Assembly: GCF_003852405.1 (NCBI RefSeq)
Contig: NZ_QAJM01000007.1
Span: forward strand, 186,001-250,000
DNA from: Pseudomonas sp. KBW05
GTDB lineage: Bacteria; Pseudomonadota; Gammaproteobacteria; Pseudomonadales; Pseudomonadaceae
Reading direction: 5' to 3'
DNA: 64,000 bases
Notes under the pieces: generated by a model
The model's input: only the letters and a program-made list of their open reading frames with translations
Database searches by the model: none
What the model was told of the DNA's origin: nothing
In this document: one piece after another, positions 1 through 64,000 of the stretch
Layout: the number at the start of each line of letters is the position of its first letter
How positions within the stretch are numbered: the first letter of the stretch is position 1
Program-made: the position numbers and the translations under genes

Positions 1-641
1 GCCTGTGGGGCCAAAGTGACCTGCCGCCGCTGACCGCTGATTACATGCGCGTGTTGCACGAGATGAACCCGGATGGCCAGTTGCGCTACTACCCGGGCTC
101 GCCGGAGCTGGCACGCCGCCTCACGCGGCCGCAGGACCGCGTGTTGCTCAATGAAAAGCACCCTGAAGACGGTGTGCTGCTCAAAGACAACATGAAGGGT
201 GATCGCCGCGTCAAAGTGCATCTGGGTGAAGGCTGGCATGTGCCGCGTGCCCTGCTGCCAGTGCCGGAAAAACGCGCGTTGATGCTGATCGACCCGCCGT
301 TCGAGAAGCTCGACGAGATGCAGCGCTGTGCCTCCTCCCTCAAGGAGGCCGTGAGCCGCATGCGCCAGACCGTCGCGGCCATCTGGTACCCGGTGAAGGA
401 CCAGCGCATGTTGCGCCGCTTCTATCAGGACCTGGCCGGTACGGGTGCGCCAAAGCTGCTGCGTGTGGAGTTGTTGGTGCATCCATTGGATACGCCGAAC
501 ACCCTGACGGGCTCGGGCCTGGCGATTGCCAACCCGCCGTGGGGTTTGGAAGAGGAATTGCGTGAGCTGCTGCCGTGGTTGTCCAAGCAACTGGGGCAGA
601 CTCAGGGTGGGTGGCAGATGGATTGGTTGATTGCTGAGTAA
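1..641 (+). CDS. rlmJ: RlmJ, 23S rRNA (adenine-2030-N6)-methyltransferase, 3' part
   Basis: The reading frame is open from base 3 (LWGQSDLPPL...) to the TAA at 639-641, so the 5' end lies outside the window; about 213 of the roughly 280 residues usual for the family are present. RlmJ methylates A2030 of 23S rRNA with S-adenosylmethionine during ribosome assembly. The class I amino-methyltransferase motif IV is visible as IDPPFE (bases 289-306), the catalytic Asp-Pro-Pro-Phe/Tyr signature. The C-terminal SGLAIANPPWGLEEEL also fits RlmJ. It is followed directly by a REPIN and the convergent msrA. The identity is firm; only the N-terminal SAM-binding motif cannot be checked. Confidence 0.93.
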   Translation, partial: LWGQSDLPPLTADYMRVLHEMNPDGQLRYYPGSPELARRLTRPQDRVLLNEKHPEDGVLLKDNMKGDRRVKVHLGEGWHVPRALLPVPEKRALMLIDPPFEKLDEMQRCASSLKEAVSRMRQTVAAIWYPVKDQRMLRRFYQDLAGTGAPKLLRVELLVHPLDTPNTLTGSGLAIANPPWGLEEELRELLPWLSKQLGQTQGGWQMDWLIAE

Positions 642-670
642 CTGGATCCCAAGCCTGGCATAGGACCCAA

Positions 671-760
671 TGTGGGAGCGGGCTTGCTCGCGAATGCGGA
701 GTGTCAGTCACAGAATCAGTTGACTGATCCACCGCTTTCGCGAGCAAGCCCGCTCCCACA
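671..760. repeat. REPIN (inverted pair of REP palindromes)
   Basis: Two inverted copies of the same REP unit (TGTGGGAGCGGGCTTGCTCG and its reverse complement) enclose a spacer of about 40 nt. The element sits between the convergent genes rlmJ and msrA, 17 nt from the msrA stop. Elements of this type are non-autonomous and are mobilised by RAYT transposases; no RAYT gene is present in this window. Confidence 0.95.
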
Positions 761-777
761 TTTGAACTGCGTTAGCC

Positions 778-1425
778 TCAGATCGGGCAGGTCACGCCCG
801 TGCCGCCAATCCCGCAATAACCCTGCGGATTCTTCGCCAGGTACTGCTGGTGATACGCCTCGGCGAAGTACACCGTCGGCGCTTCATCGATCTCGGTGGT
901 GATCTCACCCAGCCCGGCCTTGGTCAGCTCTTGCTGGTAAGCCTGTGCGCTGGCTTTGGCCGCCTCCAATTGCTCCGGCGTGGTCGCATAGATCACCGAG
1001 CGGTACTGGCTGCCGATGTCGTTGCCCTGGCGCATGCCCTGGGTCGGGTTGTGCAGTTCCCAGAACATCTTCAGCAGGTCTTCGTATTTCACTTTGGCCT
1101 GGTCATACACCACCAGCACCACTTCGCTGTGGCCGGTCAGGCCCGAGCAGACTTCTTCGTAAGTCGGGTTCGGCGTGAAGCCGCCGGCGTAGCCGACCAC
1201 GCTGCTGACCACGCCGTCGCGCTGCCAGAACTTGCGCTCGGCGCCCCAGAAGCAACCCAGGCCGAAGATCGCGAAACCGACGTCATCCAGGAAGGGCCCC
1301 AGCAGCGGGTTGCCGTTGACGAAGTGGGTTTCAGGCAGGGCCATCGGGGTTTCGCGGCCAGGCAAAGCTTGTTCTGCAGTAGGAAGCACGTTTTTATTCA
1401 CCAGAATTTCCGAGCGCAAGACCAT
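778..1425 (-). CDS. msrA: Peptide-methionine (S)-S-oxide reductase MsrA
   Basis: A protein of 215 residues that reduces the S-epimer of methionine sulfoxide in oxidised proteins, using thioredoxin as electron donor, in the cytoplasm. The active-site signature GCFWGAER is at about residues 57-64, with the nucleophilic Cys near 58. The family-typical GHSEVV and YRSVIY segments follow, and the C-terminal half ends [11 protein letters not shown] with a resolving-type Cys. The start gives the 25-residue N-terminal extension typical of Pseudomonas MsrA. It lies 73 nt downstream of dipA on the same strand, as recalled for P. aeruginosa. Confidence 0.96.
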
Positions 1426-1498
1426 GATCAGTCCTCTCGTCAGGTTGAGTTAGCGGTAAAAGGTCAGACAGCCAGTGTGCCCGAGTGTTACCACGCTG

Positions 1499-4192
1499 TC
1501 AGGCGACAGGTCCGCGTGGATAGCGCTTGAGCATAGCAAACAGCTCTGCGCCGGGGATTGGCCGGTCGAACAGGTAGCCCTGGCCGACGTCACAGCGATG
1601 CCGGCGCAGGAACGCCAGCTGTTCAGCGGTCTCGATGCCTTCGGCCACGACCTTGAGCTTGAGGTTGTGGGCCATGGCGATCACCGCCGAGGTGATTTCC
1701 ATATCGTCCTGGTTGTCCGGGATTTCATGGATGAAGCTGCGATCAATCTTGATGATGTCGATCGGGAATTTTTTCAAGTAGCTCAGCGACGAATAGCCGG
1801 TGCCGAAATCGTCCATGGCCAGGGTCAGGCCAAAGCTTTTCAGCTGGTCCAGTTGCAGGCGCGTGTCCTCGGTGGCTTCCAGCAGCAAACCTTCGGTCAG
1901 TTCCAGCTCCAGCAGGTTGGCCGGCAGGTCTTCTTCTTTGAGGATGGTGGCAATCGAGGCCACCAGGTCCGGGTCGGAGAACTGTTTGGGCGACAGGTTG
2001 ATCGCCACTTGCAAGTTGCCCATGCCGGCGGCGCTCAGTTGCTTGCTCATGCGGCAGGCCTGGCGCGCGATCCACTTGCCGATGGGGATGATCAAGCCCG
2101 TCTCTTCCGCCACGCTGATGAACTGGTCGGGGCGGATCATGCCTTTTTCCGGGTGGTTCCAGCGCAGCAGCGCTTCCATGCCCAGCAAGCGGCCGCTGCG
2201 CAGGCACAGCTTGGGCTGGTAGAACACGTCCAGCTCGTTCTGGGTGAGGGCGCGGCGCAGGTTGTTTTCCACGAACAGCTTGTAGCTGGCTTCGGCGTTG
2301 AGCGCTTCGGTGAACACTTGCACCTGGTGTTTGCCGTTGGCCTTGGCCTTGTGCAGGGCCAGGCCGGCGTTGCGCATCAGGGTTTGCGGGTCACGGCCGT
2401 GCAAGGGTGCGCAGGCCAGGCCCACGGAGCCGGTGACGCTGATCAACTGGTTGTCGACGAACATCGGCTTGTCGAGGGTCGCCAACAGCTGGCTGGCGAC
2501 TTGCTGGCCGGTTTCCAGGTCGGTGTCGTCGAGCAGCACGGCGAATTCGTTACTGGCAAACCGCGCCAGGCTGCCGCCGGCGCTGAGACTGTTGCGCAGG
2601 CGCCGGGCCAGGCTGATCAGCAGTTTGTCGCCGGTCTGGTGGCCGAGGCTGTCGTTGATCCGTTTGAAGTTGTCGATGTCCACCAGCAACAGGCTGATCG
2701 GGCTGTCGCTGTCGCGGGCAAACCGTTCGTCGAGATTGCGGATAAACGCCGGGCGGTTGCCCAGGTTCGTCAGGTTGTCGGTGTAGGCCAGGCGTTCGAT
2801 GCGCTGCTGGGCCAGCTTGGTCTGGGTGATGTCTTCGTAGATGCCGATGTAGTGCGTCAGCTCACGGTTGTCGCCGTACACCTTGGAGATCGACAGCTGG
2901 CCCCAGTAGGGTTCGAGGTTTTTGCGCCGGCTCTTGAATTCGCCCTGCCAGCTGTTGCTCTTGGCCAGGCTGGAAGGCGCGTCGAACAGCAGCTCGCTGA
3001 GGTTCTCCAGCGCCGGCAGTTGCGCCAGGCGGTGGCCGTGGACTTCTTCGGCGCTGTACTGGGTGATCGCGGTAAAGCTCGGGTTGACGTACTCCACCAC
3101 GCCGTCGCAATTGACCAGCAGAAAGGCGTTGGCGCTTTGCTCCACCGCACGCTGGAACAGGTGCAGGGCGCTGGTGGCGGTGCGCCGGTTGTGATTGTTG
3201 ATAACCTGGGCGAACTGGTCGGCCAGCTCGCCGGCGAAGGCAATCTCATCGGCCTGCCAGATACGCGGGCTGCGGCCTTGCTCCAGGCATAACACGCCGA
3301 CCACCTGACCATCCACGCGGATACTGGCGTCGAGCAGGGCCTGGATGTCCTTGGCGCGCAGCTCTTCGGCCAGCTCGCGGGTGCGCGGGTCGCGCAGGGC
3401 GTTGGTGGCGTCGATCGCGCGGCTGCTGTGCAGGGCTTCCAGGTAATCCGGGAAGCAACTGGCATCGATGGGCTCGGGCAGGTAGTGCTGCTGATCGGCG
3501 CGCAGGTAGGCGGCAATCGGTACCAGGCGCTGGTCTTCGAGGTGCCAGATGCGCGCGCTGTCGACCTGGTAGATTTCACAGGCGCTGCGGGTGATCAGCT
3601 CGGCCGCTTCCTGCAGCGAATTGTTCGCGGTGTAGCGCTGGCGGGCCAGCAGCAGGATCAGCTCCTGTTGGGCGCGCACACGTTCCAGGTGTTGCAGTTG
3701 TTCTTGCTGCGCGCGCTGGTTGAGCTCCAGGGCGATCTGCAGGCGGCTGTTCTGGCTTTCCAGGTCGGCCGTCGGGGCCGTCGTCGGGACTTCGCTGAAC
3801 AGGCCGTCCACCACCATCAGGTAGCCGCGTAGCAGGTGGCGATTGTGTTGTTTGTAGGCTTCGCCCATTTCCAGCAGGCTCAGCGGGCCGTCGCTGGTGT
3901 GCAGGGTGTAGCGCACCAGGTAGTGGGGGCTGTGGCTCAGTTGTTGCTGGATCGCATCATGCAGCTGATAGCGCGCTTGGGGCTCCATCAGGCTGGCGTA
4001 GGGGGTGCCGAGCAGGGCACACAACTCGACCGCCGGCAGGCCGAATTGGCGTTCGCAATTGGGGTCGAGGTAGAGCAGGGCCCAGCTTGCCTCATTCAGC
4101 CGCTCGAAACGCAGCATACCGAGGCGCGAAGGCACCGGTAATTGCGTCACTACCTCGGCCGCCATACGGGCGACATCGGGTTGGCTTTTCAT
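1499..4192 (-). CDS. dipA: DipA-type c-di-GMP phosphodiesterase (PAS-GAF-PAS-GGDEF-EAL)
   Basis: An 897-residue signalling protein. A PAS-like domain (about 20-145) is followed by a Gln-rich coiled coil (about 150-185), a GAF domain (about 190-340), a second PAS domain (about 350-460), a GGDEF domain (about 475-625) and an EAL domain (about 640-890). The GGDEF site is degenerate: it reads ASNEF at about 546-550, so cyclase activity is unlikely. The EAL domain looks intact, with EALLRW near 673, INLSPKQF, ELTEG, DDFGTGYSS near 794 and VVAEGIET. The expected role is therefore c-di-GMP hydrolysis, promoting biofilm dispersal and motility. Domain order, length, degenerate motif and position upstream of msrA all match DipA (PA5017) of P. 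aeruginosa as I recall it. Confidence 0.9.
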   Translation of the reverse strand: MKSQPDVARMAAEVVTQLPVPSRLGMLRFERLNEASWALLYLDPNCERQFGLPAVELCALLGTPYASLMEPQARYQLHDAIQQQLSHSPHYLVRYTLHTSDGPLSLLEMGEAYKQHNRHLLRGYLMVVDGLFSEVPTTAPTADLESQNSRLQIALELNQRAQQEQLQHLERVRAQQELILLLARQRYTANNSLQEAAELITRSACEIYQVDSARIWHLEDQRLVPIAAYLRADQQHYLPEPIDASCFPDYLEALHSSRAIDATNALRDPRTRELAEELRAKDIQALLDASIRVDGQVVGVLCLEQGRSPRIWQADEIAFAGELADQFAQVINNHNRRTATSALHLFQRAVEQSANAFLLVNCDGVVEYVNPSFTAITQYSAEEVHGHRLAQLPALENLSELLFDAPSSLAKSNSWQGEFKSRRKNLEPYWGQLSISKVYGDNRELTHYIGIYEDITQTKLAQQRIERLAYTDNLTNLGNRPAFIRNLDERFARDSDSPISLLLVDIDNFKRINDSLGHQTGDKLLISLARRLRNSLSAGGSLARFASNEFAVLLDDTDLETGQQVASQLLATLDKPMFVDNQLISVTGSVGLACAPLHGRDPQTLMRNAGLALHKAKANGKHQVQVFTEALNAEASYKLFVENNLRRALTQNELDVFYQPKLCLRSGRLLGMEALLRWNHPEKGMIRPDQFISVAEETGLIIPIGKWIARQACRMSKQLSAAGMGNLQVAINLSPKQFSDPDLVASIATILKEEDLPANLLELELTEGLLLEATEDTRLQLDQLKSFGLTLAMDDFGTGYSSLSYLKKFPIDIIKIDRSFIHEIPDNQDDMEITSAVIAMAHNLKLKVVAEGIETAEQLAFLRRHRCDVGQGYLFDRPIPGAELFAMLKRYPRGPVA

Positions 4193-4510
4193 GGGGGAAA
4201 CTCGCTTGGGAAAATGCGCACGGCGCTGGGCTCACGCCCTCTTTTCTGTCGCCTGCGGCAAGGTTGCATCATGCAGCACGCACTGACAAGAGAGGATGAA
4301 GGCTAAGTGCTATATGGGGGTTATCGGCCGCGCGAGGGATTTCTGAAATGGCGGTGATAGAAGGTGTACAAACCTGTTTTGCCTGTCCAGTTTTTACCTG
4401 CAGAACAGGCAAAAAAAGCCCCGCCAAGTGGCGGGGTTGAGGTACGAGCGTGTGGCGCTCGGAAATCGGTGCAACCAGGCCCCCCCGATGAAAGGGAGGC
4501 CCGTTGAGGC
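4193..4510. other. Intergenic region between dipA and aceF
   Basis: No coding sequence is supported in this 318-nt gap. It contains the aceF terminator (4411-4438), an adjacent 10-bp inverted repeat (4377-4386 TTTTGCCTGT and 4405-4414 ACAGGCAAAA), and presumably the dipA promoter, since both flanking genes read on the minus strand. I cannot place the dipA promoter convincingly. Confidence 0.6.
4411..4438 (-). terminator. Rho-independent terminator of aceEF
   Basis: Read on the minus strand, a 7-bp stem (CCCCGCC / GGCGGGG, 4430-4436 with 4419-4425) with a 4-nt loop is followed by seven U residues (4417-4411). It lies about 75 nt after the aceF stop. Confidence 0.9.
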
Positions 4511-6151
4511 TTACAGCAGAATGGTGCGGATGTCGCCGAGCAGTTGGCCCAGGCGCTGCGTGAAGCGTGCAGCCGCGGCGCCGTTGATCACACGGTGATC
4601 GTAGGACAACGACAGCGGCAGCATCAGCTTCGGCTGGAACGCTTTGCCGTCCCACACTGGCTGGATAGTTGCCTTGGACACACCCAGGATCGCCACTTCC
4701 GGCGCGTTGACGATTGGCGTGAAGCCAGTGCCGCCAATGTGCCCGAGGCTGGAGATGGTGAAGCACGCGCCCTGCATGTCGTCCGGGGTGAGCTTCTTGT
4801 CGCGGGCCTTGGCAGCCAGCGCAGCAGCCTCGGCAGCGAGTTGCAGCAGGCTCTTCTGGTCGACGTTCTTGATGACCGGTACCAGCAGGCCATCTGGAGT
4901 GTCTACCGCGAAGCCGATGTTCACGTACTTCTTGCGGATGATCGCCTTGCCGCTTGGTGCCAGCGAAGCGTTGAAGTCCGGCAGTTCCTTGAGCAGGTGC
5001 GCGCAGGCCTTGAGCAGCAGCGGCAGCACGGTCAGTTTCACGCCGGCCTTCTCGGCCACGGCTTTCTGCGCAACGCGGAAAGCTTCCAGGTCAGTGATGT
5101 CGGCCTGGTCGAACTGGGTCACGTGCGGGATGTTCAGGTAGCTGGCGTGCAGGCCGGCCGCACCGATTTGCATCAGGCGGGTCATCGGCACTTCTTCGAT
5201 CTCGCCGAAGCGGCTGAAGTCCACGGTGCGGATCGGCGGAATGCCCGAGCCACCCGTAGCGCCGCCAGCAGCCGGAGCTTCCTTGGCTTTGTGCATCATC
5301 GCCTTGACGTAAACCTGCACGTCTTCCTTCAGCACACGGCCGTGGGGGCCGGTGGCCGCGACGGCGTTCAGCTCAACGCCGAACTCGCGAGCCAGCTGAC
5401 GCACAGCAGGGCCGGCGTGAACCTTGGCACCGCTTGGCGCAGGTGCAGCAGCAACCGGCGCCGGAGCGGCCTCGGCTTTTGCAGCAGGCGCAGGTGCGGC
5501 GGCAGGTGCAGCTTCAGCCTTGGCAGCCGGAGCCGCCGCAGGTGCTGGAGCAGCAGCAGGCGCAGCGCCTTGAACTTTCAGCTTGAGGATGAAATCGCCA
5601 GTGCCGACTTCGTCTTCCAGCTTGACCGCGATGCTTTCCACGACGCCGGCAGCCGGCGAAGGGATTTCCATGGAGGCCTTGTCGGACTCCAGGGTAATCA
5701 GCGACTGGTCGGCTTCGACGGTGTCGCCGACTTTAACCAGCAGCTCGATGATCTTGGCCTTGCCCGACGAACCGATATCCGGCACGTGGATGTCCTGCAC
5801 CGAAGCGGCGGCAGGAGCAGCAGCCGGGGCCGCAGGGGCCTCGGCTGGCTTCTCGGCAGGCGCCGGTGCAGCAGCGGCAGCCGGAGCGGCCGCAGGTGCA
5901 GGGGCCGCATCAGCGGCACCTTCGATTTCCAGTTCCAGCAGTTCGTCGCCTTCTTTCAGGCGGTCGCCCAGCTTCACTTTCAGGCTTTTGACCACGCCGG
6001 CCTTGGGAGCAGGGATTTCCATGCTCGCCTTGTCCGATTCAAGGGTCAGGATGCTCTGGTCGGCTTCGACTTTGTCGCCGACTTTCACAAACAGCTCGAT
6101 TACTTCACCTTCACCGCTGCCGATGTCAGGTACGCGAATGAGTTCGCTCAC
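4511..6151 (-). CDS. aceF: Pyruvate dehydrogenase complex E2, dihydrolipoyllysine acetyltransferase
   Basis: A 546-residue E2 core of pyruvate dehydrogenase that moves the acetyl group from lipoyl-lysine to CoA. There are two lipoyl domains with modified lysines in ESDKASMEIP at Lys41 and Lys158. Long Ala/Pro-rich flexible linkers (about 79-117 and 196-245) separate them from the E1/E3-binding domain (about 245-285) and the catalytic trimer-forming domain (about 310-546), which ends with the active-site motif SYDHRVING. Two lipoyl domains, rather than the three of E. coli, is as recalled for Pseudomonas AceF. The start lies 11 nt after the aceE stop, so the two genes form one operon ending at the terminator at 4411-4438. 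Confidence 0.97.
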   Translation of the reverse strand: MSELIRVPDIGSGEGEVIELFVKVGDKVEADQSILTLESDKASMEIPAPKAGVVKSLKVKLGDRLKEGDELLELEIEGAADAAPAPAAAPAAAAAPAPAEKPAEAPAAPAAAPAAASVQDIHVPDIGSSGKAKIIELLVKVGDTVEADQSLITLESDKASMEIPSPAAGVVESIAVKLEDEVGTGDFILKLKVQGAAPAAAPAPAAAPAAKAEAAPAAAPAPAAKAEAAPAPVAAAPAPSGAKVHAGPAVRQLAREFGVELNAVAATGPHGRVLKEDVQVYVKAMMHKAKEAPAAGGATGGSGIPPIRTVDFSRFGEIEEVPMTRLMQIGAAGLHASYLNIPHVTQFDQADITDLEAFRVAQKAVAEKAGVKLTVLPLLLKACAHLLKELPDFNASLAPSGKAIIRKKYVNIGFAVDTPDGLLVPVIKNVDQKSLLQLAAEAAALAAKARDKKLTPDDMQGACFTISSLGHIGGTGFTPIVNAPEVAILGVSKATIQPVWDGKAFQPKLMLPLSLSYDHRVINGAAAARFTQRLGQLLGDIRTILL

Positions 6152-6162
6152 AAAAAGTCTCC

Positions 6163-8808
6163 TCAGCAGTCCAGTGGGTTGCGTTTGTCCGGGTTGATAC
6201 CGAACTTGACGATAGCGTCTGCTACCACCTTGGGTTCGATCTCACCACGGTCAGCCAAGGCTTCCAGGGCTGCCAACACCACGAAGTGACGGTCGACTTC
6301 GAAGAAGTGACGCAGCTTCTTGCGGCTGTCACTGCGGCCGAAACCGTCGGTGCCCAGGACTTTGAATTCCTTGGACGGGACCCACTGGCGAATTTGTTCG
6401 GCGAACAGCTTCATGTAGTCGGTAGAGGCAATGACTGGACCCTTACGGCCGGCCAGGCACTCTTCGACGTAGCTCTTCGCTGGTTTTTGACCAGGCTTGA
6501 GGCGGTTGCTGCGCTCTACGGCCAGGCCGTCGCGACGCAGTTCGTTGAAGCTGGTGACGCTCCACACGTCGGCGCCGACGTTGAACTCTTCACGCAGGAT
6601 CTTCGCCGCTTCACGCACTTCGCGCAGGATGGTGCCGGAGCCCATCAGCTGTACGTGGTGCGCTGCTTCCTTGGTGTCTTCTTCGAGCAGGTACATGCCC
6701 TTGATGATGCCTTCTTCCACGCCAGCCGGCATGGCAGGCTGCTGGTAGGACTCGTTCATCACGGTGATGTAGTAGAAAACGTCCTGCTGCTCTTCGGTCA
6801 TCTTCTTCATGCCGTCCTGGATGATCACCGCCAGCTCATAGCCGTAGGTTGGATCAAAGGTGCGGCAGTTCGGGATGGTGGCAGCCAGGATGTGGCTGTG
6901 ACCGTCTTCGTGTTGCAGGCCTTCGCCGTTCAGGGTGGTCCGGCCAGCGGTACCGCCGATCAGGAAGCCACGGGTACGGCTGTCGCCTGCTGCCCAAGCC
7001 AGGTCGCCAATACGCTGGAAGCCGAACATCGAGTAGAAGATGTAGAACGGCAGCATCGGCTGGTTGTGGCTGGAGTACGAAGTACCGGCAGCGATGAAGG
7101 AGCTCATGGCGCCCGCTTCGTTGATGCCTTCTTCGAGGATCTGGCCCTTCTTGTCTTCCTTGTAGAACATCACCTGGTCTTTATCGACTGGCTCGTAGAG
7201 CTGGCCGACGGAGGAGTAGATGCCCAACTGACGGAACATGCCTTCCATACCGAAGGTACGGGCTTCGTCCGGGATGATCGGAACGATGCGCGGGCCGATG
7301 TCCTTGTCCTTGACCAGCTGCGCCAAAATACGCACGAAAGCCATGGTGGTGGAGATTTCACGGTCGCCCGAACCGTCCAGGATCGCCTTGAGGGTGCTCA
7401 AGTCTGGAGTCGGTACGCTGAAGCTGTTGGCGCGGCGCTGTGGGACGAAACCGCCCAGTGCAGTGCGACGCTCGCTCAGGTAGCGGGCTTCGGCGCTGTT
7501 TGGCTCTGGCTTGAAGAACGGCAGGTCTTCCAGCTCTTCGTCTTTTACCGGGATGTCGAAACGGTCGCGGAACAACTTCAGGCTGTCAACATCAACTTTC
7601 TTGGTGTTGTGCGCAGTGTTCTTCGCTTCGCCGGCACCGGTGCCATAACCCTTGATGGTCTTGGCCAGGATGACGGTCGGTTGTTCTTTGTGGTTGACCG
7701 CTTCGTGGTACGCCGCGTAGACCTTGTACGGGTCGTGGCCGCCACGGTTGAGTTTCCAGATCTCGTCGTCGGACAGGTCTGCAACCATCGCCTTGAGTTC
7801 TGGCGTGTTGAAGAAGTGTTCACGGACGAACGCGCCGTCTTTGGCTTTGTAGTTCTGGTACTCGCCGTCGATGACTTCGTCCATGCGACGTTGCAGGATG
7901 CCGTCGACGTCCTTGGCCAGCAGTGGGTCCCAGAAACGGCCCCAGATGACTTTGGTCACGTTCCACTGAGCACCACGGAACACGCCTTCGAGTTCCTGGA
8001 TGATCTTGCCGTTGCCGCGAACCGGGCCGTCGAGGCGCTGCAGGTTGCAGTTGATGACGAAGATCAGGTTGTCCAGCTTCTCGCGGCCAGCCAGGGAGAT
8101 GGCACCCAGGGATTCCGGCTCGTCACACTCGCCGTCGCCCAGGAAGCACCAGACTTTCTGCTTGCCTTCAGGGATGAAGCCACGGGCTTCCAGGTACTTC
8201 ATGAAACGTGCCTGGTAGATCGCCTGGATCGGACCCAGACCCATGGAAACGGTCGGGAACTGCCAGAAATCAGGCATCAGCCAAGGGTGCGGGTACGACG
8301 ACAGGCCGCCACCGTCCACTTCCTGGCGGAAATTGTTCATCTGGTCTTCGGTGATGCGACCTTCCATGAACGCGCGGGCATAAACGCCTGGCGAGGTGTG
8401 GCCCTGGAAGTAGATCAGGTCGCCGCCGTGTTCGTCGGTCGGGGCCTGGAAGAAGTAGTTGAAGCCGATGTCATACAGGGTTGCGCTGGAAGCGAAGCTG
8501 GAGATGTGACCGCCCAGGTCCGAATCTTTCAGATTCGTGCGCATTACCATCGCCATGGCGTTCCAGCGTACCAGCGAGCGAATGCGGCGTTCCATGAACA
8601 GGTCGCCAGGCATGCGTGCTTCGTGGGTAACGGGGATGGTGTTGCGGTATGGCGTGGTGATGGCGTAAGGCAACTGCGAACCGCTGCGGGTTGCGAGTTC
8701 GCCCATACGGGTCATCAGGTAGTGAGCACGGTCTTCGCCTTCTTTGTCGAGAACCGATTCCAGGGCGTCCAGCCATTCCTGGGTTTCGACGGGATCGAGG
8801 TCTTGCAT
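6163..8808 (-). CDS. aceE: Pyruvate dehydrogenase E1 component, homodimeric type
   Basis: Thiamin-diphosphate-dependent E1 that decarboxylates pyruvate and reductively acetylates the AceF lipoyl groups. The ThDP-binding signature begins GDGECDEPE, followed by FVINCNLQRLDG, and GGHISSFASSATL lies near the N-terminus. I chose the ATG at 8806-8808 (MQDLDPVETQEW, 881 residues): it has GGAG six bases upstream and gives the family's usual length. The frame stays open to an ATG at 8883 (906 residues), but that start has no ribosome-binding site and would add an unconserved leader. The gene is first in the aceEF operon, with a 5' UTR of roughly 145 nt from the predicted promoter. Confidence 0.96.
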   Translation of the reverse strand: MQDLDPVETQEWLDALESVLDKEGEDRAHYLMTRMGELATRSGSQLPYAITTPYRNTIPVTHEARMPGDLFMERRIRSLVRWNAMAMVMRTNLKDSDLGGHISSFASSATLYDIGFNYFFQAPTDEHGGDLIYFQGHTSPGVYARAFMEGRITEDQMNNFRQEVDGGGLSSYPHPWLMPDFWQFPTVSMGLGPIQAIYQARFMKYLEARGFIPEGKQKVWCFLGDGECDEPESLGAISLAGREKLDNLIFVINCNLQRLDGPVRGNGKIIQELEGVFRGAQWNVTKVIWGRFWDPLLAKDVDGILQRRMDEVIDGEYQNYKAKDGAFVREHFFNTPELKAMVADLSDDEIWKLNRGGHDPYKVYAAYHEAVNHKEQPTVILAKTIKGYGTGAGEAKNTAHNTKKVDVDSLKLFRDRFDIPVKDEELEDLPFFKPEPNSAEARYLSERRTALGGFVPQRRANSFSVPTPDLSTLKAILDGSGDREISTTMAFVRILAQLVKDKDIGPRIVPIIPDEARTFGMEGMFRQLGIYSSVGQLYEPVDKDQVMFYKEDKKGQILEEGINEAGAMSSFIAAGTSYSSHNQPMLPFYIFYSMFGFQRIGDLAWAAGDSRTRGFLIGGTAGRTTLNGEGLQHEDGHSHILAATIPNCRTFDPTYGYELAVIIQDGMKKMTEEQQDVFYYITVMNESYQQPAMPAGVEEGIIKGMYLLEEDTKEAAHHVQLMGSGTILREVREAAKILREEFNVGADVWSVTSFNELRRDGLAVERSNRLKPGQKPAKSYVEECLAGRKGPVIASTDYMKLFAEQIRQWVPSKEFKVLGTDGFGRSDSRKKLRHFFEVDRHFVVLAALEALADRGEIEPKVVADAIVKFGINPDKRNPLDC

Positions 8809-8918
8809 GGCTTGCTCCAGGGCGGAAAGGCTACCAGAATCGGTTGCCTGAAGTTTGCGACTGGCCTTGTGGGCAGACGACATAAATTCTTGGATGGCCG
8901 AAGGTTGCTTCGGCGTCC

Positions 8919-8933
8919 TGTAGTTTTACTACA
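8919..8933. promoter_or_regulatory. Candidate GntR/FadR-type operator, proximal copy
   Basis: The palindrome TGTAGTTTTACTACA contains a perfect GTAGT-N3-ACTAC dyad (8920-8932) and fits the FadR-subfamily GntR pattern TNGT-N3-ACNA. It lies just downstream of the predicted aceE transcription start. A matching copy occurs at 8971-8985. The bound regulator cannot be named from sequence; a PdhR-like pyruvate sensor is an inference. Confidence 0.65.
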
Positions 8934-8960
8934 AATCGTCGGCCATTTCAGCCTTTCGAA

Positions 8961-8988
8961 TGTATATACGAGTAGTAAAACTACACAA
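8961..8988 (-). promoter_or_regulatory. Predicted sigma-70 promoter of aceEF
   Basis: On the minus strand, TTGTGT (8983-8988) and TATACA (8961-8966) are separated by 16 nt and point toward aceE. The spacer is almost entirely occupied by the distal operator, which would make bound repressor block RNA polymerase. Confidence 0.5.
8971..8985. promoter_or_regulatory. Candidate GntR/FadR-type operator, distal copy
   Basis: AGTAGTAAAACTACA contains the dyad GTAGT-N3-ACTAC (8972-8984), which is the exact reverse complement of the 13-nt core at 8920-8932. The centres of the two dyads are 52 bp apart, close to five helical turns, so two dimers would bind the same face of the DNA. Confidence 0.65.
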
Positions 8989-9191
8989 GACTGAGCGTAT
9001 GGCTCGGTCTGGCTGGTGAGCATAATCGTTAATGTTGATCTTTTGCAGACAAGAAAAGGTAGAAGTTTAATGTTGCCTGCCAAGAAGTACGAATTTTCAG
9101 CTATTTATAACCTTTGTTCGACAGTCCATCGCCGCGCCGGGTTCTTGCCGTCATCACAACAAGCCAAATACGCGCCGATCAAGGATAGACC

Positions 9192-12131
9192 ATGAGCCTT
9201 CCAACGCTGGCCAAACTACCGGCCATCCTCCTGCCTTACGCCAGCCGGGCCGAGCAGTCATTTCGTGACGCCGTAGCCACGCTGGGCGACGATCATGGCC
9301 TTTCTGCGTGGTCGCCGCAACGGTGGGCCGACTTCGCCCGCGTGTGTGCGGCCAGTGATTTTGTCATTCAACAGAGCGTTCGTGACCCTTTGATGTTGCT
9401 GGAGCTCGTGGCCTGGGGCGAGCTGGACCGGGGTTTCGCCCCCGGCGAGCTGTGCGGGCAGATTGCTGGCGCGGTGCAACAGGTCGAAACAGAAGATGAG
9501 CTGGGCCGCGTGCTGCGCCGCCAGCGCACTCGCCAGCAAGTGCGCATTATCTGGCGCGACCTGACCCGCCAGGCTGACCTGGTGCAAACCTGCCGCGACC
9601 TGTCCGACATGGCCGACGCCAGCATCGACCAGGCTTACCAGTGGCTGTACCAGCGCCACTGCGCCCAGTTCGGCACGCCCACCGGCCGGCGCAGCGGCGA
9701 GCCGCAGCAGATGGTCATCCTCGGCATGGGCAAGCTCGGCGCGGTGGAGCTGAACCTGTCGTCGGATATCGACCTGATCTTCGCTTACCCCGAAGGCGGC
9801 GAAACCGTGGGTGTGAAGCGGGCGCTGGATAACCAGGAATTTTTCATTCGTCTTGGTCAAAAATTGATCAAGGCCCTCGATCCCATGACCGTCGATGGGT
9901 TTGTGTTCCGCGTCGATATGCGCCTGCGGCCTTACGGTTCGTCCGGCTCGCTGGTGCTCAGCTTCAATGCGCTGGAACAGTATTACCAGGATCAGGGCCG
10001 CGACTGGGAACGCTACGCCATGATCAAGGCGCGGGTGGTCGCGGGTGACCAGGTCGCCGGTGCGCAACTGCTCGACATGCTGCGCCCGTTTGTCTACCGC
10101 CGTTACCTGGACTTCTCCGCCATCGAAGCGCTGCGCACCATGAAGCAGTTGATCCAGCAGGAAGTGCGGCGCAAAGGCATGGCCGACAATATCAAGCTGG
10201 GCTCGGGTGGCATCCGCGAGGTGGAATTTATCGCTCAGGCGTTCCAGTTGATCCACGGCGGCCGCGACCTCAGCCTGCAACAACGTCCGCTGCTCAAGGT
10301 GCTCGGCACCCTGGAAGGCCAGGGCTACTTGCCACCGGCGGTGATCGCAGAGTTGCGCGATGGCTACGAATTCCTGCGATACACCGAACATGCCATCCAG
10401 GCGATTGCCGACCGCCAGACGCAAATGCTCCCGGACACCCCGGAAGACCAGGCACGCATTGCCTTTATGCTGGGCTTTGATGACTGGGCCGCGTTCCACG
10501 AGCGCTTGATGTACTGGCGCGGCCGGGTGGATTGGCACTTCCGCCAGGTTATCGCCGACCCAGATGAAGAAGAGGGCGAAGAAAGCGAATTGGTCGTGGG
10601 GGGCGAGTGGTTGCCGCTGTGGGAAGAATCCCAAGATGAAGAGGCCGCCTGTCGGCAGCTGGCCGAAGGCGGTTTCAGTGACGCCGCCAAGGCCCTCAAA
10701 GCCCTGGCTGGCCTGCGCAACAGCCCGCAATTACGTGCCATGCAACGCCTCGGTCGCGAGCGCCTGGATGCGTTTATCCCGCGCCTGCTGGCCCAGGCGG
10801 TCGAACACGCCAATCCGGACCTGGTCCTGGAGCGTGTATTGCCGCTGGTGGAGGCCGTCGCGCGGCGTTCCGCTTATCTGGTGCTGCTCACGGAAAACCC
10901 CGACGCCCTGCGTCGCCTGTTGACCCTGTGCGCCGCCAGCCCGTGGATCGCCGAGCAAATCACCCGCTTCCCGCTGCTGCTCGATGAATTGCTCAACGAA
11001 GGCCGCCTGTTCAAGCCGCCTCTGGCGCCGGAACTCGCCGCCGAACTGCGCGAGCGCCTCACGCGTATCCCCGAGGACGACCTTGAGCAGCAGATGGAAG
11101 CCCTGCGCCACTTCAAACTGGCTCACCGCCTGCGCGTCGCCGCCTCGGAAATCGCCGGCAGCCTGCCGTTGATGAAAGTCAGCGATTACCTGACCTGGCT
11201 CGCCGAAGCCATCCTTGAGCAAGTGCTGGCCCTGGCCTGGCGCCAGACCGTGGCCCGCCATGGCTCGCCGCAGCGTGTGGATGGCACCCTGTGCGATCCT
11301 GGGTTCATCATTGTCGGTTATGGCAAAGTCGGCGGCATCGAGCTGGGGCATGGTTCGGACCTGGACCTGGTGTTTATCCACGACGGCGATCCGCAGGCCG
11401 AGACCGACGGCGCCAAGCCGATTGATGGCGCGCAGTTCTTCACGCGCCTGGGCCAGCGCATCATTCACCTGCTGACCACCCAGACCAACTCCGGGCAGTT
11501 ATATGAAGTGGACATGCGCCTGCGACCTTCCGGCGCCTCCGGGCTGTTGGTCAGTTCACTGGGAGCCTTCGAGCGCTATCAGGAAAATGAAGCCTGGACC
11601 TGGGAACATCAGGCCCTGATCCGCGCGCGGGTGTTGGTGGGCAGCCAGGATGTGGGCCATGCGTTCGAACAGGTACGGGCCAAAGTGCTCGGGCGTGATC
11701 GCGACCTGGCCACGCTGCGCCAGGAGGTCAGCGAGATGCGCGCCAAGATGCGTGACAACCTCGGCACCAAGGGCACGACGGCCGGCACCGGCGCCAATGC
11801 CTTCGAAGCCACGGTGCTGTTCGACCTCAAGCAGGACGCCGGAGGTATCGTCGATATTGAATTTATGGTGCAATACGCGGCTTTGGCGTGGTCTGCGCAA
11901 CATCCATCGTTGCTGCGCTACACCGACAATATCCGCATTCTGGAAGGCCTGGAGCAGGTGGGCTTGATGCCCGCGGCCGATGCCCATCTGCTGCGCGAGG
12001 TGTATAAGGCCTACCGTTCCGCCGCGCACCGCCAGGCCTTGCAAAACGAGGCCGGCACGGTTGCCGGGGATCAGTTCGCCGACGAACGGCGCCAGGTGAT
12101 GCGAATCTGGAAAGAACTGGGGTTAAGCTGA
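9192..12131 (+). CDS. glnE: Glutamine synthetase adenylyltransferase/adenylyl-removing enzyme
   Basis: A 979-residue bifunctional enzyme that adenylylates glutamine synthetase under nitrogen excess and removes AMP under limitation, in response to PII and glutamine. Two nucleotidyltransferase domains show the signatures MGKLGAVELNLSSDIDLIF (about 177-195) and GYGKVGGIELGHGSDLDLVF (about 710-729), each with the Asp-x-Asp metal ligands. Each is followed by a helical domain, the usual GlnE architecture. The ATG has AAGGA upstream in AAGGATAGACC. The gene is divergent from aceE. Confidence 0.97.
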   Translation: MSLPTLAKLPAILLPYASRAEQSFRDAVATLGDDHGLSAWSPQRWADFARVCAASDFVIQQSVRDPLMLLELVAWGELDRGFAPGELCGQIAGAVQQVETEDELGRVLRRQRTRQQVRIIWRDLTRQADLVQTCRDLSDMADASIDQAYQWLYQRHCAQFGTPTGRRSGEPQQMVILGMGKLGAVELNLSSDIDLIFAYPEGGETVGVKRALDNQEFFIRLGQKLIKALDPMTVDGFVFRVDMRLRPYGSSGSLVLSFNALEQYYQDQGRDWERYAMIKARVVAGDQVAGAQLLDMLRPFVYRRYLDFSAIEALRTMKQLIQQEVRRKGMADNIKLGSGGIREVEFIAQAFQLIHGGRDLSLQQRPLLKVLGTLEGQGYLPPAVIAELRDGYEFLRYTEHAIQAIADRQTQMLPDTPEDQARIAFMLGFDDWAAFHERLMYWRGRVDWHFRQVIADPDEEEGEESELVVGGEWLPLWEESQDEEAACRQLAEGGFSDAAKALKALAGLRNSPQLRAMQRLGRERLDAFIPRLLAQAVEHANPDLVLERVLPLVEAVARRSAYLVLLTENPDALRRLLTLCAASPWIAEQITRFPLLLDELLNEGRLFKPPLAPELAAELRERLTRIPEDDLEQQMEALRHFKLAHRLRVAASEIAGSLPLMKVSDYLTWLAEAILEQVLALAWRQTVARHGSPQRVDGTLCDPGFIIVGYGKVGGIELGHGSDLDLVFIHDGDPQAETDGAKPIDGAQFFTRLGQRIIHLLTTQTNSGQLYEVDMRLRPSGASGLLVSSLGAFERYQENEAWTWEHQALIRARVLVGSQDVGHAFEQVRAKVLGRDRDLATLRQEVSEMRAKMRDNLGTKGTTAGTGANAFEATVLFDLKQDAGGIVDIEFMVQYAALAWSAQHPSLLRYTDNIRILEGLEQVGLMPAADAHLLREVYKAYRSAAHRQALQNEAGTVAGDQFADERRQVMRIWKELGLS

Positions 12132-12171
12132 TTAATCGAGTGACGCCAATCTAATGTGGAAATCGGCTTTA

Positions 12172-12258
12172 TGTGGGAGCGGGCTTGCTCGCGAAGCAGG
12201 CGCTGCGGTCTGTCTGCCAGACCGCGGTGATGCTTTCGCGAGCAAGCCCGCTCCCACA
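12172..12258. repeat. REPIN
   Basis: An inverted REP pair (TGTGGGAGCGGGCTTGCTCG and its complement) lies about 40 nt after the glnE stop, with a spacer reading ...GAAGCAGGCGCTGCGG... that differs from most other copies in the window. Confidence 0.95.
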
Positions 12259-12286
12259 AAAAGCGCGACCTACAGTAATTATCGAG

Positions 12287-12310
12287 GCGGGGAGGCATAA
12301 GCCTCCCCGC
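12287..12310 (+). terminator. Strong hairpin between glnE and waaF, probable terminator
   Basis: A perfect 10-bp stem (GCGGGGAGGC / GCCTCCCCGC) with loop ATAA is followed by ATCGTTTG, so the U-tract is short. It lies 18 nt before the waaF start, so it could also be a 5' UTR structure. Confidence 0.5.
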
Positions 12311-12328
12311 ATCGTTTGTGGAAACTAC

Positions 12329-13363
12329 ATGAATATTCTGATCGTTGGGCCCAGTTGGGTCGGTGACATGGTGATGGCGCAGACACTGTTCCAGTGCCTG
12401 AAACAACGTCATCCCGACTGCCAGATCGACGTGCTCGCCCCTGAGTGGAGCCGTCCGATCCTCGAACGCATGCCCGAAGTGCGCGCGGCCTTGAGCTTTC
12501 CGCTCGGCCACGGTGCCCTGGAGCTGGCGACCCGTCGGCGCATCGGCAAATCCCTGGCCGGCCAGTATGACCAGGCCATCCTGCTGCCCAACTCGCTGAA
12601 GTCGGCGCTGGTGCCGTATTTTGCCGGCATCCCCAAGCGCACTGGCTGGCGCGGCGAGTTCCGCTACGTGCTGCTCAATGACGTGCGCACGCTGGACAAG
12701 GCCCGTTACCCGCTGATGATCGAACGCTTCATGGCCCTGGCGTATGAGCCGGGGGCCGAGTTGCCCAAGCCGTATCCGCGCCCGAGCCTGCAGATCGACC
12801 CGGTGAGCCGCGATGCCGCCCTGGCCAAGTTCGGCCTGAGCCTGGATCGCCCGGTCCTGGCCCTGTGCCCTGGCGCCGAGTTTGGCGAGTCCAAGCGCTG
12901 GCCGTCGGAGCATTACGCCAAGGTCGCCGAGATGAAAATCCGCGAAGGCTGGCAGGTGTGGCTGTTTGGTTCGAAGAAGGATCACCCGGTGGGCGAAGAC
13001 ATTCGCCAGCGCCTGATCCCCGGCCTGCGCGAAGAGGCGGTGAACCTCAGTGGCGATACGTCGCTGGCCGAGGCCATCGACCTGTTGTCCTGCGCTGATT
13101 CGGTGGTGTCCAACGACTCTGGTCTGATGCACGTCGCGGCGGCGCTGAACCGCCCGTTGGTGGCGGTGTATGGCTCCACGTCGCCGGGTTTCACCCCGCC
13201 GCTGGCCGACAAGGTTGAAGTGGTGCGCCTGGGTCTGGATTGCAGCCCATGTTTTGATCGTACTTGCCGTTTCGGCCACTACAACTGCATGCGCCAGTTG
13301 CTGCCGCAGCCGGTCAACGAAGCCTTGCAGCGGTTGCAAGGCTCTGTGGTCGAGGTCCGATAG
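12329..13363 (+). CDS. waaF: ADP-heptose:LPS heptosyltransferase II
   Basis: A 344-residue GT9 enzyme that transfers the second L-glycero-D-manno-heptose to heptose I of the inner core at the inner face of the cytoplasmic membrane. It begins MNILIVGPSWVGDMVMAQTL, the family N-terminus, and contains the donor-site motifs PGAEFGESKRWP and SNDSGLMHVAAAL. The C-terminal Cys cluster (CSPCFDRTCRFGHYNC) is typical of WaaF. I start at the ATG at 12329 because the upstream in-frame codons are translated REP sequence. It is the first gene of a tightly packed core-oligosaccharide operon. Confidence 0.96.
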   Translation: MNILIVGPSWVGDMVMAQTLFQCLKQRHPDCQIDVLAPEWSRPILERMPEVRAALSFPLGHGALELATRRRIGKSLAGQYDQAILLPNSLKSALVPYFAGIPKRTGWRGEFRYVLLNDVRTLDKARYPLMIERFMALAYEPGAELPKPYPRPSLQIDPVSRDAALAKFGLSLDRPVLALCPGAEFGESKRWPSEHYAKVAEMKIREGWQVWLFGSKKDHPVGEDIRQRLIPGLREEAVNLSGDTSLAEAIDLLSCADSVVSNDSGLMHVAAALNRPLVAVYGSTSPGFTPPLADKVEVVRLGLDCSPCFDRTCRFGHYNCMRQLLPQPVNEALQRLQGSVVEVR

Positions 13364-13364
13364 T

Positions 13365-14426
13365 TTGCGCGTCCTGGTAATCAAGACCTCATCCCTGGGC
13401 GACGTGATCCACGCCTTGCCGGCACTCACTGATGCCGCGCGGGCGATCCCCGGCATTCAATTCGACTGGGTGGTAGAAGAAGGCTTCGCCGAGATTCCCA
13501 CCTGGCACCCGGCGGTCGACAAGGTGATCCCGGTGGCGATTCGCCGCTGGCGCAAAAACATCTGGCAGACCATCAAGAGTGGCGAGTGGCGGCGCTTCAA
13601 GCAGCGTGTCCAAGCGACCAAATATGACCTGGTAATCGACGCCCAAGGCCTGCTGAAAAGCGCCTGGCTGACTCGCTACGTGCGCGCGCCCGTGGCCGGG
13701 TTCGACAAAAACTCCGCCCGTGAGCCGATGGCCGCGCGCTTCTACTCCCGACGTCTGGCCGTGGCCCGTGGCCAACACGCGGTGGAGCGCCTGCGCCAAC
13801 TGTTTGCCGTGGCCCTCGGTTATGACCTGCCCAAGGGCCTGGGAGACTATGGCCTGAGCGTTGAAAAACTGCTTGGCCTGCCGCCGAAAAAGCCCTTCGT
13901 CCTGCTGCTGCACGGCACCACCTGGGACACCAAGCATTGGCCCGAAGCTTACTGGCGCGAGCTGGCCGAGCGCATGGGCCGCTTGGGTGTGGACGTGAAG
14001 CTGCCGTGGGGCAACGCCGCTGAAAAAGCCCGCGCCGACCGCCTGGCCCACGGCTTGACGAACGCCGAAGTGCTGCCCAAGCTGAACCTGGCCGGCGTCG
14101 CCCGCGTGCTGGCCGGCGCTCGCGCCTGTGTGGCGGTGGACACCGGCCTCGGTCACCTGGCCGCCGCGCTGGATGTGCCGACCATTTCCCTGTTCGGCCC
14201 CACCAACCCGGGCCTGACCGGCGCTTATGGCAAGGGCCAGATTCACCTGGGCAGCGACTTCCCCTGCGCGCCCTGCCTGCAAAAGCAATGTACCTATCAA
14301 CCGACGGCCGACGACCTGCGTCGGTTCGACCTCAAGCGCGAGTCGCCCCTGTGCTTCACGCGCCTGAACCCTGAGCGTGTGGCCAGCCGACTGAGCACGT
14401 TGTTATTGGCTGAGGAGCTGCACTGA
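13365..14426 (+). CDS. waaC: ADP-heptose:LPS heptosyltransferase I
   Basis: A 353-residue GT9 enzyme that adds the first heptose to Kdo2-lipid A. The start is a TTG at 13365, one base after the waaF stop, giving the conserved N-terminus LRVLVIKTSSLGDVIHALPA (read with Met). Donor-binding motifs follow: LHGTTWDTKHWPEAYW, VAVDTGLGHLAAAL and LFGPTNPGLTG. An ATG start would delete the nucleotide-binding N-terminus, which supports TTG. Translational coupling to waaF and to waaG (ATGA overlap at 14423-14428) is evident. Confidence 0.95.
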   Translation: MRVLVIKTSSLGDVIHALPALTDAARAIPGIQFDWVVEEGFAEIPTWHPAVDKVIPVAIRRWRKNIWQTIKSGEWRRFKQRVQATKYDLVIDAQGLLKSAWLTRYVRAPVAGFDKNSAREPMAARFYSRRLAVARGQHAVERLRQLFAVALGYDLPKGLGDYGLSVEKLLGLPPKKPFVLLLHGTTWDTKHWPEAYWRELAERMGRLGVDVKLPWGNAAEKARADRLAHGLTNAEVLPKLNLAGVARVLAGARACVAVDTGLGHLAAALDVPTISLFGPTNPGLTGAYGKGQIHLGSDFPCAPCLQKQCTYQPTADDLRRFDLKRESPLCFTRLNPERVASRLSTLLLAEELH

Positions 14427-15550
14427 TGCAACTGGCTTTCGTTTTGTACAAATACTTCCCCTTCGGTGGCTTGCAGCGCGACTTTATGCGCATCGCCCTG
14501 GAGTGCCAGCAGCGCGGCCATAAAATCCGCGTGTACACGCTGATCTGGGAAGGCGACATCCCGCCCGGCTTCGAAGTGCTGGTGGCGCCGGTCAAGGCGT
14601 TCTTCAACCATCGGCGCAACGAGAAACTCAGCGCCTGGATGGAAGCGGACCTGGCCAAGCGCCCGGTGGATCGCCTGATCGGCTTCAACAAAATGCCCGG
14701 CCTGGACGTGTACTACGCCGCCGACGGCTGCTTCGAAGACAAGGCACAAAACCTGCGCCATTCGCTGTACCGCTATTTTGGCCGCTACAAGCACTTCGCC
14801 GAGTACGAGCGTGCAGTGTTTGCCAAGGACGCCAAGACCGAAATCCTGATGATTTCCGAAGTGCAGCAGCCGCTGTTCATCAAACATTACGACACGCCGC
14901 TGGAACGCTTCCACCTGCTGCCGCCGGGCATTGCCCAGGACCGTCGTGCACCGCCGAATGCGGCTGAAATCCGCGAAGGCTTTCGCAAGGAATTCAACCT
15001 CGGTGACGACGACCTGCTGCTGGTGCAGATCGGTTCCGGCTTCAAGACCAAGGGCGTTGATCGCAGCCTCAAGGCTGTGGCCGCACTGCCGGCAGAGCTG
15101 AAAAAACGCACGCGCCTGTTTGTAATCGGCCAGGACGACCCCAAGGTATTCCAACTGCAAAGCGCCACGCTGGGGCTGGGGGACAACGTGCAGTTCCTCA
15201 AGGGCCGCAGCGACATCCCGCGCTTCCTGCTGGGCGCCGATCTGTTGATCCACCCGGCGTACAACGAAAACACCGGCACCGTATTGCTCGAAGCCCTGGT
15301 GGCCGGGCTGCCGGTGCTGGTCTCGGCGGTATGTGGTTATGCCCATTACATCGCCGAAGCCGATTGCGGCCTGGTGCTGGATGAGCCGTTCGAACAAGCA
15401 CAGCTCAACCGCTACCTGACGCAAATGATCAGCGACACTGCACAGCGCGCGGCCTGGGGCCGCAATGGGTTGGCCTTTGCCGAGACGGCCGACCTCTACA
15501 GCATGCCGCAGCACGCTGCGGATGTGATTCTGGCGGAGCCGAAACGATGA
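14426..15550 (+). CDS. waaG: UDP-glucose:(heptosyl)LPS glucosyltransferase WaaG
   Basis: A 374-residue GT-B, GT4-family transferase that adds the first hexose of the outer core to heptose II. The N-terminal acceptor domain begins MQLAFVLYKYFPFGGLQRDF, and the donor domain contains QIGSGFKTKGVDRSL and the GT4 retaining motif HPAYNENTGTVLLEALVAGLP (E-x7-E). The start overlaps the waaC stop. In Pseudomonas this enzyme probably adds an N-acetylgalactosamine-type residue rather than glucose, which I cannot decide from sequence. Confidence 0.94.
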   Translation: MQLAFVLYKYFPFGGLQRDFMRIALECQQRGHKIRVYTLIWEGDIPPGFEVLVAPVKAFFNHRRNEKLSAWMEADLAKRPVDRLIGFNKMPGLDVYYAADGCFEDKAQNLRHSLYRYFGRYKHFAEYERAVFAKDAKTEILMISEVQQPLFIKHYDTPLERFHLLPPGIAQDRRAPPNAAEIREGFRKEFNLGDDDLLLVQIGSGFKTKGVDRSLKAVAALPAELKKRTRLFVIGQDDPKVFQLQSATLGLGDNVQFLKGRSDIPRFLLGADLLIHPAYNENTGTVLLEALVAGLPVLVSAVCGYAHYIAEADCGLVLDEPFEQAQLNRYLTQMISDTAQRAAWGRNGLAFAETADLYSMPQHAADVILAEPKR

Positions 15551-16353
15551 AGTTGATTCTTGCCGAACCGTTCAAGACGTTGTGGGCCGGGCGTGACGCC
15601 TTTGCCGAAGTCGAGAAGCTGCAAGGCGAAGTATTCCGTGAGCTGGCGGCGCGGCGCACATTGCGCACCGTGGTTGAGGGCCGTCCGTATTTCGTGAAGA
15701 TCCACCGTGGCATCGGCTGGGGTGAGATCTTCAAGAACCTGATCACCGCCAAGCTGCCAGTGCTCGGCGCGGGCCTGGAGTGGGCGGCGATCCATCGCCT
15801 GCAAGCCCTCGGCGTGCCTACCATGACCGGCGTGGCGTTTGGCGAGAAGGGCAGCAATCCGGCGGACCAGCACTCGTTCATCATCACCGAAGAGCTGGCG
15901 CCCACCGTCAGCCTGGAAGACCTGACAGTCAACTGGGTGGCCGAACCGCCGGCACCGGCGCTGCGCCATGCGCTCACCGCCGAGCTGGCGCGCATGGTCG
16001 GCGATATGCACCGGGGCGGCGTGAACCATCGCGACTGCTACCTGTGCCACTTCCTGCTGGACACTGCAAAACCCATCGACGCAAAAGACATCAAGCTGTC
16101 GGTGATCGACCTGCACCGCGCCCAATTGCGTAACCACTTGCCGCTGCGCTGGCGCGACAAGGACTTGTCCGCGCTGTATTACTCGGCGCTGGAAATCGGC
16201 CTGACCCGGCGTGACAAGTTGCGCTTCCTCAAGGGCTACTTCCGCCAGCCGCTGCGCCAGATCCTCGCCGAGCAATCGGCGTCCCTGAGCCTGATGCAGC
16301 GCAAGGCCGACAAGCTCTACGCGCGCAAGCAACGTTACGGGGATGCGATCTGA
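15547..16353 (+). CDS. waaP: LPS core heptose(I) kinase WaaP
   Basis: A 268-residue protein-kinase-fold enzyme that phosphorylates heptose I, a modification important for outer-membrane integrity in Pseudomonas. Visible kinase elements are the lysine in PYFVKIHR (about residue 44), EWAAIHRL, and the catalytic loop NHRDCYLCHF with Asp and a terminal His in place of the usual Asn, as in the WaaP family. VIDLHRAQ carries the metal-binding Asp. It overlaps waaG by four bases and the next kinase gene by one. Confidence 0.95.
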   Translation: MKLILAEPFKTLWAGRDAFAEVEKLQGEVFRELAARRTLRTVVEGRPYFVKIHRGIGWGEIFKNLITAKLPVLGAGLEWAAIHRLQALGVPTMTGVAFGEKGSNPADQHSFIITEELAPTVSLEDLTVNWVAEPPAPALRHALTAELARMVGDMHRGGVNHRDCYLCHFLLDTAKPIDAKDIKLSVIDLHRAQLRNHLPLRWRDKDLSALYYSALEIGLTRRDKLRFLKGYFRQPLRQILAEQSASLSLMQRKADKLYARKQRYGDAI

Positions 16354-17087
16354 TGGCGGGTTGGAACCTGGAACCGGCCTACGCCAACCTGGCGGATGAT
16401 TTTGGCAGCCTTGAGGCGGTATTCGCCCTGCAAGGCGAGCAACTGACCCACGACCCGCTGTCGGAAGTGATCCGCGTCGAGCGCGGCGGGGTCAATTACT
16501 ACGTCAAGCGCTACACCGGTGCCGGCAAGGGCTTGCGCCGCTACCTGGGCAAGCCGCGGGTCAAGTCCGAATGGCAGAACCTCAAGCGCTTCGCCAAGTG
16601 GGGCATTCCCACCGCCGACGTGATCGCCTGGGGCCTGGAGCGCAACGGCCTGGCGTACGACCGGGGCGCGATGATCACCCGTGAGCTGCCGCGCACCGAA
16701 GACCTGTCGGTGCTCGCCGAGCGCGACGATGCACGCCTGCACGATCCGAAGTGGGTCGACGCGGTCAGCCGCCAGCTCGCCGAATACACGCGCACCATGC
16801 ACGATCACCGCTTCACCCATAACGACTTGAAGTGGCGCAACCTGCTGATCGACGACCAGCAGACCCTGTACCTGATCGATTGCCCGAACGGCGATTTCTG
16901 GCGCGGGTTCTGGCTCAAGTACCGCATCACCAAGGACCTGGCCTGTCTCGACAAGGTGGCCAAATATCACCTGTCGGCCACCCAGCGCCTGCGTTTCTAC
17001 ATGCAATACCGCCAGCGGCGTCACCTGAGCGCCTCGGACAAACGGCGGATTCGCCACGTGGTGAAGTTTTTTGAGGGGCGCGAATGA
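16353..17087 (+). CDS. InaA-family LPS kinase (WapP-like)
   Basis: A 244-residue kinase-fold protein of the lipopolysaccharide kinase (InaA/WaaP) family. The catalytic loop THNDLKWRNLLI has the Asp and Asn of an active kinase, and YLIDCPNGDF carries the DFG-like Asp. The lysine in VNYYVKRYTG matches the ATP-binding Lys. It overlaps waaP and the next gene (ATGA at 17084-17087). Its position after waaP matches the P. aeruginosa kinase proposed to phosphorylate heptose II (PA5008, called WapP as I recall); the substrate here is inferred. Confidence 0.85.
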   Translation: MAGWNLEPAYANLADDFGSLEAVFALQGEQLTHDPLSEVIRVERGGVNYYVKRYTGAGKGLRRYLGKPRVKSEWQNLKRFAKWGIPTADVIAWGLERNGLAYDRGAMITRELPRTEDLSVLAERDDARLHDPKWVDAVSRQLAEYTRTMHDHRFTHNDLKWRNLLIDDQQTLYLIDCPNGDFWRGFWLKYRITKDLACLDKVAKYHLSATQRLRFYMQYRQRRHLSASDKRRIRHVVKFFEGRE

Positions 17088-17836
17088 CTGACTTCCTGGC
17101 GGCTGAAGACCGTGCGCTGCTGGAGCGCCACGGCCTGGCCACATTCGATGCGCTGTGGGCCAAGCAGCTGGACGCGGTGGACGAACCAAACACCAGTCGC
17201 GGCGGCTGGAGCAGCGTGTTTCGCCTGGAGCTCGACGGCCATGGTTATTGCCTCAAGCGCCAGAGCAACTACCTGACGCGTAGCCTGCACCGACCGTTTG
17301 GCGAACCGAGTTTCTCCCGCGAATTCCGCAATATCAGCCGTTACCGCAAGCTCGGCATCCCGGCGTTGCAGGCCGCGTTCTACGGCGAGCGCAAGGTGGC
17401 TGGTGAGCATCGCGCGATGCTGCTGACCCGCGCGCTCGACGGCTGGAATGACCTGGATTCATTGCTCGACGAGTGGCCGCAACTGAGCGATGCCCAGCAC
17501 GCTGCGATCCTGCTGGCTTGCGGCCAACTGGCGCGTCGGTTGCACAGTGTCGGCCAGGTGCACGGCTGTTTTTATCCGAAGCATATTTTCCTGCAGGCCA
17601 CCGGCGACGGTTACGCCGCGCAGTTGATCGACCTGGAAAAAACCCGCCCGCTGCTGTTCGGCTGGCGTGATCGGGTCAAGGATTTGGAGCCGCTGTTGCG
17701 CCGCGCACCACAATGGTCTGATGCGCAGGTGCGCCAATTGTTGGCGGCGTACCTCGATCAACCCGAGGACAGTGCGCTGGTTGCCACGTGGTACCAGCGC
17801 CTGAGCGCCCGTCGTAGCCACAAGGAAAACCGTTGA
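17084..17836 (+). CDS. InaA-family kinase-like protein with altered catalytic loop
   Basis: A 250-residue kinase-fold protein of the InaA family in the LPS core operon. The ATP-lysine region GYCLKRQSNYL and the metal-binding LIDLEKTRP are present. The catalytic loop, however, reads HGCFYPKHIF: the Asp of HxD is replaced by Cys and the Asn position is His. It may be a divergent or non-catalytic kinase, or use another base; HGCFYPKH itself seems characteristic of an InaA subgroup, to my recollection. It is translationally coupled to both neighbours (4-nt and 1-nt overlaps). It corresponds in position to PA5007. Confidence 0.82.
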   Translation: MTDFLAAEDRALLERHGLATFDALWAKQLDAVDEPNTSRGGWSSVFRLELDGHGYCLKRQSNYLTRSLHRPFGEPSFSREFRNISRYRKLGIPALQAAFYGERKVAGEHRAMLLTRALDGWNDLDSLLDEWPQLSDAQHAAILLACGQLARRLHSVGQVHGCFYPKHIFLQATGDGYAAQLIDLEKTRPLLFGWRDRVKDLEPLLRRAPQWSDAQVRQLLAAYLDQPEDSALVATWYQRLSARRSHKENR

Positions 17837-19275
17837 TGCGTTTGTCCGAGCTGAAAACTGCCGGCCGTACCCCCGACTTGCCCCTGACCATTGAACTGGC
17901 TGACGCGGCCGGCCCGGGCCAGTTGCAACTGCTCAGCCTGTTGCGTGTGTTGCCGGGCGAGCGCTACGTGGGCGCGGCGGTATGGCGCGGGCGCCCGGTG
18001 CTGGCCAAGTTGTTGGTGGGCAGCAAGGCGGCGCGGCATTTTCAGCGTGAACTGAGCGGCGTGCGCCTGCTCGCCGAGCAAGGCCTGACCACGCCGCAGT
18101 TGCTGGCCGATGGCTTGCAGGACGGCGAGGGCGGCTGGCTGCTCTTTGAGTTCATCGACGGTGCTGAAAGCCTGGCGGATGCCTGGCAGACCGTCGAAAG
18201 TTTGCCGCCGCTGGCCGACGAACAAACCGCCGTACTCGCCGAAGCCCTGGGCGCGATTGCGCAGATGCACGCCAAGGGCCTGTGGCAGGAAGACCTGCAC
18301 CTGGACAACCTGCTGCGCCGGGACGGTAAGTTGTATTTGATCGACGGCGCGGGGATTCGCGTCGAAGAGGCGGGCAAGCCGCTGTCGCGCAATCGCGTGC
18401 TGGAAAACCTCGGGGTGTTTTTTGCCCAGTTGCCGAAAAACCTCGCGCCGTTTACCGAAGAGTTGCTGGTGTACTACCTGCTGAGCAACGGCGAACATGC
18501 CTTGCCGCTGGAGGCCCTGGAAAAACAGGTGCGCAAAGTCAGTGCGTGGCGGTTGAAGGACTTCTTGAGCAAGGTTGGCCGCGAGTGCACGCTGTTCAGC
18601 GTGTTGCGCGGGCCGTTTGCCTTGCGAGCGTTCCGTCGCGAAGAAGAGACTGCGATGCTGCCGGTCTTGGAGCGGGCCGATGCTTTGCTCGACCAGGGCC
18701 ATCTGTTCAAGACTGGCGGCGCGGCCACCGTGGCCAAGGTCGACGTGGCGGGCCGCCCGTTGGTGATCAAGCGCTACAACATCAAGGGCTTTGCCCATTG
18801 GCTCAAACGCTTCTGGCGTCCGAGCCGGGCCTGGCACTCCTGGCGCGAAGGCAATCGCCTGGCATTCCTTGGCATCGCCACACCCAAGCCGCTGGCGGTG
18901 CTGGAAAAGCGTTTTTTCTGGCTGCGCAGCCGGGCTTACCTGATCACCGAGCACCTGGCTGGGCCGGACATCATCGAACGTTTTGCGCCTTACGTTGAGC
19001 AGGGCGACGCGCCGGAAAACGAACTGCTGGCCCTCGACAACCTGTTCGCCGAGCTGATCCGCGAGCGCATCAGCCATGGCGATTTCAAGGGGCACAACCT
19101 GTTTTGGGACAAGGACCGCTGGTCGCTGATCGACCTGGACGCCATGCGCCAACACAGCAGCGACGCCAGCTTCGCTCCGGCGTATGCCAAGGACCGTGCT
19201 CGGTTTATGCGGAACTGGGCGCAGGACTCGGCGTTGTACAAGCTGATTGATCAGCGGTTGCCCAAGCAGGTCTGA
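17836..19275 (+). CDS. Tandem double-kinase InaA/LPS-kinase protein
   Basis: A 479-residue protein that appears to hold two kinase-like domains. In domain 1 (about 1-200) the Lys is in VLAKLL (58), the catalytic loop QEDLHLDNLL has Asp153 and Asn158, and LIDGAG contains Asp170. In domain 2 (about 285-470) the Lys is in VIKRYN (312), the loop SHGDFKGHNLF has Asp416 and Asn421, and LIDLDAM has Asp433. Both sets of catalytic residues look intact. The ATG at 17836 overlaps the previous stop; a TTG three bases earlier is less likely. It is last in the first LPS block and positionally equivalent to PA5006. The acceptor is unknown, with core heptose the likely target. Confidence 0.82.
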   Translation: MRLSELKTAGRTPDLPLTIELADAAGPGQLQLLSLLRVLPGERYVGAAVWRGRPVLAKLLVGSKAARHFQRELSGVRLLAEQGLTTPQLLADGLQDGEGGWLLFEFIDGAESLADAWQTVESLPPLADEQTAVLAEALGAIAQMHAKGLWQEDLHLDNLLRRDGKLYLIDGAGIRVEEAGKPLSRNRVLENLGVFFAQLPKNLAPFTEELLVYYLLSNGEHALPLEALEKQVRKVSAWRLKDFLSKVGRECTLFSVLRGPFALRAFRREEETAMLPVLERADALLDQGHLFKTGGAATVAKVDVAGRPLVIKRYNIKGFAHWLKRFWRPSRAWHSWREGNRLAFLGIATPKPLAVLEKRFFWLRSRAYLITEHLAGPDIIERFAPYVEQGDAPENELLALDNLFAELIRERISHGDFKGHNLFWDKDRWSLIDLDAMRQHSSDASFAPAYAKDRARFMRNWAQDSALYKLIDQRLPKQV

Positions 19276-19299
19276 TCCGGGCGGTCTTGCTCGGTCAAA

Positions 19300-19388
19300 T
19301 GTGGGAGCGGGCTTGCTCGCGAAAGCGGAGTGTCAGTCACAGCAACTTTGACTGATCCACCGTATTCGCGAGCAAGCCCGCTCCCACA
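19300..19388. repeat. REPIN
   Basis: An inverted REP pair lies between the convergent LPS kinase gene and the TonB-dependent receptor gene. Its spacer (GGAGTGTCAGTCACAG...) resembles that of the copy at 671-760. Confidence 0.95.
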
Positions 19389-19403
19389 TTTTTTTGTGCG
19401 TTT

Positions 19404-21527
19404 TCAGAAGGTGTATTCGGCACCGGCGCCGGCGTACCAAGAGCGGCCCGGTGCGGCTTCGTAGTAGCGGCTGTTGCCATCCCCGACGATCACCGAGCCG
19501 ACGTACTGGCGGTCCAGCAGGTTGTCCAGGCGCAAGGTCTGGTGGAAGGTCCAGTGCTCGACCTTCTGCTCGAAACGCGCCCGCCAGTTGAACACGCTGT
19601 AGGCCGGTGCGGGGCGCTGGCTGTTGGTGTCTTCGACGTAGACCTTGCTGCGGTACATGCCTTCGATCGCGGTGCTGACCCAGTCGCGGGGCTTCCAGTT
19701 GAGTTCGGCGAACAGGGTGGTTTGCGGTACGCCGGGGAGGTAGTTGCCCTTCTCAATAGCCTTTCCGCTGTTGGTGAAGTCACTGTCGTAGGTGGCTTGC
19801 AGGCGGGTGTAGGCGAGGTTGGTGCTCCACTGTTCGCTGAGTTGGCTTTCGATGCCCAGTTCGAAGCCGCGGCGTAGGGTGCGGCCGGCGTTTTGGTAGG
19901 TGGTGCGACCGCCGCTGGATTGGCTGACTACCAATTCGTCTTCAGTAGTGATCTGGAATACTGCGGCATTGACGCGGGTGTCTTGGCCGACGCGGGCTTT
20001 CAAGCCCACTTCATATTGTGTGCTGACCGATGGCTTGAGCGCGAAGTTGAAACCGTTTGAGCTGTTGGAGTACGCCGATTCCGCTTGCGTCGGGGTCTCA
20101 AAGCCTTTGCCTGCGCTCACATACCCATGCAAGTCAGGCGTGAACGCGTACATCACGCTGACCGACGGGGTGTTCTTCTGGTAGGTCTTGCTGCCGCTGT
20201 CGTCGCCGTCGGTGCTGGTGACGAAGTGATCGTCTACGTCCATCTTCATGGTGCTGTGGCGCAGGCCGGCTTGCAGGGTCCAATCGCCCAGCAGCCAGTT
20301 GGCCTGCACGAACGGGTCGAGGCTGGTGGCGGTGTCGATTTCATCTCTGCCCAGAGCGCCTTTGATGCCGTGCACACCGTTGATGGTGTTGGAGTAGCCT
20401 TGGCGATCATCTTCGCTGCGGTCGTAGTCGAGGCCAGCGATCAAGGTCAGGTCGCCGGGAGCGCTGGTGATGGGTTGCAGCCAGTGGATGGAGCCGCCGT
20501 AGAACTTGCGATCAAAAGCCACCACGCCACCGCGAGCGTTGGCCGGGTTGGTTGCGCCGCTGGCAAACTTGTCTGGAATAGACAAGTACTGAATCACACT
20601 CCGCCGCCCCGTGTACGCATTCACTTGCAACGTCGCATCGCCGAAATAGCGCTCGTAATTTGTACCCAATTGCTGATGATCAATGCTTTTGCGCGTGTTG
20701 TACGTCAACGCGCCAGCAGCCACCGAGCGCGGATCTGCCTTGTACGCATCCCACGTCTGCCCCAGCGGATCCTGCGTCCCGTTCTGCTCCAGACTGCTGT
20801 AGATCAGCGCCAGCTTGCTGTCGTCGTCCGGCTGGAAGTTGAGCTTGGCAAACGTCTGGTCGCGCCGTGCGCTGCTATGGTCGCGGTAGCCGTCGGTGTC
20901 CATGCGCGAGGCGTCGAGCACGAAACCCGCGCCGTTGGCGGCGCCTTCGGCGGTCAGGTGGTTCTTGCTCATGCCATCGCTGCCCACCAGGGTTTCGGCG
21001 CCGATGCGCGGCGGGCCTTCGCCGTCGCGGGAGAACATCTGGATCACGCCGCCAGCATTGCTGCCGTACAGAGTGGCCGCCGGGCCGCGCAAGACTTCGA
21101 TGCGCTCGGCGGTGTCGAGGTTGAACGTGGCCGCCTGGCCCTGGCCGTCGGGGGTGCTGGCGGGGATGCCGTCGGCGATCAGCTTGAGGCCGCGCACGCC
21201 AAACGCCGAGCGGGCGCCGAAGCCGCGAGAGGAAATTTGTAAGTCTTGTGCATAGTTCTGGCGGTTCTGCACCACCAGGCCGGGGACGCGGGACAGGACT
21301 TCGGAGGCATTGATACCGAGCTGGCCATCGCTGATCTGTTCGCGGCTGATGGCGTCCACTGAGTACGGCAGGTCAAACGTCGGGCTGGCGCTGCGCGAGC
21401 CGGTGACGACGCTGGGGTCGAGGACCAAGGCTGTGTCAGCTGCCTGGGCAATGTCGCACAGGGCGAACAGGCCGGGCAGCAGCAGGGCGAAAGGGGCGAG
21501 GGTTTTCATGAGTCGGCCGGAGTCCAT
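19404..21527 (-). CDS. TonB-dependent outer-membrane receptor
   Basis: A protein of up to 707 residues. The signal peptide ends in ALCDIAQAA. The plug domain (about 50-165) contains QISSRGFGARSAFGVRG and VLRGPAATLYGSNAGGVI. A 22-strand-type barrel follows, ending in the C-terminal Phe motif (AGAGAEYTF) required for BAM insertion. The second Met (21509, MKTLAPFALLLPG) is an equally plausible start and gives a cleaner signal peptide. The substrate is unknown; a metal-siderophore complex is the usual cargo, but no siderophore genes are nearby. It lies opposite in orientation to the LPS genes and splits that locus. Confidence 0.88.
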   Translation of the reverse strand: MDSGRLMKTLAPFALLLPGLFALCDIAQAADTALVLDPSVVTGSRSASPTFDLPYSVDAISREQISDGQLGINASEVLSRVPGLVVQNRQNYAQDLQISSRGFGARSAFGVRGLKLIADGIPASTPDGQGQAATFNLDTAERIEVLRGPAATLYGSNAGGVIQMFSRDGEGPPRIGAETLVGSDGMSKNHLTAEGAANGAGFVLDASRMDTDGYRDHSSARRDQTFAKLNFQPDDDSKLALIYSSLEQNGTQDPLGQTWDAYKADPRSVAAGALTYNTRKSIDHQQLGTNYERYFGDATLQVNAYTGRRSVIQYLSIPDKFASGATNPANARGGVVAFDRKFYGGSIHWLQPITSAPGDLTLIAGLDYDRSEDDRQGYSNTINGVHGIKGALGRDEIDTATSLDPFVQANWLLGDWTLQAGLRHSTMKMDVDDHFVTSTDGDDSGSKTYQKNTPSVSVMYAFTPDLHGYVSAGKGFETPTQAESAYSNSSNGFNFALKPSVSTQYEVGLKARVGQDTRVNAAVFQITTEDELVVSQSSGGRTTYQNAGRTLRRGFELGIESQLSEQWSTNLAYTRLQATYDSDFTNSGKAIEKGNYLPGVPQTTLFAELNWKPRDWVSTAIEGMYRSKVYVEDTNSQRPAPAYSVFNWRARFEQKVEHWTFHQTLRLDNLLDRQYVGSVIVGDGNSRYYEAAPGRSWYAGAGAEYTF

Positions 21528-21570
21528 GGCGTTTGGGAGTAAACGCGCAAAAAAGGCGCGAGTTTAATGA

Positions 21571-21594
21571 CTCAAACGACTTTTATCATTTGAG
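21571..21594. promoter_or_regulatory. Inverted repeat upstream of the TonB-dependent receptor
   Basis: CTCAAA and TTTGAG arms flank 12 A/T-rich bases (ACGACTTTTATC... region reading toward the receptor gene). The position, 44 nt from the start codon, suggests an operator. It does not match the Fur box consensus well, so the regulator is not assigned. Confidence 0.35.
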
Positions 21595-21705
21595 ATTCAT
21601 CCTACGCTGCAAATCGACACCCGCACCCTGGGCTGCCGTGTTCGCCGATGTTAGCTTGGCAAGCTCCGTCGATGGTAATGGCCGAAGTATCAAAAGGAGT
21701 GGATC

Positions 21706-22062
21706 ATGAGGATTGGGTCAAAAGTCTTGTGGTGCGTTGTGGCGTTGCTGCTTTCCGGTTGCGGGACGATCAACACCGTTTTTCGCCCTGACGCGGTCGC
21801 CAGTCAGAACCTCAAGGACTCGCGCAGCCACTGCGAGAGCGTGCCGCGCATTTATAGCGGGGTGGTCTATGGCTTTTGTACCCTCAATGGGGAGCCCAAA
21901 CCTGAAAAAAGCCTGAGCGGTGTAAGCCTGTCGGACCATGCAGACGGGCTTCTGCCTGTTGTCGCCATCGAATTCGTCGCCTCCGGCGTACTGGATACGC
22001 TGGTCCTGCCCTATACGATCTACCGCCAGAACAAGGACGGCAGCATCGAAATCTTCCGTTGA
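21706..22062 (+). CDS. YceK/YidQ-family lipoprotein
   Basis: A 118-residue protein with a lipobox LLSGC (Cys at about residue 19) after a short charged and hydrophobic signal, so it should be lipidated and anchored in the envelope. The body (HCESVPRIYSGVVYGFC, LPVVAIEFVASGVLDTLVLPYTIYRQ) fits the YceK/YidQ (DUF1375) family, whose function is not known. An AAGGAG lies upstream of the ATG. It is divergent from the receptor gene and stands alone before the carbamoyltransferase. Confidence 0.8.
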   Translation: MRIGSKVLWCVVALLLSGCGTINTVFRPDAVASQNLKDSRSHCESVPRIYSGVVYGFCTLNGEPKPEKSLSGVSLSDHADGLLPVVAIEFVASGVLDTLVLPYTIYRQNKDGSIEIFR

Positions 22063-22107
22063 CCGGTCTTGCCGCTTGCCGCTAACAGCTCCCCACTGCT
22101 TTTAAGC

Positions 22108-22113
22108 TATAAT
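22108..22113 (+). promoter_or_regulatory. Candidate -10 element for the second LPS block
   Basis: A perfect TATAAT lies 92 nt before the carbamoyltransferase start. No good -35 hexamer is visible at 16-18 nt spacing, so this is a tentative promoter. Confidence 0.35.
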
Positions 22114-22204
22114 CCCGCCCTTTAGCTGTTTCCTGCCCAGGCGGGAAGCACACTTTTTCGCGGCGTAACCCGCCTGCATGCAGACTAAAAGAGGCTAGAC
22201 CCCT

Positions 22205-23962
22205 GTGGCATTGACGATTCTTGGCCTGTCCGGCGCCCTTAGCCATGATCCTTCCGCAGCCTTGTATATCGACGGCAAGCTGATCGCGGCCGCCGAAGAA
22301 GAGCGTTTCGTGCGCGACAAACATGCAAAGAACCGCATGCCCTACGAATCGGCGAAGTTCTGCCTGGAGCAAGCCGGCATCAAGCCTTCCGACGTTGACG
22401 TAGTGGCGATCCCGTTCGCCCCGATCAGCCTGTTCGGCGAGGCGCGCTGGCACTACGCCAAGCGTTACTGGTACGCCCCGGACCGCGCCCTTGACGCGAT
22501 CCTGATGGGCAACCGTCGCTACAAACGCTATCGCAACAAGATCGTCTGGTGCCTGGAGCAACTGGGCTTCGATCCGAAGAAAATCAAGATCGAACCGGTT
22601 GAGCACCACCTGGCCCACGCTTCCAGTGCCTACCACTGCTCCGGCTTCCAGGAGAAAACCGCGATTCTCGGCATCGACGGTAAAGGTGAGTACGCCACCA
22701 CGTTCTTCGGCTACGGCGAGAACGGCAAGATCCACAAGATCAAAGAATTCTACGACCCAGACTCCCTCGGCGGCCTGTACGGCGCGATCACCGAGTTCCT
22801 CGGTTTCGAGATGCTCGACGGTGAGTTCAAGGTGATGGGCATGGCGCCGTACGGCGACGCCAGCAAATACGACTTCTCGCGCCTGGCCTCTTTTGAAAAT
22901 GGCGAGCTGGTGATCAACACCGACTACGCCAACGTCATCGGCCTGCGTCGCTACAAAGAGAAGGGCAAGGGGTTCTACTTCTCGCCAAAACTGATCGAGT
23001 GGCTGGGTCCCAAGCGCGAAGGCGACATCGCCGACGAGCCGTACATCCACTACGCGGCCAGCATGCAGGCGCTGTTCGAGAAGCTGGCCTTGCAGATGAT
23101 CGACCACTACCTGGGCGACATCCTCAAGGACACCGGCAAGCTGGCCTTCGCCGGCGGTTGCGCGCTGAACGTGAAGCTGAACCAGAAGATCATTGCCCGC
23201 GACGACGTCAAGGAACTGTTTGTGCAGCCGGCGTCCGGCGATGCCGGCACCGCCGTTGGCGCGGCGGCCTACGTGTCCCACGCCCGTGGTGTACCGGTAG
23301 AGAAGATGGAACACGTCTACCTCGGCCCGTCCTACAGCAACGAAGACGTGATTGCCGCGTGCGCCAAGCACGAGAGCAAGCCGGTATGGCGCAAGATCGA
23401 GAACATGCCTAAACGCATCGCCAAGATCATGGTCGACGGCAACCCGGTGGCCTGGTTCCAGGGCCGCATGGAGTTTGGCCCGCGTGCCTTGGGCGGTCGT
23501 TCGATCATCGGTTGCCCAAGCGCCACCGGCGTGGCTGACCGCATCAACCACCAGATCAAGTTCCGCGAACGCTGGAGGCCTTTCTGCCCGTCGATGCTCG
23601 ACACCGTGGCCCCGCAGATGATCAAGGTCGATCACCCGGCGCCGTTCATGACCTTCACCTTTGAAGTGTCGGAAGAGTGGAAGACCCGCGTGCCGGAAGT
23701 GGTCCATGAAGATGGCACCTCCCGCGCCCAGGTGCTCAAGCGCGAGTACAACCCGCGCTACTACGACATGATGAAAGAGCTGGAAGTGCTGACCGGCAAC
23801 GGCGTGTCCCTGAACACCTCGCTCAACCGTCGTGGCGAAGCGATGATCTGCTCGCCGAAAGACGCGCTGGACATGTTCTTCGGTTCGGACCTGCAATACC
23901 TGATCATGGAAGACATCCTGGTGGTCAAGGACGGCGTGGACCCTTATGACACGCTCGGCTGA
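22205..23962 (+). CDS. LPS core carbamoyltransferase (NodU/CmcH family, WapO-like)
   Basis: A 585-residue enzyme that uses carbamoyl phosphate and ATP to carbamoylate a sugar hydroxyl. The N-terminal Kae1-like domain shows LGLSGALSHDPSAAL, EEHHLAHASSAY-type HHLAH and GIDGKGEYATT. The C-terminal YrdC-like part includes GRMEFGPRALGGRSI and INHQIKFRERWRPFCPS, hallmarks of the family. The start is GTG at 22205 with AGAGG upstream. In P. aeruginosa the homologue (PA5005, WapO as I recall) adds the 7-O-carbamoyl group of heptose II; the same role here is inferred from position. Confidence 0.9.
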   Translation: MALTILGLSGALSHDPSAALYIDGKLIAAAEEERFVRDKHAKNRMPYESAKFCLEQAGIKPSDVDVVAIPFAPISLFGEARWHYAKRYWYAPDRALDAILMGNRRYKRYRNKIVWCLEQLGFDPKKIKIEPVEHHLAHASSAYHCSGFQEKTAILGIDGKGEYATTFFGYGENGKIHKIKEFYDPDSLGGLYGAITEFLGFEMLDGEFKVMGMAPYGDASKYDFSRLASFENGELVINTDYANVIGLRRYKEKGKGFYFSPKLIEWLGPKREGDIADEPYIHYAASMQALFEKLALQMIDHYLGDILKDTGKLAFAGGCALNVKLNQKIIARDDVKELFVQPASGDAGTAVGAAAYVSHARGVPVEKMEHVYLGPSYSNEDVIAACAKHESKPVWRKIENMPKRIAKIMVDGNPVAWFQGRMEFGPRALGGRSIIGCPSATGVADRINHQIKFRERWRPFCPSMLDTVAPQMIKVDHPAPFMTFTFEVSEEWKTRVPEVVHEDGTSRAQVLKREYNPRYYDMMKELEVLTGNGVSLNTSLNRRGEAMICSPKDALDMFFGSDLQYLIMEDILVVKDGVDPYDTLG

Positions 23963-25076
23963 TCGCCACGTCCTGCAGTTCTGCCACGGCTATGACGGGC
24001 CGTTCCTCGATTGTGCCCGTCAGTACGCCAGCCTGTTCGCAGGCTCTGGCTACAAGGTGACCACCGTGTTTCTCACCGGGGTCGCCGACCCTGAAGTCGC
24101 GGCCGGTTGCGCCTCCGATGAAGTGTTGTTCATGGAATTCAGCTCCAAGGCCATTCGTGGCCTCAAGCTGGGCGCCATCGCCGAGATGCGCAAGATTGCC
24201 GCCTCGCGCAATTTCAGCTTCTGCATCGCGCACCGCGCCAAGCCGATCTACGTCGCCTTGCTCGCCACGCGCTTGCAGGTGATTGGTGTGCACCACGCGT
24301 TTGGCGATTACCAGCGCCGTGGCCGCCGCCTGTTTGCGTCGATTTTCCGTAAGCGCTTGAGTCTGGTGGGGGTGTCCGACGCTGTGCGTGACGACATCCG
24401 CCGTTGCCTGCCGAGTTGGCCGGCGGCGCGTATCCAGACTTTGTACAACCGCATTGATGTCGAGGCCATGCAGGCCCTGCAAGTCTCGAAGGATGACGCG
24501 CGGGATGCCCTCGGGTTGTCGCCGGATGAATGGGTGGTCGGCAACGTCGGCCGCCTGCACCCGGACAAGGACCAGGCCACGCTGCTCAAGGGCTTCGCCC
24601 TGGCCTTGCCACAGTTGCCCGGCGAAAGCCGCCTGGCGATTCTCGGTACCGGCCGCCTGGAGCAGGACCTCAAGGAACTGGCCCGCGAGCTGGGGATTGC
24701 CGACAAGGTGCGGTTCCTCGGCCAGGTGCCGGATGCGCGCCGCTATTTCCGTGCATTTGACGTGTTTGCCCTGAGCTCCGACCACGAACCGTTCGGCATG
24801 GTGCTGCTGGAAGCCATGGCCGCTGGCGTACCGTTGCTGGCCACGGCCTGCGGTGGTGCCAAGGAAGTGGTCGAAGGCGTGGGCATCCTGTTTCCTTTCG
24901 GCGATGCCGAGCACCTGGCCCAAGGCCTGGGGCACCTGGCTGCGATGGATCAACAGCAGCAACGCCAGTGCGCCGAGATGATGCTGGAGCGCCTGCACGC
25001 GCGGTTCTCGGACCAGGCGGTGCGCGATGCTTTCTGGCAACTGCCACACGTTATTGAACTGACCGCGAGGGCTTGA
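23946..25076 (+). CDS. GT4 glycosyltransferase of the LPS core (WapH-like)
   Basis: A 376-residue GT-B transferase. The N-terminal half begins FCHGYDGPFLDCARQYASLF. The C-terminal donor domain has GNVGRLHPDKDQATLLKGF, LAILGTGRLEQDLKELA and the retaining motif SSDHEPFGMVLLEAMAAGVP. It overlaps the carbamoyltransferase gene by 17 nt, so they are translationally coupled. Its place matches PA5004, proposed to add an outer-core glucose; the linkage is not readable from sequence. Confidence 0.87.
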   Translation: MTRSADRHVLQFCHGYDGPFLDCARQYASLFAGSGYKVTTVFLTGVADPEVAAGCASDEVLFMEFSSKAIRGLKLGAIAEMRKIAASRNFSFCIAHRAKPIYVALLATRLQVIGVHHAFGDYQRRGRRLFASIFRKRLSLVGVSDAVRDDIRRCLPSWPAARIQTLYNRIDVEAMQALQVSKDDARDALGLSPDEWVVGNVGRLHPDKDQATLLKGFALALPQLPGESRLAILGTGRLEQDLKELARELGIADKVRFLGQVPDARRYFRAFDVFALSSDHEPFGMVLLEAMAAGVPLLATACGGAKEVVEGVGILFPFGDAEHLAQGLGHLAAMDQQQQRQCAEMMLERLHARFSDQAVRDAFWQLPHVIELTARA

Positions 25077-25972
25077 TGCTCAATCGATTCCAAGGCTGGC
25101 GCGAGCGTGGCTGGTCCGTCGTCGATGCGCCTGCCTACAGCGAGGCCTGGCAGCGTTTTGGCGGCAGCGTCGCGACGCATCCGCAGGTGATCGAACGCTT
25201 GGCCGGGCTGGCGGATATTCCGGTGCGTTACCTGGCGTGGGAACAGGCCGGTGAACTCAAGGCGTGCATTGCCACCTGGGGGCGCGACCTGGCCTTGTCC
25301 AAGGAAGTGCTCAAGCGCAGCGGCAAGAAAGGCCTGTTTGACCTAGGCAACGCCGAGGTGATCCTGCCGGCCGCCGCCGATGCGCAGGCGCCGCTGCGCC
25401 AGCGTGCGCGTTACCTGTCGACGCTCAACGAAGGCCGTTTCAGCGGCCTCAAGCCCCAGGCCGAGCAATTGGCCATGGCGCGTACCCCGGAAGAACTGTC
25501 GAAGAAATTTCGCTACAACCAGCGCCGCGAACTGCGCTTGCTGGAAGAGGCGGGCGGCGTGGTGCGGCCGGTCAGCGAGTTTTCCAGCGCTGAGCTGGCG
25601 CGTATCTACTGCGACCTGTTCCTGCGCCGCTGGGGCTTTACCGCCACGGGGGCCGAACGTCTGGCGGAAGTGATCGAGCTGCTGCGCGAGTGGCTGATCG
25701 GCTCGGTGATCTTCCTCAACGACGCGCCCATCGCGATCCAGTTGGTGTATCGCGTCGAATCGCCAGAGTGGATCAGCGTGGAATACGTCAACGGCGGGGT
25801 CGATCCTGAAACCCGCGCCTTCAGCCCTGGCAGCGTGCTGAGTTTTCTCAATACCCAAAGTGCCTGGGAACAGGCCCGTGAAGTCGGCAAGCCGCTGCGG
25901 TTTTCCTTCGGTCGCGCCGACCGTGAGTACAAGGACCGTTGGTGCAACCCTGTGCAGGTACTGTGCGTATGA
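25076..25972 (+). CDS. Mig-14 family protein
   Basis: A 298-residue protein with a GNAT-like core. The segment KKFRYNQRRELRLLEEAGG and the C-terminal FSPGSVLSFLNTQSAWE and FSFGRADREYKDRW resemble Mig-14, a membrane-associated factor linked to tolerance of cationic antimicrobial peptides in Salmonella and P. aeruginosa (PA5003, as I recall). The ATG at 25076 overlaps the previous TGA, and the 3' end overlaps the next start. An enzymatic role in modifying the envelope is plausible but not shown by sequence. Confidence 0.8.
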   Translation: MLNRFQGWRERGWSVVDAPAYSEAWQRFGGSVATHPQVIERLAGLADIPVRYLAWEQAGELKACIATWGRDLALSKEVLKRSGKKGLFDLGNAEVILPAAADAQAPLRQRARYLSTLNEGRFSGLKPQAEQLAMARTPEELSKKFRYNQRRELRLLEEAGGVVRPVSEFSSAELARIYCDLFLRRWGFTATGAERLAEVIELLREWLIGSVIFLNDAPIAIQLVYRVESPEWISVEYVNGGVDPETRAFSPGSVLSFLNTQSAWEQAREVGKPLRFSFGRADREYKDRWCNPVQVLCV

Positions 25973-27342
25973 CCCGCAAACAGCAATTGCTCAAGCGCCA
26001 TCGGCGCAACAAGCGCGTGGTGCTGATGGTCGGCGTATTGCTGCTGGTGGCGATCGGCGTCCTGGTGGCTTGGTGGTTGCCGTTGTTGTTGGCCGTGCTG
26101 GCCTGGGTCGCTCACGAAGCGTGGTTTGCCGACCACCTGTTTTACGCACCCAACGAAGACTATCAATACCGCTTCTCGGCCGATGCCGAGCTGGCCGGTG
26201 TGCGTCTGGAAAACGGGCGCTTGCTGCTCGACCAGCCGGTCGCCGCAGACGCCACGCTGGTGCTGGCGATCAACGTCAAAAGCACCTGGCTTGGGCGCTT
26301 TCTCGATCCGAGCATTGCACTGGGTGACGACCGCCAAACCTTCGAACGTGGCGTCAACGGTGTGCGTTACCTCAATCTCAGCGGTTTGGCGCTGAGCGAG
26401 TTGCAGCTGCGCGGTCGTCATTGTCGCCTGCTTGGCACGCCGCGCCTCTGGGCCTGGACCCAGCCGGATTACCGCACACAGCGCGTGATGGTCATCGCGC
26501 CCCACGCCGACGATGCCGAGCTGGCTGCTTTCGGGCTCTACAGCCAAGCCGAAAAACCCTGGATCGTTACCCTCACAGCGGGCGAAATCGAAGCCGAACA
26601 CTATCAGCAGATGGGCCTGGACGCGGTCGAAGCCGCGCGTATCAAGGGCCGCCTGCGCGCCTGGGACAGCATCGCCGTGCCGCTGTGGGCCGGCGTGCCC
26701 CAAGCGCACTGCGTGCAACTGGGCTATTTTTGCCTGCAATTGCAGGCGATGCAGGCCGCGCCGGACCAGCCCTTCGCCTCCCGTGAAGCCGAGCTGAGCG
26801 ATGTGCGGCCGTTCCGCCAATTCAACCCGTTCCCGCTGCCCGCGGATAGCGACGGCTTGCCGACCTGGAATAACCTGTTGGCCGACCTGCGAGCGGTGCT
26901 GTTGATGGCACGTCCGGAAGTGATCGTGCTGCCGTATTCGGCGCTGGACCCGCACCCCGATCACATCTGTGCGCAGAGCGCCGTCATGCAAGCCTTGCAA
27001 GGCCTGGAGTGGCAGCCGACCACGGTGTTGGGCTACGCCAACCATCTGCATGACAACGACCGCTGGCCCATGGGCGATGCGGGCAACGGCATTGCCTTGC
27101 CGCCGTTGTTCGATGCAACCCAGGAGCTGCATCCGTGCAGCCTGCCGCTGACGTTGGCGCAACAGCGCGACAAGGCCATGGCGTTGGGCATGATGCATGA
27201 CCTGCAACCGGCACCGCCCTTCAAGCGGCGAGTCCGACGCCTCTTGCAGCGAGTACTGGCCGGGCGCGCGCGTTCGCCTTACGGGGAGAACGAGTTCTTC
27301 CGCAAGGCGGTGCGGCGACATGAGTTGTTCTGGCGTTTGTGA
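25969..27342 (+). CDS. dnpA: DnpA-type PIG-L family de-N-acetylase
   Basis: A 457-residue membrane-anchored protein. A basic N-terminus (RKQQLLKRHRRNKR) is followed by one or two hydrophobic helices (about 17-50), a beta-rich region, and a PIG-L deacetylase domain with the zinc-binding APHADDAELAAFG motif (about 170-182) and a later HPDHICAQSA. The ATG at 25969 overlaps the mig-14 stop (ATGA); an upstream GTG at 25939 would extend it by ten residues. In P. aeruginosa DnpA (PA5002) influences fluoroquinolone persistence. The likely reaction is N-deacetylation of an LPS core amino sugar, which is inference. Confidence 0.85.
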   Translation: MTRKQQLLKRHRRNKRVVLMVGVLLLVAIGVLVAWWLPLLLAVLAWVAHEAWFADHLFYAPNEDYQYRFSADAELAGVRLENGRLLLDQPVAADATLVLAINVKSTWLGRFLDPSIALGDDRQTFERGVNGVRYLNLSGLALSELQLRGRHCRLLGTPRLWAWTQPDYRTQRVMVIAPHADDAELAAFGLYSQAEKPWIVTLTAGEIEAEHYQQMGLDAVEAARIKGRLRAWDSIAVPLWAGVPQAHCVQLGYFCLQLQAMQAAPDQPFASREAELSDVRPFRQFNPFPLPADSDGLPTWNNLLADLRAVLLMARPEVIVLPYSALDPHPDHICAQSAVMQALQGLEWQPTTVLGYANHLHDNDRWPMGDAGNGIALPPLFDATQELHPCSLPLTLAQQRDKAMALGMMHDLQPAPPFKRRVRRLLQRVLAGRARSPYGENEFFRKAVRRHELFWRL

Positions 27343-27359
27343 CCTGTGAAAGGAAGAGC

Positions 27360-28316
27360 ATGAAAGTTTTATTTCTGGTGCAGAAAGAACAGCGCGCCAT
27401 CCTCGACCGTCTTTACGACGGCATCGCCGAGCATTGCGAATGCGATACCCGCTGGTTGAGCAGCGCCGAGCAGCGCAACCTGCGCGGTTACTTTCGCCGT
27501 GAAGTTGACGTGACCCGCTATGACCGCATCGTGTTCTTCCTGCGCTTCAAGCAGGAGATCCGCCAGGCCGGTTTTATCCGCACGATCCCCAATCTGGTGA
27601 TCCTCGAGCACGACGCCTATCAGAACTACATTCCGTGCAAGTACACCGGAAAATTCAGCGCCCATTACCGCCGTTTGCCCTGGGCACGGGTGATCAGCTC
27701 GGGCTTTATGGTGTCGCAGCGTTTGCGTGAGGAAGGTTTTGACGCGGTGTTCGTGCCCAAGGGTTACGATCAGGCGTTGTTGCAGCCGCAGGAGCGTGAG
27801 CGCGACATCGAGCTGGCGTTTGTCGGCAGCACCAATAGCGTGGCCTACAGTGGGCGCAAGGCGTTGCTTGATGAGCTGGCGCAGGTCGAGCCCTTGGTGG
27901 TGACGCGCACCAAGTCGGGCGAGGAATATTGCGCGACACTCAACCGGATCCGCTTTTTCGTCAGTGCCGATGTGGGCATGGGCGAGTACATGATCAAGAA
28001 CTTCGAGGCCATGGCCTGTGGCTGTGTGCTGCTGGCGTATGACCAGGGCGAGGCGGAAAACCAGGCCCTGGGTTTTGAAGACAAGGTCAACGTGGTGTTC
28101 TATAAAGACATCCCGCAGCTGCAGGAAAAACTCGCCGAGCTGCGCGCCAACCCTCAGTTGGCGGCAGAGATTGCGCGTAATGGCCAGGAGTTGGCTGTCC
28201 GCCAGTTCAGCTTTGCACGTATCGGCCAGCGTATTGTTGAAGTGCTGCAGCCGCCGTTGCGCCCGCGTGCGCCATTGAGTCTGCTGGAAAAGTTGCGCCT
28301 GAAACTGGGCGTGTAA
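27360..28316 (+). CDS. ssg: Ssg-like glycosyltransferase, cell-surface polysaccharide
   Basis: A 318-residue GT-B protein. The C-terminal part contains LAFVGSTNSVAYSGRKALLDEL and GEYMIKNFEAMACGCVLLAYDQGE, the family's glycan-transfer signature with a late donor-site Glu. AGGAAG precedes the ATG at 27360 with six-base spacing. Ssg (PA5001) in Pseudomonas is needed for normal O-polysaccharide and exopolysaccharide, phage sensitivity and motility. Here it follows dnpA after 17 nt. Donor and acceptor are unknown. Confidence 0.8.
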   Translation: MKVLFLVQKEQRAILDRLYDGIAEHCECDTRWLSSAEQRNLRGYFRREVDVTRYDRIVFFLRFKQEIRQAGFIRTIPNLVILEHDAYQNYIPCKYTGKFSAHYRRLPWARVISSGFMVSQRLREEGFDAVFVPKGYDQALLQPQERERDIELAFVGSTNSVAYSGRKALLDELAQVEPLVVTRTKSGEEYCATLNRIRFFVSADVGMGEYMIKNFEAMACGCVLLAYDQGEAENQALGFEDKVNVVFYKDIPQLQEKLAELRANPQLAAEIARNGQELAVRQFSFARIGQRIVEVLQPPLRPRAPLSLLEKLRLKLGV

Positions 28317-28362
28317 CATTCGTCTGGTCGTTGAAAGCGGCCATTTTATTGTTGGTGCCAAC

Positions 28363-29124
28363 GTGCGATTTTCCGAACAGAGCGACATCACCCTTGTCGT
28401 GACCAGCTGCGGCCGCTTTGACCTGTTGAAGCGCACGCTTGAGAGCTTCGATGCCTTCAATACGGCGGATATCCGCGAGGTGTTCATTACCGAGGACTCC
28501 GGTGATGACGCCGTGCGCCAGGCCATTCCGGCCCATTGGCGGGAACACTGCACGTTCTTCGTCAACCGCCCGAAGCTGGGCCAGTTGGCCTCTATCGACT
28601 TGGCCTACACTTCGGTAAAGACGCCGTACATTTTCCACTGTGAAGATGACTGGGAGTTCTATCGCCCGGGGTTTGTCGAGGACTCCAAGACGATCCTGGA
28701 GCTGCGCCCGGACGTTCTCCAGGTGTGGCTGCGCAACTTTGTCTATGACTTGCAGGTACACAGCCCCTATATCCGCCTGGGGCCGCGTGAGTTGATCGGT
28801 GCAGTGCCGTGTTATCCGTTGATTTCCGACAAGCCGGAATGGCAGGCGTTTTCCCTGAACCCCGGTTTGCGTCGGATCAAGGAATATCTGTTGTGTGCGC
28901 CGTATGCAGGGTTTGAAGGGGAGAAGGGCTTGTCGCGGCGGTATGCCGAATTGAACTTGACGGCCGTGACCCTTGAGGGTGACGCGGTGCTGCACACCGG
29001 CTTCGGGTTACATGTATCGACCTCGGCCGAGCGCTTGAACAAGGCCCGGCGCAAGCGTCGCGAGCGGATCAAGTTGGGCGCAGTGCTGCTGCTGGGCCTC
29101 GCCGTCGGCTGGTTGCTCGGTTGA
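28363..29124 (+). CDS. GT2-like glycosyltransferase with C-terminal membrane anchor
   Basis: A 253-residue protein. The GT-A fold is suggested by ITLVVTSCGRFDLLKRTLESFD at the N-terminus and IFHCEDDWEFYRPGF at about 86-100, with the acidic EDD metal-binding signature. The C-terminus holds a basic stretch (KARRKRRERIK) and a single hydrophobic helix (LGAVLLLGLAVGWLLG), so it is probably tail-anchored in the inner membrane. The start is a GTG at 28363 with no clear ribosome-binding site. It has no counterpart that I recall in the P. aeruginosa core cluster. Confidence 0.72.
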   Translation: MRFSEQSDITLVVTSCGRFDLLKRTLESFDAFNTADIREVFITEDSGDDAVRQAIPAHWREHCTFFVNRPKLGQLASIDLAYTSVKTPYIFHCEDDWEFYRPGFVEDSKTILELRPDVLQVWLRNFVYDLQVHSPYIRLGPRELIGAVPCYPLISDKPEWQAFSLNPGLRRIKEYLLCAPYAGFEGEKGLSRRYAELNLTAVTLEGDAVLHTGFGLHVSTSAERLNKARRKRRERIKLGAVLLLGLAVGWLLG

Positions 29125-29171
29125 GCTACGAACACGCTTCCAGAACGCTTGCAGAAGGTCCGTATCAATCA

Positions 29172-30257
29172 ATGAGCATTCTCAACGTCATGTGGGCTGG
29201 TGGTTCTGCATTCGCTTCCGTGCAGAAGGTGCATCAGCAAGTGCTTGGCAGTATCGATTGCGGTGCATCCATCCACACCTGGTTGCTCCAGGGCGGCGCG
29301 CAGCCGGGCGATGGGGCGGTTGAGTGGAACCTCTCGTCTGCCCAGCTCAAGGGGCGGCACGTTTGGAAACTGCTGGTGCCGCTTATGCAGGCGCGTTTCC
29401 GGCGGGCATTGCCTGGGGACGTAAAGGTGGTGCTGCTCGATGGCGTCGGCGTGGCGCGGGTGCTGTTGCCGGTGCTCAAGAGCCTGCCCGAGGTACGTGC
29501 CGTGGTGCTGTTCCATGGTATGACACGGCTGCGCGGCTCCGATCGCACGCTGTTCGAGCAGTTCCCTGAATCGCGGCTGACGGTGGCGGCGGTGTCACAG
29601 ACCCTGGCCGACTCGCTCCAGTGTGATTTGCAGCGGCCTGTGGCGGTCCTGCGCAGTGCCTTCGACCCTGACGCCTTTCGGGCGGCGACGCTGCCGCGTG
29701 AGCAGGCGCGTGCGCGTCTGGGTTTGTCGCCGGGCAATGCGCCGGTGCTGGGCGCCGTTGGCCGATTGGTGGGCAGCAAGGGCTTCGCTTGCTTGTTGGA
29801 AGCGTTTGCTGGCGTGACCACGCATCAACCCGAAGCGCGCTTGGTGATTGTTGGCGAAGGCGCTGCGCGGGCGGACCTTGAAGCGCTGGTCGAACGCCTT
29901 GGCTTGCGCGGCAAAGTCTATATGCCGGGGCACCTGGCAGAAGCGGCCACCCTGTACCGCGCGTTTGACTGGGTCGCGATACCCTCGTCGGCGGAGGGCT
30001 TGGGGCTGATCGTGCAAGAGGCGGTGATGGCCGGTGTGCCGGTATTGACCAGTGAGCTGGCGGTGTTCCGCGAGCAATTGGCTGGCGCCGGTTGGTATGC
30101 ACCGTCTGACGATGCTGATGCCTGGGCGCGCCTGCTGGAGCAGGCCTTTGCCGCGGGCCCTGAGGCGGCGGTGCAGGCTCAGTTGCAGGCGCTTGCGCCG
30201 GAGCAGGCCTGGCAGGACTTCACTGCCACGGCCCGGCGTTTGCTTTCACCGCGCTAG
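29172..30257 (+). CDS. GT4 glycosyltransferase, last of second LPS block (WapR-like position)
   Basis: A 361-residue GT-B transferase. VLGAVGRLVGSKGFACLLEA, LVIVGEGAARADLEALVERL and the retaining signature PSSAEGLGLIVQEAVMAGVP (E-x7-E) are clear. I prefer the ATG at 29172 (MSILNVMWAGG); an upstream TTG at 29121, overlapping the GT2 stop, would add 17 residues. Its position before waaL suggests an outer-core rhamnosyl- or glucosyltransferase like WapR (PA5000), but donor specificity is not determinable. Its 3' end overlaps the convergent gene by 12 bp. Confidence 0.82.
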   Translation: MSILNVMWAGGSAFASVQKVHQQVLGSIDCGASIHTWLLQGGAQPGDGAVEWNLSSAQLKGRHVWKLLVPLMQARFRRALPGDVKVVLLDGVGVARVLLPVLKSLPEVRAVVLFHGMTRLRGSDRTLFEQFPESRLTVAAVSQTLADSLQCDLQRPVAVLRSAFDPDAFRAATLPREQARARLGLSPGNAPVLGAVGRLVGSKGFACLLEAFAGVTTHQPEARLVIVGEGAARADLEALVERLGLRGKVYMPGHLAEAATLYRAFDWVAIPSSAEGLGLIVQEAVMAGVPVLTSELAVFREQLAGAGWYAPSDDADAWARLLEQAFAAGPEAAVQAQLQALAPEQAWQDFTATARRLLSPR

Positions 30258-30851
30258 CACGGCCTGTTCGAGCGCTTGCATCGGAAAGCGCTCGTTCAGC
30301 TTCTCCCGTGCAATATAACGGGCGAAGTGCTGCAGGTTGCGCTTGACCAGCGCCGGGCTCAGCGGAGCACGCAGGAAGCGCAGGTCGGCCACGTCGATCA
30401 GACCCATCTGGTTGTCCGGCGTCACGACGATATTGCCCAGGTGCAGCGAGCGGAAGTAGATGCCGGCAGCGTGCAGCCGGCGAATCAGCGCCACCAGCGG
30501 TTCCAGGTTCTGCTCCCAGTCGAAGCCTTCCTGGTTGGCGATCTGGCGCAAGGTCTCGCCCGGCAGGGGCCGGTACAACACGGCAGTCATGCCCGGCGCG
30601 TCGAGTTGAAAGCTGTCGAGCACGGTGAGGGTGGGAATACCGCGTTTTTGCAGCCCGAGCGCGTTATCGATGAAGCGCTTGGAGTACGGACGAAACATCG
30701 CAGAAGAAAAAAACCGCTTACGGCGAAACAGTTTAAGGATGTTCCCGTCTGCCAGCAGGTAGACTTTGGGGCCGTAGCTGTCCTTCTCGAGGATTTTGGC
30801 GCCGGCAATCATCGTATTTAAAGTGGCTTGGGGAAGCCTTGAACATTGCAT
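30246..30851 (-). CDS. InaA-family kinase-like protein lacking the catalytic Asp
   Basis: A 201-residue kinase-fold protein on the strand opposite the rest of the LPS locus. LKLFRRKRF holds the likely ATP lysine and LIDVADLRF the metal-binding Asp. The catalytic loop reads YFRSLHLGNIVV, in which the HxD Asp is Ser, so activity is doubtful. I start at the ATG at 30851 (MQCSRLPQATLNTM), with AAGG upstream; a longer open frame to 31067 would run over the waaL start. It matches PA4998 in position. The role is unknown, and it may regulate or scaffold core phosphorylation. Confidence 0.75.
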   Translation of the reverse strand: MQCSRLPQATLNTMIAGAKILEKDSYGPKVYLLADGNILKLFRRKRFFSSAMFRPYSKRFIDNALGLQKRGIPTLTVLDSFQLDAPGMTAVLYRPLPGETLRQIANQEGFDWEQNLEPLVALIRRLHAAGIYFRSLHLGNIVVTPDNQMGLIDVADLRFLRAPLSPALVKRNLQHFARYIAREKLNERFPMQALEQAVLAR

Positions 30852-30958
30852 CGTCAAAAAGCCTTGTAGGAGTCGCGGGCACAATAATCGGTAATGATGC
30901 CGAAAGTTTTGGGTTTTAACCATGCCGGGTTGGCAGGTTGGCCGTTTTAGGAGCGGGC

Positions 30959-32137
30959 ATGCAAGCAAGTCGTTGGGCGCGAGGGTGGATGTGTTTCGGG
31001 TTGCTGTGGTTTTTGCTGGGGATCGCCTTCGCGCCGACCAATAAGATCTATCAACAAGGGCTGACACTGTTTCTATGGCTGCCGGCCATGGTGTTTGCCT
31101 GGTCTGCCCGTGAACAGCTCAAGCACGTCTGGCGCACTCAGCGCTGGACGATCGTAGCGCTTGGGCTGCTGGCGGCCTGGGGCTTGATCAGCCTGTTCTG
31201 GACCAATGCCCAGGACGGCTCCCGTGAAGCCAAGCGTCTGCTCTATATCGGTGTGTTCCTGCTGTTCTTCCCGGTACTTGCCCAAGGCCAGACCCAGCAG
31301 GTGATTCGCCTGATGCAGTGGGGTGGCTTTGGTCTGGCCTTGTCGTCGCTGCTGGCGATGATCAAGTTCTATGGCCTTGAAGGCAACGTCTGGCACGCCC
31401 GCATTGAGGGCCTGGGGCAGCTGTCGCACCCGATCCTCGGCGCGTACGTCATTGGCTTGGCGGCCGTGTGGATGTTGCATTGGGTGCCGCGTGGCCGCTG
31501 GACGCAGGTGGCTTGCCTGGTGGCAGTCGCTTTGCTCGGCCTGTTTGTGGTGGCGAGCCAGAGCCGTGGTGCCGTGCTGGCCTTGCTGCTGAGCGTGGTG
31601 GCAATGCCGCTGTGGTGCCGCGACCGACGCAGCAGCGTGATTGCCATCGCGGCGACGTTGGCGGCAATCGTGGTGTTTGTGTCCCTGCAGTCGTTGATGC
31701 TGTCCCGCGGCGCGTCCTTCCGCCCGCAGATTTTCATGGCTGCGATGCAGATGATCAGCGAGCGCCCCTGGACCGGCCTGGGCCTGGGCGGTGATTACTT
31801 CCTGCAATGGGAAGATCACCGCTTTGACCATTCCCATAACCTGTTCACCCACGTGGCCATCGAGCTCGGCCTGCCGGGTCTGCTCCTGTGGTGCGCGGTG
31901 TGGCTCGGTGTGCTGTGGCAAGCCTGGAAGGTGCGCGACACCCGGTACGGCAAAGGCATCATCGGCATGTGGGTGTTTTCCACGCTGGCGATGCAATTCG
32001 ATGCGGCAAGCCTCACCGGTACGCCTCGGGCCGAATGGTTCATCACCTGGCTGCCGGTGGCGCTGGCCAGTGTTTTGGTCTGGGCTCGGGCCAAACCCGA
32101 TGCTTGTGATAAAGTTGCCGCCCTACCTAATCAGTGA
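30959..32137 (+). CDS. waaL: O-antigen ligase WaaL
   Basis: A 392-residue polytopic inner-membrane protein with about 10-12 hydrophobic segments that transfers polymerised O-antigen from undecaprenyl pyrophosphate to lipid A-core at the periplasmic face. The large periplasmic loop shows FRPQIFMAAMQMISERPWTGLG and the O-antigen-ligase signature HSHNLFTHVAIELGLPG with the essential His. The ATG at 30959 has AGGAG five bases upstream. It is divergent from the kinase-like gene at 30246 and is followed within 9 nt by msbA. Confidence 0.93.
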   Translation: MQASRWARGWMCFGLLWFLLGIAFAPTNKIYQQGLTLFLWLPAMVFAWSAREQLKHVWRTQRWTIVALGLLAAWGLISLFWTNAQDGSREAKRLLYIGVFLLFFPVLAQGQTQQVIRLMQWGGFGLALSSLLAMIKFYGLEGNVWHARIEGLGQLSHPILGAYVIGLAAVWMLHWVPRGRWTQVACLVAVALLGLFVVASQSRGAVLALLLSVVAMPLWCRDRRSSVIAIAATLAAIVVFVSLQSLMLSRGASFRPQIFMAAMQMISERPWTGLGLGGDYFLQWEDHRFDHSHNLFTHVAIELGLPGLLLWCAVWLGVLWQAWKVRDTRYGKGIIGMWVFSTLAMQFDAASLTGTPRAEWFITWLPVALASVLVWARAKPDACDKVAALPNQ

Positions 32138-32145
32138 GCTCGACA

Positions 32146-33954
32146 ATGAGTGACGCACCGCCCAAAGCGGAACAGGAATCCAGCCTGAAAATCTATTTCA
32201 GGCTGCTGGGCTATGTGAAACCCTACATCGGCATGTTCCTGGTGAGCATCGTCGGTTTCGTGATTTTCGCGTCCACCCAGCCGATGCTGGCCGGGATCCT
32301 CAAATACTTTGTTGACGGCTTGAGCAACCCGGACGTGGTGTTTTTCCCCAACGTGCCGTACCTCAAGGACCTGAAACTGCTGATGGCCGTGCCGCTGCTG
32401 ATCGTCCTGATCGCTGCGTGGCAGGGCCTCGGCTCGTTCCTGGGCAACTACTACCTGGCCAAGGTATCCCTGGGCCTGGTCCACGACCTGCGGGTGCAGT
32501 TGTTCAATAAACTGCTGGTATTGCCTAACCGTTATTTCGATACCCACAGTTCCGGGCACCTGATCTCGCGCATCACCTTTAACGTGACCATGGTCACTGG
32601 CGCTGCCACGGATGCGATCAAGGTCGTGATCCGCGAAGGCCTGACGGTGGTGTTCCTGTTCGGCTACCTCCTGTGGATGAACTGGAAGCTGACCCTGGTG
32701 ATGCTGGCGATCCTGCCGATCATCGCCACGATGGTCGGCAGCACCAGCAAGAAATTTCGCAAGCAGAGCAAGAAAATCCAGGTGGCGATGGGTGATGTGA
32801 CCCATGTGGCCTCGGAGACGATCCAGGGCTACCGCGTGGTGCGCAGCTTCGGTGGGGAAACCTACGAAGAGCAGCGCTTTGCCAAGGCGAGCATGAGCAA
32901 CACCGAAAAGCAGATGCGCATGACCAAGACCGGCGCGGTCTACACGCCCATGCTGCAACTGGTGATCTACACCGCAATGGCGGCGCTGATGTTCCTGGTG
33001 CTGTTCCTGCGGGGCGATGCGACAGCCGGCGACCTGGTGGCCTACATCACCGCGGCGGGCCTGCTGCCCAAGCCGATCCGCCAATTGTCGGAAGTCAGTT
33101 CGACCATCCAGAAGGGCGTCGCGGGTGCCGAAAGCATCTTTGAGCAATTGGATGTCGAGCCTGAAGTGGACACCGGCACCGTCGAGAAAGAACGGGTCAG
33201 CGGCCGTCTGGACGTGCGCAACCTGAGCTTCACCTACCCCGGCACCGAGCGCGAAGTACTGAAGAACATCAGCTTCACCGCCGCGCCAGGCCAGATGGTC
33301 GCGCTGGTCGGGCGTTCGGGCAGTGGCAAGTCCACGCTCGCCGCGCTGATCCCGCGCTTCTATCACCACGAGACCGGCGAGATCCTCCTCGACGAAGTGG
33401 AAATCGAAGACTACCGCCTGCGCAACCTGCGCCGCCACGTGGCCCAGGTGACCCAGCACGTGACGCTGTTCAACGACACCGTGGCCAACAACATTGCCTA
33501 CGGCGACCTGGCTGGCGCGCCGCGTGAAGACGTCGAGAAAGCGGCGCGGGATGCCTACGCCATGGACTTCATCGCCGAGCTGCCCAAGGGCCTCGACACC
33601 GAAGTCGGTGAAAACGGCGTGCTGCTCTCCGGTGGCCAGCGCCAGCGTTTGGCGATTGCCCGCGCGCTGCTGAAAAACGCGCCGCTGCTGATCCTCGATG
33701 AAGCCACTTCGGCGCTGGATACCGAGTCCGAACGGCATATCCAGGCCGCGCTGGACAAGGTCATGAAGGGTCGCACCACCTTGGTGATTGCGCACCGTCT
33801 GTCTACCATCGAGAAAGCCGACCTGATTCTGGTCATGGATCACGGCGAAATTGTCGAGCGTGGTACACACCTTGAGCTGCTGGCGATGGGGGGCTACTAC
33901 TCCCGCCTGCACGCCATGGGGCTGGACGAGCCGGCAACGGCCAACATCACCTGA
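32146..33954 (+). CDS. msbA: Lipid A export ATP-binding/permease MsbA
   Basis: A 602-residue homodimeric ABC exporter that flips lipid A-core across the inner membrane. The six-helix transmembrane domain (about 20-330) starts FRLLGYVKPYIGMF. The nucleotide-binding domain has Walker A GRSGSGKST, the signature LSGGQRQRLAIARAL, Walker B LLILDEATSALD and the switch His in IAHRLSTIE. The ATG at 32146 follows the waaL stop by eight bases; the in-frame GTG at 32134 overlaps that stop and is less likely. Transcription ends at the hairpin at 33961-33985. Confidence 0.97.
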   Translation: MSDAPPKAEQESSLKIYFRLLGYVKPYIGMFLVSIVGFVIFASTQPMLAGILKYFVDGLSNPDVVFFPNVPYLKDLKLLMAVPLLIVLIAAWQGLGSFLGNYYLAKVSLGLVHDLRVQLFNKLLVLPNRYFDTHSSGHLISRITFNVTMVTGAATDAIKVVIREGLTVVFLFGYLLWMNWKLTLVMLAILPIIATMVGSTSKKFRKQSKKIQVAMGDVTHVASETIQGYRVVRSFGGETYEEQRFAKASMSNTEKQMRMTKTGAVYTPMLQLVIYTAMAALMFLVLFLRGDATAGDLVAYITAAGLLPKPIRQLSEVSSTIQKGVAGAESIFEQLDVEPEVDTGTVEKERVSGRLDVRNLSFTYPGTEREVLKNISFTAAPGQMVALVGRSGSGKSTLAALIPRFYHHETGEILLDEVEIEDYRLRNLRRHVAQVTQHVTLFNDTVANNIAYGDLAGAPREDVEKAARDAYAMDFIAELPKGLDTEVGENGVLLSGGQRQRLAIARALLKNAPLLILDEATSALDTESERHIQAALDKVMKGRTTLVIAHRLSTIEKADLILVMDHGEIVERGTHLELLAMGGYYSRLHAMGLDEPATANIT

Positions 33955-33960
33955 CAAGAC

Positions 33961-33985
33961 GGGGCGCGCAATGCGCCCCGTTTTT
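33961..33985 (+). terminator. Rho-independent terminator after msbA
   Basis: A 7-bp GC stem (GGGGCGC / GCGCCCC) with a 5-nt loop is followed by G and five T residues, starting six bases after the msbA stop. Confidence 0.92.
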
Positions 33986-34105
33986 GTATCAAGCCCCTTA
34001 CAGGCTTGACCAAAGCCAAATAATTCGCCGCCTATCGTTTGTTATGTTGGCCTTCTCGATTCGAATGACGAACGAGAGGGTTAACCTTCTTGCGTGGGTA
34101 ATGGA

Positions 34106-34810
34106 ATGTTGCAACGTCTGTTCTGGAAACTGCTGCCCAAACAGCAGAGGGCTTTTTTGTTAGGGCGTTTGTCGGTGGTGGATCGGCAGGCGGTCAACAA
34201 GTCCATGTCGGCATTGACCGTCCTTCCGCCCGCTTTTGTAAAACATGCCTGTGTGTTCATCCACGTGCCCAAGTGCGCGGGCAGCAGTGTCTGCTCGGTA
34301 CTGCTGGATGGGCGCTGGCCGGGGCATTTGCCGTACCACTGGTATGAGCAGCAATTCCCCGCGCATTGCGCCGACAGTTTCAAGTTTGCCTTCGTGCGTG
34401 ACCCGCTGGAACGTGCCTACTCGGCGTACACCTATCTGCGCGGCAACAGCATGGGCAGCCGGGATCGGGAGGCCCAGGCGTTGGTGGGCAGCTACCGCGA
34501 CTTTGATCACTTCGTCGCCGGCTGGCTGCACCCGGACAACCTGCGCCGGCAACTGCACTTTGCCCCGCAGACCGACTTCCTGGTGGATCACCTGGGGCGC
34601 ATGTCCATGGATTTTCTTGGACGCCAGGAGCACCTGCAGCGGGATTTTCGCAGTGTCTGCGAACGCCTTGGACTGAACGCGGCCTTGCCTCATCTCAACG
34701 TTTCCCTTGGGCGCCGCAGCGAACCCGTCCGGGACTTTTGCTCCTTGCGTACGCGCCGTTTGGTCAGGCGTGCCTATCAGCGCGACTACGAGGTCTTGGG
34801 TTATGAATAA
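34106..34810 (+). CDS. PAPS-dependent sulfotransferase
   Basis: A 234-residue protein of the carbohydrate sulfotransferase type. The 5'-phosphosulfate-binding loop is FIHVPKCAGSSV (about 51-62), with Lys and Ser contacting the sulfate donor. The 3'-phosphate motif is FAFVRDPLERAYSAY (about 95-109), with the conserved Arg and Ser. I start at ATG 34106 (MLQRLFWKLL); an in-frame GTG at 34094 is possible. The gene overlaps cysC by 8 nt, so the PAPS producer and consumer are co-translated. Its place between msbA and hldE, which I recall as adjacent in P. aeruginosa, marks it as accessory. The acceptor is unknown, with an LPS core or O-antigen sugar most likely. Confidence 0.85.
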   Translation: MLQRLFWKLLPKQQRAFLLGRLSVVDRQAVNKSMSALTVLPPAFVKHACVFIHVPKCAGSSVCSVLLDGRWPGHLPYHWYEQQFPAHCADSFKFAFVRDPLERAYSAYTYLRGNSMGSRDREAQALVGSYRDFDHFVAGWLHPDNLRRQLHFAPQTDFLVDHLGRMSMDFLGRQEHLQRDFRSVCERLGLNAALPHLNVSLGRRSEPVRDFCSLRTRRLVRRAYQRDYEVLGYE

Positions 34811-35411
34811 CTCGTCGCTTTCCTGCAGCGTCGCCGACGTGCGCCCCTTCGCCCTGTCGCTGACGGTGGCCGCCCGCGCCGCGCTCAAGCACCAGCAACC
34901 TTGTTGTCTGTGGCTGACGGGGTTGTCCGGGTCGGGCAAGTCGACCCTGGCCAATGCGCTGGAAGTGCAGCTCAACGAGCAGGGCCGGCACACCTTCGTG
35001 CTTGATGGCGACAACGTGCGCGCCGGGTTGTGCAGCGACCTGGGCATGGGCGTGGTGGCGCGCAAGGAGAACATCCGGCGCATTGGCGAAGTGGCGCGGT
35101 TGATGGTGGATGCGGGGCTGATCGTGATCGTATCGGCGATCTCGCCGTTCAGTGCCGACCGCGAGACGGCGCGGGCACTGTTCGGGCCGGGGCAGTTTTT
35201 TGAGGTGTATGTCAGTACGCCGCTGGCGATCTGTGTGCGCCGCGATCCCAAGGGCCTGTACCGGGCGGCGCTGGACGGGCGCATCAAGGACTTCACCGGG
35301 CTGGACAGCCCCTATGAAGCCCCCCGGCAGGCCGACTGCGAAATCAACACCGACGAGGTCGAATTGGCCGAAGCCGTGGAGCACGTCCTGGCGGTTTTGT
35401 TTAAAAAGTGA
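34803..35411 (+). CDS. cysC: Adenylyl-sulfate (APS) kinase
   Basis: A 202-residue stand-alone APS kinase that makes PAPS from adenylyl sulfate and ATP. The P-loop GLSGSGKST lies at about 40-48, followed by VLDGDNVRAGL, RIGEVARLMVDAGLIV and ISPFSADRETAR, all family hallmarks. The ATG at 34803 lies inside the end of the sulfotransferase gene. Pseudomonas usually has APS kinase fused to CysN for assimilation, so a separate copy next to a sulfotransferase points to dedicated PAPS supply for sulfation rather than cysteine synthesis; that is inference. Confidence 0.93.
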   Translation: MNNSSLSCSVADVRPFALSLTVAARAALKHQQPCCLWLTGLSGSGKSTLANALEVQLNEQGRHTFVLDGDNVRAGLCSDLGMGVVARKENIRRIGEVARLMVDAGLIVIVSAISPFSADRETARALFGPGQFFEVYVSTPLAICVRRDPKGLYRAALDGRIKDFTGLDSPYEAPRQADCEINTDEVELAEAVEHVLAVLFKK

Positions 35412-35514
35412 GCAGTTGTGCGGCCGGATGTCTTACAGATAAAGCTCTCGGACAAGGCGGCGCTCACCCTGTGCTAATATCGCGCCCCTGTTCATTTTGT
35501 ATGTGGGTTGCTCC

Positions 35515-36939
35515 ATGAAGTTGTCCATGCCGCGATTCGATCAAGCCCCTGTCTTGGTGGTCGGCGATGTCATGCTCGACCGTTACTGGCATGGTGGTAC
35601 CTCACGGATTTCCCCTGAGGCGCCGGTACCGGTAGTCAAGGTCGAGCAAATCGAAGACCGTCCAGGCGGGGCTGCCAACGTTGCCCTCAATATTGCCGCA
35701 CTCGGCGCCCCGGCCTCCCTGGTGGGTGTGACCGGCGACGACGAAGCCGCCGACAGCCTGGCCAATAGCCTGCGCGGTGCCGGCGTGCGTGCGCAGTTCC
35801 AGCGCATCGCCCATCAGCCGACCATCGTCAAGCTGCGGGTCATGAGCCGTCACCAGCAATTGCTGCGCATCGATTTTGAAGAACCCTTCGCCACCGACGC
35901 CCTAGCCCTCAGCGGTCAGGTCGATGAGCTGCTCGAAGGCATCAAGGTGCTGGTGCTGTCCGACTACGGCAAAGGCGCGTTGAAGAACCATCAGGCGCTG
36001 ATCCAGGCTGCCAAGGCCAAAGGCATTCCGGTGCTGGCCGATCCCAAGGGCAAGGACTTCTCGATTTATCGCGGTGCCAGCCTGATCACGCCGAACCTCA
36101 GCGAGTTCGAAGCCATCGTCGGCGGCTGTGCCGATGAACACGAACTGGTGAGCAAAGGCGCGGCGCTGATGGCCGACCTCGACCTCGGCGCCTTGCTGGT
36201 GACCCGTGGCGAACACGGCATGACCCTGTTGCGCCCGGATCATCCGGCGATGCACCTGCCGGCCCGTGCCCGTGAAGTGTTCGACGTCACTGGCGCCGGT
36301 GACACGGTGATTTCCACCCTGGCCGCCTCGATTGCGGCCGGCGAGGAACTGCCCCACGCCGTGGCCCTGGCCAACCTGGCCGCGGGCATCGTGGTGGGCA
36401 AGTTGGGTACCGCTGCCATCAGCGCGCCGGAACTGCGCCGCGCGATCCAGCGTTCCGAAGGCTCGGAGCGCGGGGTGCTGGGGATCGAGCAATTGCTGTT
36501 GGCAATTGACGATGCCCGTGCCCACAACGAAAGCATTGTGTTCACCAACGGCTGCTTCGACATCCTGCATGCCGGCCACGTGACGTACCTGGAACAGGCG
36601 CGCGCCCAAGGCGATCGCCTGATCGTGGCGGTCAACGACGACGCCTCGGTCAGCCGCCTGAAAGGCCCTGGCCGTCCGATCAACAGCGTTGACCGGCGCA
36701 TGGCTGTATTGGCCGGTCTGGGCGCAGTGGACTGGGTGATCAGCTTCGCCGAAGGCACCCCGGAAAACCTGCTGGCCCAGGTCAAGCCCGACGTGCTGGT
36801 CAAGGGCGGGGACTATTCCGTCGACCAGGTGGTGGGGGCCGACATCGTCAGCGCCTACGGCGGCACAGTCAAAGTGTTGGGGCTGGTTGAAAACAGCTCG
36901 ACCACGGCCATCGTCGAGAAGATCCGCAACAATGAGTAA
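35515..36939 (+). CDS. hldE: Bifunctional heptose 7-phosphate kinase/heptose 1-phosphate adenylyltransferase
   Basis: A 474-residue fusion enzyme of ADP-heptose synthesis, which supplies waaC and waaF. The N-terminal ribokinase-like kinase (about 1-318) begins VLVVGDVMLDRYWHG and contains DRPGGAANVA and the active-site FDVTGAGDTVIS. The C-terminal cytidylyltransferase-like domain (about 340-474) has FTNGCFDILHAGHVTYLEQA, then VNDDASVSRLKG and VKGGDY. The ATG at 35515 gives the family N-terminus; an upstream ATG at 35497 adds only six unconserved residues. It overlaps the next gene by 8 nt. Confidence 0.97.
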   Translation: MKLSMPRFDQAPVLVVGDVMLDRYWHGGTSRISPEAPVPVVKVEQIEDRPGGAANVALNIAALGAPASLVGVTGDDEAADSLANSLRGAGVRAQFQRIAHQPTIVKLRVMSRHQQLLRIDFEEPFATDALALSGQVDELLEGIKVLVLSDYGKGALKNHQALIQAAKAKGIPVLADPKGKDFSIYRGASLITPNLSEFEAIVGGCADEHELVSKGAALMADLDLGALLVTRGEHGMTLLRPDHPAMHLPARAREVFDVTGAGDTVISTLAASIAAGEELPHAVALANLAAGIVVGKLGTAAISAPELRRAIQRSEGSERGVLGIEQLLLAIDDARAHNESIVFTNGCFDILHAGHVTYLEQARAQGDRLIVAVNDDASVSRLKGPGRPINSVDRRMAVLAGLGAVDWVISFAEGTPENLLAQVKPDVLVKGGDYSVDQVVGADIVSAYGGTVKVLGLVENSSTTAIVEKIRNNE

Positions 36940-37858
36940 GTGTGTCCTGATTACCGGGGGTGCGGGCTTTATCGGCTCGCACCTGGTCGATGCATTGTTG
37001 GCCAAGGGTTACGGCGTGCGCGTGTTGGACAACCTGTCCACCGGCAAGCGCAGTAACCTGGCGTTGGATAACCCGCGTGTCGAATTGCTGGAAGGCGATG
37101 TGGCCGACGCCGAGCTGGTGGCGCGTGCCGCTGTCGGCACGGCGGCGGTGGTTCATCTGGCGGCGGTGGCTTCGGTGCAGGCGTCGGTGGATGATCCGGT
37201 CAGCACGCACCAGAGCAATTTTGTCGGCACCCTGAATGTGTGCGAAGCGATGCGCAAGGCGGGCGTTAAGCGCGTGGTCTTTGCCTCGAGCGCAGCGGTG
37301 TACGGCAATAACGGCGAGGGCGCTTCGATTGACGAAGAGACCACCAAGGCGCCGTTGACGCCGTATGCGTCCGACAAGTTGGCCGGTGAGCACTACTTTG
37401 ATTTCTACCGCCGCCAGCATGGCCTGGAGCCGGTGATTTTCCGCTTCTTCAATATCTTCGGCCCGCGCCAGGACCCGTCCTCGCCGTATTCCGGGGTGAT
37501 CAGCATCTTCAGCGAGCGCGTGCAGCAGGGCGTGCCGATTGCCGTGTTTGGCGATGGCGAGCAGACCCGTGACTTCATGTACGTGGAAGACCTGGTTGAC
37601 GTGCTGGTGCAAGCCATTGAAGCGCCGGACGCACCGTTGGGCGCGATCAATGTGGGCTGGAATCGCACGACTACGCTCAAGCAGGTGTTGCAGGCGCTGG
37701 AAGAAATTGTCGGCAAGTTGCCGGCGGTGACTTACGGGCCGGCGCGTTCCGGGGATATTCGCCACTCGCGGGCGAATAACCAGCGGTTGTTGGCGAGCTT
37801 CAAACTACCCGAGCCGACCCCGTTGAAGGTCGGCCTGGAACGCTTGCTCAAAGGCTGA
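36932..37858 (+). CDS. NAD-dependent sugar-nucleotide epimerase/dehydratase
   Basis: A 308-residue extended short-chain dehydrogenase. The Rossmann motif GGAGFIGSHLVD lies at about 9-20, catalytic Ser in FASSAAVYG, Tyr-x3-Lys in YASDKLAGE (about 150-158), and substrate-binding FRFFNIFGPRQDP follows. The closest functional type is UDP-glucose/UDP-N-acetylglucosamine 4-epimerase. The start overlaps the hldE stop, so the two are co-translated. It probably supplies an epimerised UDP-hexose for the core transferases, but the exact substrate is not readable. Confidence 0.85.
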   Translation: MSKCVLITGGAGFIGSHLVDALLAKGYGVRVLDNLSTGKRSNLALDNPRVELLEGDVADAELVARAAVGTAAVVHLAAVASVQASVDDPVSTHQSNFVGTLNVCEAMRKAGVKRVVFASSAAVYGNNGEGASIDEETTKAPLTPYASDKLAGEHYFDFYRRQHGLEPVIFRFFNIFGPRQDPSSPYSGVISIFSERVQQGVPIAVFGDGEQTRDFMYVEDLVDVLVQAIEAPDAPLGAINVGWNRTTTLKQVLQALEEIVGKLPAVTYGPARSGDIRHSRANNQRLLASFKLPEPTPLKVGLERLLKG

Positions 37859-37870
37859 CGCAATCACAAA

Positions 37871-37960
37871 TGTGGGAGCGGGCTTGCTCGCGAAGGCGGT
37901 GTACCAGTCTCTTCCTGTGCTGGCTGACCCACCGCTTTCGCGAGCAAGCCCGCTCCCACA
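37871..37960. repeat. REPIN
   Basis: An inverted REP pair lies 12 nt after the epimerase stop, between convergent genes. Confidence 0.95.
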
Positions 37961-37998
37961 TTTGGATTTGTGCAGGGCTTGGCAATTGAATGAACCAG

Positions 37999-38958
37999 CT
38001 AGCTGCTGGCTTTCTTCTTCGGCGTTATCTTGCGCAACACTCGCTGTGCCAGGCGCTTCAATTTCGATTCCTTCTCCGGCTCCGCCAAGCCCTGCTGGCG
38101 CAGCCAATCCTTCCAGCGAATCCGTTCTTCACGTACCAGCCAACCTTCCTGCTGGGCGAAGCTTTCTGCCAGGTACAACCCGCGCGTACTGGCCGGGTAC
38201 AGCTGATCTTTTTTGACGGTGTACAGCTCGGCCAGCGGCTGGCCGTCTTTCAGCGGCATCAGGTACAGATCGGGGCGCTGGCGGTCGAGACGTGCCACCA
38301 ACTGGTCGCCTTCCAGGCGTTCGTCCACATGGAACAGGCTCAGGGACTTGGCCTCCTTCGGCACTTCCAGGCGCAAGTCATAGATCAGTTGCAGCGATGC
38401 GGTGGGCAGGTGCACGTAGGCCCGTGGACGTTCGATCAATTGGGTCGTGGCGCAGCGCACCGGGCGCGCGGCGCCGGACAGAGGGCTGAGGCGAAACGGC
38501 AGGGCTTCGCGATAGTGCAGCGCGGCGGAGTAGGGCGCCGGCAGCCAGGTGTCGTTGAAACGTCCGCCAAGCCAGCCTTCGGGTGTCTCCAGCAGGCACT
38601 CTTCGGCAATTTCCTGGATCGCGGTGTGCAGCGGCAGGTTCAGCTCGTGGGCCGGTACGTAACCGGAGATCAGCTTGAGCACCACGTCGCCACGGTCCTG
38701 GCGGCGCTGGCGCACCAGCACCCAGTAATCCTTGTTTTGCCAATGCAGGGTCAGGCGCACCGACACGCCCAGGTTTGCCAGTTCCAGCACGAAACGCTCG
38801 GGGTCGGCCACTTCCACCGGCTTGCGCCGTTGCAGGGTCTGGGCGAAGTTGAGCGGCATGCCGACGCTCTGGTAGTTCAGGCCTTCGGGGGTGGCTTCGA
38901 CGTGCAGCGGCAGTGTCTTGAAGTTGCTGGGGTTTTTTCTAATGAGCGTGCGCGGCAT
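37999..38958 (-). CDS. Conserved protein with a Nudix-like segment, function unknown
   Basis: A 319-residue protein that I recognise only as a conserved Pseudomonas protein, sometimes labelled a metal ABC transporter ATPase although no Walker motifs are present. It starts at the ATG at 38958 (MPRTLIRKNP) behind GAAGGAG; an upstream ATG at 39000 is less likely. At about residues 105-130, GYVPAHELNLPLHTA followed by QEIAEECLLE resembles a Nudix box (GX5E...REUXEEXGU), with Gln for Arg and a spacing of nine instead of seven. The C-terminus is strongly basic. It is first downstream of the aldo/keto reductase gene on the same strand (41 nt). Confidence 0.6.
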   Translation of the reverse strand: MPRTLIRKNPSNFKTLPLHVEATPEGLNYQSVGMPLNFAQTLQRRKPVEVADPERFVLELANLGVSVRLTLHWQNKDYWVLVRQRRQDRGDVVLKLISGYVPAHELNLPLHTAIQEIAEECLLETPEGWLGGRFNDTWLPAPYSAALHYREALPFRLSPLSGAARPVRCATTQLIERPRAYVHLPTASLQLIYDLRLEVPKEAKSLSLFHVDERLEGDQLVARLDRQRPDLYLMPLKDGQPLAELYTVKKDQLYPASTRGLYLAESFAQQEGWLVREERIRWKDWLRQQGLAEPEKESKLKRLAQRVLRKITPKKKASS

Positions 38959-38999
38959 GTCGGCTCCTTCTTGCGACGGGGTCGGCCGCGTCGGCGGCA

Positions 39000-39812
39000 T
39001 CAGAGTTGACGGATGACCCGGGCAGCGGTCGCCACGTTATGGGCCAGGTGCAGCGGATTGATGGTCCCGACAATAGCACTGGCAACGCCGGTTTGCGCAA
39101 ACAACAGCATGAAACTGGCGTGTATTGGATCCATTCCAGGCTCGAGGCAAACGTGGCCACTGGCCAGGGCTTTCTTCACCAGGATGCCCTTGCCATGGGC
39201 CGCCGCATAATCAATGACGGCTTTCTCGGCCTGTTCGTTCAAATTGTAGGTGACCATTGCGCAATCACCCTGTTCCAGAGCCTTCACGCCGCCTTCGACG
39301 GTCTTGCCGGAAAAGCCGAAACCGCGAATCTTGCCTTCCTGTTTCAGCTCGGCCAGGGTCTGGTAGACCTCGCAATCGTTGAGGATGTGCAGGTCGTTGC
39401 CGTCAGAATGCACCAGCACCAGGTCGATAAAATCCGTTTCCAGTCGTTTCAAGCTGCGCTCAATCGACAGGCGCGTATGGGCCGAGCTGAAGTCGTGGCG
39501 GGACACACCATTGTCGAACTCTTCGCCGACCTTGCTGACAATCACCCAGTCCTGGCGCTGGCCGCGCAACAGCGGGCCCAGACGCTCCTCGCTCATGCCA
39601 TAGGCCGGCGCGGTGTCGATCAGGTTGATGCCCAGCTCGCGGGCCTGGCGCAGCAGCATGCGTGCGGCATCGTCATCGGGGATCTGGAAGCCATTGGGGT
39701 ACTTCACCCCTTGGTCACGGCCCAGCTTGACGGTGCCCAGGCCCAGCGGAGAGACGAGCAGGCCGGTGCTGCCCAGCGGGCGATGCAAATCGTGCAGGGT
39801 CGGCAGGCTCAT
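39000..39812 (-). CDS. Aldo/keto reductase
   Basis: A 270-residue NADPH-dependent oxidoreductase with the AKR barrel. The catalytic tetrad is visible: Asp and Tyr in INLIDTAPAYGMSEE, Lys in VIVSKVGEEF, His in LVLVHSDG. The nucleotide-binding C-terminal part includes VASAIVGTINPLHLAHN. The substrate is unknown. It overlaps the upstream FAD oxidoreductase gene by four bases (ATGA), so the pair is co-translated, and it may act on the same metabolite. Confidence 0.88.
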   Translation of the reverse strand: MSLPTLHDLHRPLGSTGLLVSPLGLGTVKLGRDQGVKYPNGFQIPDDDAARMLLRQARELGINLIDTAPAYGMSEERLGPLLRGQRQDWVIVSKVGEEFDNGVSRHDFSSAHTRLSIERSLKRLETDFIDLVLVHSDGNDLHILNDCEVYQTLAELKQEGKIRGFGFSGKTVEGGVKALEQGDCAMVTYNLNEQAEKAVIDYAAAHGKGILVKKALASGHVCLEPGMDPIHASFMLLFAQTGVASAIVGTINPLHLAHNVATAARVIRQL

Positions 39813-40984
39813 GGCAGCAGTTGCTCCCAGGCCGGTACGCCGATGGCGGGTTTTGGCAACTCAGGCAAGGGTTCGCTTGCAGTCGGGCGAATGCCGTCGC
39901 GTTCAAGGGCGTTGATCACCCGATCGGCGAAGTCCGGCGCCAAGGCAAGCTTGGTTGGCCAGCCCACCAGCAGGCGACCATCCTCAAAGACAAAGGCGTT
40001 GTCGGGGCGGCTCAGGCCGGTTTGCAGGGGCTCGGCGCGGTCCACCCGCAGCGTGGCCCATTGGGTCTGGCTCATGTCGATCCACGGTAGCAACTGCGTC
40101 AGCTCTTGCTGGGCAGTGGCGATCTGTTCTTGCGGCGTACGCGCCACACCATCGGCCTCGGCAATATCGCCGCCCATGTACCACACCCAGTTGCCATCGG
40201 CGGCCGGGTGCGTAGTGACGGTGATGCGCGGCTTGGTGCCGCCGCCCAGGCAATGGGCGTACAGCGGCTTCAGGCCGGGGCCTTTGGCAATGATCATGTG
40301 CAACGGGCGTTTTTGCATCGCCGGCTTGCTCAGGCCCAGGGCGGTCAGCAAGTCCGCAGTGCCGGCGCCGGCGCTCAAGACGATGCGTTGTGCACGGATC
40401 GCGCGGCCATCGACCGTCAAGCCCACCAGCTTGTTGCCTTCCAGCAGCGGGGCGATGTGTTGCCCGGCGAGCAGGCCGTCGCCGGCCAGTTGCGCGAGGC
40501 GTTCGATCAGGCTCGGCACGTCCACCACCAGTTCGGCCAGGCGATAGACCTTGCCTTTGAAACGGCGGTCTTGCAGGGCCGGCGGCAGGTCGTCGCCCTT
40601 GACCTGATCGACACGCCCGCGCACGGCCTTGCTGGCGAAGAAGCTGGTGAGGTTGCCGGCGAGGGTGCCGGGGGACCACAGGTAATGGGCTTCGGACAAC
40701 AGGCGCACGCCCGTCAGGTCCAGCTCACCGTTGCCCGCCAAGGCTTCGCGCCAGCGGCGCGGCATGTCGGCGATGGCTTCGGAGGCGCCGGTGAGGGCGC
40801 CGTGCAGGGCGTATTTCGCACCGCCGTGAATGATCCCCTGGGACTTCACGCTTTGCCCGCCACCCAAGGTGGCGCTTTCCACCAACACCGTGGAAAACCC
40901 CTGGCGGCGCAGGCGCGCATTCAGCCAGAGGCCGGCAACCCCGGCGCCGACAATCAGAACGTCGGTGGAAATAACGGATGGCAT
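39809..40984 (-). CDS. FAD-dependent oxidoreductase (DAO family)
   Basis: A 391-residue flavoprotein. The dinucleotide-binding motif VLIVGAGVAGLWLNARL lies near the N-terminus, followed by an acidic ribose-binding segment (TVLVESATLGGGQS) and SQGIIHGGAKYAL, typical of glycerol-3-phosphate dehydrogenase/D-amino-acid oxidase-like proteins. A second FAD contact appears as IVLSAGAGTADLL. The substrate is unknown. It is transcribed with the aldo/keto reductase. Confidence 0.85.
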   Translation of the reverse strand: MPSVISTDVLIVGAGVAGLWLNARLRRQGFSTVLVESATLGGGQSVKSQGIIHGGAKYALHGALTGASEAIADMPRRWREALAGNGELDLTGVRLLSEAHYLWSPGTLAGNLTSFFASKAVRGRVDQVKGDDLPPALQDRRFKGKVYRLAELVVDVPSLIERLAQLAGDGLLAGQHIAPLLEGNKLVGLTVDGRAIRAQRIVLSAGAGTADLLTALGLSKPAMQKRPLHMIIAKGPGLKPLYAHCLGGGTKPRITVTTHPAADGNWVWYMGGDIAEADGVARTPQEQIATAQQELTQLLPWIDMSQTQWATLRVDRAEPLQTGLSRPDNAFVFEDGRLLVGWPTKLALAPDFADRVINALERDGIRPTASEPLPELPKPAIGVPAWEQLLP

Positions 40985-41039
40985 GGGCGACCTCAGTGTT
41001 CAAGACAAGAGGCGCAGTATACAGGCTGTTGCGTGGCGG

Positions 41040-41375
41040 TCAGTGCCCGGCGGTTTTCGAGAACAACTGGATCACCACCACGCCCAGCACAATCAGGCCC
41101 ATGCCGAGCATCGCCGGCAGGTCGAGTTTCTGCCCGTAGATAAACAGCGCGGCGATGCTCACCATCACGATACCCATCCCGGCCCACACCGCGTAGGCCA
41201 CGCCCACCGGCACGGTGCGCACCACCAGGGTCAGCATCCAGAAGGCGACGCCGTAGCCGACGATCACCAGCGCCAGTGGAATCGGGGTGCTCCAGCCTTT
41301 GATGGCTTTCATGGAAACGGTGGCGATCACTTCCGAGCAGATGGCGATAGCCAAGTAGTAGTAGGCAGGGTTCAT
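41040..41375 (-). CDS. SMR-family multidrug/quaternary ammonium efflux protein
   Basis: A 111-residue four-helix inner-membrane protein. The essential Glu of the first helix is in AICSEVIATVSMK (about residue 14), and WAGMGIVMVS and LGMGLIVLGVVVIQL match EmrE/QacE. It functions as a dual-topology dimer exchanging protons for cationic drugs. The ATG at 41375 has GAGGAT upstream; a frame to 41417 adds 14 non-conserved residues. It is divergent from a LysR regulator that may control it. Confidence 0.9.
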   Translation of the reverse strand: MNPAYYYLAIAICSEVIATVSMKAIKGWSTPIPLALVIVGYGVAFWMLTLVVRTVPVGVAYAVWAGMGIVMVSIAALFIYGQKLDLPAMLGMGLIVLGVVVIQLFSKTAGH

Positions 41376-41437
41376 GGGGTAATCCTCGGTGTGAAGCGCT
41401 TTTGATAAGGCCGGCATTTTAGGGCTTTATCAGATGG

Positions 41438-41452
41438 GGTAAAGTCATTACC
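41438..41452. promoter_or_regulatory. Dyad in the SMR/LysR intergenic region
   Basis: GGTAA-N5-TTACC lies 27 nt before the LysR start and 63 nt from the SMR start. Its form (short dyad, 15 nt) fits a LysR-type binding site and could serve both divergent genes. Binding is untested. Confidence 0.4.
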
Positions 41453-41478
41453 TATCCGAATTAAAGATGGGTTGAGCC

Positions 41479-42369
41479 ATGAGCGTGCAATGGAACCTGG
41501 AACAGATGCGCCTGTTTGTCAGCGTCGCCGAGCAGCGTTCGTTTTCCGCGGTGGCGCGCGGGCAGCGCAAGGCGCAGTCGGCGGTGAGCAATGGCATTGC
41601 GCTGCTGGAAGCCGACTTGGGCGTGAGCCTGTTCGAGCGTAGCAGCGGCCGCCAGCCACGCCTGACCGCAGCCGGCACGGTGTTGCTGGAAGAAGCCCGG
41701 GAAGTGCTGCGCCAGTGCGAGCGCCTCAACGGCCGGGCGCTGTCTCTGATGCGCGGCGAAGAAGCCTGCCTGCGCCTGGCCCAGGATGAGGCGATGCTGT
41801 ATCAGCCGGTGCTCGACAGCCTGGATGCACTGGCTGGGCAATTTCCCAATCTGGAAGTACAGATTTCCAGCGCCGCCCAAGGCGATGTCGCACGCAAGCT
41901 GGTGGAGCGCAAGGCGGACCTGGGCATGTTGTTCTATCACGATCAAATCCCCGAAGCGTTGGAGCGGCGGGTGGTGGGCAGCGTGGAGATGGTCACCGTC
42001 TGTGGACGCAATCATCCGCTGGCCCGGCAGAAAACCGTGGATTGCCAGGGCCTGGCGCAGTATCGCCAGTTGCTGATGTCGACCCAGACCAGTGTCTACC
42101 CCGGCAGCGAGGCCGCCAGCCCGCAGGTGTGGCGCGCCGATAGCTTTTACGTGCTGGCCGAATGGCTGACCCGTGGCCTGGGTTGGGCCTGGTTGCCGCG
42201 GCATGTGGTGCAGTACCCGACCTACCAGAACCAGATGGTCGAACTGGACAGCGAATGGACCCCGCCGGCGCTGGTGGTGGAGCTGGTGTGGCGGCGCGAC
42301 GAACCCCTCGGCCCGGCCGCGCGTTTTCTGGCGGAACGTTTTGCCGAGTGCCTACGCGCGATTGACTGA
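41479..42369 (+). CDS. LysR-family transcriptional regulator
   Basis: A 296-residue regulator. The N-terminal winged helix-turn-helix (about 5-65) reads LEQMRLFVSVAEQRSFSAVA and QSAVSNGIALLEADLGVSLFER, and the effector domain (about 95-290) has the periplasmic-binding-protein fold. The inducer is unknown. Divergence from the SMR gene suggests it controls efflux, which is inference from context. Confidence 0.92.
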   Translation: MSVQWNLEQMRLFVSVAEQRSFSAVARGQRKAQSAVSNGIALLEADLGVSLFERSSGRQPRLTAAGTVLLEEAREVLRQCERLNGRALSLMRGEEACLRLAQDEAMLYQPVLDSLDALAGQFPNLEVQISSAAQGDVARKLVERKADLGMLFYHDQIPEALERRVVGSVEMVTVCGRNHPLARQKTVDCQGLAQYRQLLMSTQTSVYPGSEAASPQVWRADSFYVLAEWLTRGLGWAWLPRHVVQYPTYQNQMVELDSEWTPPALVVELVWRRDEPLGPAARFLAERFAECLRAID

Positions 42370-42392
42370 AAAAGCCGATAAACTCCGCCGCC

Positions 42393-43670
42393 ATGAATAG
42401 AACTCTCTATAGCTGTCTGTTTTATCTGGCGCTGCCGTTGGTGGCTTTACGTCTGTGGCTGCGTGCGCGCAAGGCGCCGGCCTATGCCAAGCGGGTCAGC
42501 GAGCGCTTCTCGTATGGCTTGCCGGTGTTGCAGCCGGGCGGGATCTGGGTGCATGCGGTGTCGGTGGGCGAGAGCATCGCCGCTGCGCCGATGGTGCGCG
42601 GGCTGCTGGAACGTTATCCGACGCTTGCGATCACCGTCACCTGCATGACGCCCACCGGGTCCGAGCGCATTCAGGCGTTGTTCGCCAATGAACCGCGCGT
42701 GCAGCACTGCTACCTGCCCTATGACTTGCCGTGCGCGGCCAAGCGGTTTCTTGATCGCGTGCAGCCGAAACTGGCGGTGATCATGGAGACCGAGCTGTGG
42801 CCCAACCATATCCACGCCTGCGCCCAGCGCGGTATTCCCGTGGCATTGGCCAACGGTCGGTTGTCGGCACGCTCGGCCAAGGGCTATGGGCGTTTCGCCA
42901 AGCTGACTGCGCCGATGCTGGCTGAGATGAGCCTGCTCGCGGTGCAGACCGAGACTGAGGCCGAGCGTTTCCGCAGCCTGGGTGCGCGACCTGAAACCGT
43001 CGATGTCACCGGCTCGATCAAGTTCGACCTGACCATCGACCCCGAACTGCCACGTCGCGCCGCCGCGTTGCGTGAGCAATGGGGTGCCACGGAGCGCCCG
43101 GTGTGGATCGCTGCCAGCACCCATGAAGGTGAAGATGAAGTGGTGCTGGCCGCTCATCGTCAGTTGCTCGACAGCTATCCCAATGCGTTATTGATTCTGG
43201 TGCCGCGCCACCAGGAGCGTTTCGGGCCGATGTTCGACCTGTGTGGGCAGCAGGGATTCGCCACGGTGCGCCGTTCCACAGGCGAACCCGTCACCGCGCA
43301 AACGTCGGTGTTGCTCGGCGATACCATGGGCGAATTGCTGTTTCTGTATGCCTTGGCCGACAGCGCCTTTGTCGGCGGCAGCCTGGTGGCGACCGGTGGG
43401 CACAATCCGCTGGAACCGGCGGCGTTGGCAAAACCGGTGATCATGGGGCCGCACGTGTTCAACTTCCTCGAAATCACCGCGATGATGCGTGAGGCCGGGG
43501 CGTTGCGGCAGGTGGATGATGCGCAAGGGTTGGCCGAGGCCGTGCGCCAGTTGTTCGAGTTGCCGCAGGATGCGCGCAGGATGGGGCAGGCGGGGCTCAA
43601 GGTGATGCAGGCCAACCAAGGTGCTTTGAAGCGTTTGCTGGATGGCTTGGGCAAACTCATCACCCACTGA
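42393..43670 (+). CDS. waaA: Kdo transferase WaaA
   Basis: A 425-residue GT30 enzyme that transfers Kdo from CMP-Kdo to lipid IVA. An N-terminal membrane-anchoring helix (YSCLFYLALPLVALRLWL) precedes the acceptor domain with IWVHAVSVGESIAAAPM (catalytic Glu) and METELWPNHI. The donor domain contains WIAASTHEGEDEVVL, LVPRHQERF and FVGGSLVATGGHNPLEPAA, all family signatures. It begins 23 nt after the LysR gene, so read-through is likely. Confidence 0.96.
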   Translation: MNRTLYSCLFYLALPLVALRLWLRARKAPAYAKRVSERFSYGLPVLQPGGIWVHAVSVGESIAAAPMVRGLLERYPTLAITVTCMTPTGSERIQALFANEPRVQHCYLPYDLPCAAKRFLDRVQPKLAVIMETELWPNHIHACAQRGIPVALANGRLSARSAKGYGRFAKLTAPMLAEMSLLAVQTETEAERFRSLGARPETVDVTGSIKFDLTIDPELPRRAAALREQWGATERPVWIAASTHEGEDEVVLAAHRQLLDSYPNALLILVPRHQERFGPMFDLCGQQGFATVRRSTGEPVTAQTSVLLGDTMGELLFLYALADSAFVGGSLVATGGHNPLEPAALAKPVIMGPHVFNFLEITAMMREAGALRQVDDAQGLAEAVRQLFELPQDARRMGQAGLKVMQANQGALKRLLDGLGKLITH

Positions 43671-43684
43671 CAACAGAGGTCAAA

Positions 43685-43790
43685 TGTGGGAGCGGGCTTG
43701 CTCGCGAAAGCGGTGTGTCAGTCACCACATGTATTGGCTGACCTACCGCATTCGCGAGCAAGCCCGCTCCCACACAAGCCCGCTCCCACA
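43685..43790. repeat. REPIN with one duplicated outer arm
   Basis: An inverted REP pair (43685-43774) is followed immediately by a second truncated right arm, CAAGCCCGCTCCCACA (43775-43790). It lies between the convergent genes waaA and opmH. Confidence 0.92.
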
Positions 43791-43807
43791 TTGGGTTTAC
43801 AGTGTTA

Positions 43808-45247
43808 TCAATATCCAGGGCGGGCTTTTAGCTGCTCGGCGGCAGCTTTGGCCAGATCCGGCGGCAGGAAATCCCGATCCGGGTTGTAGTCCGCCTTCAG
43901 ATACCGCGCCAACTCCTGCAAATCCCCCGGGTTCAACGTCCCCGCCGCCTGCTTCAAGCGCAGGTTGTCGAGGATGTAGTCATACCGGCTGTTGTTATAG
44001 TTGCGCACCGACGAGTACAGCTGGCGCTGTGAATCCAGCACATCGACGATATTGCGCGTACCCACCTGATAGCCGATTTCCGTGGCTTCCACCGCGCTCT
44101 GGTTGGAGATGATCGACTGGCGGCGCGCCTGTACCTGTTCCACGTCGGTGTTCACCGCGCGGTGCAGGTTGCGCGTGTTTTCCACCACCTGGCGGCGCAG
44201 GCCTTCGCGTTGCTGCTCGGTCTGGTCCAGGCGTGAGTAGGATTCGCGCACTTGCGAGCTGGTCAGGCCGCCGCTGTACAGCGGGATGTTCAGGCGCAGG
44301 CCGACGGTGCGTTGTTCCACATCGCCCCGGTACGGCGTGCCGAAGGCATTCGGGTTGCTGAAACCGAGGGCGTCGTTGTCGCCTCTTTCGTACTGCGCCA
44401 CCGCGTCGAGGGTCGGCGCGTGGCCGGCCTTGCGTTGCTTGAGGGTTTCTTCGGCGGCAGTCACGGCGAAGTTGCTGGCCAGCAGGTTGAGGTTCTGGCG
44501 GCCGGCGGTGTCGACCCAGGACTTGGCGTCGTTCGGCAGCGGCGGCAGCACCGGCAGGCTGTGGACGATGCCCTGGATCGAGTTGTACTGGCGGTTGGTC
44601 AGGGTGATCAGCGCTTCAAACGCGTCCTCCACCTGGCGCTGGGCGAGGATGCGGTTGGCGCGGGCGGTGTCGTAGCTGGCCTGGGATTGCAGCACGTCGG
44701 TCTTGTCCGACAGGCCGACGTCGAAGCGTTCGTTGGATTGGTCCAACTGGCGCTTGAAGGCATTTTCTTCGGCCTTGGTGGAGGCCAGGTTGTCCTGGGC
44801 GCGCAGCACGGCGAAATAGTTTTCGGCGCTCTGCAGGATCAGGTTCTGTTCGGTGGCCGACAGTAGCAGGGCGGCCTGCTCGTTGACAGCTTCGGCGGCT
44901 TGCAGCTGGAACCAGCGGTCGGCGCGGAACAGCGGCTGGCTCAAGGTCGCGCGCCACGAATGCGCGTCACGGTTGGCGGTGCCGGCTGGCTGCGCGAGCT
45001 GGGTGCGCACGTTGTTGCTGTCGGCGCCGGCCGACAGGTTCGGCAGCAAGCCGGCGCGGGCCTGGGGCACCACTTCTTTTTGTGCGCCGTATTGGGCGCG
45101 GGCGGCAGCCAGGTCGGCGTTGTTGTTCACCGCTTCCTGGTAGACGCTGACCAAGTCAGTGTTGGCGGACAAGGGCGCTTCTGCTGCCCAAACCATTCCA
45201 TTGGTCGCACAAGACACGGCAAGAGCCAGTGAGAGTTTGCGCAGCAT
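43808..45247 (-). CDS. opmH: TolC-family outer-membrane channel (OpmH)
   Basis: A 479-residue outer-membrane efflux/secretion duct. The signal peptide ends MVWAAEA. Two OEP repeats (about 35-230 and 245-440) carry the long coiled-coil helices, with ENYFAVLRAQDNL and GYQVGTRNIVDVLDSQRQLYSSVRNYNNSRYDYI matching TolC. It forms a trimer working with ABC or RND pumps and type I secretion systems. Position upstream of and divergent from thiC matches PA4974 (OpmH) as I recall. No pump partner is encoded in the window. Confidence 0.92.
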   Translation of the reverse strand: MLRKLSLALAVSCATNGMVWAAEAPLSANTDLVSVYQEAVNNNADLAAARAQYGAQKEVVPQARAGLLPNLSAGADSNNVRTQLAQPAGTANRDAHSWRATLSQPLFRADRWFQLQAAEAVNEQAALLLSATEQNLILQSAENYFAVLRAQDNLASTKAEENAFKRQLDQSNERFDVGLSDKTDVLQSQASYDTARANRILAQRQVEDAFEALITLTNRQYNSIQGIVHSLPVLPPLPNDAKSWVDTAGRQNLNLLASNFAVTAAEETLKQRKAGHAPTLDAVAQYERGDNDALGFSNPNAFGTPYRGDVEQRTVGLRLNIPLYSGGLTSSQVRESYSRLDQTEQQREGLRRQVVENTRNLHRAVNTDVEQVQARRQSIISNQSAVEATEIGYQVGTRNIVDVLDSQRQLYSSVRNYNNSRYDYILDNLRLKQAAGTLNPGDLQELARYLKADYNPDRDFLPPDLAKAAAEQLKARPGY

Positions 45248-45446
45248 GAGGCGTTCCCTAGATTGAATATTACGGCGATAATTTAGCGCCCAAGGCTAAG
45301 GCTGGCCAATCCCGGCGTCAAGCCTTGAGGCAGTCCCCGAGTGTAGTGGCGCGATCACTGCACAACAATCCTGCAATTACGCCATTCATCATGCTGAATG
45401 CACCGCTATTGGCAATTTGCCCACGCCATGGTCTAGACTGGCCGCG

Positions 45447-45539
45447 TTCTTGTCGGGGTGCCTTGTTGGAAGGCTGAGATCGGTAAATACCGGATCCCGT
45501 TGAACCTGATCAGGTTAGCGCCTGCGTAGGGAACAAGAT
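45447..45539 (+). ncRNA. TPP riboswitch (THI element)
   Basis: The aptamer shows all core elements: P1 arms TTCTTGT and ACAAGA, GGGGTGCC, the invariant GGCTGAGAT at 45472-45480, ACCGGATCCCGTTGAACCTGATC and the CTGCGTAGGGAA junction. It lies 163 nt before thiC, and the leader between them contains a 9-bp hairpin (45581-45601). TPP binding should repress thiC, probably by sequestering translation since no U-run terminator is visible. Confidence 0.96.
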
Positions 45540-45683
45540 TTCTCGTCACCCGGCGAGTCCTCTTGTGCTTCGTCCGGGATGCTGTTCGACAATCGAACAG
45601 CCCTCGTGCGCCAAGCACAGCACTGGTTTCAGTGCGTCCATCCGTCACAGGTTCGCTCCGACAAAAATCCACCGCCTGGATAG

Positions 45684-47591
<1,908 letters not shown>

Positions 47592-47620
47592 TCCGGGATT
47601 GTTGGAGGCTGTGCCGGCCT

Positions 47621-47690
47621 CTTCGCGAGCAAGCCCGCTCCCACATTTGGAATGCATTTCAAATGTGGGAGCGGGCTTGCTCGCGAATGC
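47621..47690. repeat. Inverted REP pair in tail-to-tail order
   Basis: The right arm (GCGAGCAAGCCCGCTCCCACA) precedes the left arm, the reverse of the other copies, with a palindromic AAATG-type junction (TTTGGAATGCATTTCAAA). It lies between thiC and cytX. Confidence 0.92.
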
Positions 47691-47729
47691 AATCTCCCAA
47701 ACAACACATGTTCCTCAGAGATAACATCC

Positions 47730-49019
47730 TTGAGCATTCAACCGAGTACCTACTCCCCTGATACCGCAGTGCCGAGCGACAAAAGAGTCTTCGGCGCCCG
47801 CGACCTGTTCTCCCTGTGGTTCTCCCTCGGCATCGGCCTGATGGTCCTGCAAACCGGCGCCTTGCTCGCGCCGGGCCTGGGCTTGTCCGGTTCGCTGCTG
47901 GCGATCTTCCTCGGCACCCTGGTCGGCGTGTTGCTGCTGGCCGCCGTCGGCGTGATCGGCAGTGACACCGGCCTGTCCGCCATGGCCGCCCTCAAACTCA
48001 GCCTCGGCGCCAAAGGCGCGAGCCTGCCGGCGCTGCTCAACCTGCTGCAGCTGATCGGTTGGGGCTCGTTCGAAATCATCGTGATGCGCGACGCCGCCAG
48101 CCTGTTGGGCACGCGGGCGTTCAGCGATGGCAGCCTGCTGGCCAGTCCGTTGCTGTGGACGCTGTTCTTCGGTGGTTTGGCGACCTTGCTGGCCGTGAGT
48201 GGCCCGCTGACCTTCGTGCGCCAGATCCTGCGCAAATGGGGCATCTGGCTGCTGCTCGCCGCCTGTCTGTGGCTGACCTGGAACCTGTTTGCCAAGGCTG
48301 ACCTTGCCGCCCTCTGGGTCCAGGCCGGTGACGGTTCGCTGCCGTTTGCGGTGGGTTTCGACATTGCCATCGCCATGCCATTGTCGTGGCTGCCGCTGAT
48401 CGCCGATTACTCACGGTTCGGCAAGCGCGCCAAGAGCGTGTTCGGCGGCACGGCGCTGGGGTTCTTTATCGGTAATTTCTGGCTGATGAGCCTGGGCGTG
48501 GCCTACACCCTGGCGTTTGCGCCAAGTGGTGAAGTGAATGCGCTGCTGCTGGCGCTGGCCGGTGCGGGGCTGGGGATTCCGCTGTTGTTGATCCTGTTGG
48601 ATGAGTCGGAAAACGCCTTTGCCGATATTCACTCGGCGGCGGTGTCCAGCGGCATCCTGTTGCGCTTGAAGGTCGAGCATCTAGCCCTTGCAATAGGCGT
48701 GATCTGTACGCTGATCGCCTGCTTTGCGCCGTTGGCCCAGTACCAGAACTTCCTGCTGCTGATCGGTTCGGTGTTCGCGCCGCTGTTTGGCGTGGTGCTG
48801 GTGGATCATTTCATCCTGCGCCGCCGTGGCCAGGGCGTGGTCGCCGTGTTGCGCTGGCCGGCGCTGGTGGCCTGGCTGGGGGGCATCGGTACTTACCATC
48901 TGCTGGCCAATCTGTACCCGGATGTCGGCGCGACCCTGCCGGCGCTGGTGCTGGCAGGGCTGTTGCAGCTTATTCTCGGTCGCGCCTTCAGCGGCGCGCG
49001 GGCACCAGTTCAGGCTTGA
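47730..49019 (+). CDS. cytX: Putative hydroxymethylpyrimidine permease CytX
   Basis: A 429-residue member of the NCS1/cytosine permease family with about 12 transmembrane helices. RVFGARDLFSLWFSLGIGLMVLQTGALL opens the transporter domain, and FDIAIAMPLSWLPLIADYSRFGK is a family signature. I choose TTG at 47730 (LSIQPSTYSP), with AGAG upstream; earlier in-frame codons are REP sequence. The thiC neighbour supports HMP as substrate. The 3' end overlaps the convergent lipoprotein gene by 32 bp. Confidence 0.88.
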   Translation: MSIQPSTYSPDTAVPSDKRVFGARDLFSLWFSLGIGLMVLQTGALLAPGLGLSGSLLAIFLGTLVGVLLLAAVGVIGSDTGLSAMAALKLSLGAKGASLPALLNLLQLIGWGSFEIIVMRDAASLLGTRAFSDGSLLASPLLWTLFFGGLATLLAVSGPLTFVRQILRKWGIWLLLAACLWLTWNLFAKADLAALWVQAGDGSLPFAVGFDIAIAMPLSWLPLIADYSRFGKRAKSVFGGTALGFFIGNFWLMSLGVAYTLAFAPSGEVNALLLALAGAGLGIPLLLILLDESENAFADIHSAAVSSGILLRLKVEHLALAIGVICTLIACFAPLAQYQNFLLLIGSVFAPLFGVVLVDHFILRRRGQGVVAVLRWPALVAWLGGIGTYHLLANLYPDVGATLPALVLAGLLQLILGRAFSGARAPVQA

Positions 49020-49725
49020 GAATGCCTTCCAGGCGCGAGTAGGGAATCTGCAGCTCGACGTGGCCCAGGGCGTACGGTGCGATGGTGGTGGTGGGGTATT
49101 TGAGGATCACGCCACCATAGGTCAGCGCCACGTTCGGGGTTTTCTGGAAGGGGTAGGTCTTCACGAACTCCGGCTCCAGGCTCAGGCGGGTGCTGATCAG
49201 CCAGCTGTTGTGAGCGACCTGGGCAGCTTTCCAAAAGGCGTCTTCCTTGCCGGGCAGCAGCATGTCGGTCAGCGACAGGGCTTTTTGCTGCTGGCGCGAA
49301 TAGTTGATGAACGCGCGGCCCGGCTCGCCGTGGGTGGCGCCCTGGTCCAGGTAGCTGGACAGCTCGATGATCACCAAGCCGTCATGCTGCTCGCGTACCT
49401 TGGCCTGCAAGTACATGCTGTTGCGCGGCGCGGTGCTGCGCAGGAACTGCTCGCTGTACGTCGCCAGGCTAGTGGGCAGCGGGTCGGCCTGGGTCATTTC
49501 CAGCAGGCGCTGTTCGATCAAGGCATCCAGCTTGGGCTCCTTGGCGAAGTGCACGGTGTCGATATTCACCAGCGGGCAGTCGGCGCTGGCGCAACCCGGC
49601 TTGCTTTGCTCGGTGGCGTCGCGGGTGGCTTCCAGCGGCGTGCGCCAGCTCGGTTGAAACAGGCTTTGGCAGGCACCCAGGGTCAGTGCAATGCAGGCCA
49701 CGGAGGCGATTTTTAAAAGCGACAT
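48988..49725 (-). CDS. RsiV/DUF3298-like lipoprotein
   Basis: A 245-residue lipoprotein. The lipobox is LTLGAC (Cys at about residue 19). The body fits the DUF3298/RsiV-type C-terminal domain: LVIIELSSYLDQGATHGEPGRAFINYSRQQQKALSLTDML, and near the end TYGGVILKYPTTTIAPYALGHVELQIPY. Its function is unknown; in other bacteria this domain binds lysozyme (RsiV), which should not be transferred automatically. It is convergent with cytX. Confidence 0.78.
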   Translation of the reverse strand: MSLLKIASVACIALTLGACQSLFQPSWRTPLEATRDATEQSKPGCASADCPLVNIDTVHFAKEPKLDALIEQRLLEMTQADPLPTSLATYSEQFLRSTAPRNSMYLQAKVREQHDGLVIIELSSYLDQGATHGEPGRAFINYSRQQQKALSLTDMLLPGKEDAFWKAAQVAHNSWLISTRLSLEPEFVKTYPFQKTPNVALTYGGVILKYPTTTIAPYALGHVELQIPYSRLEGILKPELVPARR

Positions 49726-49810
49726 GGATGTCCTTCGTCTAACGATAAGAGCGAAATGGTGCAGCTTCGACTACCGGCAGGGCAGTCAGTTCGCCACTAA
49801 GCTGATTAGA

Positions 49811-49866
49811 GGGGCGTTCTCAATTAGTTTCCCCGGCGCGACGGGGAAACTAATTGAGAGCGCCCC
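49811..49866. repeat. 24-bp near-perfect inverted repeat
   Basis: The left arm 49811-49834 (GGGGCGTTCTCAATTAG...) and right arm 49843-49866 pair over 24 bp with one G-T type mismatch and an 8-nt loop. No T-run follows on either strand. It is unrelated to the REP family. It lies in the 248-nt gap between the lipoprotein gene and nudF. Confidence 0.85.
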
Positions 49867-49973
49867 CCTGAGTTTGACGTTCGCCGTCTATCCCGGCAAC
49901 CGGAAAGGGGCTGCACCAACCGCTGCGAGCGCGTTAGGATGGCGCGAATTGCACAGGCTTAACGAGGAAGGGT

Positions 49974-50591
49974 ATGACGGACATTGCGAAATCGACGCCG
50001 AGCAAGATCGAGATTGTGAAGGAGGAAACCGTTTTCAAAGGTTTCTACCAACTCGATCGCCTGCAACTGCGCCACGAGAAATTCGACGGCGGCATGAGCC
50101 GGGAGATCAATCGCGAAGTCTTCGTTCGTCATGATGCCGTGTGTGTATTGCCCTACGACCCACAACGTGACGAAGTGGTCTTGAACGAGCAGTTCCGCAT
50201 CGGTGCCATGGGCCGTACCGACAACCCGTGGCTGATCGAAATGGTCGCCGGCCTGATCGACAAGGACGAGCAGCCGGAGGAGGTTGCACACCGTGAGGCC
50301 GAGGAGGAAGCTGGGCTGACCTTCTCCGCGTTGTGGCCGATCACCAAGTATTTCCCATCGCCCGGCGGCAGTACCGAATTTGTCCACTTGTACCTGGGCC
50401 GCTGCGACAGCACAGGCGTAGGTGGCGTCCATGGATTGGAAGAAGAGGCAGAAGATATCCGCGTCACCACCTGGGCCTTCGAAGATGCCCTGCAAGCGGT
50501 GCGCGACGGCAAGATTTCCAACGCAGCCAGCATTATCGCCCTGCAATGGCTTGCGCTTAATCGCGCGGAAGTGAGGGGGTTATGGCAGTAA
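49974..50591 (+). CDS. nudF: ADP-ribose pyrophosphatase NudF/AspP
   Basis: A 205-residue Nudix hydrolase that cleaves ADP-ribose and related ADP-sugars to AMP and sugar phosphate. The Nudix box GX5EX7REUXEEXGU is intact as GLIDKDE followed by QPEEVAHREAEEEAGL (about 94-116), and YFPSPGGSTEFVHLYLG is the downstream ADP-ribose pyrophosphatase signature. AGGAAGGG lies upstream of the ATG. It overlaps the DUF1249 gene by 10 nt. Confidence 0.94.
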   Translation: MTDIAKSTPSKIEIVKEETVFKGFYQLDRLQLRHEKFDGGMSREINREVFVRHDAVCVLPYDPQRDEVVLNEQFRIGAMGRTDNPWLIEMVAGLIDKDEQPEEVAHREAEEEAGLTFSALWPITKYFPSPGGSTEFVHLYLGRCDSTGVGGVHGLEEEAEDIRVTTWAFEDALQAVRDGKISNAASIIALQWLALNRAEVRGLWQ

Positions 50592-51031
50592 AGGCACGGG
50601 AACGTTACCGGGTTGACCTGATCGGGCTGCAAGCGGCCTGTGAGGCCAACTATGCGCGGCTGATGCGTCTGCTCCCCGATATGCGCCACGCCCCGGCGGC
50701 GCGGCGCATCGGCGTGACCCATGGCGACCAGATGCTCGGTGTGTTGACCCTGGAAGTCATCGTCAACTGCCCGTACACCACCACCCTGCGCGTGCGCCAG
50801 GAACACAGCCTGCCATGGCTGCCGGTGCCGCAACTGGAAGTGCAGGTGTACCACGACGCCCGCATGGCCGAAGTGATCAGCGCCGAACATGCGCGGCGCT
50901 TTCGCAGCATCTATCCTTACCCGAATGTGTTCATGCACCAGCCCGATGAGAAAGCACAGCTCAATGTGTTCCTCGGTGAATGGTTGAGTCACTGCCTGGC
51001 CCTGGGCCATGAGTTCGAAGCGGTGCGGTAG
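50582..51031 (+). CDS. DUF1249 (YqiB-like) protein
   Basis: A 149-residue cytoplasmic protein of the DUF1249 family, recognisable by YRVDLIGLQAACEANYARLMRLLP, VHDARMAEV-type YHDARMAEVISAEHARRF and YPYPNVFMHQPDEKAQLN. Its function is unknown. It sits between nudF and cpdA, the conserved order in gamma-proteobacteria, and is translationally coupled to nudF. Confidence 0.88.
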   Translation: MAVKARERYRVDLIGLQAACEANYARLMRLLPDMRHAPAARRIGVTHGDQMLGVLTLEVIVNCPYTTTLRVRQEHSLPWLPVPQLEVQVYHDARMAEVISAEHARRFRSIYPYPNVFMHQPDEKAQLNVFLGEWLSHCLALGHEFEAVR

Positions 51032-51129
51032 ATGTGAACTGCGTCTGCTTCCTTGGGTTTCCTCTTTGTGTCCTGCCCCAGCATAATCGCGCTATTCGTC
51101 CATTCCTGTGATTGCCCTGGGAGAGCGCC

Positions 51130-51945
51130 TTGCCGAGCGTAGCCACCGTGAACCCCGATGCACCCGCGTTGCTGGTGCAACTGTCCGACAGCCACCTGTT
51201 TGCCGAGGCCGACGGCGCGTTGCTGGGCATGAACACCCGCGAAAGCCTGCAACGGGTGATCGAACTGGTGCGCGTGCAGCAGCCGCGAATCGACTTGATG
51301 CTGGCCACGGGGGACCTGTCCCAGGACGGTACACTGGAGTCCTACCAGCAATTTCGCGACATGACCCGGCAGATCGACGCCCCCGCGCGCTGGATTCCCG
51401 GCAATCACGACGAGCCCCAGATCATGGCCCACGCCGCCATGCGCAGTGATTTGCTGGAGCCGGTGGTCGATATCGGCAACTGGCGCGTCACCCTGCTGGA
51501 TTCTGCCGTGCCGGGCTCGGTGCCGGGTTACCTGCAAGACCAGCAACTGCAATTGCTCGCCCAGGCCCTGAGCGAAGCGCCGAGCCGCCATCACCTGGTG
51601 TGTTTCCACCATCATCCGGTGTCCATCGGCTGTGCCTGGATGGAGCCCATCGGCCTGCGTAATCCCGACGCGCTGTTTGCCGTGCTGGATCGCTTCCCGC
51701 AGGTCCGGGCGGTGCTCTGGGGGCACGTACACCAGGAAATCGACCGCGAGCGCAACGGCGTGCGGCTGCTGGCCTCGCCGTCCACCTGCATCCAGTTCGC
51801 GCCGGGCAGCGAGGATTTCCAGGTCAGCGAACAGGCACCGGGGTATCGCTGGTTGCGCTTGCATGCCGACGGGCGGTTGGAGACGGGTGTGGAGCGGGTC
51901 CAGGACTTCGAATTTACGGTGGATTACGGCAGCAACGGCTATTAA
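51130..51945 (+). CDS. cpdA: 3',5'-cyclic-AMP phosphodiesterase CpdA
   Basis: A 271-residue metallophosphoesterase that lowers cAMP and so damps Vfr/CRP signalling. The metal-binding motifs run in order: LSDSHLF, TGDLSQDG, PGNHDE, FHHHPV and WGHVHQE. I start at the TTG at 51130 (LPSVATVNPD), which has GGGAGAG five bases upstream; a TTG at 51112 would add six residues. It is downstream of DUF1249 and upstream of the yqiA-type gene. Confidence 0.93.
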   Translation: MPSVATVNPDAPALLVQLSDSHLFAEADGALLGMNTRESLQRVIELVRVQQPRIDLMLATGDLSQDGTLESYQQFRDMTRQIDAPARWIPGNHDEPQIMAHAAMRSDLLEPVVDIGNWRVTLLDSAVPGSVPGYLQDQQLQLLAQALSEAPSRHHLVCFHHHPVSIGCAWMEPIGLRNPDALFAVLDRFPQVRAVLWGHVHQEIDRERNGVRLLASPSTCIQFAPGSEDFQVSEQAPGYRWLRLHADGRLETGVERVQDFEFTVDYGSNGY

Positions 51946-51968
51946 ACGCTGCAAACGCTGATCAAAAA

Positions 51969-52057
51969 TGTGGGAGCGGGCTTGCTCGCGAATGCGGTGT
52001 GTCAGTACCAGATGCAGTGACTGACACTCCGCATTCGCGAGCAAGCCCGCTCCCACA
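51969..52057. repeat. REPIN
   Basis: An inverted REP pair lies 24 nt after cpdA, between two co-directional genes. Confidence 0.95.
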
Positions 52058-52151
52058 TGGGTTCTTCGGTGTCCTGTGGATTGAGGTCATCACACAGGGC
52101 CGCTATCCCTGTAAACTGCGCCTCTTTGGCCCACGTCATGGAGAGCCCGGC

Positions 52152-52760
52152 ATGTCCGCTTCGATCCTGTATATCCACGGTTTCAACAGTGCGCCGGCGT
52201 CCAACAAGGCCAGCCAGTTGATCCGTGTGATGGATGCCCTCGGCCTGGCCGACCAGCTGCGCGTGCCGGCCCTGCATCACCACCCGCGTCAGGCAATTCC
52301 CCAACTGGAAGCGGCGATCGCTGAACTGGGGCGCCCGCTGCTGGTCGGCAGCTCACTCGGCGGCTACTATGCAACCCATCTTGCCGAGCGCCATGGCCTC
52401 AAGGCGCTGCTGGTCAACCCAGCGGTCAGCCCCCATCGGATGTTCGACGGTTACCTGGGCACCCAGAAGAACCTCTACACCGATGAAACCTGGGAATTGA
52501 CCCACGACCACGTCACGGCCCTGGCCGAGCTGGAAGTGGCGGCGCCCCAGGACGCCGGGCGTTATCAGGTGTGGTTGCAAACCGGCGATGAAACGCTGGA
52601 TTATCGCCTCGCCCAGCAGTATTACCGGGCCTGTGCCTTGCGCATCCAGGCCGGTGGCGACCATGGTTATCAGGGGTTCGCCCAGCAACTGCCGGCGCTC
52701 TTGAGTTTTGCCGGCATTGGCGCAGATCAGTATCAATCCTTCGATTTTTCGTCACTGTAA
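52152..52760 (+). CDS. YqiA-type alpha/beta-hydrolase (esterase)
   Basis: A 202-residue hydrolase of the YqiA/UPF0227 family. ILYIHGFNSAP forms the oxyanion region, GSSLGGYYAT (about 70-79) carries the nucleophilic Ser, and GGDHGYQGF near the C-terminus holds the catalytic His. The ATG at 52152 has GGAGAG upstream; codons before it are REP-derived. Its place just before parE is conserved in gamma-proteobacteria. The substrate is unknown. Confidence 0.87.
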   Translation: MSASILYIHGFNSAPASNKASQLIRVMDALGLADQLRVPALHHHPRQAIPQLEAAIAELGRPLLVGSSLGGYYATHLAERHGLKALLVNPAVSPHRMFDGYLGTQKNLYTDETWELTHDHVTALAELEVAAPQDAGRYQVWLQTGDETLDYRLAQQYYRACALRIQAGGDHGYQGFAQQLPALLSFAGIGADQYQSFDFSSL

Positions 52761-52781
52761 AAATCGCAGGTCACTTTTTAA

Positions 52782-54709
<1,928 letters not shown>

Positions 54710-54710
<1 letters not shown>

Positions 54711-55705
54711 TGCGCACAGGCTTCGCCCTGGCGATCCTGATGTGGAGCGGGCTGGTGGCTACCTCGGTAGCGGCCGCGCCCGTGGCTGAGCTGAAACTCG
54801 TCTCCGAACACCCGGTGGACGGCATGCGCGGCGGCAATCTGTCGGGCCTGGCCTTGTGTGGCAAGGAGTTGTGGACGGTTTCCGACCGTGATGACGACCA
54901 GATCTATCGCCTGGATATCAGCGCGTCGACCTGGCAGGCCGAAACGGTGAAGATCGACGTGCCGCCGGTGCCGGAGTCCGGCTTGCCTTGGGGGTTGCGT
55001 TCGCGCACCAAGGCCGCTTCGTTCATTCGCGGTGGCGACCTGGATTTTGAAGGCATCAGCTGCGATGCCGCGGGTAACCGCTATATCGTCAGCGAAGCGC
55101 ATGCGGCGGTGCTGCACGTGCCGGTGAACGGTGCGCCCGAGTGGTTGAAGATTGCCCCAGGCATGGTGCGTGAAGCGCGGGCCAGCGGCATGTTGCTGCA
55201 CTTCAATGCGTTGTTTGAAGGGCTGGCGATCAATCCCGAAAGCAATCAGATTTGGCTGGCAGCCGAGCGCGAAAGGCGCGGCCTAATCTCGATCAAGCGT
55301 GGGCAAAGCGTGTGGGATTGCGACGGTCCGTGTGTATTGCTCAGCGAAGCCGGCCAGGAAGTGCAGCCAGCCAAGTTCACCAATGCCAAGGCCGTGTCCA
55401 AGGACTTTGCCGACCTGGCGCTGTTCAACGGCAAGCTGTTTACCCTGGAGCGCAATGCGTTCCAGATTTGCCGGCGCGATGCGATCACGGCCAAGGTCGA
55501 GCTGTGCTGGTCGTTTGCCGACGAGACCCTGACGCCTGAGCGGCGCTATCCTCAGGCCTATGGCCTGGCCGAAGCCCTGGTGGTGGACGCAGACGGTGCC
55601 TGGCTGGGCATCGACAACAACTTCGGCCCCCGTGCCGATGGTGAAAAACGCCCGGTGGTCTATCGTTTCGCCGCCCCGGCCGGTGGCTGGAGTGCCCAGC
55701 CATGA
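54710..55705 (+). CDS. Esterase-like phytase-domain protein, exported
   Basis: A 331-residue protein with a cleavable signal peptide (ALAILMWSGLVATSVAAAP), so it is periplasmic or secreted. The body is a beta-propeller of the esterase-like phytase domain: GGNLSGLALCGKELWTVSDRDDDQIY, GGDLDFEGISC, FEGLAINPESNQIWLAAERER and DGAWLGIDNNFG. Its enzymatic activity is untested. It overlaps parE by one base and lies 70 nt before parC, so an unrelated envelope protein is co-transcribed with topoisomerase IV. Confidence 0.82.
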
Positions 55706-55775
55706 ACCCTGAATTTTTTGAATTGACCCGGCGCCGCGGCATTTCCGCCGCGCCTTACCCAATGATGAGGCCCGC

Positions 55776-58040
55776 ATGAGTGACATCCTCGCAGACAGCT
55801 TAGATGGCGTAGAACGCCGGTCGCTGGCTGACTTCACCGAAAGTGCCTACCTCAACTACTCCATGTACGTGATCATGGACCGTGCCTTGCCGCATATCGG
55901 CGACGGCCTGAAGCCCGTGCAACGGCGCATCATCTACGCCATGAGTGAGTTGGGCCTGGACGCTGATTCCAAGCACAAGAAATCGGCGCGTACCGTCGGC
56001 GACGTGCTCGGCAAGTTCCACCCCCACGGCGACTCCGCCTGCTACGAAGCCATGGTGCTGATGGCCCAGCCGTTCAGCTACCGCTACACGCTGGTGGACG
56101 GCCAGGGCAACTGGGGTGCGCCGGATGATCCGAAGTCCTTCGCCGCCATGCGTTACACCGAGGCGCGCCTGTCGCGTTACTCGGAAGTGCTGCTGAGCGA
56201 GCTGGGGCAGGGCACCGCCGATTGGGGCCCGAACTTCGACGGCACTCTCGACGAACCGCTGGTGTTGCCGGCACGTTTGCCGAATATCCTGCTTAACGGC
56301 ACCACTGGCATCGCCGTGGGCATGGCCACCGACGTGCCGCCGCATAACCTGCGTGAAGTGGCCACGGCGTGCGTGCGTTTGCTCGATGAGCCCAAGGCCA
56401 CGGTCGAACAGCTCTGCGAGCATATCCAGGGCCCGGACTACCCGACTGAAGCGGAAATCATCACGCCGCGCGCCGACCTGCTGAAGATGTACGAAACCGG
56501 TAAGGGCTCGGTGCGCATGCGCGCCGTGTACCACATCGAAGATGGCGACATTATTGTCACCGCGCTGCCGCACCAGGTGTCTGGCGCCAAGGTACTGGAG
56601 CAGATCGCCGCCCTGATGCAGGCCAAGCCGTCGAAGCTGCCGCAAGTGGCCGACCTGCGTGACGAGTCCGACCACGAAAACCCGTGCCGCATCGTGATCA
56701 TTCCGACCAACAGCCGGGTCGACCACGAAGTGCTGATGCAGCATCTGTTCGCCAGCACCGACCTGGAGTCGAGCTACCGGGTCAACGTCAACATCATCGG
56801 CCTGGACGGCAAGCCGCAGCTGAAAAACCTGCGCAACCTGCTGGTGGAGTGGCTGGAATTCCGCGTGCAGACCGTGCGTCGCCGCCTGCAATTCCGCCTG
56901 GACAAGGTCGAGCGTCGCTTGCACCTGTTGGACGGCTTGCTGATTGCCTACCTCAACCTGGATGAAGTGATCCACATCATCCGTACGGCCGAGCACCCGA
57001 AAGCCGAGTTGATCGCGCGTTTCCAGCTCAGCGAGATCCAGGCCGACTACATCCTCGACACCCGCTTGCGTCAATTGGCGCGACTGGAAGAAATGAAGTT
57101 GCGCGACGAGCAAGACGCGTTGCTCAAGGAACAAGCCAAGCTGCAAGCCCTGCTGGGCAGCGAGACCAAGCTGAAGAAGCTGGTGCGCACCGAGCTGATC
57201 AAAGACGCCGAAACCTACGGCGACGACCGCCGCTCGCCAATCGTCCAGCGCGCTGAAGCGAAAGCGCTGACCGAAACCGAGCTGCTGCCAAACGAGAAAA
57301 TTACCGTCGTTCTGTCGGAAAAGGGTTGGGTTCGTTCGGCCAAGGGGCATGATATTGACGCCACCGGCCTGTCGTACAAGGCTGGCGACGGCTTCAAGAC
57401 TGCTGCGGCCGGGCGTTCCAACCAGTTTGCGGTGTTTATCGACTCGACCGGGCGCAGCTATTCTGTGCCGGCCCACACCTTGCCGTCTGCACGGGGCCAG
57501 GGCGAGCCGCTGACCGGGCGCCTGACGCCGCCACCAGGGGCGAATTTCGAGTGCGTGCTGCTGCCGGATGACGATTCGCTGTACGTGATTGCGTCGGACG
57601 CGGGTTACGGTTTTGTGGTCAAGGGTGAAGACCTGCAGGCCAAGAACAAGGCGGGCAAGGCCCTGTTGAGCTTGCCGAACAACGCCAAGGTGATCCTGCC
57701 GCGACCCGTGGACGATCGTGAAAACAACTGGCTGGCCTCCGTGACCACCGAAGGGCGTTTGCTGGTGTTCAAGATCAGCGACCTGCCGCAACTGGGCAAA
57801 GGCAAGGGCAACAAGATCATCGGTATTCCTGGCGAGCGCGTAGCCAGTCGCGAAGAGTACGTGACTGACATCGCGGTGATCCCGGAAGGTGCAACGCTGG
57901 TGCTGCAGGCCGGCAAACGCACGCTGTCGCTGCGGCCTGACGACCTTGAGCATTACAAGGGCGAGCGTGGTCGGCGTGGCAACAAACTGCCGCGGGGCTT
58001 CCAGCGCGTGGATGCTTTGTTGGTAGAAACGCCGGTTTAA
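55776..58040 (+). CDS. parC: DNA topoisomerase IV subunit A
   Basis: A 754-residue DNA cleavage/rejoining subunit. The N-terminal domain starts [35 protein letters not shown]. The quinolone-resistance region reads [20 protein letters not shown] with Ser at the first QRDR position (PHGDSACYE), the wild-type form. The catalytic Tyr is in [11 protein letters not shown]. The C-terminal beta-pinwheel (about 500-750) is present. The gene is essential. Confidence 0.97.
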
Positions 58041-58083
58041 CGCGTATTAGAGGCCTCGATCTACGGTTTAACGCGTAGATCGA
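58033..58083. repeat. 14-nt direct repeat and hairpin at the parC 3' end
   Basis: CGGTTTAACGCGTA occurs at 58033-58046 and again at 58064-58077; the first copy contains the parC stop codon. The second overlaps a 10-bp stem (TCGATCTACG 58056-58065 with CGTAGATCGA 58074-58083). No T-run follows, so it is not a classical terminator. Confidence 0.7.
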
Positions 58084-58212
58084 CGCTTTGGCGCTGGAGT
58101 CATGGCGCATATTCACGGATGATATGGCCTTTCCAGCGCCGGCGTGGCCGCGCGTGTTTAGGGTTTTTTCAGTATTAGTTGTGGTTCGCCTTGTGGCAGC
58201 CACCTGGATGGG

Positions 58213-58926
58213 ATGATGACCGCTCCACGCGTTCCTTTATTTTTGATGCTCGCTGGCCTGTTGGGGTTGGCGGGTTGCAGCACGCACCAGCCGGTGTCGC
58301 TGTACCAGCTGGACAGCGGCAGCCCCGCGCAGCCAGCCCAGGCTACCGGCATGGCGGTATTGCTCGGCCCGGTCGTCGTGGCGGACTACCTGCAACGCGA
58401 AACCCTGCTGCAACGTCAGAACGACGGCAGCCTGCAAGGTTCCACCGATGGGCGTTGGGCGGGCAGTTTGTCGTCCGACATCAACCAGCTGATGCTGCGC
58501 CAAGTGGCCGGTCATCTGGACAGCCAGCGTGTGGTGCTCGCGCCTGCGCCGACTGGCTTCAGCCCGGATGTACAGGTGCTGTTGACCATCACGCGCCTGG
58601 ACTCCGGCACCTCGCAGCCAGCGATCCTGGATGCCCAGTGGCGCTTGATCGACCGCCGTGGCCAGGTGCGTGACAGCCGCATCGTGCACTTGCAGGAAGA
58701 GCACGCCGGCACCACCGCGTCCCAGGTCCAGGCCCAGGGCGTGTTGTTGCAGCATTTGGCACAGCAGTTGTCGGTGGCCCTCAAACCATTGGCCAACCAG
58801 CCGCCCATTGCCGAGGCGCCACGCAAACAGGCCCCGGTGCAGGCGGCCAAGCCTGCTGAACCGCAGAAGCCGAAGATGCCGATGGCAACGCCGATTCGTA
58901 CGGATATGGAAGTGTTCAGGTTCTGA
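58213..58926 (+). CDS. PqiC-family (ABC-transport auxiliary) lipoprotein
   Basis: A 237-residue outer-membrane-type lipoprotein with lipobox GLAGC (Cys at about residue 22). The DUF330/PqiC domain is recognisable from SLYQLDSG, VLLGPVVVADYLQRETLLQR and WAGSLSSDINQLMLRQVAGHL. PqiC works with MCE-type PqiAB phospholipid-transport systems, but those genes are not adjacent here. A Pro/Ala/Lys-rich tail follows (about 205-230). GGATGGG precedes tandem ATGs at 58213 and 58216. The gene ends at a strong terminator. Confidence 0.87.
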   Translation: MMTAPRVPLFLMLAGLLGLAGCSTHQPVSLYQLDSGSPAQPAQATGMAVLLGPVVVADYLQRETLLQRQNDGSLQGSTDGRWAGSLSSDINQLMLRQVAGHLDSQRVVLAPAPTGFSPDVQVLLTITRLDSGTSQPAILDAQWRLIDRRGQVRDSRIVHLQEEHAGTTASQVQAQGVLLQHLAQQLSVALKPLANQPPIAEAPRKQAPVQAAKPAEPQKPKMPMATPIRTDMEVFRF

Positions 58927-58942
58927 CCTGAATCGCTGACAC

Positions 58943-58975
58943 AAAAAAAGGCCCGCTGACTCAGCGGGCCTTTTT
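58943..58975. terminator. Bidirectional rho-independent terminator
   Basis: A 10-bp stem (GGCCCGCTGA / TCAGCGGGCC) flanked by seven A on the left and five T on the right can terminate the pqiC-like gene on the plus strand and transcripts arriving on the minus strand. Confidence 0.92.
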
Positions 58976-59010
58976 GTTTGTGCGCGATCTGGATATCACT
59001 AAAGATCACC

Positions 59011-59130
59011 TGTGGGAGCGGGCTTGTGTGGGAGCGGGCTTGCTCGCGAATACGGAGTGTCAGTCGATACATCAGTGACTGAATCACCGCTTTCGCGAGC
59101 AAGCCCGCTCCCACACAAGCCCACTCCACA
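59011..59130. repeat. Nested REPIN
   Basis: A complete inverted REP pair is enclosed by a second, truncated outer pair: TGTGGGAGCGGGCTTG precedes the left arm and CAAGCCCACTCCACA follows the right arm. Confidence 0.92.
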
Positions 59131-59149
59131 GTGGATGTTGCAGTGTTGC

Positions 59150-60655
59150 TTAAGGCTTGCGGGTCTCGTGCATCCGCGCCAGTTGGCGCTCCAGCATCGA
59201 CGGATACGGCTCCATCAACCGCTCCACACAGCTCGCGCCTTCAGGGCTGGCAATCGGGCGGATACGCGCGCGCTGGCGGATCAATGTGTCTTCACTGATC
59301 TTGCGCTCCACCAGCAGCAAGTTGCGGCTGTGTTGCGACAAGGCCAGGGCATCCTGTGCGCTCTCGGTGAGCAGCAGGTCGATCTGGCTCATGCCAAACA
59401 GGTCGTCGCTCACCGTCAGGCCCAGTTGCAGTTGCAGGGTGATGCCGCTGTCCGCCACTTCGATCTGCAGGGCATGGCCCAGGGCGCGCAGCAGCTCGCC
59501 GCAGCAGATGGCGTTGGTCAGGTAGTCTTCGCCGCTGTCTTCGCTGTGGAACAGCATCAGCGTGCTGCCGTCGTTCAGGGTGTGCAGTTCGCTCTGGTAC
59601 AGCGAGGCGGCCTGGTCGAGGCAGTCGCGGTAGCGTTCAAGCAATTCCGTCAGGCGGGTGCGGGGCAGGCGGCGCAGTTGATCCTGGGAGCCCAGTTGCA
59701 CGGCCAGGACCGCACTGTGCTGGGGCTCGGCGTTCTTGACCGGGGCAGGCGTTGGCGCGACAGCCGGGCTGTTGGACGCGGTATCGCGCAGGTCGGCGAA
59801 CGGGTCTTCGTCGTCCAGCTCGTCTTCATCGGCCTGGATCGCCTTGCGGGTGGCAGGCTTGAGGCCGGCGACCGGTGGGGCTTCATCAAAGCCCGGCTCA
59901 CCCACGTCGAACTCAGGCTCGTCGTCGTATTCAGGCTCGGGCTCAGGCTCGCGCACGGTCGGTTCCGGGGCGAAGCTGGTGTGCAGTTGGCGGGCGAGGT
60001 CGCCGATTTCATCCTGGCGGTCGGTGGCCGGGGTGTGTTCGTCGATGTCCCGCAGCCAGATGCGCAGTTGCATCAGCGGCGTGGAGATATGCCGACCCAG
60101 GCGCAGGCTCAGGGCCAACGCCAGGGCCAGCAGGATCGCGCTGAGGATGCCCATGCTTTGCAGGCTGATGGTCATCGGCTGCTGGAATTGCTGCATGTCC
60201 AGGCTGATGCGCAGTTGGCCGGCCTTCACGTCCTGGAACGTGATGTTGCTCTGGTACAACCCTTCGGCTTCGCCCAGCAGGCCATTCTTCGGGCGCTGCC
60301 CGGCTTCGGCCATGATCCGGTTGTCCACGCTGTAGATGGCGGCGTGGGCCACCAGCGGGTTCTTGGTCAGGTTGTTGAGCAGCACGTTGAGGCTGAGGAT
60401 GTCGTTGGACACCAACAGCTCGGTCGCCGATGTGGCGGTTTGCGTGGTCAGGCTCTCGCCCAGGGCGTCGGCCTGTTCGTGCATGGCCTGTTTGAACTGC
60501 AAACCCATCACGCAGGCGTAGATCACCAGGGCCAGGGCGACCAGGATCACGTTATGGCTGGCGATGCGTAATGCGATCGGTACACGGCGGTGGCGCAGTG
60601 CCCGGAAGATCAGCAGGAAGAAGTTATCGGTTTTTACTGGCGTGGGCCGGTTCAC
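59150..60655 (-). CDS. Membrane protein with HAMP-like region and cyclase-like C-terminal domain
   Basis: A 501-residue inner-membrane protein of unknown function. A first helix (about 35-53, NVILVALALVIYACVMGL) and a second (about 165-185, SILSAILLALALALSL) bracket a periplasmic sensor domain containing VAHAAIYSVDNRIMAEAG. A HAMP-like stretch (RHISTPLMQLRIWLRDI) and a very acidic linker (EPEPEPEYDDEPEFD) follow. The C-terminal domain (about 325-480) resembles a class III nucleotide cyclase, with LNDGSTLMLFHSEDS in the GDg-x-mxxF position, but the first metal Asp is not evident. I start at GTG 60655; the frame is open to an ATG at 60718. It is divergent from serB. Confidence 0.65.
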   Translation of the reverse strand: MNRPTPVKTDNFFLLIFRALRHRRVPIALRIASHNVILVALALVIYACVMGLQFKQAMHEQADALGESLTTQTATSATELLVSNDILSLNVLLNNLTKNPLVAHAAIYSVDNRIMAEAGQRPKNGLLGEAEGLYQSNITFQDVKAGQLRISLDMQQFQQPMTISLQSMGILSAILLALALALSLRLGRHISTPLMQLRIWLRDIDEHTPATDRQDEIGDLARQLHTSFAPEPTVREPEPEPEYDDEPEFDVGEPGFDEAPPVAGLKPATRKAIQADEDELDDEDPFADLRDTASNSPAVAPTPAPVKNAEPQHSAVLAVQLGSQDQLRRLPRTRLTELLERYRDCLDQAASLYQSELHTLNDGSTLMLFHSEDSGEDYLTNAICCGELLRALGHALQIEVADSGITLQLQLGLTVSDDLFGMSQIDLLLTESAQDALALSQHSRNLLLVERKISEDTLIRQRARIRPIASPEGASCVERLMEPYPSMLERQLARMHETRKP

Positions 60656-60788
60656 TTGCGCTCGGCTCTTGGTCCGTGAAGTTGACGCGCAGTATAGCGA
60701 TAGGCCCCAGAGCGTCAAAGCGCTGGCTGTGCCCGATGGTCACTGAAAGTGGGTAGAATGCGGTTTTTTTCCAGCCTGGGGGTGCGCC

Positions 60789-62003
60789 TTGCGCGAAATT
60801 GTCCTGATAAACATCACTGGTGAAGATCGCCCGGGTCTGACGGCGGCGATTACCGGCGTTCTGGCCCAGGGTGGTGTGAACATTCTCGACATCGGCCAGG
60901 CGGTGATCCACGACACGCTGTCGTTCGGCATCCTCGTTGAGATCCCGAGTACTGAACAGGCGTCTTCGGTGCTCAAGGACATCCTGTTTACGGCGTACAA
61001 GCTTGATCAGCAGGTGCGTTTCACGCCGGTGTCCGAAGCCGATTACCAGCATTGGGTCGCCGGTCAGGGCAAGAAACGCCACATCGTGACGCTGCTGACC
61101 CGCAAGGTCACGGCTGAGCAGTTGCAGCGCGTCAGCTCGATTACTGCGCAATACGGCTTGAATATCGACCATATCGACCGTCTGTCGGGTCGCATGCCGC
61201 TGGACACTCCAGCTGACAAGGGCAAGGGCTGCATCGAGTTCTCCGTGCGCGGTGAGCCGGCTGACCCGCAAGCCCTGCGCGCCGAGTTTCTCAGCGTGGC
61301 CCAGGAGCTGAATGTCGATATCGCTTTCCAGGAAGACTCGCTGTTCCGCCGCAACCGTCGCCTGGCGGTGTTCGACATGGACTCCACGCTGATCGAAGCG
61401 GAAGTCATCGACGAGTTGGCCAAGGCGGCCGGCGTGGGCGAGCAAGTCTCCGAGATCACCGAGCGCGCCATGGCCGGTGAGCTGGACTTCCGGGCGAGCT
61501 TCAAGGAGCGCCTGGCGCTGCTTAAAGGCCTGGATGTCAGCGTGCTGGACTCCATCGGCGCCTCGCTGCGCCTGACCGAAGGCGCTGAAACCCTGTTCGC
61601 CGAGCTCAAGCGCCTTGGCTACAAGACCGCGATCCTGTCGGGCGGCTTCACTTACTTCGCCAAGCAATTGCAGGCCAAGCTGGGCATCGACTACGTGTTC
61701 GCCAACGAGCTGGAAGTGGTGGATGGCAAAGTAACTGGCGTGGCGGTCGAGCCGATTGTCGACGCGCAGCGCAAGGCTGACCTGCTGAAGGAACTGGCGC
61801 ACAAGGAAGGTTTGCGTCTGGAGCAGACCATTGCGGTCGGCGACGGCGCGAATGACCTGCCGATGCTGGCGATTGCCGGGTTGGGTGTGGCGTTCCGCGC
61901 CAAGCCGCTGGTGAAGCAGTCGGCGAAGCAGGCGATTTCGACCTTGGGGTTGGATGGGGTGTTGTATCTGCTGGGCTTCCGCGACCGCGACGGTCAGCTG
62001 TAA
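60789..62003 (+). CDS. serB: Phosphoserine phosphatase with N-terminal ACT domains
   Basis: A 404-residue enzyme that makes L-serine from O-phosphoserine. Two ACT-like regulatory domains (about 1-85 and 95-180, opening ITGEDRPGLTAAITGVLAQGG) precede the HAD phosphatase. The catalytic DMDSTLIEAEVIDELA begins at about Asp196, and LSGGFTYFAKQL and VGDGANDLPML follow. The start is TTG at 60789 behind GGGGGTG. The ACT domains suggest serine feedback, which is family knowledge. Confidence 0.95.
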   Translation: MREIVLINITGEDRPGLTAAITGVLAQGGVNILDIGQAVIHDTLSFGILVEIPSTEQASSVLKDILFTAYKLDQQVRFTPVSEADYQHWVAGQGKKRHIVTLLTRKVTAEQLQRVSSITAQYGLNIDHIDRLSGRMPLDTPADKGKGCIEFSVRGEPADPQALRAEFLSVAQELNVDIAFQEDSLFRRNRRLAVFDMDSTLIEAEVIDELAKAAGVGEQVSEITERAMAGELDFRASFKERLALLKGLDVSVLDSIGASLRLTEGAETLFAELKRLGYKTAILSGGFTYFAKQLQAKLGIDYVFANELEVVDGKVTGVAVEPIVDAQRKADLLKELAHKEGLRLEQTIAVGDGANDLPMLAIAGLGVAFRAKPLVKQSAKQAISTLGLDGVLYLLGFRDRDGQL

Positions 62004-62035
62004 CTCTCCTTCCCCTGCTGGAATGGGATCAAAAA

Positions 62036-62107
62036 TGTGGGAGCTGGCTTGCCTGCGATAGCGGTGTTGGATTCACCACCGTCATCGCAGGCAAGCCAGC
62101 TCCCACA
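62036..62107. repeat. REPIN of a different subfamily
   Basis: The arms read TGTGGGAGCTGGCTTGCCTGC and complement, with a GATAGCGG/CATCGCAGG core. This differs from the GCGGGCTTGCTCGC class used everywhere else in the window. It lies between the convergent genes serB and psd. Confidence 0.93.
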
Positions 62108-62140
62108 TTGATCGGGTTCCAGCTTTAAATCTATTGTGAA

Positions 62141-63001
62141 TCAGGCTTTTGGCAGTGCCATACCCTGGCCCATCTGCACCGGCGTGCCGGCTGCCAGCTC
62201 TTCAGCCCACTTCACCTGATCCGGCCCGAACAGCACGATTGCAGTCGAACCCAGTTTGAAGCGGCCCAGCTCAGCGCCTTTCTCCAAGTGAATCGGCGCA
62301 CGCGCGGCCTCATCGTAGCGGAAGGTTTTCAGCTCACGCTTCGGCGGTGTCACCAAGCCAGCCCACACGGTTTCAATCGACGCCACAATCATCGCGCCCA
62401 CCAATACCACGGCCATCGGGCCGCGTTCGGTGTCGAAAATGCAGGCAACTCGCTCGTTACGCGCAAACAGCTCCGGTACGTTTTCGGCGGTGGTCTGGTT
62501 GACCGAGAAGATGCGCCCCGGGATGTAGATCATCTCGCGCAGGGTGCCGGCCAGCGGCATGTGCACGCGGTGGTAGTCCTTCGGCGACAGGTACACCGTC
62601 GCAAAATCACCGCCCATGAACGGAGCCGCCACGGCGGAATCACCGCCCAGCAGTTCCAGCACGCTGAAGCTGTGGCCTTTGGCCTGGAACACGCGACCAT
62701 GTTCGATCGGGCCAAGCTGGCTGACCGCGCCATCGGCGGGGCTCAAGATCGCGCCTGGAGTTTGGTCCAGCGGGCGAGCGCCGTCTTTCAGCGCGCGGGT
62801 GAAGAACGCGTTGAAGTGCTCGTAGGCGGTCACGTCTTCAACCAGGGCCTGGGACATGTCCACTTGATAGCGCTTGGCGAACCAGCTGGTGAAGGCGTTC
62901 TTGAACCAGCGCACGCGGCACTCGGCAATGCAGCCGGCCAAGCGCGACAGCAGGTGGTGCGGCAGCAAGTACTGGCTGAGGATAAACAACTGCTTTTTCA
63001 T
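62141..63001 (-). CDS. psd: Phosphatidylserine decarboxylase
   Basis: A 286-residue inner-membrane-associated proenzyme that produces phosphatidylethanolamine. The autocleavage motif LGST is present in GRFKLGSTAIVLFG near the C-terminus; cleavage gives a pyruvoyl-bearing alpha subunit. Further family marks are LSPADGAVSQLG, FMGGDFATVYLSPKDYHRVHMPLAG and PGRIFSVN. It lies 16 nt downstream of rhdA on the same strand. Confidence 0.96.
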   Translation of the reverse strand: MKKQLFILSQYLLPHHLLSRLAGCIAECRVRWFKNAFTSWFAKRYQVDMSQALVEDVTAYEHFNAFFTRALKDGARPLDQTPGAILSPADGAVSQLGPIEHGRVFQAKGHSFSVLELLGGDSAVAAPFMGGDFATVYLSPKDYHRVHMPLAGTLREMIYIPGRIFSVNQTTAENVPELFARNERVACIFDTERGPMAVVLVGAMIVASIETVWAGLVTPPKRELKTFRYDEAARAPIHLEKGAELGRFKLGSTAIVLFGPDQVKWAEELAAGTPVQMGQGMALPKA

Positions 63002-63017
63002 TTACTGTCCTTAAACC

Positions 63018-63833
63018 TTAAATCTCAACGGGGGTGTCGGGGTGGTTGCCCCATTCGCCCCAGGAACCGGCATAACCTTTGACTCGCGGATAACCGAGCG
63101 CCTTGGCCACCAGGTAGGTGAAGCCAGAGCGGTGGTGAGTCTGGCAGTGGGTGATGATTTCTTTGTCGCGGGTCAGCCCGAGGTCTTCGAGGATCTGCGG
63201 CATGTCGCGGCGGATGCGCAGGTTGCGCGCAGGGTCCATGCCGGCGGTCCATTCGAAGTTCACGGCGCCGGGGATGTGCCCACCTTTGGCGGCGAGGACT
63301 TTCTCGCCGGAATACTCCAGCGGGCCGCGTGCGTCCCAGATGCCCAGGTCGGCAGCACCGAGGCGGCTTTGCAGGTACTCGCGGGTGGCGGTGGGGCCAT
63401 CGTGCAATGTGAGGCTGACCGGGCCGCCGACGGGCGCGGGCACGTCGGTGCTGACCGGGTGCTGGCCTTCCAGCCAGGCCAGCAGGCCGCCGTCGAGGTA
63501 GTGGTATTTCTGATGGCCGATCACGTCGAGCATCCAGATGAAACGCCCGGCCCAGCCGCCGCCTTCGTCGTCGTAGACCACGTAGGTCGCGTCCGGGGTG
63601 TGGCCCAGTTCGCCGAAAAGTTTTTCCAGGTTGGCCTTGTGGGGCAGCAGGCCCGGTGCAGGCGGCTGGCCCAATTGGGTACGCTTGGGGTCAACGAAAT
63701 GCGCGCCGGGGATATGCCCCTGAGCGTAGCGGGCGGCACTGGTGAGGTCCACCAGAATCAGGTGTTCGGCATCAAGGCGACCTTGCAGGTCGCTGGATTC
63801 GATCACCAGCGGCAAGCCAGAGAAGTCAGGCAT
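63018..63833 (-). CDS. rhdA: Thiosulfate sulfurtransferase (rhodanese) RhdA
   Basis: A 271-residue two-domain rhodanese. Domain 1 (about 1-130) is the inactive one. Domain 2 carries the active-site loop HCQTHHRSG with the persulfide-forming Cys at about residue 230, the same loop known from Azotobacter RhdA. WDARGPLEYSG and GHIPGAVNFEW are typical. I start at the ATG at 63833, behind AGGAGA with six-base spacing; the open frame to 63887 is unlikely. Probable roles are cyanide detoxification and sulfane-sulfur transfer. It appears co-transcribed with psd. Confidence 0.93.
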   Translation of the reverse strand: MPDFSGLPLVIESSDLQGRLDAEHLILVDLTSAARYAQGHIPGAHFVDPKRTQLGQPPAPGLLPHKANLEKLFGELGHTPDATYVVYDDEGGGWAGRFIWMLDVIGHQKYHYLDGGLLAWLEGQHPVSTDVPAPVGGPVSLTLHDGPTATREYLQSRLGAADLGIWDARGPLEYSGEKVLAAKGGHIPGAVNFEWTAGMDPARNLRIRRDMPQILEDLGLTRDKEIITHCQTHHRSGFTYLVAKALGYPRVKGYAGSWGEWGNHPDTPVEI

Positions 63834-63890
63834 GTGAGGTCTCCTGGGCACAAATGTTGGCGATAAAGGACCGCGATTGTAGCGCAAGCA

Positions 63891-64000
63891 TCAGGCGCTG
63901 CGGTTGGTAAAGCAGTGCAGGGCCTTCTCGATGCATTGTGCCGTTTTGCCGAAGGCTTGCACGGTGGTTTCCGAGAACGGCCCGCCGCCCTGGTCGGCCA
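63891..64000 (-). CDS. C-terminal end of an unidentified gene
   Basis: The frame is open from the window edge to the TGA at 63891-63893, encoding the last 36 residues (...FSETTVQAFGKTAQCIEKALHCFTNRSA). In P. aeruginosa the gene at this position is PA4955, a conserved protein before motA, as I recall. The fragment is too short to name. Confidence 0.5.
   Translation of the reverse strand, partial: ADQGGGPFSETTVQAFGKTAQCIEKALHCFTNRSA

Follow-up and report, generated by a model that had tools for sequence, protein, structure and literature searches.

Why should a sulfotransferase and an APS kinase be encoded between msbA and hldE, among genes of the LPS core of a Pseudomonas, and on which molecule might they place sulfate? 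The question is raised by one gene pair in the window, by which we mean the whole stretch of 64,000 nucleotides from Pseudomonas sp. KBW05 analysed here. The window contains an entire LPS core locus, whose features are collected in Table 1 and which also holds a Mig-14 gene, a PIG-L gene and further glycosyltransferases. For genes without a curated match, the waa names are presumed from gene position. A sugar epimerase-like gene (36935-37858) comes after hldE in the window and in its near relatives and is absent from most of the other junction loci examined.

Table 1. Features of the core locus in the window, and of a second core locus discussed in the text
Feature	Position	Strand	Evidence or remark
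Inner-core block: GT9 heptosyltransferase (waaF position), waaC, GT4 (waaG position), waaP, three further kinase genes	12173..19275	+	Starts: heptosyltransferase 12173, waaC 13170, waaG-position GT4 14426, waaP 15547
LPS-core type carbamoyltransferase	22205..23962	+	PF02543, PF16861
GT4 glycosyltransferase of the core locus	23946..25076	+	47-55% identity to G201 and G610 core genes
O-antigen ligase-like gene (waaL position)	30965..32137	+	PF04932 Wzy_C, 63.9 bits
msbA, lipid A-core flippase (upstream flank)	32134..33954	+	TIGR02203, 841 bits, over cut-off
Intrinsic terminator after msbA	33955..33987	+	Stem-loop
Conserved leader before the pair	33988..34105	+	Blocks conserved across an alignment of the window with 12 relatives
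PAPS-type sulfotransferase, 234 aa	34106..34810	+	ATG at 34106, stop 34808-34810; PF03567
Stand-alone CysC-like APS kinase, 202 aa	34803..35411	+	ATG at 34803, stop ending 35411; TIGR00455, PF01583
hldE (downstream flank)	35515..36939	+	PRK11316, 772 bits, over cut-off
Core locus of G027 (L074)	6096-12360		Positions in L074
Sulfotransferase of G027 (L074)	7867-8541		PF03567
APS kinase of G027 (L074)	11626-12360		

An overlapping gene pair behind a terminator

A preliminary description of this DNA had reported an overlapping sulfotransferase and APS kinase pair between msbA and hldE, quoted motifs of both proteins and noted a strong terminator after msbA. Coordinates and family profiles confirm the pair, all the quoted motifs are found in the translations, and the region 33953-33992 folds with an MFE of -23.4 kcal/mol (z -5.97), a value equalled by none of 200 shuffled sequences. 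The promoter and terminator scan did not list the msbA terminator; a perfect stem of at least 7 pairs is present at this place in 11 of the 13 aligned sequences (the window and 12 relatives), the exceptions being L092 and L102. Because msbA ends in this strong stem-loop, transcription of the pair probably starts from a promoter of its own within the leader, where the promoter scan gave one weak sigma-70-like match (9/12), near the chance number.

The 3' end of the sulfotransferase gene and the start of the kinase gene have 8 bases in common (ATGAATAA). The two genes stand side by side in 75 of the best 80 named relatives (123 were found), and in 63 of these 75 pairs the kinase has an in-frame start codon at the identical place of the overlap. 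Both genes are under purifying selection, with a median dN/dS against relatives of 0.106 for the sulfotransferase (17 of 80 pairs usable, dS < 1.2) and 0.221 for the kinase (64 of 75 pairs usable). A chance reading frame or a frameshift artefact is ruled out by the family scores, the conservation and these ratios.

A predicted PAPS producer and PAPS user

In the Pfam scan the sulfotransferase matches PF03567 (Sulfotransfer_2) with 61.8 bits against a cut-off of 22; this is its sole Pfam family at E up to 0.001, which places it outside Stf0, and the NCBIfam scan gave no match. Residues 1-35 form an N-terminal module specific to the subfamily. They are followed by the two PAPS motifs, HVPKCAGSS (residues 53-61) and FVRDPLERAYSAY (residues 96-108), which we take to be the 5'-phosphosulfate loop with its lysine and the 3'-phosphate motif R...S. 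Conservation is seen in alignments A1 and A3, and K56, R98 and S106 are invariant in all 49 sequences of A3. The predicted model (pLDDT 89.9, pTM 0.86) has a sulfotransferase fold, its top structural matches being sulfotransferases. Sequence searches of the solved structures found no relative with A1 (E up to 1) and, with A3 at E up to 10, a chance-level exonuclease alone (E 0.88).

In two homologues, L069 and L070, the lysine of the P-loop and the serine of the second PAPS motif are gone, as would be expected if PAPS use had been lost. They are junction relatives, 40-44% identical to the sulfotransferase and without a linked kinase, and theirs are the sole such losses among the 15 rows of alignment A5; both residues are kept in L024, an intact copy without a kinase. 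The two homologues themselves (L069 8102-8812 in G161; L070 8162-8869 in G146) lie between msbA and hldE and appear decayed or re-purposed. A membrane-binding N-terminus was considered for the sulfotransferase of the window and rejected, the helical moments of residues 2-9, 12-22 and 24-35 not exceeding those of shuffles (fractions of shuffles reaching the moment: 0.08, 0.93 and 0.79, respectively). The enzyme is presumably cytoplasmic.

The kinase matches TIGR00455 (apsK) with 236.1 bits against a cut-off of 138.7 and PF01583 with 209 bits against 21.1, has the P-loop GLSGSGKST and the motif LDGDNVR, and is not fused to a sulfurylase. The genome of the window (G000; 6.5 Mb in 69 contigs) encodes a second APS kinase within a 635-aa, CysNC-like frame, and gave no PF00685 match and no second PF03567 match. 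The earlier proposal that a producer and a user of PAPS are joined in one translational unit is well supported by the families, the motifs, the fold, the conserved overlap and the co-inheritance of the two genes, and a PAPS-dependent activity is predicted from the sequences.

An optional module of the msbA-hldE junction

The distribution of the pair was followed in a sample of 200 same-genus genomes (own included) and in the best 80 named relatives; the two sets overlap, so that their counts are not additive, and near relatives are not independent, so that the counts describe a distribution and are no tests. A match to the sulfotransferase was found in 40 of the 200 genomes: 30 are full-length at 67-100% identity, four are at 52-53%, two at 44%, two in pieces and two weak (26-27%). 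All 30 strong matches lie between MsbA and HldE, with the kinase present in 27 and absent in 3. Among the best 80 named relatives, the nearest of which are Pseudomonas (97% for the sulfotransferase of Pseudomonas sp. CBZ-4), the junction holds the sulfotransferase in 70, five of them without the kinase.

The msbA-hldE gap was listed for 124 same-genus genomes, best scores first and thus biased to near relatives. It is below 400 bp in 86 of them (median 142.5), and it measures 1.56-1.66 kb in 24 and 1.72 kb in one, all of which contain the pair; gaps of 1.05-1.11 kb (3 genomes) correspond to the sulfotransferase alone and gaps of 0.75-0.87 kb (5 genomes) to the kinase alone. The other five gaps have different contents (G043, G087 (ST fragment, that is, of the sulfotransferase), G092, G105 and G168). 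In G168 the gap is 728 bp (C1, 544250 to 544979), and neither the sulfotransferase nor a linked APS kinase was found in it. Sulfotransferase and kinase are a conserved optional module of the msbA-hldE junction. The sulfate modification would be dispensable, because no match was found in 160 of the 200 genomes. Two junctions are rearranged, with two genes between msbA and the APS kinase (L079 6414-8745 and L081 6083-8417); those of L079 are of the Mig-14 and PIG-L types, those of L081 belong to the same clusters, and elsewhere such genes lie earlier in the core locus. Plasmids gave no close relative (distant sulfotransferase matches in 16 of 72,556 records, ten of them listed at 33-38%), nor did phages, with one match among 50,697 records at 23%.

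In the sulfotransferase tree (84 rows) five changes are required to explain the state without a kinase, and branches with good support force three or more of these. In the kinase tree (54 rows) seven kinase-only rows fall inside the group of the pairs, together with P. citri, P. brassicacearum and P. corrugata. The simplest reading of these trees would be an ancestral pair followed by losses of either gene.

The kinase-only junctions, read directly in seven genomes, bear on another explanation, namely that the role of the kinase is in sulfur metabolism or in supplying PAPS generally, its place next to the sulfotransferase being due to chance. In at least seven genomes the junction has the kinase without the sulfotransferase, and all seven of the kinase-only genomes have a PF00685 sulfotransferase elsewhere, against 39 of 153 same-genus genomes with neither gene (Fisher p = 1e-4, kinship ignored) and 20 of 40 with the sulfotransferase. 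Nevertheless, we give almost no credence to this explanation: the genome already has its CysNC-like APS kinase, pseudomonads assimilate sulfate via APS reductase and need no PAPS for it, the pair kinases cluster as a group of their own, the overlap is conserved, and the kinase-only rows, nested among the pairs, look like a later loss of the sulfotransferase. PF00685 matches occur in 66 of the 200 genomes, and many of these genomes have a different sulfotransferase of about 280-300 aa, encoded in several of them about 8-10 kb from another APS kinase with 40-44% identity (G036 C1 198494/207375, G055 C13 26323/35186, G139 C1 4796028/4804134, G135 C38, G162 C55, G158 C14 and G101 C17); this combination is probably a separate sulfation cluster.

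The pair is not confined to the junction. It lies away from msbA and hldE in 10 of the best 80 named relatives and in three further same-genus genomes (G066, G085 and G155), and the neighbours annotated at such outside pairs (among them a mechanosensitive channel, DAHP synthase with BrkB, a GGDEF-EAL protein, an aldehyde dehydrogenase, transporters) give no pointer to LPS. Most of the carriers found have the pair at the junction, but the outside pairs weaken the positional argument of the preliminary description. The module could instead sulfate a target other than LPS, such as a lipid, a soluble metabolite or another glycan, the junction being a tolerated landing site, entered on one or a few occasions and passed on by descent thereafter. 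The ten pairs, whose annotated neighbours are unrelated to LPS, favour this explanation, as does the sulfotransferase tree, in which the outside state needs 3 changes and the outside rows branch near the base; so do the structural matches of the model, which include small-molecule sulfotransferases with a Z within 1 of the best. Against it stand the core loci described below, which would all have to be coincidences, and the several distant relatives of the sulfotransferase found among glycosyltransferase, ligase or flippase genes. On this balance we hold a non-LPS target to be rather unlikely.

Sulfotransferases in other core loci

Outside Pseudomonas and Azoarcus, the N-terminal module was found, among the samples searched, in G201 and G610 alone, both from another family. 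The search of the class gave a match at E up to 1e-8 in 63 of 369 genomes (own included), mostly distant, and in the order of G201 a module-bearing sulfotransferase occurs in 2 of 63 genomes, these same two. In the phylum sample, 11 of 378 genomes match at E up to 1e-25 (own included), and in nine of the other ten the match misses the module. The tenth, G921, gave a match to residues 5-234 that is interrupted by two stops; its 229-aa frame is open. It was rejected as a member of the subfamily since its N-terminus differs by eye.

The sulfotransferase of G201 is the nearest outside relative (34% identity, N-terminal module shared) and lies in a run of core genes: waaF (TIGR02195, 456 bits), a 521-aa gene, a WaaP-type kinase, the sulfotransferase, a GT4 gene and a carbamoyltransferase. 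The GT4 protein is 47% identical to that starting at 23946 in the window, which is orthologous to this neighbour of the G201 sulfotransferase, and the carbamoyltransferase is 70% identical to that of the window. No APS kinase was found among the open reading frames of at least 80 aa in the 47 kb around the G201 sulfotransferase. The 521-aa gene between waaF and the WaaP-type kinase (L206 9226-10791) has no Pfam or NCBIfam match. In G610 the sulfotransferase gene, broken into two frames, stands directly before the carbamoyltransferase of the core locus, again 70% identical to that of the window. Counting the loci of the window, G201 and G610, core genes adjoin the sulfotransferase in at least two lineages.

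The carbamoyltransferase of the window is present at 84-94% in all ten of the named genomes with an outside pair, including both Azoarcus (Zoogloeaceae); in three genomes with distant sulfotransferases it was found at 38%, not at all and not at all. Both Azoarcus carriers have a core locus of the Pseudomonas type, with an MsbA at 78%, which looks like a transfer of the whole core type. In Azoarcus indigens and its relative (G983 and G984; L245 and L247) the carbamoyltransferase of this locus is at 84%. The core locus of G983 lies about 33 kb from the sulfotransferase and kinase pair, if C6 is the contig of L156.

A second combination was found within the genus, in the core locus of G027. Its 224-aa PF03567 protein (73.3 bits), one of the two weak matches among the 200 genomes, is 24% identical to the sulfotransferase and is without its N-terminal module. 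The order of the genes is waaC, waaG, waaP, three kinases, carbamoyltransferase, sulfotransferase, a weakly ligase-like gene, a glycosyltransferase, APS kinase, a kinase, MsbA and HldE; the sulfotransferase is directly behind a carbamoyltransferase 91% identical to that of the window, and 3 kb away from an APS kinase with 62% identity. A non-orthologous sulfotransferase with an APS kinase inside a core locus is what would be expected if core, or core-linked, sulfation were recurrent, and it raises our confidence that the core is the acceptor. In G027 itself, given the ligase-like neighbour, the acceptor may be the O-antigen. In L073 (G165) a distant sulfotransferase lies about 10 kb from an APS kinase.

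The proposed acceptor

We regard it as probable that the module adds an optional sulfate to a conserved part of the Pseudomonas-type core before export by MsbA. A core acceptor is supported above all because members of the sulfotransferase subfamily lie within the core loci of G201 and G610, and also because G027 has its second, non-orthologous combination inside a core locus and because both Azoarcus carriers have the Pseudomonas-type locus. Sulfation of a surface sugar, possibly the LPS core or the O-antigen, had been predicted from the start; the core part of this prediction gains from the same loci, and the O-antigen part comes out as less likely.

An O-antigen or a strain-specific outer-core sugar would fit the ligase-like gene two genes upstream of the sulfotransferase, some distant relatives that adjoin genes for Wzy_C, Wzx or an initiating transferase, and the weakly Wzy_C-like gene after the G027 sulfotransferase; moreover, sulfated O-polysaccharides are known in marine bacteria. 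Such an acceptor is nonetheless clearly improbable, because the sulfotransferase occurs with several ligase or outer-core types. At the junction it accompanies at least two of them: 30 junction loci have a WaaL gene on the same strand, 32 a divergent WaaL gene on the opposite strand and 8 another arrangement. In addition, O-antigen genes are strain-variable, unlike the sulfotransferases of the named junction loci, which are at least 65% identical to that of the window.

For the core as the acceptor, four settings (the window, Azoarcus, G201 and G610) have in common a waaG-type GT4, an InaA-like kinase, the carbamoyltransferase and the GT4 of the 23946 type, a shared set of genes that points to a site in the heptose region or on the first sugars beyond it. 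The APS kinase would turn APS into PAPS beside the sulfotransferase, which would move the sulfate to a hydroxyl of the carbamoylated Pseudomonas-type core, in its conserved portion (inner or first outer). This step would take place during lipid A-core assembly at the inner face of the inner membrane, and MsbA, encoded just upstream, would then export the sulfated lipid A-core. Within this scheme we infer that the activity depends on PAPS, which acceptor is used and at what position, and when in the pathway the step occurs. We lean slightly towards the broader view that a previously unrecognised, optional sulfate decorates the conserved carbamoylated core. It would be encoded by a portable two-gene module for making and using PAPS, present in roughly 15-20% of the sampled species of the genus and in further bacteria whose core is of the Pseudomonas type, and coming and going in evolution as genes of surface variation do.

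Relation to known sulfation systems

Sulfation of LPS is known in rhizobia, where, according to excerpts of PMC12445080 and PMC6192434, it is assigned to LpsS of Sinorhizobium meliloti, of the Stf0 family. The likeness to the present case lies in a sulfotransferase assigned to LPS and, in the same excerpts, in PAPS as the donor of the LpsS system. The differences are the family, which is Stf0 for LpsS (PMC12445080, Table 1) and PF03567 alone for the sulfotransferase of the window, and the supply of PAPS, which the part of PMC6192434 on Mesorhizobium loti attributes to nodPQ, whereas here a kinase gene overlaps that of the sulfotransferase. Heparan sulfate 2-O-sulfotransferase and other Sulfotransfer_2 enzymes share the Pfam family, the fold and both PAPS-binding motifs with the protein described here, but identity to heparan sulfate 2-O-sulfotransferase is 21% over 173 residues, and the present enzyme is bacterial and has its own N-terminal module.

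The association of the two functions has precedents. The authors of PMC11641403, in the portion available, call the joint presence of PAPS-synthesis and sulfotransferase genes a hallmark of sulfated polysaccharides, and the sulfated capsule cluster of Vibrio sp. KMM 8419 described there combines, as here, PAPS supply (cysC/cysN/cysD) with sulfotransferases in a surface-polysaccharide region. That cluster, as far as the portion goes, comprises 80 genes and includes cysN and cysD, whereas the window has just the kinase and sulfotransferase pair, placed at an LPS core locus. For RaxST of Xanthomonas, an excerpt of PMC3655273 likewise suggests PAPS supply genes, RaxP and RaxQ, for one sulfotransferase; that system differs in sulfating a tyrosine of a secreted peptide. 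Our search of open-licence papers found no report of sulfate in the Pseudomonas LPS core. LPS sulfation as such, via Stf0 in rhizobia, was already known; a sulfate on the core is not an established feature of Pseudomonas.

Significance

The core of Pseudomonas serves as a model for how LPS is assembled, and phosphate and carboxylate are regarded as the source of its negative charge. If the proposed modification is real, an optional sulfate would be a new way to tune the charge of the outer membrane and its identity as a receptor, and the pair would provide an enzyme, soluble and of bacterial origin, with which a defined core oligosaccharide could be sulfated. For the bacteria themselves the sulfate would be a means of varying the surface, with phages, tailocins, cationic peptides and recognition by plants as examples of what it might counter.
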